This document shows positions 1-29,492 of a DNA stretch of 29,492 bases, in pieces; position 1 is the first letter of the stretch; every line of letters begins with the position of its first letter. The position numbers and the translations under genes are program-made. This DNA comes from a virus, in IMG/VR virus record IMGVR_UViG_3300042466_001324, positions 1 through 29,492 of that record, one strand, 5' to 3'. The notes beneath the pieces are model-generated. The model ran no database searches and was not told the origin of the DNA. It saw nothing but the letters and a program-made list of their open reading frames with translations.

Positions 1-706
1 CATTAACTGTCATCTTTTCTCCTGATGGGGTAATTACAACTCTACTTAAATCTAATCTTGGTTCATTATCATTCATAAATTTTCTTATGAATTTTGAATC
101 CAAAATTGGCATTTGTTCGACAAATTTGGCTATTTCTGCTTTATCAGTAGTTCCATTTACTTCTATAATCTCTTTTTGTAATCTCCAAGTAACTTTTGGA
201 ACTACTCTTCCTTTAGGATATGATTCTTCCAACTTACTTATTTCTAAAACTTCACCATAAGTTAATGGTCTTAATTTAACGGTTGCCTGTGATTTAGGTA
301 GTTGTATAATAAAACTACCATCTTCATTAGGTATTTGACCATTAATAACATTTAATTCATCTAAAGGAACTGTTGCCTGAAATGATTTTCTTGTTGAAGG
401 GTCGATTAAATTCAAATTAATCTCCGGTCCAAAACCAGTATTTCTTAAAAAGATTAAAACTGCCTCCACATCACCTTCTAACATATCCTCAACTTTTAAG
501 TCCGGTTCATAGATTTTACTTCTTAATAGTGTTGTGGTCATATCATTTCCACCCCCCATTAAAATGTTTTCATCATTAGCCGTTAGATATCCTACCTTGA
601 TAGATTTCTTTTTGTTTTTATAAAATATTCCTCCCGACGGTAGTGGTACTACATCGTGTGGTAACGTAAAATTTTGTTGTCCGTATTCGATTGCTTGATT
701 TTCCAT
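1..706 (-). CDS. T4 gp26-like baseplate protein (3' end cut off by window edge)
   Basis: An open frame runs from an ATG at 706 to the left edge, giving 235 codons without the C-terminus. The protein opens MENQAIEYGQQNFTLPHDVV, followed by LPSGGIFY and then LTANDENIL about residues 42-50. A short 'LPS-G-FY' segment followed by 'T..(D/E)E..L' is what I associate with the T4 gp26-type baseplate family. Such proteins help build the baseplate hub or wedge. The gene follows the tail tube gene on the same strand, which fits a tail morphogenesis cluster. A hairpin terminator sits immediately before its start, so it is probably transcribed separately or by read-through. The family call rests on a short motif plus context; a generic virion structural protein is the alternative. 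Confidence 0.5.
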   Translation of the reverse strand, partial: MENQAIEYGQQNFTLPHDVVPLPSGGIFYKNKKKSIKVGYLTANDENILMGGGNDMTTTLLRSKIYEPDLKVEDMLEGDVEAVLIFLRNTGFGPEINLNLIDPSTRKSFQATVPLDELNVINGQIPNEDGSFIIQLPKSQATVKLRPLTYGEVLEISKLEESYPKGRVVPKVTWRLQKEIIEVNGTTDKAEIAKFVEQMPILDSKFIRKFMNDNEPRLDLSRVVITPSGEKMTVN

Positions 707-715
707 ATAAAAAAA

Positions 716-744
716 TAACCGTAAAGTTTATGTCTTTACGGTTA
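716..744 (-). terminator. Rho-independent terminator after tail tube gene
   Basis: An 11-bp perfect stem (arms 716-726 and 734-744) with a 7-nt loop is followed, in the minus direction, by a run of seven Ts. It lies between the tube gene stop (801) and the start of the next gene (706), so it should end transcription of the tube gene. Confidence 0.8.
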
Positions 745-800
745 AATATAATTAGTATTGATTTTTTATCAACACATATGTTTTTATTAATATTAAAAAA

Positions 801-1289
801 TTAATAAACTAATACACAACGGTCCATTCTTAATGACACACTAATATCAGCAAGACCATCAGTACTGTACCCTAACGAACCAAAGTCAACACTAGTTAAG
901 AATGTACCATACAGAATCCATTTTTCAACCACAACTCCTGTTGGGTCTAACATCTCAAGGTCAATATCTTTCTTGTAACCCGCAGCATAACCCATACGAC
1001 CTGTAACAGATTCAGCATGTAAACGAACCCATTCCATAAGTGCTTGTGCCGCAGACGGTCCAATTGGGTCTCTAAATTTAACAGGTATTTCATCCCAGTT
1101 AAATCTTCCCGCAACATAGGTTGATGTATTTAAAAATTGTATTTCAGTTGAAGCAATTTTAATTTTAGGTCTTGCAGTACTTTCTACAAACCATTCGTTA
1201 ATCCCTAAGCTTGATGGAAACCTTAGTATGAATCGATTCTGTCTTTTCGGTTCGTAAGGAATCGGCATTTTCATCAATAAATCAGCCAT
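801..1289 (-). CDS. 19: Tail tube protein (T4 gp19 family)
   Basis: A 162-aa protein, close to T4 gp19 (163 aa), that polymerises into the inner tube of the contractile tail through which DNA passes. Features typical of gp19-type tube proteins are an early RFIL.FP segment (about residues 20-26), a central WDEIPVKFRDP segment (about 65-75) and a C-terminal stretch ending DISVSLRMDRCVLVY. The start at 1289 gives MADLLMKMPIPYEP; in-frame Met6 or Met8 are possible alternatives. It is separated from the sheath gene by the HAD gene, whereas genes 18 and 19 are adjacent in T4. A TATTTAT box lies 34 nt upstream and a hairpin terminator follows. Confidence 0.9.
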   Translation of the reverse strand: MADLLMKMPIPYEPKRQNRFILRFPSSLGINEWFVESTARPKIKIASTEIQFLNTSTYVAGRFNWDEIPVKFRDPIGPSAAQALMEWVRLHAESVTGRMGYAAGYKKDIDLEMLDPTGVVVEKWILYGTFLTSVDFGSLGYSTDGLADISVSLRMDRCVLVY

Positions 1290-1323
1290 ATTATTTTAAA
1301 TTAGTTTTTCTTTGTTTATTATC

Positions 1324-1330
1324 ATAAATA
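1324..1330 (-). promoter_or_regulatory. TATTTAT box upstream of tail tube gene (candidate late-promoter element)
   Basis: On the minus strand this reads GGATATATTTATGATAA and ends 34 nt before the tube start codon. The same TATTTAT core precedes six other genes or gene blocks here, always in the gene's own direction. It resembles but is not identical to the T4 late promoter TATAAATA. Role inferred from recurrence only. Confidence 0.35.
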
Positions 1331-1393
1331 TATCCAAATGGAAAATATTTTTATTGACTTTCTGAATTTAATTTATTATCATTATAATCCAGT

Positions 1394-1465
1394 CTAGTTT
1401 ATTTAATTCTAGTTAATTTAACTAGTTTTTTATTTAATTATTTAATACTAGTTCTTTATTACTAG
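1394..1465. repeat. Cluster of five CTAG-centred short repeats
   Basis: CTAG occurs at 1394, 1409, 1422, 1448 and 1462, giving spacings of 15, 13, 26 and 14 nt, roughly one and (for the largest) two units of a 13-15-nt repeat. Most copies read CTAGTT followed by T/A-rich sequence. The pair at 1409 and 1422 forms a perfect 17-nt palindrome (arms 1409-1416 and 1418-1425). The cluster fills most of the gap between the HAD gene stop and the tube gene's upstream region. It could be an operator or protein-binding array, or just a slipped A/T-rich tandem repeat. Confidence 0.6.
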
Positions 1466-2296
1466 TTAATATTCTTTTTTTATTCCTCCTGCAGTTGAAT
1501 AAGTTTTTACAATATTGTCTTCTTTGTCTTTGAAGTGTTTTTTCATAACTTCCACATTTCGAACATCATCATCCGAGAATCCAATAGTTGGTTTCGATGG
1601 TACAAAATTATTACTCACTTCTTTTTTAAGGAACGCCTTTTTGTCTAATTTTGAAGAGATATCTTTAATATGGTCCACGAATTTATCCATTGCACGAACT
1701 TTAGCTTCTTCAGGATTTGCAGCACCTTCAGGGTCGTTATAAGAAACAGGATGAAATCTACACATATCTAAATATGATTTAATTAATTCATCATCACTCA
1801 TCTCATCATCTCCCGAAATACTTCTATATTTTTTTAAGTTTTTAATTAACTCATCTTTATCAATACCATTAAATCCTTCTATTATGTAATTGTAAACGGC
1901 TTGTTTTAAGGTATTAGGATTATGTCCTCGAGCGGTTATTATAGAAAAGATAGAACCTCCGTTAATCGCCTCTCTAAAGTCGTCAAACGCTGGTCCGAGC
2001 TTAGCTCTCATAGAGTCAATCAAAAAGTTTTTATCTCCCGGTGTTTGAAAGTTTTTAAAAGGTTCTTCACCATATCCTACAACAGTCTCACCATCATATT
2101 CAAAAGGTTCTTTTCCTAATTGATGTCTGTATTCGGCAAAATCATCAGTACTCATACCAATTTCATCACCGGATTCAGTTTTAACCATAATTTTGGTTGG
2201 CATATGAACTATGTTATCATCCCAATCGAATGCATAATATTTCATATCAGGTGTACCCTGCTCGTCAATTCCTTCTTTTAATGTATTTCTTTTCAT
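1466..2296 (-). CDS. HAD-superfamily phosphatase-like protein
   Basis: A 276-aa protein with the haloacid dehalogenase motif set: motif I FDWDDNIV with D24 and D26, motif II IITARG with T121, and an acidic motif IV GFSDDDVRNVE with D242-D244. HAD enzymes use the first Asp as nucleophile to hydrolyse phosphate esters. Here the substrate is unknown; a nucleotide, polynucleotide end or phosphoprotein are all possible. About 80 residues are inserted between motifs I and II, and a helical region (about 130-230) separates motifs II and IV. The N-terminus MKRNTLKEG carries an L-x-E-G that resembles a T4-type prohead protease site. It sits between the sheath and tube genes, an unusual place for an enzyme. 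The start at 2296 lies just after the sheath terminator hairpin. Confidence 0.7.
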   Translation of the reverse strand: MKRNTLKEGIDEQGTPDMKYYAFDWDDNIVHMPTKIMVKTESGDEIGMSTDDFAEYRHQLGKEPFEYDGETVVGYGEEPFKNFQTPGDKNFLIDSMRAKLGPAFDDFREAINGGSIFSIITARGHNPNTLKQAVYNYIIEGFNGIDKDELIKNLKKYRSISGDDEMSDDELIKSYLDMCRFHPVSYNDPEGAANPEEAKVRAMDKFVDHIKDISSKLDKKAFLKKEVSNNFVPSKPTIGFSDDDVRNVEVMKKHFKDKEDNIVKTYSTAGGIKKEY

Positions 2297-2307
2297 AATT
2301 GGCTAAA

Positions 2308-2329
2308 AAGTGGGGACGAATCCCCACTT
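2308..2329 (-). terminator. Rho-independent terminator after tail sheath gene
   Basis: A 9-bp stem (2308-2316 with 2321-2329) closes a 4-nt loop that reads TTCG on the minus strand, followed by a short T run. It lies between the sheath stop codon and the HAD start codon. Confidence 0.85.
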
Positions 2330-2339
2330 ATGGTTTTTA

Positions 2340-5300
2340 TTAAATATTCTCGAACGATGCTCCTGTTGGAGTAATGAAGAATTCAATATCGATGAACTCT
2401 AACGCTTTCGTCGGTTTCAAGTAAATTTTACCTGTTAAAGTATTTCTATCTAAATCCTCAGGTGAAGATGAAACTGTTACACGGAAATCGTATAAACCTC
2501 GGTCTCTTCTAATTGAGTCTAAGATTGGGTTAACACTATCTAAGAATTGTTGTCTAACGATTTGGTCGTTTTGTTCGAACAATAATCTTACTGCCACCGC
2601 TGATATCAATTTACGAGCTTGAAGTAATAATCTTCTTACATTCAATCTGTTAAGTGCTGTGTCAGCAATTTGTAATGTTTTATTACCCCAAATAACCGTA
2701 CCAACATCTGAGAAAGTTGCGATAGGGTTAATTCTACCTTGGTAAAGTGTGTCTCTATCTTCTTGAGTCAACTTAACTCTCGCTTTAACAGAATTTACAA
2801 GACCTCTTGTGTAACCCGCTGATGCGAACCACGGGAATGCAATGTTATCGGTTAATGCTAAGTTTCTACAAACTTCACCTGTAGCAGGTAAATAAATTTG
2901 TGTATTGTTAACAGTATCTCTTGTTAAAATCCAAGGATAGTAAGTTGCAGTATAGTTAGAGTCAATTCCAGTATTGTCCAAGTTGTCAACAGCTTCTTGA
3001 GGATAAATTATATCTTGAGGGTTTGTTGCATCCGGAGTATACATATTATAATCAGGTGTTGTTGCAATATAAACCGAGTCAGCTCTTTGGTATTGAATCA
3101 TATCAATCGCCTCTTCAACTAAGTTAGAGTTATTGATGTAATCAATACTTGAAGTTGCAAACACGTTAATGTTTGTTGCCTCAGGATTTCTAAACGTTAA
3201 GATACCAAGTAAGTATGCGTAGTAGTCAGTGTTAGCAAAATCTTGAGTATTGTTAGCAACTGTGATTCTCTTAAATAAACCACTACCTGTAGCGTTAGGG
3301 TATCTTGTAGAAGACGATGCTCCCGCCAAGAATCCTGATTGACCTAATTGGAATCTATCTTGATTTGTTCTAAACTCTCTATAGATGTCCCAACCATCAA
3401 ATCCACCCGCAAAACATAAAGTATATTTTCTTGAGTAAATAAAGTAGTAAGGATTTTCTTGAGTTTCAGGGTCCTCTCTAAATTCAGCAGTACCACATTC
3501 AAATGCTGTTTGACCACTAGTCAATGAACTATTTGAAATTGTAACTACTGTAGCACCTGAGTCCATGTGGAAACCTTTACTCACATAATTCCAAGCAGCT
3601 CCTTCAATTGGTTGAGGTGCAATAACCCAAGATTGTGGGTTTTGTCTACCTTTATAAGTTAAGAACGATTCGTCAATACCATATTGTGTTGAGAAACCTA
3701 AATAAGTTCTTCTAACAATGTCACCCGGAGATTCAACTAAATTTGAACCACCTGTTGCAGCCCCAAACGGTGGGTTTGCAATAGTTTCACCAGGGAAGAA
3801 ATATTTTGTTTTGAATTTTGGAACCGGAGATGGGTTTAAGACATTATCATATTCTCTTTGAGTGTATCCTTCAAATCCACAAGGAATTGCATCGATTGGT
3901 GCCTCATCGGCCATTTCAACCATTACATATTTTGAAAGTAATGCATATTCACCATTGGTTGTACCAATTTTCTTAGCAACAAAGTTGTTAGAGAATGGGT
4001 CCATATTACAGTTAGTGAATTTCTCAATAACAACCGGGTTAGAATCCGTGTCGAAGAAATTTCTCACCAACACATCAAATGTCATATTATTGAATGATAA
4101 GTTAGCGATTGATACTTTAACCTCTAAATTTGCCGCGTCCCCATCAGAGATTGAAACAAATTTAAATAATTTATAAACTTTATTACCTCTTAATTCAGAA
4201 ACTAAGAATGGTGTAACCGGTGATTGATATTGACCAACACTGTATGCAATTGATGAAGGATTTTCACTTCTAGCACCTGGTAATGCAACCAATTCAGGAT
4301 TAATACCTCTAATATAACCTTGGTTATAAGCGTAAGCCAATGACCCCGGATAAATTTCTTCAACAAACAAAGGAACTTCATTTCTTGCTTTTCCAAAATT
4401 ATCAATACCTAATACTTTAGTTATGAATTTTGAAGATGCTGCCGATAAGTTAGTTTCGAATGTGAAATTATCACCATCTTTAGTAACACCTGATAATCCA
4501 AATGACGCATAAGGGTTTTTATCTATACTTGAATATTGGTCAGTGTTTAACAATAACACATTATTCTCGTCGTTTACCTCATAAACCGGTCCGTGATTAT
4601 CACTAGTTGAACTATTAACATATAATGATAGACCTCTTGAACGAAGTGTTGCTACAACCATGTTGTTATATTCAGTATATGCGGTACCAATAAAAGTATA
4701 ATACTCACCTGAGATTGTTCCCGAAAAACTATCACTTACTCCTGTAACAATTGAATCAAACACATAATCAAATGAATAACCTGTGTAGGCGTTTCCTGTA
4801 TAGTTATTAAAGTTTGCATAGAACCAAGAATCATTTTCACCTGCAGATAAATCATTATCCGCTAAATCAACACTATCAACACCATATGCATTTACCACCG
4901 CACCATATTGGTCAATTAAATTCCAATAATCAAGTTCCGGAACAGGTCCGTAAGCAACTGCGGTAGTTGCAGATAATGATGGGTCTCCAACAATACTTAA
5001 TATTGTGTTTGTAATATCATTATCATATGTAGAAGTACTACCATCTGATAATCTATATTGTGTGTTAAAGTTTGCTTGAACCGCTGCCGGGAATGAACCA
5101 CTAATAAAATTAACAGTACCCGCACTTGTTGAACCTGTAAAAGATACAGACCAAGAAGTTGCTCCGGTTGGGTTTTGGATTACTGTTGTAGGGTCTACGT
5201 TAGCAGTAACTCTAATACTCCAAGATGGACCTGCATCATATCCCGATAAACCTAAGATTCTTGTAACAAACAATTGATTCGATTGTTGCAAGTAAGATTT

Positions 5301-5552
5301 AGCGATGTATGCCGCTTCATATTTAGGGATTTGTGTGTTAACAAATTTGGTTGGTTCTGTTCCTCCGAAAAAGGCTTGGAATTCGTCGTAGTTTGTTATG
5401 AATACCGGTTCAAATGCAGGACCTTTCAAAGTCTCACCAACTAAACCTAGGGTAGTAACACCCACACTTTGTGCTACGAATGATAAGTCAGTTTCAGAAG
5501 TGTATACACCCGGTGAAACGAAAACTTTTTGATTTGCTTGTGCTGTTGCCAT
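2340..5552 (-). CDS. 18: Contractile tail sheath protein (T4 gp18 family, extended)
   Basis: A 1070-aa sheath subunit that forms the contractile outer tail cylinder. The N-terminus reads VSPGVYTSETDLS, then a TTLGLVGETLKGPAFEPV segment and YDEFQAFFGG, the classic start of phage sheath proteins. The C-terminal roughly 300 residues hold the conserved core (about NVRRLLLQARKLI through LKPTKALEFIDIEFF). T4 gp18 is 659 aa, so some 400 residues are extra. They lie mainly between about residues 100 and 600, are rich in Ser, Thr, Asn, Gly and Tyr, and probably form domains on the outer surface. The gene is flanked by a TATTTAT box upstream and a strong terminator downstream, so it is likely a single-gene, highly expressed unit. 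Confidence 0.95.
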   Translation of the reverse strand: MATAQANQKVFVSPGVYTSETDLSFVAQSVGVTTLGLVGETLKGPAFEPVFITNYDEFQAFFGGTEPTKFVNTQIPKYEAAYIAKSYLQQSNQLFVTRILGLSGYDAGPSWSIRVTANVDPTTVIQNPTGATSWSVSFTGSTSAGTVNFISGSFPAAVQANFNTQYRLSDGSTSTYDNDITNTILSIVGDPSLSATTAVAYGPVPELDYWNLIDQYGAVVNAYGVDSVDLADNDLSAGENDSWFYANFNNYTGNAYTGYSFDYVFDSIVTGVSDSFSGTISGEYYTFIGTAYTEYNNMVVATLRSRGLSLYVNSSTSDNHGPVYEVNDENNVLLLNTDQYSSIDKNPYASFGLSGVTKDGDNFTFETNLSAASSKFITKVLGIDNFGKARNEVPLFVEEIYPGSLAYAYNQGYIRGINPELVALPGARSENPSSIAYSVGQYQSPVTPFLVSELRGNKVYKLFKFVSISDGDAANLEVKVSIANLSFNNMTFDVLVRNFFDTDSNPVVIEKFTNCNMDPFSNNFVAKKIGTTNGEYALLSKYVMVEMADEAPIDAIPCGFEGYTQREYDNVLNPSPVPKFKTKYFFPGETIANPPFGAATGGSNLVESPGDIVRRTYLGFSTQYGIDESFLTYKGRQNPQSWVIAPQPIEGAAWNYVSKGFHMDSGATVVTISNSSLTSGQTAFECGTAEFREDPETQENPYYFIYSRKYTLCFAGGFDGWDIYREFRTNQDRFQLGQSGFLAGASSSTRYPNATGSGLFKRITVANNTQDFANTDYYAYLLGILTFRNPEATNINVFATSSIDYINNSNLVEEAIDMIQYQRADSVYIATTPDYNMYTPDATNPQDIIYPQEAVDNLDNTGIDSNYTATYYPWILTRDTVNNTQIYLPATGEVCRNLALTDNIAFPWFASAGYTRGLVNSVKARVKLTQEDRDTLYQGRINPIATFSDVGTVIWGNKTLQIADTALNRLNVRRLLLQARKLISAVAVRLLFEQNDQIVRQQFLDSVNPILDSIRRDRGLYDFRVTVSSSPEDLDRNTLTGKIYLKPTKALEFIDIEFFITPTGASFENI

Positions 5553-5586
5553 TATCTAATTATTCTATTGCAGATTTATTTTATAG

Positions 5587-5593
5587 ATAAATA
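5587..5593 (-). promoter_or_regulatory. TATTTAT box upstream of tail sheath gene (candidate late-promoter element)
   Basis: On the minus strand this reads TTGAATATTTATCTATAAAA and ends 34 nt before the sheath start codon, the same distance as the box before the tube gene. The 120-nt gap (5553-5672) between sheath and the divergent small gene is otherwise A/T-rich and holds no other clear element. Confidence 0.4.
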
Positions 5594-5672
5594 TTCAATA
5601 AAATATCAAAAAACTTTACTTTTAGATATGTATTTGTAAAGAGTATGAATTAATTCTACCTTTTTTCTACCT

Positions 5673-5834
5673 ATGAAACAGACAAAAGAAATCAAGAATA
5701 TTAAAATTGACCCCGCCATCCACGAGATACTGAAAAAGTACTGTGAAAAGCGAGGATTAAAAATTTATAAGTTTTTGGAAAAATTAATCGTAGAAACCTG
5801 TAAAGAGAAGAAAGATATCTACGGAGAAGATTAA
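5673..5834 (+). CDS. Small ribbon-helix-helix-like protein (53 aa)
   Basis: A 53-codon plus-strand frame with an ATG at 5673 and TAA at 5832-5834. The protein has a short strand-like start (KNIKIDPAIHEIL) followed by two predicted helices (KKYCEKRG and KIYKFLEKLIVETC), the length and pattern of Arc/MetJ-type ribbon-helix-helix DNA-binding proteins. Such proteins usually act as dimeric transcriptional regulators. It is divergent from the sheath gene and convergent with the following minus-strand gene, and the two stop codons overlap within TTAA at 5831-5834. No clear promoter or ribosome binding site is visible, as for the other genes here. The coding potential is supported by a lysine- and glutamate-rich, uninterrupted, RHH-like composition; the fold is inferred. 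Confidence 0.6.
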   Translation: MKQTKEIKNIKIDPAIHEILKKYCEKRGLKIYKFLEKLIVETCKEKKDIYGED

Positions 5835-6871
5835 ACTAATATATTATCGAACTGTATTGATGACTCTTTTGTCTCATCAGTTTTAACCACATCTATTCGT
5901 AAAACATCGTTAGTAGTTATCTGAATATTTTGAACATCGGTACCAAAATAATCACCATTAATGTAAACATCAAAAGATTCAACATTGGACCAAGTTCCAA
6001 AAGAAAGATTTGCGGTGTAAGCAACAATATCACTTAAGGTATCATTCCCAACAACAAACAAATAATTCTCCAAAAATTCATTTGGGTTTTCTAATGTTTT
6101 ATTCTTTTTCCCTACATTTCCTGCTCCGGTTAACTCCATAAGTTGAGTAACCCTTGCAATTGCCGGTTTAACTTCAAACTCTTCTTCGTCTATCAAATAA
6201 CCTAACATGGTGAAGTCATAACTTTGAACATAATACTTTCTTGAATCCAAACTCATTTGTGATTCATCTGAAACATTATTCATTACAATTGGAACATACT
6301 GACCTTTAATAAATGTGTAAGCTTGTCTTGATGAAAACTTTTGCATAATCACTTTATTCAACTGATTAAGTTCTCTCATTCTATTACAAATAATCTTAAC
6401 ACTATAATTAATATCCACAGGGACCGGTTGAGGTATTGTGTAGATATCCATTCCCTGTTCGTTTCCATTCCAAGTTGGAACAGATGCGTAATAGAATTGT
6501 TTTCTATCAGGGATTGTATATTGTAATGATGGGTTGGTACCAAACTTAACTTCGGGACTTCTAACTACCGTGATGAAGGGCGGGGATGGGTTATAATCTA
6601 AATCCACAAATAAGGCAGTCTCAACGTATTGAGTCCAGTTTTGAGTTGTGATTATAATATCCACCATTGGAACTATTTTTCCTGCGGTGACAACCTCTAA
6701 ATCAGTTTTAACAAAATCTAACATTCCTCTATCTAAATCGGCGTGTAGCACTGATTTAGGAAGATATGTTCCGTCTTTATTAATATATTCCAATAGTTGT
6801 TCCCTACGAGCAGACAATGTCTTCTGTGGGACTAATGGTAATGTTGGTATAACTTTTTTTGGTAATGGCAT
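5831..6871 (-). CDS. Probable tail completion/sheath stabilising protein (gp15-like)
   Basis: A 346-aa protein without membrane segments. The middle part (about 90-235) contains a ...PVPVDINYSVKIICNRM segment, then IMQKFSSRQAYTFIKG and YYVQSYDFTMLGYLID. This order, a strand followed by a helix, a QxF or SxQ-type turn and a final hydrophobic strand before a proline-rich exit, resembles T4 gp15-type tail terminator proteins, which cap the tube and sheath and join them to the neck. The C-terminal 100 residues look like an extra beta-rich domain (SFDVYINGDYFGTD). It is last in a minus-strand run that starts with a gp14-like gene. The family call is from pattern and context; 'virion structural protein' is the safe description. 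Confidence 0.4.
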   Translation of the reverse strand: MPLPKKVIPTLPLVPQKTLSARREQLLEYINKDGTYLPKSVLHADLDRGMLDFVKTDLEVVTAGKIVPMVDIIITTQNWTQYVETALFVDLDYNPSPPFITVVRSPEVKFGTNPSLQYTIPDRKQFYYASVPTWNGNEQGMDIYTIPQPVPVDINYSVKIICNRMRELNQLNKVIMQKFSSRQAYTFIKGQYVPIVMNNVSDESQMSLDSRKYYVQSYDFTMLGYLIDEEEFEVKPAIARVTQLMELTGAGNVGKKNKTLENPNEFLENYLFVVGNDTLSDIVAYTANLSFGTWSNVESFDVYINGDYFGTDVQNIQITTNDVLRIDVVKTDETKESSIQFDNILV

Positions 6872-6872
6872 T

Positions 6873-7409
6873 TTATTTCTTAACTACAAATAATTTATTT
6901 TGTGAATTTATCATATCAACTTCAGTTGCACTATAAATTGGTTCTCCACTTGATTTATAAACAAATGAATCATACTTGTATGGGTTATAGGTAATAATCA
7001 TATCTGATGATGGTGTTGGTATGTCATCACAAGGGTATTCACAAAAATCCATTAAATCCCCAATAACAAACGCATGGACATTTTTTGATTTTTCCGAACG
7101 AACTCTGTCTTTCCCACCTTTTCTAACTCTAAACTCAACATCCCCTAATTTAACATAATCAGCGTGCATTATAACTTTAGATTTATATGTTACCGAAAAA
7201 GTGTGTTTATGAAGGTTATAATAAACCATAACTCTTTTCCCAATATGACTTTCCTCTGAGTTGTCGTGCCCACATTTATGACAAATATAAGGGTCGTCAC
7301 CACCATCAGCTAAATCCCATGACCAACCACACTCGTCACAAATTACTTTATCTTTTGTGACAATTTCAAATATTCTTCTTAATTGAGATTCTTTAACTAA
7401 TACTTTCAT
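6873..7409 (-). CDS. Zinc-ribbon protein with a conserved phage C-terminal domain
   Basis: A 178-aa protein with three parts. The first 16 residues read MKVLVKESQLRRIFEI, resembling the leaders of the next two genes upstream. Residues 24-50 form a zinc ribbon with CDECGW and CHKCGHDN, two CxxC knuckles spaced by 17 residues. The rest contains VYYNLHKHTFSV and KNVHAFVIG, which I recall as a domain recurring in phage proteins of unknown function. The zinc ribbon suggests binding to nucleic acid or a protein partner. It sits between the gp15-like gene (1 nt apart) and a paralogue pair (2 nt apart), so the run is probably co-transcribed. Function unknown. Confidence 0.8.
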   Translation of the reverse strand: MKVLVKESQLRRIFEIVTKDKVICDECGWSWDLADGGDDPYICHKCGHDNSEESHIGKRVMVYYNLHKHTFSVTYKSKVIMHADYVKLGDVEFRVRKGGKDRVRSEKSKNVHAFVIGDLMDFCEYPCDDIPTPSSDMIITYNPYKYDSFVYKSSGEPIYSATEVDMINSQNKLFVVKK

Positions 7410-7411
7410 TA

Positions 7412-7813
7412 TTAATAATGTGTTGATACCGATTTAACCGGTAATTTAAAATTATCTTGAACCCATTTTTTCATAGGTTCAACCCAATGGTCATCAAACA
7501 TAGTGTCCAAATGTTCACCATATTTACCCATAACTTCTAAAATAGGTGCTTGATTTCTAAACGATTTAGTTGATGGACTATTTTCATAATAATCCACATC
7601 AAAATAATAAAAAACTATGTCAGTATCATCTTCCCCATTCCATTCTCCTTTAAAGAACATTAAAAAGTTTTCATCATCCTTATCTATATCCTCATAACCA
7701 TCTTCGTCAGAACCAGTCCCATAGACCCAATCAATTTCGTTTGGGTTTAGATAACTATCAAGATACTGATAGATTGCATTAAATAATTTACTCTCTGTTA
7801 TTATGTATTCCAT
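7412..7813 (-). CDS. Acidic hypothetical protein, paralogue copy A
   Basis: A 133-aa acidic protein of unknown function. Its first 17 residues (MEYIITESKLFNAIYQY) are identical to those of the adjacent upstream gene. The two also share an Asp/Glu-rich middle, an SFxNQxPIL segment, a TMF..xW..P.KKW segment and a C-terminal FxLPVK. The two genes are therefore tandem duplicates. The start codon overlaps the stop of the upstream copy by one base, implying translational coupling. The I-T-E-S leader resembles the capsid-targeting or prohead-protease leader of T4 internal head proteins, but that is a guess. I see no catalytic motif. Confidence 0.75.
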   Translation of the reverse strand: MEYIITESKLFNAIYQYLDSYLNPNEIDWVYGTGSDEDGYEDIDKDDENFLMFFKGEWNGEDDTDIVFYYFDVDYYENSPSTKSFRNQAPILEVMGKYGEHLDTMFDDHWVEPMKKWVQDNFKLPVKSVSTHY

Positions 7814-7815
7814 TA
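7763..7815. repeat. 53-bp direct repeat, copy 1
   Basis: Identical over 53 bp to 8152-8204. It covers the start codon and first 17 codons of the downstream paralogue. Outside this block the two genes diverge strongly at DNA level. Confidence 0.95.
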
Positions 7816-8202
7816 ATCAGCTACAATTGTTTTAACAGGTAATTCAAATTTATTTTCAAACCATTTTTTAAAAGGTCCTTTCCAATATTCACCAAACATT
7901 GTTTCTAATGTTCCATAATCATTAACAATTAAAATTGGTGTTTGATTTATAAAAGATTGGCTTGAAGGTTCATCTTTATAATATTCTTTTACAATATAAA
8001 TAAATAACATCCCATTTTCATCATAATCACCATCATATTCAGGATTAAAAAACTCCGTAATATATGGATTTTCTTTGTCATCATGTTCATCACCATTCCA
8101 AGTTGTTGGATTAAAATAATCAATTTTATCCACGTCATAAGACTCATCAATATACTGATAGATTGCATTAAATAATTTACTCTCTGTTATTATGTATTCC
8201 AT
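7813..8202 (-). CDS. Acidic hypothetical protein, paralogue copy B
   Basis: A 129-aa acidic protein, tandem paralogue of the gene that follows it. It shares the 17-residue leader exactly, then diverges through an Asp/Glu/Asn-rich middle, and regains similarity at SFINQTPIL, ETMFGEYW, FKKWFENKFELPVK. The start codon overlaps the TAA of the upstream gp14-like gene by one base (TAATG), the same arrangement as between the two copies. The conserved leader and C-terminal half suggest a fold with an exposed variable middle. Function unknown; the context is tail and neck genes. Confidence 0.75.
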   Translation of the reverse strand: MEYIITESKLFNAIYQYIDESYDVDKIDYFNPTTWNGDEHDDKENPYITEFFNPEYDGDYDENGMLFIYIVKEYYKDEPSSQSFINQTPILIVNDYGTLETMFGEYWKGPFKKWFENKFELPVKTIVAD

Positions 8203-8204
8203 TA
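8152..8204. repeat. 53-bp direct repeat, copy 2
   Basis: Identical over 53 bp to 7763-7815 and covering the start of the upstream paralogue. The distance between copies (389 bp) equals one gene length, as expected from tandem duplication. Confidence 0.95.
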
Positions 8205-8714
8205 GATTCCTCTAAATTCGTTTTCACTTACATAAGTAGCAACAATACTTCTGTAAAATGGTTTGTATCCTCCATACGTATGTTTATTATCTGACCTAAC
8301 ATATCCATCATCACTTACCACATAATATCTAACTCTATCTTCAGTTTCATAATATCCAAGATAATCCCCTTGGAATATCTCAACACCCAATTCATCAAGA
8401 GTTTTCTGATACAATGAGAATTTCATATTACCAGGTTCTTGTAATTCAACTCGTGAGTTTCCATAGTTTTTAGAACTTGGTGCCATAACTTGAACCAAAC
8501 CTTGCAATTCAACAGGTGCCATGAATTGGATACCATCTTCGGTTACCTCACCATAAACATCGTCGGTTTTAGTTTTATATCTATCAATACGATAAAGAAT
8601 CACGGTGAAATTCATATCACCCAATAACCATTCTTCTCCCATACCTATGTCGAGAGCGTAATCTTCGGCACCGAAGAATTTACCTAATCTTGTAATTGGA
8701 ACTAATTTTTGCAT
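8202..8714 (-). CDS. Probable neck protein (gp14-like)
   Basis: A 170-aa soluble protein. The N-terminus (MQKLVPITRLGKFFGAED) is followed by a strand-rich region. The C-terminal part has GDYLGYYETEDRVRYYVV, then YKPFYRSIVATYVSENEF. A 'GD..Y' strand, a YPxDPFYQ- or YKPFYRS-like turn and a final 'Y.SEN/GEE' strand recall the C-terminal half of T4 gp14 and related neck proteins that join head and tail. T4 gp14 is longer (256 aa). It heads a run ending with a gp15-like gene, matching the T4 order 14-15. A gp13-like gene is encoded on the opposite strand 3.8 kb away. Family assignment is moderate to weak. Confidence 0.45.
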   Translation of the reverse strand: MQKLVPITRLGKFFGAEDYALDIGMGEEWLLGDMNFTVILYRIDRYKTKTDDVYGEVTEDGIQFMAPVELQGLVQVMAPSSKNYGNSRVELQEPGNMKFSLYQKTLDELGVEIFQGDYLGYYETEDRVRYYVVSDDGYVRSDNKHTYGGYKPFYRSIVATYVSENEFRGI

Positions 8715-8720
8715 ATATTG

Positions 8721-8727
8721 ATAAATA
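8721..8727 (-). promoter_or_regulatory. TATTTAT box upstream of gp14-like operon
   Basis: On the minus strand this reads GAAGTATTTATCAATATATG, ending 6 nt before the start codon at 8714. It lies in the 42-nt divergent gap to the SET gene, which also holds a plus-strand TATATTTAAT before that gene. If it is a -10 element, transcripts would be almost leaderless. Confidence 0.35.
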
Positions 8728-8756
8728 CTTCAATATCAACTATATTTAATTCAACT

Positions 8757-9125
8757 ATGAAAATCAGTCCGCCAACTAAAATATATCTTAAAGATAGTCC
8801 GTTACATAACTTGGGTGTTTTTTCTTCACAAAAAATAAAAAAGGGTGAGGTTATTGATATTTGCCCCTTTCTTTCTTTTCCACAAAGTTCTAAAGAAAAA
8901 ATACCGGTATTTTCAAACTATACCTTTTGTTACCCTCGTTCCGAGAATTGGACTAAACACGCATTGGTCTTAGGTTATGGGTCTTATTATAACCATTCCG
9001 AAACACCAAATGTTGATTGGTATACAAATGAAGAAGACCAAACATTTGTATATTTTGCAATAAACGATATTAATGACGAGGAAGAATTGTTGATTAATTA
9101 TGGTAATGGGTCTTTATTTGAGTAA
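8757..9125 (+). CDS. SET-domain protein (putative protein lysine methyltransferase)
   Basis: A 122-aa compact SET domain. It shows the N-terminal SPLHNLGVFSSQKIKKGEVI segment typical of SET folds, the SAM-binding and pseudoknot motif YNHSETPNVDW (NHSxxPN at 79-85) and the closing EELLINYG (109-116). SET enzymes methylate lysines on proteins using S-adenosylmethionine. No pre-SET, post-SET or zinc cluster is present, so this is a minimal form like viral SET proteins. The frame could open at 8709, but that start would overlap the divergent gene, so ATG 8757 is chosen. Its stop overlaps the helicase start (TAATG), so the two are probably translated together. The substrate is unknown. Confidence 0.85.
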   Translation: MKISPPTKIYLKDSPLHNLGVFSSQKIKKGEVIDICPFLSFPQSSKEKIPVFSNYTFCYPRSENWTKHALVLGYGSYYNHSETPNVDWYTNEEDQTFVYFAINDINDEEELLINYGNGSLFE

Positions 9126-10882
9126 TGGAAATTAATACTAGCATAGAATCTAAAGCGTTATCCCTATTGGAAACTTATGAAGGGGGTAATAATTATTTAA
9201 TTGAATTAAAACGTAAGTCACAATTAAATAAAAAGTTTTATCCCACTAGGAGTCAATCCGAATATATCATTAACAATCATGATAAACAACCCAAAGTTGC
9301 AAAGAAATGGGTGGTTCTTGATGCCTACTTCGCTCAGAAACTTGCTGACGATAAATTATACACCGAAATACCTCAAAAAGTATGGGTAGAAAAATTATTA
9401 TCGGATAAAGAAAAAGCATTTCATATTTGGGGTAGAGTATTTGAAACAGAAGAACTACATCATTTTTGGTTACCAAAAGCCGCAATCATCAAAGATAATA
9501 CTGTTAAAGATGTTGTAATTGATTATACCAAATATTCTAACCGACCACCACTTGACCACCAAAAAGAGGCAATCCAAAAATTAGTTGAGAACAAAAAGTT
9601 TATCCTTGCTGATGATATGGGTCTTGGTAAAACAACCTCAACAATTATTGCAGGGTTAGAAACCGGTGCCAAGAAAATTTTAATTATTTGCCCGGCAACA
9701 CTTAAAATTAACTGGAAGAGAGAAATTGAAAATTATTCTGACCGACCAATTTTTATTTCAGAAGGAAAACAATTTAGTACGGAACATGATTTTGTTATTG
9801 TAAATTATGATATCATGAAAAATTTTCATGACCCAAAAAAGAAAGATGAATCATTAATATTAATGTCAAAATTTGACTTAGTCATTATTGATGAAGCACA
9901 CTATATTAAAAACGCCCAAGCGCAACGAACAAAACTTATCAACGACATCACAAAGAGTGTTGATAGATTATGGTTGTTAACCGGTACACCGATGACATCT
10001 CGTCCAATAGATTATTTTAACTTACTTAGTTTAATTGATTCACCTGTTGCCAAGAATTGGATGGCATATGTTATTCGTTACTGTGCCGGTTTTCAATTCA
10101 AAGTTGGTCCAAGAAAAATTTGGAATGTCCAAGGAGCGTCAAACCTTGAGGAATTACGAGATAGAACGGCAGGTTTAACTTTAAGAAGATTAAAAGAAAA
10201 TGTTTTAGATTTACCTGATAAAATCATTACACCAGTGTATTTGAGATTGAAATCAAAAGTGTACGAAGAAGTAATGGGGGATTATTACAATTGGTATGAA
10301 AAAAACCCTGAGGAATCAAAATCACTTACGGTTCAATTTACCAAGTTAACCAAAGTTCGTCAAATTATTGCCGATGAAAAAATTTCACAAACAATTGAAA
10401 TTGCTGAGAACATTATTGAACAAGACAAAAAAGTAATCATCTTTTGTAATTTTACTGATTCATTAAATAAAATTACGGAACACTTTGGAAAAGCTGCGGT
10501 TAAACTTGATGGGTCTATGTCAAAACATGAAAGACAATTTAGTGTTGACCAATTCCAAGAGAACGATAAAATAAAAGTATTTGTTGGAAATATCAAAGCA
10601 GCTGGTGTTGGTATTACTTTAACATCAGCAGAGGCCGTTATCTTCAATGATTTATCATTTTTACCATCCGACCACGCACAAGCAGAAGACCGAGCATACA
10701 GATATGGTCAAAAAAATAATGTATTAGTTTATTACCCAATTTTTGAAAATACTATTGAGGGAATTATTTACGACATACTCCACAATAAAAAACAAGTTAT
10801 CGCAACCGTTATGGGAGATAATCAAAATACTGCCGACGCCGCTGAAGAAATTTTAAAGAGAATTAATGAAATGCGTCGTTAA
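9125..10882 (+). CDS. SNF2-type superfamily 2 ATPase/helicase
   Basis: A 585-aa protein with the full SF2/SNF2 motif series: Walker A DDMGLGKT (163-170), Ia IICPATLKINWKRE (187-200), DEAH box (256-259), LTGTP motif III (285-289), the TLRRLKENV segment, IFCNFTDSL, and the motif V-VI block AAGVGITLTSA and QAEDRAYRYGQ (about 519-529). The layout is most like SMARCAL1/RapA-type DNA translocases, which remodel forked or protein-bound DNA. The first 135 residues form an accessory domain I do not recognise. In T4 related roles are filled by UvsW and Dda helicases, so replication, recombination or clearing of DNA-bound proteins is likely. It overlaps the SET gene by one base. Confidence 0.93.
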   Translation: MEINTSIESKALSLLETYEGGNNYLIELKRKSQLNKKFYPTRSQSEYIINNHDKQPKVAKKWVVLDAYFAQKLADDKLYTEIPQKVWVEKLLSDKEKAFHIWGRVFETEELHHFWLPKAAIIKDNTVKDVVIDYTKYSNRPPLDHQKEAIQKLVENKKFILADDMGLGKTTSTIIAGLETGAKKILIICPATLKINWKREIENYSDRPIFISEGKQFSTEHDFVIVNYDIMKNFHDPKKKDESLILMSKFDLVIIDEAHYIKNAQAQRTKLINDITKSVDRLWLLTGTPMTSRPIDYFNLLSLIDSPVAKNWMAYVIRYCAGFQFKVGPRKIWNVQGASNLEELRDRTAGLTLRRLKENVLDLPDKIITPVYLRLKSKVYEEVMGDYYNWYEKNPEESKSLTVQFTKLTKVRQIIADEKISQTIEIAENIIEQDKKVIIFCNFTDSLNKITEHFGKAAVKLDGSMSKHERQFSVDQFQENDKIKVFVGNIKAAGVGITLTSAEAVIFNDLSFLPSDHAQAEDRAYRYGQKNNVLVYYPIFENTIEGIIYDILHNKKQVIATVMGDNQNTADAAEEILKRINEMRR

Positions 10883-10895
10883 ACCAATTTTCGAT

Positions 10896-10902
10896 TATTT
10901 AT
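10896..10902 (+). promoter_or_regulatory. TATTTAT box upstream of SOD-nuclease fusion gene
   Basis: The plus strand reads TTCGATTATTTATATGTAATG and the box ends 22 nt before the start codon at 10925, in the short gap after the helicase. Suggests the fusion gene can be expressed independently of the SET-helicase pair. Confidence 0.35.
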
Positions 10903-10924
10903 ATGTAATGGTTAATCCAAACAT

Positions 10925-12457
10925 ATGAAAAAAATAGAACAAAAAATTAAAGAGTTAGAAACAGTAATCCTTGGAAATCACGTATTAAAGGAACAAAGAT
11001 TGTTAATAACAGAAATGAAGAAAATAGGAATTGAGAAATTACCTTATTCTTACTCAGCCTTAAAACAATTCATCGACCCCGAAACGATGGAATTTCACTA
11101 CAACAAACATTACAAGGGATACGTGGATAAATTGAACGATGCTCTTTCAAAGAAAAAATATGGGGATTTAGAGTTAATTCAAATAATTAAAACAATCGAT
11201 AGATTTGATAAGACAATTCGAAATAATGCCGGTGGTGCTTTCAACCACGCATTGTTTTGGAATATGTTATCTCCAAAACCAACAAAACTTAAAGGGGAAC
11301 TTTATCAAAAGATTATTAAACAATACGGTAGTTTTCCAACATTCAAAAAAGAATTTGAAAAAATTGCTAAAGAACGTTTTGGTTCAGGATGGGTGTGGTT
11401 AATAATCACCTCAAAAAATACTTTAAAAATAATGTCGACCCCTAATCAAGATAATCCATTAATGAATGTTATTGAAGGTGGTGGGTTTCCAATCTTAGGA
11501 TTAGATTTATGGGAACACGCATATTATCTTAAGTATAGAAACAAACGAGATGAATATATTGCAAATTTTTGGAAAGTTGTGAATTGGGATTTTGTTTCTA
11601 AATTATATGACATGAAAGTTGAAACAAAACTTCTTGAGACGAATAAAATGAAAGAGATACTAAGTGAAGGAAAATCAGAAATGTGTTCATCATCTGAAAA
11701 TGAATTTTATAGAACTTTATTCAATACTAATCAAGATGTTAAATGGATTTACATGAATGGTATAAATAAAATAATGAGAGATGTATTTTCTGAAAATTTT
11801 GTAGAAAATCCGGGTAATAACCAGATGTCAGGTGTTTATGAGTTAGAAGGACCGGGTCGGTCAGTAATCAATAAATTAAACACAAATTACACATCATTCT
11901 GTATTTTATTAAATGATGTAAATCAAGTTATTAAAAAATTAACAAAAAAACCACCAATTGATTTTAGAAATAAGAACACAGAAGAACAAAAGAAAGAGGC
12001 TTCAAGATTTATTTCGGCAATTAATCATTATAAATTTCAAATATTTAATCGAGAAAGTTCAACATTTCAAAACCTATTAAGAGTTTTAATTGAAAAGAAC
12101 GCCGCAGGTTCAAAACGTGAAGAAATAACTGCGTCAATATTAAGAAGATATTTTGGTAAAGATGTTAAAATTGAAATCGTTGGAGAACTTGGAAGTAAAA
12201 AAGATGCTATTAGTGGTGTTGATTTAGAGATAACCAAAGATGGTGTAACCAAAACCGCACAAGTTAAACCTTTCCGAGAAAAAAAGATAACAGATGATGG
12301 TATCTTACTTGAAGGAACCGCAAGTGTTAAGATTTATAAAACCGATTTAATGATTTTTCAAAAAGGGAAAAATGTTTTAGTTTTTGATAAAAAACCAATA
12401 ATAGTTAATGGTAATTTCCTTTTTCCATTAGACTCATTATTATATGATATACAATAA
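10925..12457 (+). CDS. Fe/Mn superoxide dismutase fused to PD-(D/E)xK nuclease-like domain
   Basis: A 510-aa two-domain protein. Residues about 39-230 are a full Fe/Mn superoxide dismutase, which converts superoxide to hydrogen peroxide and oxygen. All four metal ligands are visible: H58 in MEFHYNKHY, H108 in GGAFNHALFW, and D194 and H198 in GLDLWEHAYY. Residues 1-38 are a helical extension. Residues about 250-510 are unrelated. Within them, a helix with E399/E400, GVDLEI with D433, and AQVK with Q446 and K448 form the D...QxK signature of Mrr-like PD-(D/E)xK nucleases. The join contains Met242, which opens MKEILSEG and resembles the leaders of other genes here, as if a separate gene had been fused. 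The frame is continuous. SOD function is well supported, nuclease activity is inferred. Confidence 0.88.
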   Translation: MKKIEQKIKELETVILGNHVLKEQRLLITEMKKIGIEKLPYSYSALKQFIDPETMEFHYNKHYKGYVDKLNDALSKKKYGDLELIQIIKTIDRFDKTIRNNAGGAFNHALFWNMLSPKPTKLKGELYQKIIKQYGSFPTFKKEFEKIAKERFGSGWVWLIITSKNTLKIMSTPNQDNPLMNVIEGGGFPILGLDLWEHAYYLKYRNKRDEYIANFWKVVNWDFVSKLYDMKVETKLLETNKMKEILSEGKSEMCSSSENEFYRTLFNTNQDVKWIYMNGINKIMRDVFSENFVENPGNNQMSGVYELEGPGRSVINKLNTNYTSFCILLNDVNQVIKKLTKKPPIDFRNKNTEEQKKEASRFISAINHYKFQIFNRESSTFQNLLRVLIEKNAAGSKREEITASILRRYFGKDVKIEIVGELGSKKDAISGVDLEITKDGVTKTAQVKPFREKKITDDGILLEGTASVKIYKTDLMIFQKGKNVLVFDKKPIIVNGNFLFPLDSLLYDIQ

Positions 12458-12469
12458 CGTTTAACAATA

Positions 12470-12476
12470 TATTTAT
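12470..12476 (+). promoter_or_regulatory. TATTTAT box upstream of gp13-like gene
   Basis: The plus strand reads CAATATATTTATAGTTATG; the box ends 4 nt before the start codon. The 10-mer ATATATTTAT is shared exactly with the regions before the tube gene and the BppU-like gene. At this distance it could act as a promoter for a leaderless message or as a translation-start element. Confidence 0.35.
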
Positions 12477-12480
12477 AGTT

Positions 12481-13608
12481 ATGGCAGTTATACCGGAACC
12501 AGAAAGAAGTAAAATTTATACGAGAGTCAAACATCAATTAGGGGCGCCACTTAGAAGTGTGGAACTTGAAGATGAAATGATGGACTCGTTAATGGAATTA
12601 TCTATAGGTGACTATGAAGAATATGTTCTTCAATGGTTAATAGATAGTCAATGGGTTAATTTAGTTAACCTAAACATGAATGAGAAATCAGTTGCGAAAG
12701 CGTTGATTACTCGAACAATGGATTTTGAACAACAATTTAGTTATTCATATTCAAAAATTGTAGGTCTTCAAACAGAAGGTCCATGGGTTTTGAAAAAAGA
12801 TTATTTCATCTTAAGTGCAAATACTCAAACATACGAAATCCCTGCAGGTCGTGAGGTTAATGAATTATTATGGTTTAGTGATAGACCATGGAATGCATTT
12901 GGATTAGGGGCTTCTGCCGGTGGGTTTGGTGCTGGTTTGGGTCTTGGTGCTAGTGAAGCAGGATTCGCTCAAATGGGAAATCAAGGTTCTTACTTTATGA
13001 TGTCAGGTTTTGATTATCTAATAAGAATGCAAGAGGCAAATGTCTTGAGTAGAATTTTAGGTGGTTCACTTACATATAGAATCACCGGATTACCTGATGG
13101 TAAGAAAAATATCCATTTATACAATACACCGGGAGGAAGATTTAATTGGAATAACATTAACGGTTATGTGGGTAAAGCAGTGTGGTATTGGTATTATGAT
13201 GTATCACCTGATAATAGAGCGGATTGTTTAAAAAATAATCCTGACGTTATTAAATTACCTTCGGATGTTCCAATGGATAATTTATCTTGGGAAGATTTAA
13301 ACATACCGGGTCAACAATGGGTTAGAAGATGGTTCACAGCATATTGTAAAGAAACGTTGGCAAGAGTTAGAGGAAAATATAGTGGTAATCTTAAAACTCC
13401 GGATAGTGAATTAACTATGGATTATCAATCATTATCAACTGAGGCTAAAGACGAGAAATCTAAATTACTCGAAGAACTTACAGGAGCGGAAGGATGGTTA
13501 ACAAGATTAAGACCAGAAAAAGTGATGGAACGAGAGGCGTTAATTGCAGAAAACTTAAACAAACAAATGAAATTTAGAGCAATGCCTCGACAAATATACG
13601 TAATATAA
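12481..13608 (+). CDS. Probable neck protein (gp13-like)
   Basis: A 375-aa protein. Its N-terminus (KIYTRVKHQLGAPLRSVELEDEMMDSLM) matches the start of phage neck proteins that begin with a small helical domain and 'LG.P...VEL.DE....' pattern. The C-terminal half has WVRRWFTAYCKETLARVRGKY, then KTPDSELTMDYQSLSTEAKDEKSKLLEEL, which parallels the end of T4-like gp13 proteins (helix ending in K-G, then 'L.M..Q.L..EA..E...L'). gp13 helps close the head and joins the tail. A Gly/Ala-rich stretch at residues 138-170 is an unusual insertion. The small structural gene that follows is 1 nt away, so the two are co-transcribed. Moderate confidence; it is at least a virion structural protein. Confidence 0.6.
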   Translation: MAVIPEPERSKIYTRVKHQLGAPLRSVELEDEMMDSLMELSIGDYEEYVLQWLIDSQWVNLVNLNMNEKSVAKALITRTMDFEQQFSYSYSKIVGLQTEGPWVLKKDYFILSANTQTYEIPAGREVNELLWFSDRPWNAFGLGASAGGFGAGLGLGASEAGFAQMGNQGSYFMMSGFDYLIRMQEANVLSRILGGSLTYRITGLPDGKKNIHLYNTPGGRFNWNNINGYVGKAVWYWYYDVSPDNRADCLKNNPDVIKLPSDVPMDNLSWEDLNIPGQQWVRRWFTAYCKETLARVRGKYSGNLKTPDSELTMDYQSLSTEAKDEKSKLLEELTGAEGWLTRLRPEKVMEREALIAENLNKQMKFRAMPRQIYVI

Positions 13609-13609
13609 T

Positions 13610-13945
13610 ATGGCAATAATTAAATCAATACCGTCAAGAAAAATAATAAATGGACTTACCATAGATTCTTCAGAAATTTCTGTAGTATCTGAATTAGATT
13701 ACAGAACTAATGGAGAAAGTTGTATTATTGTTAGAGGAGTATCACAATCTGTAATTACATTAGATTCAAGAACAACTGACCACGTTGTTATTAAATCAAT
13801 GACTAAAGTCACGATTAAACCTGACACTGGAAAAATAGATGAAGATTACGATGAATTAGTTGCCGACCAATACGCTTGTATTGAATTCAGATTTGTTGGT
13901 GGTAATTGGTATATTCTATCATCCGATGGTTTAAAACAATCATAA
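13610..13945 (+). CDS. Small beta-rich putative structural protein
   Basis: A 111-aa protein following the gp13-like gene with a 1-nt gap. It is dominated by alternating hydrophobic strands (e.g. VITLDSRTTDHVVIKSM, VTIKPDTGKI) and ends with YACIEFRFVGGNWYILSSDG. That closing pattern, an aromatic-rich strand before 'WYI.S..G', is common in repeated beta-helix or fibre-like and decoration proteins of phages. No catalytic motif, signal peptide or membrane segment is visible. Its place next to a neck gene and before a strong terminator suggests a virion protein expressed late. Exact role unknown. Confidence 0.6.
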   Translation: MAIIKSIPSRKIINGLTIDSSEISVVSELDYRTNGESCIIVRGVSQSVITLDSRTTDHVVIKSMTKVTIKPDTGKIDEDYDELVADQYACIEFRFVGGNWYILSSDGLKQS

Positions 13946-13950
13946 AAAAC

Positions 13951-13974
13951 AAAAGTGGTCCTAAGACCACTTTT
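13951..13974. terminator. Bidirectional terminator between convergent blocks
   Basis: A 10-bp perfect stem (13951-13960 with 13965-13974) and a 4-nt loop, with A-rich sequence on the left and a T run on the right. It therefore works in both directions, ending the plus-strand block (stop at 13945) and the minus-strand polymerase gene (stop at 13976). Confidence 0.9.
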
Positions 13975-13975
13975 T

Positions 13976-16702
13976 TTATGCCATTACTCCTAATTTTTCT
14001 TCCCAACCTTCTTCGGCTAAGTCATACATATAATCAGGAGATAAACCTCTTTTTTCCCAATATTTTAATTCTTGTTCAGTAACATCAAGAACATCTTCTT
14101 GTAATCTATCTTGAGACCCTTCATCCAATGGATGTCCGTTTATCAACTCACATTGTGATTTGGTAAATATCCCTCTCTTTTCAGGTTCATTCACTAATAG
14201 ATTATTTCTGACCTCATCTTGAAATACTACCATAAGTGGTTGTAATTTTTTATTAAAAGTTGTTACCGCTCTTGCAACATTATAATCACCTTTTAAGTCC
14301 GGGTTATCATCTAATATGTTTTTATCTAACATATAACAATTTAATTGTAATCCATCACCTTTTTTCTGTACATCACCGTGAGACGCTCTTAACCCATTAT
14401 TAACATACATAATCACATCACCCAAATTAACTTTTAAGTTTTCTTGTAATGCCAATTCCATATGTGCCATTCGAGACATACTATTACCGGCTTTAGTTTT
14501 AGTTGATAATCGTTTCTTATAATCATCTAATGATAATTTAACTCTAGCTCTCTGAGCAATTTTACTTAAAGATATTTCTTTATCGTAAATCTTTTGTAGG
14601 TATTCGTAATAATATTCAACAAATCCTTGACCATCACCCTGAAGTAATAATTTAATCCCTTTGTCTAAAAACTCCTCAATGTACAGTGGTAGTTTTTTAG
14701 ATTTAATTGAGTTACCGGTAAGTTTTATTTTACCTTTAGAATCCATAACCGCATAATTCTTACGAGCTAAGTTAATAGTTGAGGGCCAAACACCATCAGT
14801 ATCAAGTGCCATCTCACCTCTCATAAAAACATCATTATACTCCGCAACATCCGCCTCAGGTCCATAATATTCTTTACCCTCTTTAACCTTCCAATTCAAT
14901 CCACGACCAACATAAACTCTATTATTCGCTTCGTCCGGTGTGGAGAAGTTAACACCATCCGTATCCATTACTAATGGGGTATACCCTTTTGACATAAAGA
15001 ATTTAATCATTTGACGAAGATATTGTCTTCCAGTACAAGTAATTTGTTCCCCCATATACATATCACCCCAAGCATATACTTGTGGTGCCGATAATGCACC
15101 AAACATCGAGTTAATGAAAATCTTAATCGGTAATTGTTTATTACCATATGATTCTGATTTTGCTCTGTCTGTTTCGTAAAACTCCTCAGCCAATTGTTTG
15201 TATTTGATACGAGTATTACGAAAGTAAGTTAACATACCTTTCATTGCTCCTGTTACATCACAATCAGGAAATACATCGTGTACCAACTGAATTGAGGGGT
15301 ATAGGGAACTAAAATCGAGTTTTAGGACATTCTTACTATAACCAACTTTTAATAGTCTTGAAAGACCTCCTACGAAGTCAGTCTTAGATTCTTTTGCAGG
15401 TATTGCAATTCCATGTTTATAAGACCAAGCTAACATTAACATTTTCCATAATGTTGCGGTACCCATAGTTGAAACCCTTTCATATGTTGTTGGAATCATT
15501 GCCGCCAACAAGAATGAACCTTGGTTGAACTCTTGGTCAACCTTAAGGGTTTCATCTAAGTCATCGTCAAGATACCTCTCAACTAATTTATCTCCTGTAG
15601 TTTTTTCATAAGTGTCAGTTCTTCTCCCACAAATTTCATCAATTTTAGAATCAACACCAACTTTCTTGTAGTTACCGTTAGTTTTGTTTAACCAAAAATC
15701 TTCTTTGTTTGCATAAAATGGACCAATATCCAAGTGGTCAATATAAACACGACTTGGAGATTCCGCATTAATATACTTGGTAATGTATTTCAAACCAGCC
15801 GCTTTAATACTTGAGTTGATTGCTTGAGCTCTACGAACCGCATGAATAATGTCAATTACATTATACCCCCAAATAGAAGTTTGAGTATAAGTCTCAACCT
15901 CATTTGCCAATTTTAACATACCATCTTTACGAGTATATGAATGATTAGGGTTTAATGATTTACAAACTTTCTTTAAATCAATCCCTAATATCTTACTTCT
16001 CTCAAATATCCAATGCCAGTCGAAGTTTGCTGAATTATACCCACCAATAATAGATGGTTTAAGTTCGTTGATTACTTTGAAGAATTCAATGATTGCACCT
16101 TTTTCTTCATTCTCATCAGTACATTCGATTACTCTATGGTAACCTTTATTGGTTTTAATTCCAATCATGAAGATACGACCGTCCTTAGGTTCAAGTGCGG
16201 TCGTCTCCAAGTCATATACCATTCGAGTAACCTCGTTATAGTTTTCAAACCCTTTAAATAATCTCTTTTCTTTGGATACAAGGTATTGTTCCACCGGAGA
16301 TAGAAGTGTTATCTTATCCTTAGCTTTGTCACCCCATGGGTCACATCCACCATCCCTAAAGAATTGGATAAGTTCTCGGTACCCTTTCATAGACTTAACC
16401 ATAAAGGTCAAACCTTTTTCAAGACGTTCGTTCCCATGAGTTTCCAATTTTTCAATTAGAATTCCATACTTGGTCATCGCCTCTTTCTGAGCGGCTTTCG
16501 AGTCGTTATAAAATTTTAGATTTTTTAAATCACCTACCCAAGCGAACGGGGTAAAAGTGTCTTTACGGATTTCTTTCCCTTTTCCGGGAATCTCCTTAAT
16601 TTTGTAGATACAGTTGTCTCGGTAATCATACTCGATGGCAACTATAAATTCTTCCGGGTCATTCCCATGTAGGAATTCCTCAATTTCTTCACTGTTAATC
16701 AT
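13976..16702 (-). CDS. 43: Family B DNA polymerase (T4 gp43-like)
   Basis: A 908-aa replicative polymerase, close to T4 gp43 (898 aa). The 3'-5' exonuclease motifs are Exo I VYDLETT (D164, E166), Exo II YNSANFD (D228) and Exo III YLDDD (Y377, D381). The polymerase motifs are A LDFSSLYPSI (D463), B KIFINSMFG (K527) and C VMDTDG (D580, D582). Both activities should be functional. It copies the phage genome with the sliding clamp, which is outside the window. The gene is the only replication polymerase here and sits apart from the helicase, on the opposite strand, separated by the gp13-like unit. A TATTTAT box lies 65 nt upstream in the 97-nt gap, which otherwise shows nothing. Confidence 0.97.
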   Translation of the reverse strand: MINSEEIEEFLHGNDPEEFIVAIEYDYRDNCIYKIKEIPGKGKEIRKDTFTPFAWVGDLKNLKFYNDSKAAQKEAMTKYGILIEKLETHGNERLEKGLTFMVKSMKGYRELIQFFRDGGCDPWGDKAKDKITLLSPVEQYLVSKEKRLFKGFENYNEVTRMVYDLETTALEPKDGRIFMIGIKTNKGYHRVIECTDENEEKGAIIEFFKVINELKPSIIGGYNSANFDWHWIFERSKILGIDLKKVCKSLNPNHSYTRKDGMLKLANEVETYTQTSIWGYNVIDIIHAVRRAQAINSSIKAAGLKYITKYINAESPSRVYIDHLDIGPFYANKEDFWLNKTNGNYKKVGVDSKIDEICGRRTDTYEKTTGDKLVERYLDDDLDETLKVDQEFNQGSFLLAAMIPTTYERVSTMGTATLWKMLMLAWSYKHGIAIPAKESKTDFVGGLSRLLKVGYSKNVLKLDFSSLYPSIQLVHDVFPDCDVTGAMKGMLTYFRNTRIKYKQLAEEFYETDRAKSESYGNKQLPIKIFINSMFGALSAPQVYAWGDMYMGEQITCTGRQYLRQMIKFFMSKGYTPLVMDTDGVNFSTPDEANNRVYVGRGLNWKVKEGKEYYGPEADVAEYNDVFMRGEMALDTDGVWPSTINLARKNYAVMDSKGKIKLTGNSIKSKKLPLYIEEFLDKGIKLLLQGDGQGFVEYYYEYLQKIYDKEISLSKIAQRARVKLSLDDYKKRLSTKTKAGNSMSRMAHMELALQENLKVNLGDVIMYVNNGLRASHGDVQKKGDGLQLNCYMLDKNILDDNPDLKGDYNVARAVTTFNKKLQPLMVVFQDEVRNNLLVNEPEKRGIFTKSQCELINGHPLDEGSQDRLQEDVLDVTEQELKYWEKRGLSPDYMYDLAEEGWEEKLGVMA

Positions 16703-16767
16703 ATGTTTTATTTAGGAGTGGTTTATTGGCAATCACTTAGTTGTGAAGTTTACCTTACTCATCGTAA

Positions 16768-16774
16768 ATAAATA
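16768..16774 (-). promoter_or_regulatory. TATTTAT box upstream of DNA polymerase gene
   Basis: On the minus strand this reads AATTATATTTATTTACGATG, ending 65 nt before the polymerase start codon. Same core as the boxes before structural genes, so if it is a promoter it is not restricted to structural genes. Confidence 0.3.
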
Positions 16775-16799
16775 TAATTAAATTAAATCAAGAATCAAA

Positions 16800-17177
16800 T
16801 TAACAACAAGCAGTTTCTGAAATAAAACTTGGTTGGACATTAATATAAAGTTCTTCTCTAATTGGAAGAATTAAATTACCTTCGTCATTCTTAATTAAGA
16901 ATTGACCCTCATATCTACCCGGAGTGTTGGTATCTCTTGAGGTAAATTTAAAATAGATATAATATTCAGGGTCGGCACCGTCAGGTAAGATTAAATTAAC
17001 AATTTGAGCGGGAGCGGATACTATTTTAGGAATACCCGTCTCCACGTCAATCATTGTAAAAAATATTGTAGATACCTCTAAATCTTGCATAAGTTGTTGG
17101 TATCCGGCTCTACCGTCTTTAACAACTTGCATTTTCAATACAGGTAATGTTGCGTTTTGTTTGATATAAAATTCCAT
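16800..17177 (-). CDS. BppU-N-like virion structural protein
   Basis: A 125-aa protein. Residues 8-25 (TLPVLKMQVVKDGRAGYQ), the IFFTMIDVETGIPKIV segment (about 38-53), YYIYFKFTSRDTNTPGRYEGQF (about 92-113) and a final LPIREELYINV form the pattern of the N-terminal domain of BppU, an upper-baseplate protein, and related phage proteins. That domain anchors receptor-binding proteins or fibres to the baseplate. The protein consists of this domain alone plus a tail ending in two cysteines, so it may be a linker or adaptor. It lies between the polymerase and the glycosyltransferase operon, with 16 nt separating it from the operon's last gene. Confidence 0.65.
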   Translation of the reverse strand: MEFYIKQNATLPVLKMQVVKDGRAGYQQLMQDLEVSTIFFTMIDVETGIPKIVSAPAQIVNLILPDGADPEYYIYFKFTSRDTNTPGRYEGQFLIKNDEGNLILPIREELYINVQPSFISETACC

Positions 17178-17181
17178 AACA

Positions 17182-17188
17182 ATAAATA
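17182..17188 (-). promoter_or_regulatory. TATTTAT box upstream of BppU-like gene
   Basis: On the minus strand this reads CGATATATTTATTGTTATG; the box ends 4 nt before the start codon and lies in the 16-nt gap after the stop of the two-domain glycosyltransferase gene. Suggests independent expression of the structural gene at the operon end. Confidence 0.35.
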
Positions 17189-17193
17189 TATCG

Positions 17194-18867
17194 TTATGAC
17201 TCTTTACGTAACTCTCCTCCGTAATGTTCGAATCTATCGTGTTCAGTTGGTGTTAAAAGTAATAAACCTGATGATAATTCTCCTTTTTTGGCCAATTGAT
17301 ACATATGACTCATCCATGTTTGTTCAAATGGGTGTGCCCATGTTGTGTCCAAAAACATTTTTTTATTTCCCGGTCTACTAACAATTTGAGGCCAGTTACA
17401 ATAATAAACTTCACCCGAGCCATATGGTAAACCTTTGTGAGATAAAATTGATGAGAATTTAGTTTTTGGAGCATTAGGGTCTAATCCAAGATGAGGTAAT
17501 GTTGGTTTTTCAGGCCAAAATTCTTCTCTAACTGATTGAGGTACGTTATACCAAGACCATTGAGTTCCGTTATCCCCATAAAACTCTGAATAATTAAGTT
17601 TTAAGAAGTCAAAATTTTCTTTCTGAATAATCTCTAATGACTTGGTGTATAAATTTGGAACATATCTATTAAAACCATTTCGGCAAACAGAACCTTCATT
17701 AGGGAAGAAAAACATATCATCTTCAAAAAATAAATAATAATCTAAATCGGTTGTTTCAAAATGTTCGGCAATCCATTGTCTACCACCACAAATCCCAAGA
17801 TTTTCTTTTTTTATGTGTTCAAACCCATGTTCTTCACATAGTTTCAAGTATTCCTCAGTCGTTGATAAATCAGTAGAATTATCCAACAAATACTTTTTAG
17901 TTTTTATTAAATAATCATTATCATATGATTCAAATGATTTGATTAAAGTTCTAAATTGATTTGGACTATTAAATGTTAACACATAAAGACCAACTTTATT
18001 TGTATCTAAATTATTTACCACACTAACTTTAGATTCATTTTTCGGAATTAATGTATCGTTTTTTAAATCCTCAAAAAATTTACCAACCAATCCATTAGAA
18101 TCTATCTCAAAATAATTAATCAAGTCTGAATGTTTATATGACATTATACTAAAGATTGATTCTTCAGTTCCCATATAACCTTCTCCAAGAGTTGATTTTA
18201 ATAACCCATAATAAATCGAATTAATATCCGCAATACTGTCTTTAGGTCCACCAAAAAATCCTCCTCGGGAAACTTTAGTAACTTTAGAACCTGCAATAGA
18301 ATTTAACTTATCATAATTAAATCCATGTATTTCTGTTTCCGCATCATAAGGAAAACTAATAAACGAAAATTTTGATATGTATTTCGATAACTTATCAAGA
18401 ACATTATCGTGAGTAAAATACCCCGGATGAACAGTGTTTGTTAAACCACCGTCAATCCAAAACATATATTTAGAATCAAACTTATCAAATATTTTGGCGT
18501 CGTGTAAAAGAAACACTTTTGACATAACCAATGGATTATAGTTTTCTAATTTTGCTTGAGTTGATTGTTCTAACCAACCCACTTGATTATACCAATTAGG
18601 GTTATTTCGTATGCCTTGGATAAGTGGGTTAAATTCTGAGTTAGAGAACCACTCTAAAGGTCTTTCAATAAATTGGGTGTTTGATTCATTCCTTTTTGTA
18701 AAAACAAATTCTCGAAGACTTTCATCCCCGAAAATTATCATATTTTCTTGAACATCTAATAGTTGTTCAAATTTATCCAAATAATGTTGGTAAGACCTTG
18801 ACCACCCTTCGGTCAAATCACTACGACCAATATCCCAAATACCGGTAACTAATGTAATATTACTCAT
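17194..18867 (-). CDS. Two-domain glycosyltransferase (HtrL/YibB-like plus GT2/GT-A-like)
   Basis: A 557-aa fusion. Residues 1 to about 285 are HtrL/YibB-like, with YMFWIDGGLTNT (134-145) and GGFFGG (202-207), the motifs of that family. Residues about 290-557 are a GT-A-like domain that opens VGLYVLTFNSPNQFRTLI and has the acidic metal-binding motif FFEDDMFF (EDD 382-384). Two catalytic halves on one chain could add two successive sugars. No membrane segment or signal peptide is seen, so it acts in the cytoplasm. Its start overlaps the next upstream gene by 8 nt. The donor and acceptor are unknown. HtrL/YibB assignment is by motif recall; the second domain could be assigned to other GT-A families. 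Confidence 0.8.
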   Translation of the reverse strand: MSNITLVTGIWDIGRSDLTEGWSRSYQHYLDKFEQLLDVQENMIIFGDESLREFVFTKRNESNTQFIERPLEWFSNSEFNPLIQGIRNNPNWYNQVGWLEQSTQAKLENYNPLVMSKVFLLHDAKIFDKFDSKYMFWIDGGLTNTVHPGYFTHDNVLDKLSKYISKFSFISFPYDAETEIHGFNYDKLNSIAGSKVTKVSRGGFFGGPKDSIADINSIYYGLLKSTLGEGYMGTEESIFSIMSYKHSDLINYFEIDSNGLVGKFFEDLKNDTLIPKNESKVSVVNNLDTNKVGLYVLTFNSPNQFRTLIKSFESYDNDYLIKTKKYLLDNSTDLSTTEEYLKLCEEHGFEHIKKENLGICGGRQWIAEHFETTDLDYYLFFEDDMFFFPNEGSVCRNGFNRYVPNLYTKSLEIIQKENFDFLKLNYSEFYGDNGTQWSWYNVPQSVREEFWPEKPTLPHLGLDPNAPKTKFSSILSHKGLPYGSGEVYYCNWPQIVSRPGNKKMFLDTTWAHPFEQTWMSHMYQLAKKGELSSGLLLLTPTEHDRFEHYGGELRKES

Positions 18868-19735
18868 TTATATTATTTAATTCTGTTAACATTTTATAAA
18901 AACTTTTGTTTTTTTGAAAAAATTCTTCACTTCCTTCTTTAAAATTATCGTGGTGCCACCAAATATCGAAGTTTAAAGTCTTAAACCATTCTTTATGATT
19001 TTGGTACATTAATGACATATAATGTTCCTCATAAAACAATCTTTTTTGTTCCGGTAAAATCAATTTAACATAGTCATCAAATTGTTTAACTACCTTATCC
19101 CACAACTCTGTTTTACCCCCAAAAAATCCGCCAATGACATGAACACTGTTGTCGTATGTTGTATAGTATTTAGGGTCCACAGTACCTTCCCAATAATTTC
19201 TTGAATTTTCTTTTGCCACCATTACAAACTTATTGTCGGAATATTCAATTAAATTATTTAAAAAATTATCATTAAATAATGATGATTCATAGTAAAATCT
19301 ATGACCTTGTCCTGACAAGTATTTATTTGGTATTAAGCCTGTATGAGATAAACCAGCATCGAACCAAAAATAATAATCATAACTTTTATCCTCATTCTTA
19401 AACCAAGAAAATTTAGAGTATTGAATTTCGTAACATCTATCAGATGTTTTAATACCTTCAACATCTTTAACACTATTAATCAACTCTTGATATTCATTTT
19501 GTGATAAATCAAATAAAACAAATTTTAATCTATCTTCAGAAATTTCATGATTTTTATAAAAAAACTCTTTTAAGTCTTCTAATTCTCTTTCAGAGGTGTA
19601 ACAGATAAAATCTGCTTGGGTCATTTTTAATAAAGACAATAAACTAAAACGATAGTGGTCTTTTCTCCCTGGCCTTCCACCAAGCTCAGAACCGTAAAGG
19701 TCTGAATAAATACTTGTTATAATCTTAACTCTCAT
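18860..19735 (-). CDS. HtrL/YibB-like glycosyltransferase
   Basis: A 291-aa single-domain relative of the N-terminal half of the neighbouring downstream gene. It has YYFWFDAGLSHTGLIP and VIGGFFGG, the same FW(I/F)D(G/A)GL and GGFFGG motifs. The two genes are probably old paralogues. The N-terminus reads MRVKIITSIYSDLYGSELGGR, a typical GT-A opening strand followed by a glycine-rich turn. It overlaps the GT25 gene by 11 nt and the two-domain gene by 8 nt, so all three are likely translated as a coupled series. Substrate not predictable. Confidence 0.75.
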   Translation of the reverse strand: MRVKIITSIYSDLYGSELGGRPGRKDHYRFSLLSLLKMTQADFICYTSERELEDLKEFFYKNHEISEDRLKFVLFDLSQNEYQELINSVKDVEGIKTSDRCYEIQYSKFSWFKNEDKSYDYYFWFDAGLSHTGLIPNKYLSGQGHRFYYESSLFNDNFLNNLIEYSDNKFVMVAKENSRNYWEGTVDPKYYTTYDNSVHVIGGFFGGKTELWDKVVKQFDDYVKLILPEQKRLFYEEHYMSLMYQNHKEWFKTLNFDIWWHHDNFKEGSEEFFQKNKSFYKMLTELNNINE

Positions 19736-20453
19736 TGTTGTTTCTTAATTCTAAACATTTATCATAATCTAAATATTTTCCATCTAATTTGTCCGGAAAA
19801 TAAACATTCCAATTATACGTCATAACATAATGATTTGAATCAAATGTTTTGTTAATATCCGAATAATCTCTTTTTTGAACAACTAACGGTAATTTAGCAG
19901 AGAAGGATTTCATATTTGGGTAAACCGCTCTATCTAAAAACTCATCAATTGGAACTTGTTTATGACTATTTTCAATAATCACATTGGTATCCCATTGAAC
20001 AATATATTCACACGCCTTTCTTGTTAAAATAAACCCTGAAGTACCAAAAATACCTCTGTGTTTGTCCGGGTCCTTTGGTGGTAATATTGTTAAATCAACT
20101 AACTCTTCGGAAAACTTACTAAGTGGTCTGTGAATTGATGGTGCAAAATGGAAAAAACTCCAATCATTATTACTCAACTCTTCTTCTATTAAAGGGATTA
20201 ATTTTTTTGCGTACGGCATAAAAAAGATATCGTCTTCAAATACCATGGCATAATCATAACCTCTTTCTAAAATAATTTTAGCAACTTCTTGGTGAGAATA
20301 GGCACATCCTTCATAACTGTTTGTATCAACCGCATTGAATCTTTCAAACGTCCAACCCATATAGTCAAACTCTTTTGTAACCGCCTCTAATCTATCAGGT
20401 CGTCTTTCAAGATTAATTACAAATTTAGGTATTTCATTAAAATTAATTTTCAT
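19725..20453 (-). CDS. Family 25 glycosyltransferase (LPS-type)
   Basis: A 242-aa enzyme of the GT25 family, best known from lipooligosaccharide galactosyltransferases. The diagnostic motifs are FVINLERRPDRLE (11-23), the metal-binding VFEDDIFF (EDD 73-75) and GTSGFILTRKACEYI. The length is usual for the family. It most likely transfers galactose or a related sugar from a nucleotide donor. It overlaps both neighbours by 11 nt. In bacterial GT25 enzymes the acceptor is a lipid-linked oligosaccharide, while some eukaryotic relatives modify protein hydroxylysine, so both glycan and protein acceptors are possible here. Confidence 0.9.
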   Translation of the reverse strand: MKINFNEIPKFVINLERRPDRLEAVTKEFDYMGWTFERFNAVDTNSYEGCAYSHQEVAKIILERGYDYAMVFEDDIFFMPYAKKLIPLIEEELSNNDWSFFHFAPSIHRPLSKFSEELVDLTILPPKDPDKHRGIFGTSGFILTRKACEYIVQWDTNVIIENSHKQVPIDEFLDRAVYPNMKSFSAKLPLVVQKRDYSDINKTFDSNHYVMTYNWNVYFPDKLDGKYLDYDKCLELRNNNES

Positions 20454-21210
20454 ATATCAAATTTGTTTTATTATCATATCCTCTTCTGTGCGCAAAAATT
20501 ACTGAATTTAATTCGATTGCCTTTTGAAGGTTTCTATTAACATCGGTCCAATACCCAAAAATATCAATATCTTGGGTTGGACAATTATATCTTGATGATA
20601 GGATTGATAATACACTTTGGTCGTGTCTATGATTATCTTCAAAACCATCAACACAACCTTCAATTTGAGAATAATCCCAACCTTCGGTGATAATATGACT
20701 GTATTTACCATCACTTTTAAACCCAACTAATCCTGACCAAAGTTGATTATCCATTAGTTCTTCTTCAGTTGCATTCATTACCTCAACACATCTCTTGTGT
20801 GTATAATTTTTATTTAAGTGAATGTCACCAACTAAAAAGATATCTTCAGATTCAATAACATTAAAAATTGGTTCCAAACTTCTTAAGGCACAAGCACCGG
20901 CATCTAACCATAAAACATTTTTAGATAAACTCATAGAATGAAACAAAGTATACATTTTTAAAAAATGACATTTTGTTTTTATTGACGATATCCCTTCATA
21001 GATTTGAAAATCTTTTACGATATCAACAATCATTATTTTTTTTAACGATTTCAATCGATTAATTTCTGTTTGGTCTAAACCAAAATCATAAACCACAATC
21101 ATATCAACTAACTCAAAACTATCTTTATGGATACTATTAATTAGAGTTAGTAATGATTCAAAATAAGGACTATTCGCCCCTGTTATAACAATATTATTAT
21201 ACATTTTCAT
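20443..21210 (-). CDS. GT8-like/DUF1647-like putative glycosyltransferase
   Basis: A 255-aa protein starting NIVITGANSPYFESLLTLINSIH, the opening of GT-A folds that bind a nucleotide sugar. VLWLDAGACALRSLEPIF supplies a W-x-D-x-G motif resembling the metal-binding loop of GT8 and DUF1647 proteins. It overlaps the fucosyltransferase-like gene by 14 nt, or by 8 nt if Met3 (21204) is used. It overlaps the GT25 gene by 11 nt. No membrane segment is present. Family placement is uncertain between GT8-like and HtrL-like folds. Confidence 0.65.
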   Translation of the reverse strand: MKMYNNIVITGANSPYFESLLTLINSIHKDSFELVDMIVVYDFGLDQTEINRLKSLKKIMIVDIVKDFQIYEGISSIKTKCHFLKMYTLFHSMSLSKNVLWLDAGACALRSLEPIFNVIESEDIFLVGDIHLNKNYTHKRCVEVMNATEEELMDNQLWSGLVGFKSDGKYSHIITEGWDYSQIEGCVDGFEDNHRHDQSVLSILSSRYNCPTQDIDIFGYWTDVNRNLQKAIELNSVIFAHRRGYDNKTNLIYEN

Positions 21211-22012
21211 TTAAATAAGTTTGGATTATTTTTTCAGGGAACATATACTCTTTTGCTAATTCAAAGTTTTTCCTAACTGATTCTATTTTAGACATATAGT
21301 ATTCACTATTTAATTTTTCTAAAATAGACGGTAATTCTTCATCACCTTCAAAATATATGATACCATTTTCATCAAAATAATTAGAAGTGTCTCGTGACCC
21401 AACATATACAGGAATTGTTCCGGTTAAGAAACAATCCAAAATCTTTTCAGTAAAGTACCCACTCTCAACACAATTTTCAATCACAATTGAAAACATATAA
21501 TCTTTTAACGCATCAATTTTAAATTCAATTTCTTTTTCACAACCTGACCCATAAAAATCAACTCTACCATCATCTTTTAATCTGTCATAAACTCTAAACC
21601 TCATTCTATGGTATGCGTTCCAATTTTTCCAAGAAAAAAGAGAACTAACCACTTTAGATTTTTCATGGATATTAATATCCTCTTCTCTCATCCAAGTTCC
21701 ACCATGTGGGATATACACAGCATTTTCTGCTTGTGGTATTACATTTTTATGATGAGTGAAAATATATTTAAAATTTTCTTTATTCTTGATGATGTTAACA
21801 TAGTTTTCACCATTAATAATTGAAGGTTCAATTAACCAAGCACAATTTATTTTTGTTTCATCTATTGGTTGAGTAAAACACATACGGTCTACATAAACAC
21901 CAATATCATATGTATCAGGTTCTCGTTCCCATCCGGTTTTAGGGTCAATGTATCTGGACAAACCAGGTTGTCCAACTAAGTTTTCGTCAATTAGTTTTGT
22001 TGTTTTAGACAT
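21197..22012 (-). CDS. GT10-like fucosyltransferase
   Basis: A 271-aa protein whose C-terminal half matches the alpha-1,3/4-fucosyltransferase catalytic domain: FSIVIENCVESGYFTEK (174-190) followed by ILDCFLTGTIPVYVGS (191-206) and an NYFDENGIIYF stretch. In GT10 enzymes the E-N and TEK residues bind GDP-fucose. The N-terminal half contains CAWLIEPS and YIPHGGTWM, typical of the acceptor-binding half of GT-B folds. It therefore probably transfers fucose or another GDP-linked deoxy sugar to the glycan. It lies 13 nt after the aminotransferase gene. GDP-fucose synthesis genes are not in the window. Confidence 0.8.
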   Translation of the reverse strand: MSKTTKLIDENLVGQPGLSRYIDPKTGWEREPDTYDIGVYVDRMCFTQPIDETKINCAWLIEPSIINGENYVNIIKNKENFKYIFTHHKNVIPQAENAVYIPHGGTWMREEDINIHEKSKVVSSLFSWKNWNAYHRMRFRVYDRLKDDGRVDFYGSGCEKEIEFKIDALKDYMFSIVIENCVESGYFTEKILDCFLTGTIPVYVGSRDTSNYFDENGIIYFEGDEELPSILEKLNSEYYMSKIESVRKNFELAKEYMFPEKIIQTYLNENV

Positions 22013-22025
22013 TTTAATTTTATTA

Positions 22026-23135
22026 TTAATTTATTGTATTTTTATCTTTAAGGTAGTTTATAATTTTTCCGGCAATAAAATCAACCTGACTATCGGTTAA
22101 TTGAGGATATGATGGTAATATAAGACACTGTTCACTTAACATAACAGAGTTTGTATCCTCGTTTGGAATATGGGAAATATAATCGTGTTTTTTAATTTCG
22201 TAAAACATAGGTCTTGTATCAATACCTACATGAAACAAATAGAGTTCTAAATCTTTTTTCTGATTTAAAGTAAATTCGTTAAATCTTAACCCAAACATCC
22301 ATTCAGAGTGTTCCGTTTCCGAATCTATTTTTTGAAATGAAATTCCTTCCACACCTTCAAAAATGGATTTATAACGATTAAATATTTTATGTTTTCTTTC
22401 TTTAATCTCATCTAACGATTCTAACTGACCATACAAAATTGCCGCTTGAATATTAGTCATTCTATAATTATAACCTAAAACATCGTGAATGAATTTTTCA
22501 TTTGATTGTCCCTGAGATTTAACTTTATTAATGTATTCAAATACATCATCGTCATTTGTTATAAATGCACCACCCTCACCTGAAGTTATAGTTTTATTAC
22601 CGAAGAAAGATATCGATGAGGCAAATGATTCGGTACCTGTATATTTATCCCCATATTTACCCAAAAACCCTTCACAATTATCTTCTAAAATAACGGTGTC
22701 AGGAAATTCAATTTTTAATTTAGGTACGTTTACAATATTACCAATATTATGAACCACTAATATTGCGGTGTTTTCGTCAACCAAAGATTTTAATTTAGAT
22801 GTGTCAAAATTCCAAGTTTCCAAATCAGAATCAATCGGTATCAATTCATAATTTTTATCAAATAAAAAAGAATTCCACGCAGCTACATATACATTGTTTG
22901 GTACAATAATTTTATTAATGTGAGGGTACTTATATTTTAAGGCAATTGCCAATAAATGTGTTGCAGTTGTACCATTATTAGTCAATATTAATCGTTTACA
23001 CCCAAGAATTTCTTTTAATTTGTTTTTCGCTAAATCTAAGTATTCACCTTGAGATGAAACCCATCCGGAGTCAATTGCTTTATGTGCGTATTTTAAATTT
23101 TTTTGATTAAAATACGGTTGATAAATTGGTATCAT
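22026..23135 (-). CDS. DegT/DnrJ/EryC1 family sugar aminotransferase
   Basis: A 369-aa PLP enzyme. The pyridoxal-binding lysine is K181 in SFFGNKTITSGEGG, with LTNNGTTATHLLAIAL (51-66) for cofactor phosphate binding and EDNCEGFLGKY (151-161) at the ring. GYNYRMTNIQAAI is the family's C-terminal signature. These enzymes add an amino group to a 4-keto (or 3-keto) nucleotide sugar, as in perosamine or bacillosamine synthesis. A GNAT acetyltransferase in the same operon could acylate that amine. No 4,6-dehydratase is seen here, so the keto-sugar must come from elsewhere. The start overlaps the FkbM gene stop (ATGA). Confidence 0.92.
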   Translation of the reverse strand: MIPIYQPYFNQKNLKYAHKAIDSGWVSSQGEYLDLAKNKLKEILGCKRLILTNNGTTATHLLAIALKYKYPHINKIIVPNNVYVAAWNSFLFDKNYELIPIDSDLETWNFDTSKLKSLVDENTAILVVHNIGNIVNVPKLKIEFPDTVILEDNCEGFLGKYGDKYTGTESFASSISFFGNKTITSGEGGAFITNDDDVFEYINKVKSQGQSNEKFIHDVLGYNYRMTNIQAAILYGQLESLDEIKERKHKIFNRYKSIFEGVEGISFQKIDSETEHSEWMFGLRFNEFTLNQKKDLELYLFHVGIDTRPMFYEIKKHDYISHIPNEDTNSVMLSEQCLILPSYPQLTDSQVDFIAGKIINYLKDKNTIN

Positions 23136-23773
23136 ATTTTTATAAAGTAAGCGTTATTATCTTTAGTTAAATCAAATTTGTAATTTAATTCATCTAAAAA
23201 TGATTTTATGTTGTCTAACCCAACATGAGGATATTCAACACACAAAATTTGAGGTAAAAATTTTGAGTTTTTCATCCCTTCTAAAACTTCTATTTCGTAA
23301 CCTTCAACATCTAAGACAAATAAATCGATAGTTTGGTCATGAAAGTTTTCATTCATTAATTTATCTATAATATTATCATATCTCGTTGAAATAACATTAT
23401 ACTCTTCAAAATGACATCCTTCATGGTTTAATAAATCTTCGTGTGTCATTTTGTGTTTAAATGAACCATTACCAAACTTAGTCCCATGATATGGATGTAC
23501 GGCGTGTTTGAATTTTAAAGTTGTTTCTTCACTACCTAAACCCAAATTAAAATTGTGTGATTTAGTTCTATTTGATTTTAACATCTCAAAAATTGGTGGA
23601 GATGCTTCAATATTGATACAAGTCCACCCTAAATTTTCTTCAAAAAATAAAGTTGACGACTCCATTACACCATCAAATGCTCCACATTCAATACTAATCC
23701 CTTTTTCTTTATTTTGAAAATACCTCTCAAAAATAAACTTATCCTGTTCAGATTGTCCGTAAAATTTATACAT
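23132..23773 (-). CDS. FkbM-family methyltransferase
   Basis: A 213-aa SAM-dependent methyltransferase. SIECGAFDGVMESSTL is motif I, FDFVLDVEGYEIEVLEG-like DLFVLDVEGYEIEVLEG is the FkbM signature, and CINIEASPPIFEML binds the adenosine end. FkbM proteins O-methylate sugars or polyketides, so it may cap a glycan. The frame could open at 23857, but that would overlap the upstream gene by 92 nt. ATG 23773 (MYKFYGQSEQ) gives an 8-nt overlap like those elsewhere in the operon and starts right at the conserved 'YGQSEQDKFI', so it is preferred. This gene ends in TGA, the only TGA stop I found among the genes here. Confidence 0.9.
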   Translation of the reverse strand: MYKFYGQSEQDKFIFERYFQNKEKGISIECGAFDGVMESSTLFFEENLGWTCINIEASPPIFEMLKSNRTKSHNFNLGLGSEETTLKFKHAVHPYHGTKFGNGSFKHKMTHEDLLNHEGCHFEEYNVISTRYDNIIDKLMNENFHDQTIDLFVLDVEGYEIEVLEGMKNSKFLPQILCVEYPHVGLDNIKSFLDELNYKFDLTKDNNAYFIKI

Positions 23774-24587
23774 TTTGTATTTCTCTGATATAGTCATCAA
23801 AATTGATGAAAATTTGTTTATTATGCTCTGTTTGAAATTGATAAAAAATGTCCTCATTTACTAACGACAATAATTTATCCGTAAATAATGACATACAGAA
23901 AAAACCTCCTCCGCCCATCATTATTATTTTTTTTGAATTTAATATTAAAGTTAAATCATTAATTATATTTTCAAGGTTAATTCCTTCAGAGGAATAATCA
24001 TCTTTAGTTAAATCAATAATTTTATTTTTATCTATGTTTTTAATGTATTCATCATACAATGAATATACCATTTCATTACCAATAATTGAATACTCCCCGG
24101 TGTAGTTTACATTTTTTTCCCCAAGTAATATTATTTTTGAATCTATCGAATTTAAAGTATTAAAAAAAAATTCAGAATGTTGTTGAAAATTTGATAAATG
24201 GAAATTTCTTGATTTAGTAAATAATACAACATGATTTTTATATTCATCATTAATAGAATCATTAGAAAACTTTTTCTTAAAAATATTCTTTATTCTATCA
24301 TCAGTTAACATTTTATCGATGTAATCTCTATTAACTTCCCAAGTTTTTTCTGGATTAGTTTCACATTCTAAAACAACAAAATCACTCAAAATAAACTTAA
24401 CATAGTCGATACAAAATTTTTTATACGATTCACTTCCGTCCCTATACAAATTTAGATTAGTTTCATTAATCTTTATCTCTAAAACGTCTTCTTTGTTTAA
24501 ACGTAATAACATTTCTCCGCAAAAGAATGTTAAATCCCCTATACCGATATTTTTTAATTCATATTTATGTGTTATTGATTTTTCCAT
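23766..24587 (-). CDS. Putative GT-B-type glycosyltransferase
   Basis: A 273-aa protein. An early IGIGDLTFFCGEML segment resembles the glycine-rich donor loop that opens GT9-like enzymes, and KKIIMMGGGGFFCM (near residue 225) could be the C-terminal donor-site loop. Polysaccharide pyruvyltransferase-like folds share this look. It is Asn-, Lys- and Ile-rich, more extreme than its neighbours, and contains a run of phenylalanines encoded by nine consecutive Ts on its strand (24162-24170). The start is ATG 24587; a TTG at 24608 would extend it by seven residues across a T11 tract. Function is inferred from faint motifs and operon context. Confidence 0.45.
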   Translation of the reverse strand: MEKSITHKYELKNIGIGDLTFFCGEMLLRLNKEDVLEIKINETNLNLYRDGSESYKKFCIDYVKFILSDFVVLECETNPEKTWEVNRDYIDKMLTDDRIKNIFKKKFSNDSINDEYKNHVVLFTKSRNFHLSNFQQHSEFFFNTLNSIDSKIILLGEKNVNYTGEYSIIGNEMVYSLYDEYIKNIDKNKIIDLTKDDYSSEGINLENIINDLTLILNSKKIIMMGGGGFFCMSLFTDKLLSLVNEDIFYQFQTEHNKQIFINFDDYIREIQNV

Positions 24588-24608
24588 TTTAATAAAAAAA
24601 AAAATCAA

Positions 24609-24917
24609 TTAATATGTTTTATGTGCTCTCTGTAAAAATTTACCGTTATCTAAATCCTCACCATTTAATTTTGCTTCAATTATTTCAATAATTTTTGAGT
24701 CAACCTCATTTATTAATTGATTTCTTTGAACATTTAAGTCGCATGCCTTTTTTAATGTCTCCCAAAGTAAATTAGCCCCACTTTCGTCGTTAAAGTATTT
24801 TTCCTTATACTCTTCAAAAGTCATTCTTCTTATATCGTATAATAACTCCTGATTATCCCACATTTTCATGTCAACTGTTACTAATTTATCAATAACGTTT
24901 CCTAATGTATCTGCCAT
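24609..24917 (-). CDS. DUF4254-like small protein
   Basis: A 102-aa helical protein. It opens MADTLGNVIDKLVTVDMKMW and contains LNVQRNQLINEVD near the end, the pattern I associate with DUF4254, a family of Bacteroidota proteins often found beside glycosyltransferases. Full DUF4254 proteins are about twice as long, so this is a short version. Its function is unknown; a role in sugar or lipid-linked glycan synthesis is suggested only by neighbourhood. It sits 5 nt after the GNAT gene and 21 nt before the next gene start, with an 11-A tract between. Confidence 0.6.
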   Translation of the reverse strand: MADTLGNVIDKLVTVDMKMWDNQELLYDIRRMTFEEYKEKYFNDESGANLLWETLKKACDLNVQRNQLINEVDSKIIEIIEAKLNGEDLDNGKFLQRAHKTY

Positions 24918-24922
24918 AATTT

Positions 24923-25354
24923 TTATTTATTTAAGTTTTTATTTAATTTCATTATATGATAAGTAGGGTGAGTTTCAATAATATGAAATTCTTTTTTCAT
25001 ATAAACTGATATTGCAACATGATTATCAATATCAACCGACAATAAGATATCCGAATTAGAATTTAGTATCAAATCATCCATAATCTTACTCCCTATTTTT
25101 TTTCCGGTTTCTGTATCCCCAACCAAAATTCCTAACCATACAATATCGTCTTCAGTATCTAAATGACCATAACCAACACATTTATCACCATCATAGTATA
25201 GACAGGTATAAATGTGATTTTTAACAACTTTGTAAGGTCTTTTTGAAAAATATCTAAACTTGTTAGTCCCAATAGGATTATTTTTAATGAAGTCATCTAA
25301 ATCAATCAATGACGAATAATCTTTGTGATTTATAATTTTTTTAATCAAATCCAT
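24923..25354 (-). CDS. GNAT-family N-acetyltransferase
   Basis: A 143-aa enzyme. WLGILVGDTETGKKIGSKIM (about 73-92) contains the beta4 strand and the Q/RxxGxG/A-type acetyl-CoA pyrophosphate loop (here ETGKKIG). DILLSVDIDNHVAISVYMKK (about 102-121) is the following strand and the 'N..A...Y.K' helix of GNATs. It transfers an acyl group from acyl-CoA to an amine. In this operon, with a DegT-type aminotransferase, the likely acceptor is an amino sugar. It abuts the next upstream gene with no gap. Length is usual for the family. Confidence 0.85.
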   Translation of the reverse strand: MDLIKKIINHKDYSSLIDLDDFIKNNPIGTNKFRYFSKRPYKVVKNHIYTCLYYDGDKCVGYGHLDTEDDIVWLGILVGDTETGKKIGSKIMDDLILNSNSDILLSVDIDNHVAISVYMKKEFHIIETHPTYHIMKLNKNLNK

Positions 25355-26056
25355 TTATAAAGTTTTAATGTCGTGTTTATTAACGTATGGTGATATAAAT
25401 TGTCTATCACAATACATATGTGCAATAACGTTTTCATTATATTTTTTACACATCATCAAACTTAAAAAAGAACTACTAATAATATTAACCGATTTAGCGT
25501 TCTCAATAACCTTCAATAAACTAAACATCCCGTACTGTGGTTCAGCCGTAATGATAGGATAATCAGGTTTTAATAATTCTCTATTGATTTTTATGTTTTC
25601 TTCATCCTTTTCATGAACAAAATGATAATCATGAATTCCTTTACTAACAATTAATTCGTAGTAAACCTTTTCTTCTAATTCATAATCCCTTTCAATATAA
25701 AAATAATCTTGTTTAATTTTTGGGTCCATCCCAACAATTAAATAAAAAGAATCGTCAAAATATTTTTCATAACGATATCCCATATTATCGCAAAAATGGG
25801 AAGAAATAATCTTATCAAAATTTTCATTTTTAATAAAATGTTCCATTTCACCATCGTTTAACACACTTTTGACTTTAATCCTTGGGTTATCTCTAAACAT
25901 AAACACTACGTTATTATGGTAGTGATGTTTAGCCGCAATATGAATTTCGGAATTTGGGTTATCTTCTGCAATTTTACGTATCATACCGTTATGAACTACA
26001 GAGTCACCCATACCTAAATGGTGTTTCACAAATATTTTTAAAGGTTCCCCACTCAT
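25355..26056 (-). CDS. GT9-like putative glycosyltransferase (heptosyltransferase-like)
   Basis: A 233-aa protein. KIFVKHHLGMGDSVVHNGMIRKIAE (about 7-31) matches the opening GxGDxxxxxPxxRxL loop of GT9 heptosyltransferases, and SEIHIAAKHHYHNNVVFMF follows as in that family. The second half (DYPIITAEPQYGMFSLLKVIENAKSVNIISSSFLSLM) parallels the donor-binding half, where a Ser-rich loop contacts the nucleotide sugar. It is shorter than classic GT9 enzymes (about 330-350 aa), so it may be a reduced version or a distant relative. The gaps to its neighbours are zero and 2 nt. Confidence 0.6.
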   Translation of the reverse strand: MSGEPLKIFVKHHLGMGDSVVHNGMIRKIAEDNPNSEIHIAAKHHYHNNVVFMFRDNPRIKVKSVLNDGEMEHFIKNENFDKIISSHFCDNMGYRYEKYFDDSFYLIVGMDPKIKQDYFYIERDYELEEKVYYELIVSKGIHDYHFVHEKDEENIKINRELLKPDYPIITAEPQYGMFSLLKVIENAKSVNIISSSFLSLMMCKKYNENVIAHMYCDRQFISPYVNKHDIKTL

Positions 26057-26058
26057 AA

Positions 26059-27324
26059 TTAACTAACGTGATTATGAGTTATTCTTCCGGTAATTCTATC
26101 ACACCATCCTTTTGATTCTGAATAAGGCCATACAACCCAATAATCAGGTAATGCGTCTGTTTGGAACTCTCTCCAAATCTTACAATAACCATCAGGGTCT
26201 CTTAACATTCCCGCAATTTCTGCTTTGTCAGCATCTTTTCTAAATAAAGTTTCATCTTTATTATTGTGGAATGCAACCACCCAAAATTCATAATCTTTTT
26301 CAGGAACACTTGTATATCCAACATCAATACAATGTTTGAATACCATACAAAAACTATTTTTCCATTCTTCTTCGGTTTCAAAGTTATAAGGGTTTGGTGG
26401 ATATCCTTTGTCTAATGTATGTTTATCAATTGCTCTTTTTTCAAATAAAAGACCTGAATATTTTTCATACTCTTTTAATGTTCTAACAGGTCCAAATCCG
26501 TAAGGTCCGTCATGACCTTCTTGTTCCTCTCCATCCATACCAAATAATTTTCTATTTGTGTGATGAGAGTGTCTATTTTTTTCTCCCCATGTTTTATCAT
26601 CATCCCATTGTTTTGTTCTACCCTTACGAGTATATTCGTGAAACACAACAGGAAGATGTGGATGAAATAAATCATAACCCCAAGTGTATGCTCGTGCTGC
26701 AATTGAAATTTCTTCACCGTGGAAATAATATTCCGGATTATGTTGTACCTCAATTGAGAAAGCACCTAAAGTAAAACAAAAGTGTGCTGAGTAAAATCTT
26801 GCGGTCACAGGTTTTTTTAATTCTTTCCATCCCGGAATAGTTTCAGGTAAGAAGAAGACAGCTCCTTCAGGAATAAATCTATCAAAGACCATTCTCCATG
26901 GTTCATTAATTCTACTCTCCGGATAATTTTCGGGGTCAAAAGATGGGACGTAACCCGTAAGTAGAGGCTTTTCGTATCCATCCTTCTGTAACCCCTTAAT
27001 CATTTTTATTAAGATATCATCCCAATCTTTAACAAATCTCATATGAGAATCAATTTGAAGAGTATACGTTTCACCTTCATAAAGTTGTTGGGTTAGATTT
27101 CTTGCCCAACAAACACCTTTAGACTCTTCGTAAGGAATATCAAGTATTCTAAATCTTTTGTCTTTTCTGTAATCTTCTAATTTATCAAAACCATCTTCTT
27201 CACTGAATTGTCTTGCAATTCCAAATGTGATATTTTTAGGCTTCTTGGCGTTTGCCAACATATCTTTGATTGTTGGTTCTAATTGTGGGTCTCTATAGGA
27301 CGCGATTTGAACAAATATTTTCAT
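26059..27324 (-). CDS. GlcNAc-transferase-like glycosyltransferase (Skp1 GnT1-type)
   Basis: A 421-aa GT-A enzyme of the 'glycosyltransferase (GlcNAc)' family that includes the Dictyostelium Skp1 hydroxyproline GlcNAc-transferase. Motifs are IFVQIASYRDPQLEPTI (3-19), GVCWARNLTQQLYEGE (70-85), the metal-binding QIDSHMRF (90-97) and HGEEISIAARAYTWGYDLF, which recognises the donor. The known relatives attach N-acetylglucosamine directly to a protein. That is relevant because the neighbouring upstream gene encodes a Pro/Thr-rich protein. This is the first gene of the operon, 28 nt after the terminator hairpin. No promoter I would trust is visible; TATAAT occurs only 4 nt before the start codon. 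Confidence 0.85.
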   Translation of the reverse strand: MKIFVQIASYRDPQLEPTIKDMLANAKKPKNITFGIARQFSEEDGFDKLEDYRKDKRFRILDIPYEESKGVCWARNLTQQLYEGETYTLQIDSHMRFVKDWDDILIKMIKGLQKDGYEKPLLTGYVPSFDPENYPESRINEPWRMVFDRFIPEGAVFFLPETIPGWKELKKPVTARFYSAHFCFTLGAFSIEVQHNPEYYFHGEEISIAARAYTWGYDLFHPHLPVVFHEYTRKGRTKQWDDDKTWGEKNRHSHHTNRKLFGMDGEEQEGHDGPYGFGPVRTLKEYEKYSGLLFEKRAIDKHTLDKGYPPNPYNFETEEEWKNSFCMVFKHCIDVGYTSVPEKDYEFWVVAFHNNKDETLFRKDADKAEIAGMLRDPDGYCKIWREFQTDALPDYWVVWPYSESKGWCDRITGRITHNHVS

Positions 27325-27351
27325 GTATTATACGTTTTAGGTAAAAATAAA

Positions 27352-27377
27352 AAACCCTCGAGATAAGTCGAGGGTTT
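27352..27377 (-). terminator. Rho-independent terminator between mucin-like gene and glycosyltransferase operon
   Basis: A 10-bp perfect stem (27352-27361 with 27368-27377) and 6-nt loop, followed on the minus strand by a long T-rich run. It should end the transcript of the Pro/Thr-rich gene and insulate it from the operon. The rest of the 27325-27445 gap is A/T-rich with no gene. Confidence 0.9.
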
Positions 27378-27445
27378 ATTAAATTATATTTTATTTTTTT
27401 TATATTAGTTGTTGTTAACAAATAAATCGAAACTAAACACCATCA

Positions 27446-29492
27446 TTATGGTCTAGTTGGTGTTGGTGTTGGTGTTGGTGTTTCTCCACCAGCAGTTGGT
27501 GTTGGTGTTGGTGTTTCTCCACCAGCAGTTGGTGTTGGTGTTGGTGTTTCTCCTCCCGGTGTTGATGTTACTGTTGCGGTTACTGTTGGAGTAATACCTG
27601 TAACTTCAGGAGTATTACTTGGTGTTACACTAGGTGTTGGTGTTGGTGTCACATTAAAAGTTGAACCTGTCGTTTCACCTGTAAAATCATATTGTGTCGA
27701 CCCTGTCACATCAAATGTAACTCCAGTGAATGAACTTACTTGTGTTAAATCATTATAATCGTAGTCTACAAATACTTGAGTATAACCACTTGTTTGTCCT
27801 GATAAAATTTCTACAGAACTATTAATTACTAATGGTGGTCCTGTAATAGTCCCTAATACATTAGTGAAATTAATAGTAATATCATCAGTTACTACTTGAT
27901 TAGCAACTGCCTGATATCCTGCACCTACTGAACCTTCAAAATAAAATCCCTCTAATTGAATTATAATAGGTGTTGCACAACCTAATGGGTTTACTGATGT
28001 AACTTCACCTACACCTCCGGTTACCTGATATGTTGCAGTTCCATTAGAATAATATCCATTAGAAGCTGTTGTTGATAACAATGTGTTAGTGTACAATATC
28101 TCACCAAGATTTGGTCCTATACCCGCAGCAATCGCTCCATAAAGAGTTATTGGTGAATTATCAAAATTATCACAAGCCGTTGCCGGAACAGTTGCATCAT
28201 AACCTAATGTATAAGTGTAGTAACCAATTGTTTGAGTCGGTGTTTGAGTTAAGGTTGGTGTTTGTGTTTGAGTCTGAGTTAATGTTGGTGTATTAGTTGG
28301 GGTTTGAGTTTGAGTTTGAGTTACAGTTTGAGTTGGTGTTAATGTAACACAAATACTAAATCCTCCAACAATAGAACCGTCAGATGATAACTGAACTATA
28401 TTTTGACTATTATTATAATAACCTGTCATATCAATTGTAGTTGGACCTGCTAATACATTATAGAATATGGTATTTTCATCAAAATTAACTTTATCACCAT
28501 AAATCGTAATTGTTGAATTGTATTGACCACAAGCTTCGTCATATGTTGAACCCGGATAAACCGTAAATGCAAACCTAGTTTGAGTTGGTGTTGGTGTTGG
28601 GGTTGTTGATGCGGTGTTTGTCGGTGTTACTGACGCTGTATTTGTTGGTGTTGACGTATTTGTTGGTGTTGGGGTTGAAGTCTCCGTATTAGTTGGTGTT
28701 TGAGTTAAAGTTTGAGTCGGTGTTTGAGTAGTTGTTGGTGTGTTAGTTGGTGTTTGAGTTAAAGTTTGTGTTGGTGTTAAAGTGATACAATTTGAAAACC
28801 CTCCGCTTTCAACACCATTATTTAATTGTACTACAATTTGTGAGTAGTTATAATAACCTGTTAATCCTGTTGTGTCCGGACCTACGATATTATTGTAAAA
28901 TACTGTGTTATTATCAAATAATGAAGAGTCACCATAAATAACTACTGTTGAATTATATTGACCACACGCAGCATCATAAGTAGACCCCGGATAAACTGTA
29001 AATGGGAATCTATTCGCTGTTGGTGTATTAGTTGGTGTTGTAGTAGGTGTTGGAGTATTTGATGCAGTAACTGACGGTGTTGGACTTTGAGTCGTCGTAT
29101 TTGTCGGTGTTTGCGTTAAAGTCGGTGTTGGCGTTAAGGTAATTACCCCAACACAACCATTCGGGTCAGATGAAGTAATTTCACCTAATCCACCTGTTAT
29201 TAAGAACCATGAAATTCCATTAGAATAATAACCATTACTAGCTGGTGTAGATAACAATGTGTCATCATATAAAAACTCACCTACATTAGGACCTATACCA
29301 CCAGAAACAGCACCATAGTAATTTGATGGTGAATTTGAGTCATTACAAGATTCTTGGATTGTTGCCCCGTAACCTAACGAGTAACTATAATATGAGATAG
29401 TTTGTGTTGGTGATGCAGTATTTGTCGGTGTATTAGTTGGTGATGCAGTATTTGTAGGCGTTTGTGTTGGTGTCTCTGTATTTGTTGGAGTT
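27446..29492 (-). CDS. Mucin-like Pro/Thr-rich modular surface protein (5' end beyond window)
   Basis: At least 682 codons, open to the right edge in the same frame (the TTG at 29257 is not a real start). The protein alternates globular modules with linkers made almost only of Thr, Pro, Gln, Asn and Ser (TPTQTPTNT-type). Module type A begins YY.Y.LGY.AT and has GIGPN.GE.LY..TLLST.ASNGYYSNG. Type B begins FTVYPGSTYD.ACGQYNST and ends GGFS.C.TLTPT. The order from the N-terminus is A-B-B-A, then a different beta-rich domain, then a C-terminal tail of GGETPTPTPTA repeats ending TPTRP. Such linkers are rigid, extended and prone to O-glycosylation. No cell-wall anchor or membrane segment is visible at the C-terminus, so a virion fibre or adhesin is likely. 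A glycosyltransferase operon follows. Confidence 0.85.
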   Translation of the reverse strand, partial: TPTNTETPTQTPTNTASPTNTPTNTASPTQTISYYSYSLGYGATIQESCNDSNSPSNYYGAVSGGIGPNVGEFLYDDTLLSTPASNGYYSNGISWFLITGGLGEITSSDPNGCVGVITLTPTPTLTQTPTNTTTQSPTPSVTASNTPTPTTTPTNTPTANRFPFTVYPGSTYDAACGQYNSTVVIYGDSSLFDNNTVFYNNIVGPDTTGLTGYYNYSQIVVQLNNGVESGGFSNCITLTPTQTLTQTPTNTPTTTQTPTQTLTQTPTNTETSTPTPTNTSTPTNTASVTPTNTASTTPTPTPTQTRFAFTVYPGSTYDEACGQYNSTITIYGDKVNFDENTIFYNVLAGPTTIDMTGYYNNSQNIVQLSSDGSIVGGFSICVTLTPTQTVTQTQTQTPTNTPTLTQTQTQTPTLTQTPTQTIGYYTYTLGYDATVPATACDNFDNSPITLYGAIAAGIGPNLGEILYTNTLLSTTASNGYYSNGTATYQVTGGVGEVTSVNPLGCATPIIIQLEGFYFEGSVGAGYQAVANQVVTDDITINFTNVLGTITGPPLVINSSVEILSGQTSGYTQVFVDYDYNDLTQVSSFTGVTFDVTGSTQYDFTGETTGSTFNVTPTPTPSVTPSNTPEVTGITPTVTATVTSTPGGETPTPTPTAGGETPTPTPTAGGETPTPTPTPTRP
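27465..27563 (-). repeat. Tandem 33-bp repeats encoding the C-terminal Pro/Thr tail
   Basis: Two identical 33-bp units (27465-27497 and 27498-27530) and a third diverged one encode GGETPTPTPTA. Each unit contains GGTGTT triplets, so slipped-strand copy-number change is likely. Confidence 0.9.
27960..28235 (-). repeat. Type A module, second copy
   Basis: Encodes YYTYTLGYDATVPATACDN through the GVGEVTSVNPLGC end. Homologous to 29135-29400 (both contain the SNGYYSNG and GIGPN motifs). Approximate boundaries. Pro/Thr linkers flank the type A copies. Confidence 0.8.
28340..28580 (-). repeat. Type B module, second copy
   Basis: Encodes FAFTVYPGSTYDEACGQ through GGFSICVTL. Homologous to 28785-29018. 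The Pro/Thr linkers at about 28236-28339 and 28581-28784 separate it from its neighbours. Confidence 0.85.
28785..29018 (-). repeat. Type B module, first copy
   Basis: Encodes FPFTVYPGSTYDAACGQ through GGFSNCITL. The two B copies share YNST..IYGD and TGYYN.SQ..VQL. Approximate boundaries. Confidence 0.85.
29135..29400 (-). repeat. Type A module, first copy
   Basis: Encodes SYYSYSLGYGATIQESCND through GGLGEITSSDPNGC. A Pro/Thr/Asn/Ser linker lies before it (29401-29492, cut by the edge) and after it (about 29019-29134). More modules probably continue outside the window. Confidence 0.8.

What the first reader, a model, noticed from the sequence alone, without database searches (positions are those of the whole stretch)
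17194..29492. Possible phage-encoded mucin: Pro/Thr-rich surface protein followed by its own glycosylation operon
Seen: a protein of at least 682 codons with long Thr/Pro/Gln/Asn/Ser linkers is followed on the same strand by an eleven-gene, tightly overlapping operon with about seven glycosyltransferases, an aminotransferase, GNAT and FkbM enzymes. Known: the first enzyme belongs to a family whose characterised members put GlcNAc directly on protein, and Thr/Pro-rich linkers are typical O-glycosylation substrates. Inference: the operon decorates this protein (or other virion proteins such as the extended sheath) rather than only a host polysaccharide. A mucin-like coat could mimic host surfaces, bind mucus or hide the virion.
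Basis: partly seen in the sequence, partly recalled or inferred. Interest (0 to 1): 0.75.

Follow-up and report, generated by a model that had tools for sequence, protein, structure and literature searches.

The report
Phage mucin-like proteins with O-glycosylation enzymes
A freshwater-type large phage carries threonine/proline-rich proteins next to its own sugar-adding enzymes, one of which looks like the enzymes that start mucin sugar chains in animals, so the virus probably sugar-coats parts of its own particle.

Summary
A T/P-rich protein (681 aa, cut by the contig end; 823 aa in a near-identical record) is followed on the minus strand by twelve tightly packed ORFs, not eleven. The first is a PF11397/GT60-type enzyme whose predicted fold (pLDDT 93) is closest to animal mucin-initiating ppGalNAc-transferases (29 entries, Z 19-22; next 16.4), with an invariant DxH motif. 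The tie to T/P-rich proteins is real: the gene just upstream is T/P-rich in 79 of 81 near loci (control genes 4%), 43 of 80 farther ones. T-P-T-x-T-P-T tracts occur in 31 of 32 GT60-bearing phage records and 0 of 28 unrelated phage records without it. Bacterial GT60 genes also neighbour T/P-rich proteins (9 of 71; control 2 of 616). XacN1, a cultured phage with a homologue, was reported to have at least two virion glycoproteins. The core is GT60 plus a two-domain transferase (HtrL557), fused in five bacterial loci; the genes between are a swappable cassette. Corrections: a conserved terminator separates the T/P gene from the enzymes; only three transferases are sure by family; T/P tracts are also common in phages without GT60. 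Acceptor, sugar, virion location and benefit are unproven.

The parts
27446..29491 (-). Thr/Pro-rich multi-domain protein, 3' part (681 aa; 5' end beyond the contig, 823 aa in L005): beta-type modules joined by T/P/N/Q linkers; proposed acceptor
   Evidence: (phrog_15511, unknown function)
27352..27377 (-). Intrinsic terminator-like hairpin with T run between the T/P-rich gene and the enzyme operon
   Evidence: same kind of hairpin in 72 of 120 loci with a gap under 500 bases, as listed all in the near set; 0 of 600 shuffles; sequences
26059..27324 (-). GT60-type glycosyltransferase (PF11397), 421 aa, proposed initiator
25355..26056 (-). 233-aa protein, no confident family; cassette gene
24923..25354 (-). 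GNAT acetyltransferase, 143 aa; cassette gene
24609..24917 (-). 102-aa protein; only sub-threshold tail-sheath matches, probably chance; cassette gene
23766..24608 (-). 280-aa protein (TTG start as listed), no family; cassette gene
23132..23857 (-). FkbM-type methyltransferase, 241 aa; cassette gene
22026..23135 (-). DegT/DnrJ/EryC1 aminotransferase, 369 aa; cassette gene
21197..22012 (-). GT10 (fucosyltransferase-type), 271 aa; cassette gene, relatives in 11 of 83 near loci
20443..21210 (-). 255-aa protein, weakly GT8-like (below cut-off); cassette gene
19725..20453 (-). GT25 glycosyltransferase, 242 aa; part of the common core set
18860..19735 (-). 291-aa protein of the common core set; no family above cut-off (a 308-aa ORF at the corresponding place in L009 matches HtrL_YibB below cut-off)
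17194..18867 (-). HtrL557: HtrL_YibB family, two GT-A-like domains, constant partner of GT60

Best explanation
The locus is a phage-encoded, mucin-type O-glycosylation system. Inferred mechanism: in the host cytoplasm the GT60-type enzyme moves an N-acetylhexosamine (most likely alpha-GlcNAc, by analogy) from its UDP-sugar onto threonines in the Thr/Pro-rich linkers of phage proteins. The two-domain enzyme HtrL557 extends this first sugar. GT25, the 291-aa protein and a swappable cassette (here GT10, DegT aminotransferase, GNAT, FkbM methyltransferase and others) add and decorate further sugars, so that related phages carry different glycans. The acceptors are multi-domain proteins in which folded modules alternate with what would be sugar-coated stalks; they are probably tail-associated adhesins. 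The coat would stiffen and protect the stalks and vary the virion surface. Shown here: gene content, linkage, co-occurrence on whole records, predicted fold and motif of the initiator, constant GT60-HtrL557 pairing, cassette variation, a terminator between acceptor gene and enzymes. Inferred: the acceptor, the sugar, presence on the virion, and the benefit.
For: Linkage: T/P-rich gene directly upstream on the same strand in 79 of 81 near loci that have an upstream gene (83 loci, three of them found by the T/P query itself) against 39 of 980 control genes; 43 of 80 far loci against 47 of 1150. Of the 80 loci found by GT60 alone, 78 hold a T/P-rich ORF; the two without start 77 and 158 bases before GT60. 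Whole records: T-P-T-x-T-P-T pattern in 14 of 14 GT60-positive and 0 of 10 GT60-negative jumbo phages, then 17 of 18 positive and 0 of 18 unrelated controls. Bacteria: T/P-rich ORF within 600 bases of GT60 in 9 of 71, control 2 of 616; four such proteins (L291, L292, L301, L337) begin with twin-arginine-like signals (motif recognised from memory), which fits modification in the cytoplasm before export. Enzyme: PF11397; the 29 best VIA-align entries are all ppGalNAc-transferases, Z 19.1-22.3, next entry 16.4 (a second look at Foldseek's top 1000 chains); DxH, which replaces DxD in GT27 and GT60 (passages of PMC7185993), has D92 and H94 invariant in 66 sequences. TcOGNT1 of GT60 makes GlcNAc-alpha-Thr on T. 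cruzi mucin-like proteins (passages of PMC9472816). XacN1: homologue ORF334, 45.5% identical; at least two virion glycoproteins reported (passages of PMC5852040); T/P tracts in 15 ORFs, three of them beside the sheath genes. HtrL557 matches exactly the same three of 50,697 phage records as GT60 and is fused to GT60 in five bacterial loci. None of the twelve enzymes has a membrane-like segment, as expected for a cytoplasmic target.
Against: No glycan, sugar or acceptor was observed. Linkage weakens with depth: by GT60 clusters at 90/80/70/60% identity, 31 of 61, 13 of 42, 5 of 21 and 2 of 5 viral clusters have the T/P gene directly upstream; in the XacN1-like group 0 of 15 rows have it adjacent. 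Most bacterial GT60 loci (62 of 71) have no T/P-rich neighbour. T/P tracts are common in phages without GT60: 10 of 120 stretches drawn by a TP pattern hold GT60, and 4 of 48 whole records tested do (nine of those ten known positives were not among the 48). One GT60-positive record (94-kb fragment) has no tract, and 4 of 9 fragments of the window's polymerase lineage without GT60 do have tracts, although GT60 may lie beyond their ends. Records are not independent; some are near-copies. Virion location is indirect: the similarity to a 'virion structural protein' PHROG concerns a gene beside the window's, and spans a compositionally biased stretch. The XacN1 glycoproteins are not named in the text I saw.
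Confidence: 0.74

Rival explanations
1. The enzymes remodel a host surface polysaccharide (for example to change the receptor and exclude other phages), and the T/P-rich gene is only a neighbour.
For: GT25, GT10, DegT, FkbM, GNAT and HtrL_YibB families are usual in LPS and capsule gene sets (Pfam descriptions; general knowledge). Variable cassettes between conserved ends recall O-antigen loci.
Against: No membrane-like segment in any of the twelve ORFs, and no flippase, polymerase or lipid-carrier transferase family among the Pfam, PHROG and NCBIfam matches. It does not predict the tie of GT60 to T/P-rich proteins in phages and bacteria or the GT27-like fold.
Confidence: 0.1
2. The T/P linkers are plain flexible spacers and GT60 modifies some other virion or host protein; linkage reflects hitch-hiking within conserved gene order.
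For: T/P tracts are frequent in phages without GT60; adjacency is lost in part of the GT60 tree.
Against: Co-occurrence holds on whole records, in the XacN1-like group even without adjacency, in phages whose DNA polymerases do not match each other, and adjacency is enriched in bacteria too.
Confidence: 0.11
3. The transferases glycosylate modified bases of the phage DNA.
For: A weak PHROG match of HtrL557 to a beta-glucosyl-HMC alpha-glucosyltransferase (E 8e-4); DNA glycosylation by phage enzymes is established (discussed in passages of PMC12619734).
Against: Nearest solved folds of the first enzyme are polypeptide transferases; the family's characterised members act on polypeptides; T/P co-occurrence is unexplained.
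Confidence: 0.05

Closest known systems
GT60 polypeptide alpha-GlcNAc-transferases of protists (TcOGNT1 of Trypanosoma cruzi)
   Same: PF11397-type sequence, DxH motif, T-rich acceptors proposed
   Different: Golgi membrane enzymes of eukaryotes; here a soluble phage enzyme; activity untested
GT27 ppGalNAc-transferases (animal mucin initiation)
   Same: Closest solved folds of the predicted model; DxH in both families
   Different: About 12-14% identity in the structural alignments; no sequence-level match of the alignment to any PDB chain except a chance hit; I did not look for a ricin-type lectin domain
XacN1 virion glycoproteins
   Same: Homologues of GT60 and HtrL557, T/P tracts in 15 ORFs, at least two glycoproteins reported
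   Different: GT60 not next to the T/P genes; the authors did not connect ORF334 with T/P tracts in the passages I saw; glycoproteins not named there
Mycobacteriophage virion glycosylation (Freeman et al. 2023; paper not held, known through citing passages)
   Same: Phage-encoded transferases that modify virion proteins
   Different: Described there as glycans on capsid and tail-tube C-termini; no T/P-rich multi-domain acceptors mentioned in those passages
Moraphages (PMC12619734, passages only)
   Same: Freshwater jumbo phages, mostly with predicted Bacteroidota hosts, four core orthogroups annotated as putative glycosyltransferases
   Different: Identity of the window's lineage with moraphages not tested; the words mucin, threonine and proline do not occur in that text

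Membership tests
GT60 / PF11397 glycosyltransferase | Match to the family profile above the curated cut-off | tested here: met
   PF11397, 221.9 bits against a cut-off of 21. That PF11397 corresponds to CAZy GT60 is from memory
GT60 / PF11397 glycosyltransferase | DxH motif in place of DxD | tested here: met
   D92 and H94 invariant, S93 in at least 90%, over 66 sequences; motif statement from passages of PMC7185993
GT60 / PF11397 glycosyltransferase | GT-A fold nearest to GT27 | tested here: met
   29 ppGalNAc-T entries at Z 19.1-22.3, next entry 16.4
GT60 / PF11397 glycosyltransferase | Transfer of GlcNAc to Ser/Thr/Hyp of polypeptide | not testable with these tools
   needs enzyme assay
Mucin-type glycoprotein | Long Thr/Ser/Pro-rich acceptor regions | tested here: met
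   273 aa passing the threshold, T 38%, P 18%
Mucin-type glycoprotein | Dense O-glycans on these regions | not testable with these tools
   needs glycoproteomics
Mucin-type glycoprotein | Exposed on a surface (here the virion) | tested here: inconclusive
   Laminin_G_3 domain and match to a virion-structural PHROG in a T/P-bearing ORF of L009 next door; XacN1 tracts beside sheath genes; no tblastn match of the window's T/P protein in annotated phages
Phage-encoded virion glycosylation | Transferases encoded by the phage together with virion acceptors | tested here: inconclusive
   Transferases yes; acceptor status inferred from co-occurrence
Wzx/Wzy-type surface polysaccharide locus | Membrane flippase, polymerase or lipid-carrier transferase | tested here: not met
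   No such family in the twelve ORFs and no membrane-like segment by a hydropathy scan
Moraphage lineage | Placement by terminase, capsid or polymerase phylogeny | not tested
   Reference genomes not at hand; only the paper's passages

The most novel reading that the evidence does not exclude
Several large-phage lineages run a complete mucin-type O-glycosylation pathway of their own: a transferase related by fold to animal mucin initiators, a constant two-domain extender, and exchangeable cassettes that give each phage its own glycotype, applied to many T/P-rich stalks on the same particle. The closest bacterial enzymes sit beside T/P-rich, Tat-signal-bearing proteins of Bacteroidota, so the phages may have taken over a bacterial surface-glycoprotein system and turned it into a brush on tail adhesins, diversified like O-antigens.
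Probability: 0.45. Interest if true: 0.87.

Novelty: new variant of a known kind. Interest (0 to 1): 0.75.

Why it matters
Virion glycosylation by phage enzymes is known in few cases. A conserved initiator-plus-extender pair tied to T/P-rich proteins across unrelated large phages would make it a widespread, predictable trait: one could read from a genome which phages are glycosylated, where, and with which cassette. It gives a mechanistic reading of the old report of glycoproteins in XacN1 virions, offers soluble bacterial and viral relatives of mucin-initiating enzymes for structure and tool use, and bears on how phages vary the surface seen by hosts, grazers or immune systems.

Tried and rejected
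Weak matches of the 102-aa ORF (24609-24917) to tail sheath profiles were set aside as chance: below the Pfam cut-off. DNA-glycosylation and host-polysaccharide readings were considered and ranked low (see rivals). tblastn of the window's T/P protein and of the 690-aa ORF upstream in L005 found no match in annotated phages. A profile of the GT60 alignment found no relative in the PDB by sequence, only one chance-level hit. Literature searches that returned nothing or nothing relevant; some searches gave the papers cited. In these searches of the open-licence PMC library I saw no paper that describes a phage T/P-rich acceptor paired with GT60; subscription journals and preprints were not searched. 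The reverse test was weak: T/P tracts do not predict GT60 (10 of 120 pattern-drawn stretches; 4 of 48 records, nine of those ten known positives having been left out of the 48). Adjacency counts rest on a simple ORF caller of my own, not on a trained gene finder. Controls are random intervals in the same loci; p-values treat related loci as independent and overstate significance. The FastTree tree is quick, has long branches and 39 open forks of 130; the L291/L301 placement beside the near-phage clade has support 88, not starred. The promoter scan found 85 sites against 77 expected and was not used.
Full report
What is there. The window is a 29,492-base virus record of a contractile-tailed phage: T4-type baseplate match, tail tube, an unusually long sheath protein (1070 aa), family-B DNA polymerase. 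On the minus strand a T/P-rich ORF (27446-29491) runs off the contig end. A near-identical record (L005; 99.96% over 13,431 bases) gives its full length, 823 aa, and shows two further T/P-rich ORFs (811 and 187 aa) and a 692-aa ORF in a row upstream. In relatives the first ORF of this row carries a T/P stalk, and in L009 also a C-terminal Laminin_G_3 lectin domain (E 2e-16) with similarity to a 'virion structural protein' PHROG that spans stalk and lectin. Downstream of the T/P gene follow twelve enzyme ORFs, 27324 to 17194.

The first enzyme. ORF 26059-27324 matches PF11397 with 221.9 bits. The AlphaFold2 model from 66 sequences has mean pLDDT 93.4. Among Foldseek's top 1000 PDB chains, realigned by VIA-align, the 29 best entries are all polypeptide GalNAc-transferases (Z 19.1-22.3); the next entry has Z 16.4. 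D92 and H94 of the DxH motif, E205 and H229 are invariant in 66 phage and bacterial sequences. A large GT-A survey states that DxD is replaced by DxH in GT27 and GT60, and that both families share polypeptide Ser/Thr O-glycosylation (passages of PMC7185993); TcOGNT1 of GT60 makes GlcNAc-alpha-Thr on mucin-like proteins of T. cruzi (passages of PMC9472816). That H229 is the metal-binding 'C-His' is my inference.

Is the pairing more than chance? A GT60 query brought 493 relatives in viral contigs, of which the best 80 were kept. Of these 80 loci, 78 hold at least one T/P-rich ORF; the two without begin 77 and 158 bases upstream of GT60. In the near set (83 loci, three of them found by the T/P query itself) the gene directly upstream on the same strand is T/P-rich in 79 of 81 with an upstream gene, against 39 of 980 control genes; in 80 more distant phage loci it is 43 of 80 against 47 of 1150; in bacteria 3 of 67 against 6 of 795. 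Allowing any strand within 600 bases and a stricter tract, it is 72 of 78, 43 of 78 and 9 of 71, against 32 of 636, 39 of 632 and 2 of 616 random intervals. Reduced to GT60 clusters the figures are lower: at 90/80/70/60% identity 31 of 61, 13 of 42, 5 of 21 and 2 of 5 viral clusters. On a quick tree of 133 GT60 rows, 40 of them T/P-adjacent, adjacency needs at least 12 changes: it has been gained or lost many times.

Whole records. I searched whole phage records for the coding pattern T-P-T-x-T-P-T and for GT60. First round: all 14 GT60-positive records (XacN1, RAS14, CM1 and 11 IMG/VR records of 128-350 kb) have 16 to 90 matches; all 10 GT60-negative named jumbo phages, taken from relatives of the XacN1 polymerase, have none. 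Second round, 45 IMG/VR records: 17 of 18 GT60-positive have matches; 0 of 18 records with an unrelated T4-type polymerase do (three exceed 300 kb, most are fragments); of 9 fragments from the window's polymerase lineage without GT60 in the fragment, 4 have matches. Together 31 of 32 against 0 of 28, the nine ambiguous fragments set apart. Several positive records are near-copies. The window's polymerase does not find XacN1's in a tblastn search, so at least two unlike phage lineages show the pattern. In the reverse direction T/P tracts are not specific: 10 of 120 pattern-drawn stretches hold GT60, and 4 of 48 whole records tested do (nine of those ten known positives were not among the 48).

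XacN1 as a cultured relative. Its ORF334 is 45.5% identical to the window's GT60 over 98%. [quoted passage not shown] the supplement was not available to me). Among the ORFs I examined at pattern sites, 15 hold T/P tracts: ORF174, 180, 190, 232-237, 325, 350, 369, 370, 372 and 384; ORF369, 370 and 372 lie beside the sheath and sheath-stabiliser genes, and ORF350 beside a gene annotated as structural protein. Four neighbouring ORFs checked in the same script, sheath included, have none. This is the nearest thing to experimental support, and it does not name the glycoproteins.

A constant pair and a swappable middle. HtrL557 (17194-18867) is found in 80 of 83 near, 63 of 80 far and 17 of 80 bacterial GT60 loci, and in exactly the same three of 50,697 annotated phage records as GT60. 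In five bacterial loci (L317, L319, L320, L343, L346) both lie in one ORF. Its model (pLDDT 92.5) has two GT-A-like domains: residues 1-268 resemble GT6 blood-group transferases (Z about 13-14) and 286-551 resemble B4GALNT1 and POMGNT1 (Z 14-15); whole-chain Foldseek hits are two-domain transferases such as LH3, chondroitin polymerase and LARGE1. I infer a bifunctional extender. Between GT60 and HtrL557, 47 distinct spans from 78 loci show 15 gene orders and 38 gene families, 20 of them in a single span; the commonest content, 30 of 47, is just GT25 plus the 291-aa protein. The window adds eight genes to that core. GT10 has relatives in 11 of 83 near loci; the other seven appear in only two or three, two of which (L002, L005) are the window's twin record. 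Other cassettes include GT10, GT_PLOD, RXYLT1_C and Glyco_transf_7C domains and methyltransferases. So the glycan's inner part may be constant and its outer part variable.

Transcription. Between the T/P gene and GT60 lies a hairpin with a T run (27377-27352). The same kind of hairpin, with paired changes in the stem, is found in 72 of 120 loci with a short gap and in 0 of 600 shuffles; from the listing all 72 belong to the near set, and the 48 farther loci lack it. By eye, 44 of 46 distinct upstream sequences have it; the two without, L051 and L057, are also the two near loci whose directly upstream gene is not T/P-rich. Acceptor and enzymes are therefore probably separate units, which would suit an abundant structural protein and scarce enzymes.

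Bacterial parallels. The bacterial GT60s nearest to the window's clade are from a Saprospiraceae MAG and a Bacteroidia MAG (L291, L301; support 88); both have HtrL next door and, divergently, a T/P-rich protein with a twin-arginine-like signal; L292 and L337 show the same kind of protein (the signal is recognised from memory, not by a predictor). This suggests that GT60 marks a cytoplasmic glycosylation of T/P-rich proteins before export, and that the phages use the same chemistry for particles assembled in the cytoplasm. None of the phage's twelve enzymes has a membrane-like segment.

Verdict. I rate it a new variant of phage virion glycosylation rather than a new kind: protist GT60 mucin initiation and phage virion glycosylation are each known, their combination in a phage with T/P-rich acceptors and exchangeable cassettes I did not find described in the searches made. 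The moraphage paper (passages only) lists four core orthogroups as putative transferases in freshwater jumbo phages but offers DNA, serotype or virion modification only in general terms.

Noticed in passing
window 10925-12454 (+): Iron/manganese superoxide dismutase domains (both Pfam parts, residues 37-226) in a 510-aa protein with about 280 further residues of no family.
   Followed up: no
window 8709-9122 (+) and 9125-10879 (+): A SET-domain protein (E 5e-15) directly followed by an SNF2-type helicase.
   Followed up: no
window 2340-5552 (-): Tail sheath protein of 1070 aa in which sheath families match only the last 230 residues or so.
   Followed up: no
window 7412-7813 and 7813-8202 (-): Two neighbouring small ORFs begin with almost the same 17 residues (MEYIITESKLFNAIYQY), as after a tandem duplication.
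   Followed up: no
L317, L319, L320, L343, L346: Bacterial ORFs in which GT60 and HtrL557 are fused.
   Followed up: partly
L291, L292, L301, L337: T/P-rich bacterial proteins with twin-arginine-like signals beside GT60 genes.
   Followed up: partly
model m9bab43b09e81 against BFVD: Predicted relatives of the GT60 fold in Megaviridae samples and Pandoravirus salinus.
   Followed up: no
L323: Two consecutive GT60-like ORFs (9962-11536 and 11684-13255) in one bacterial locus.
   Followed up: no
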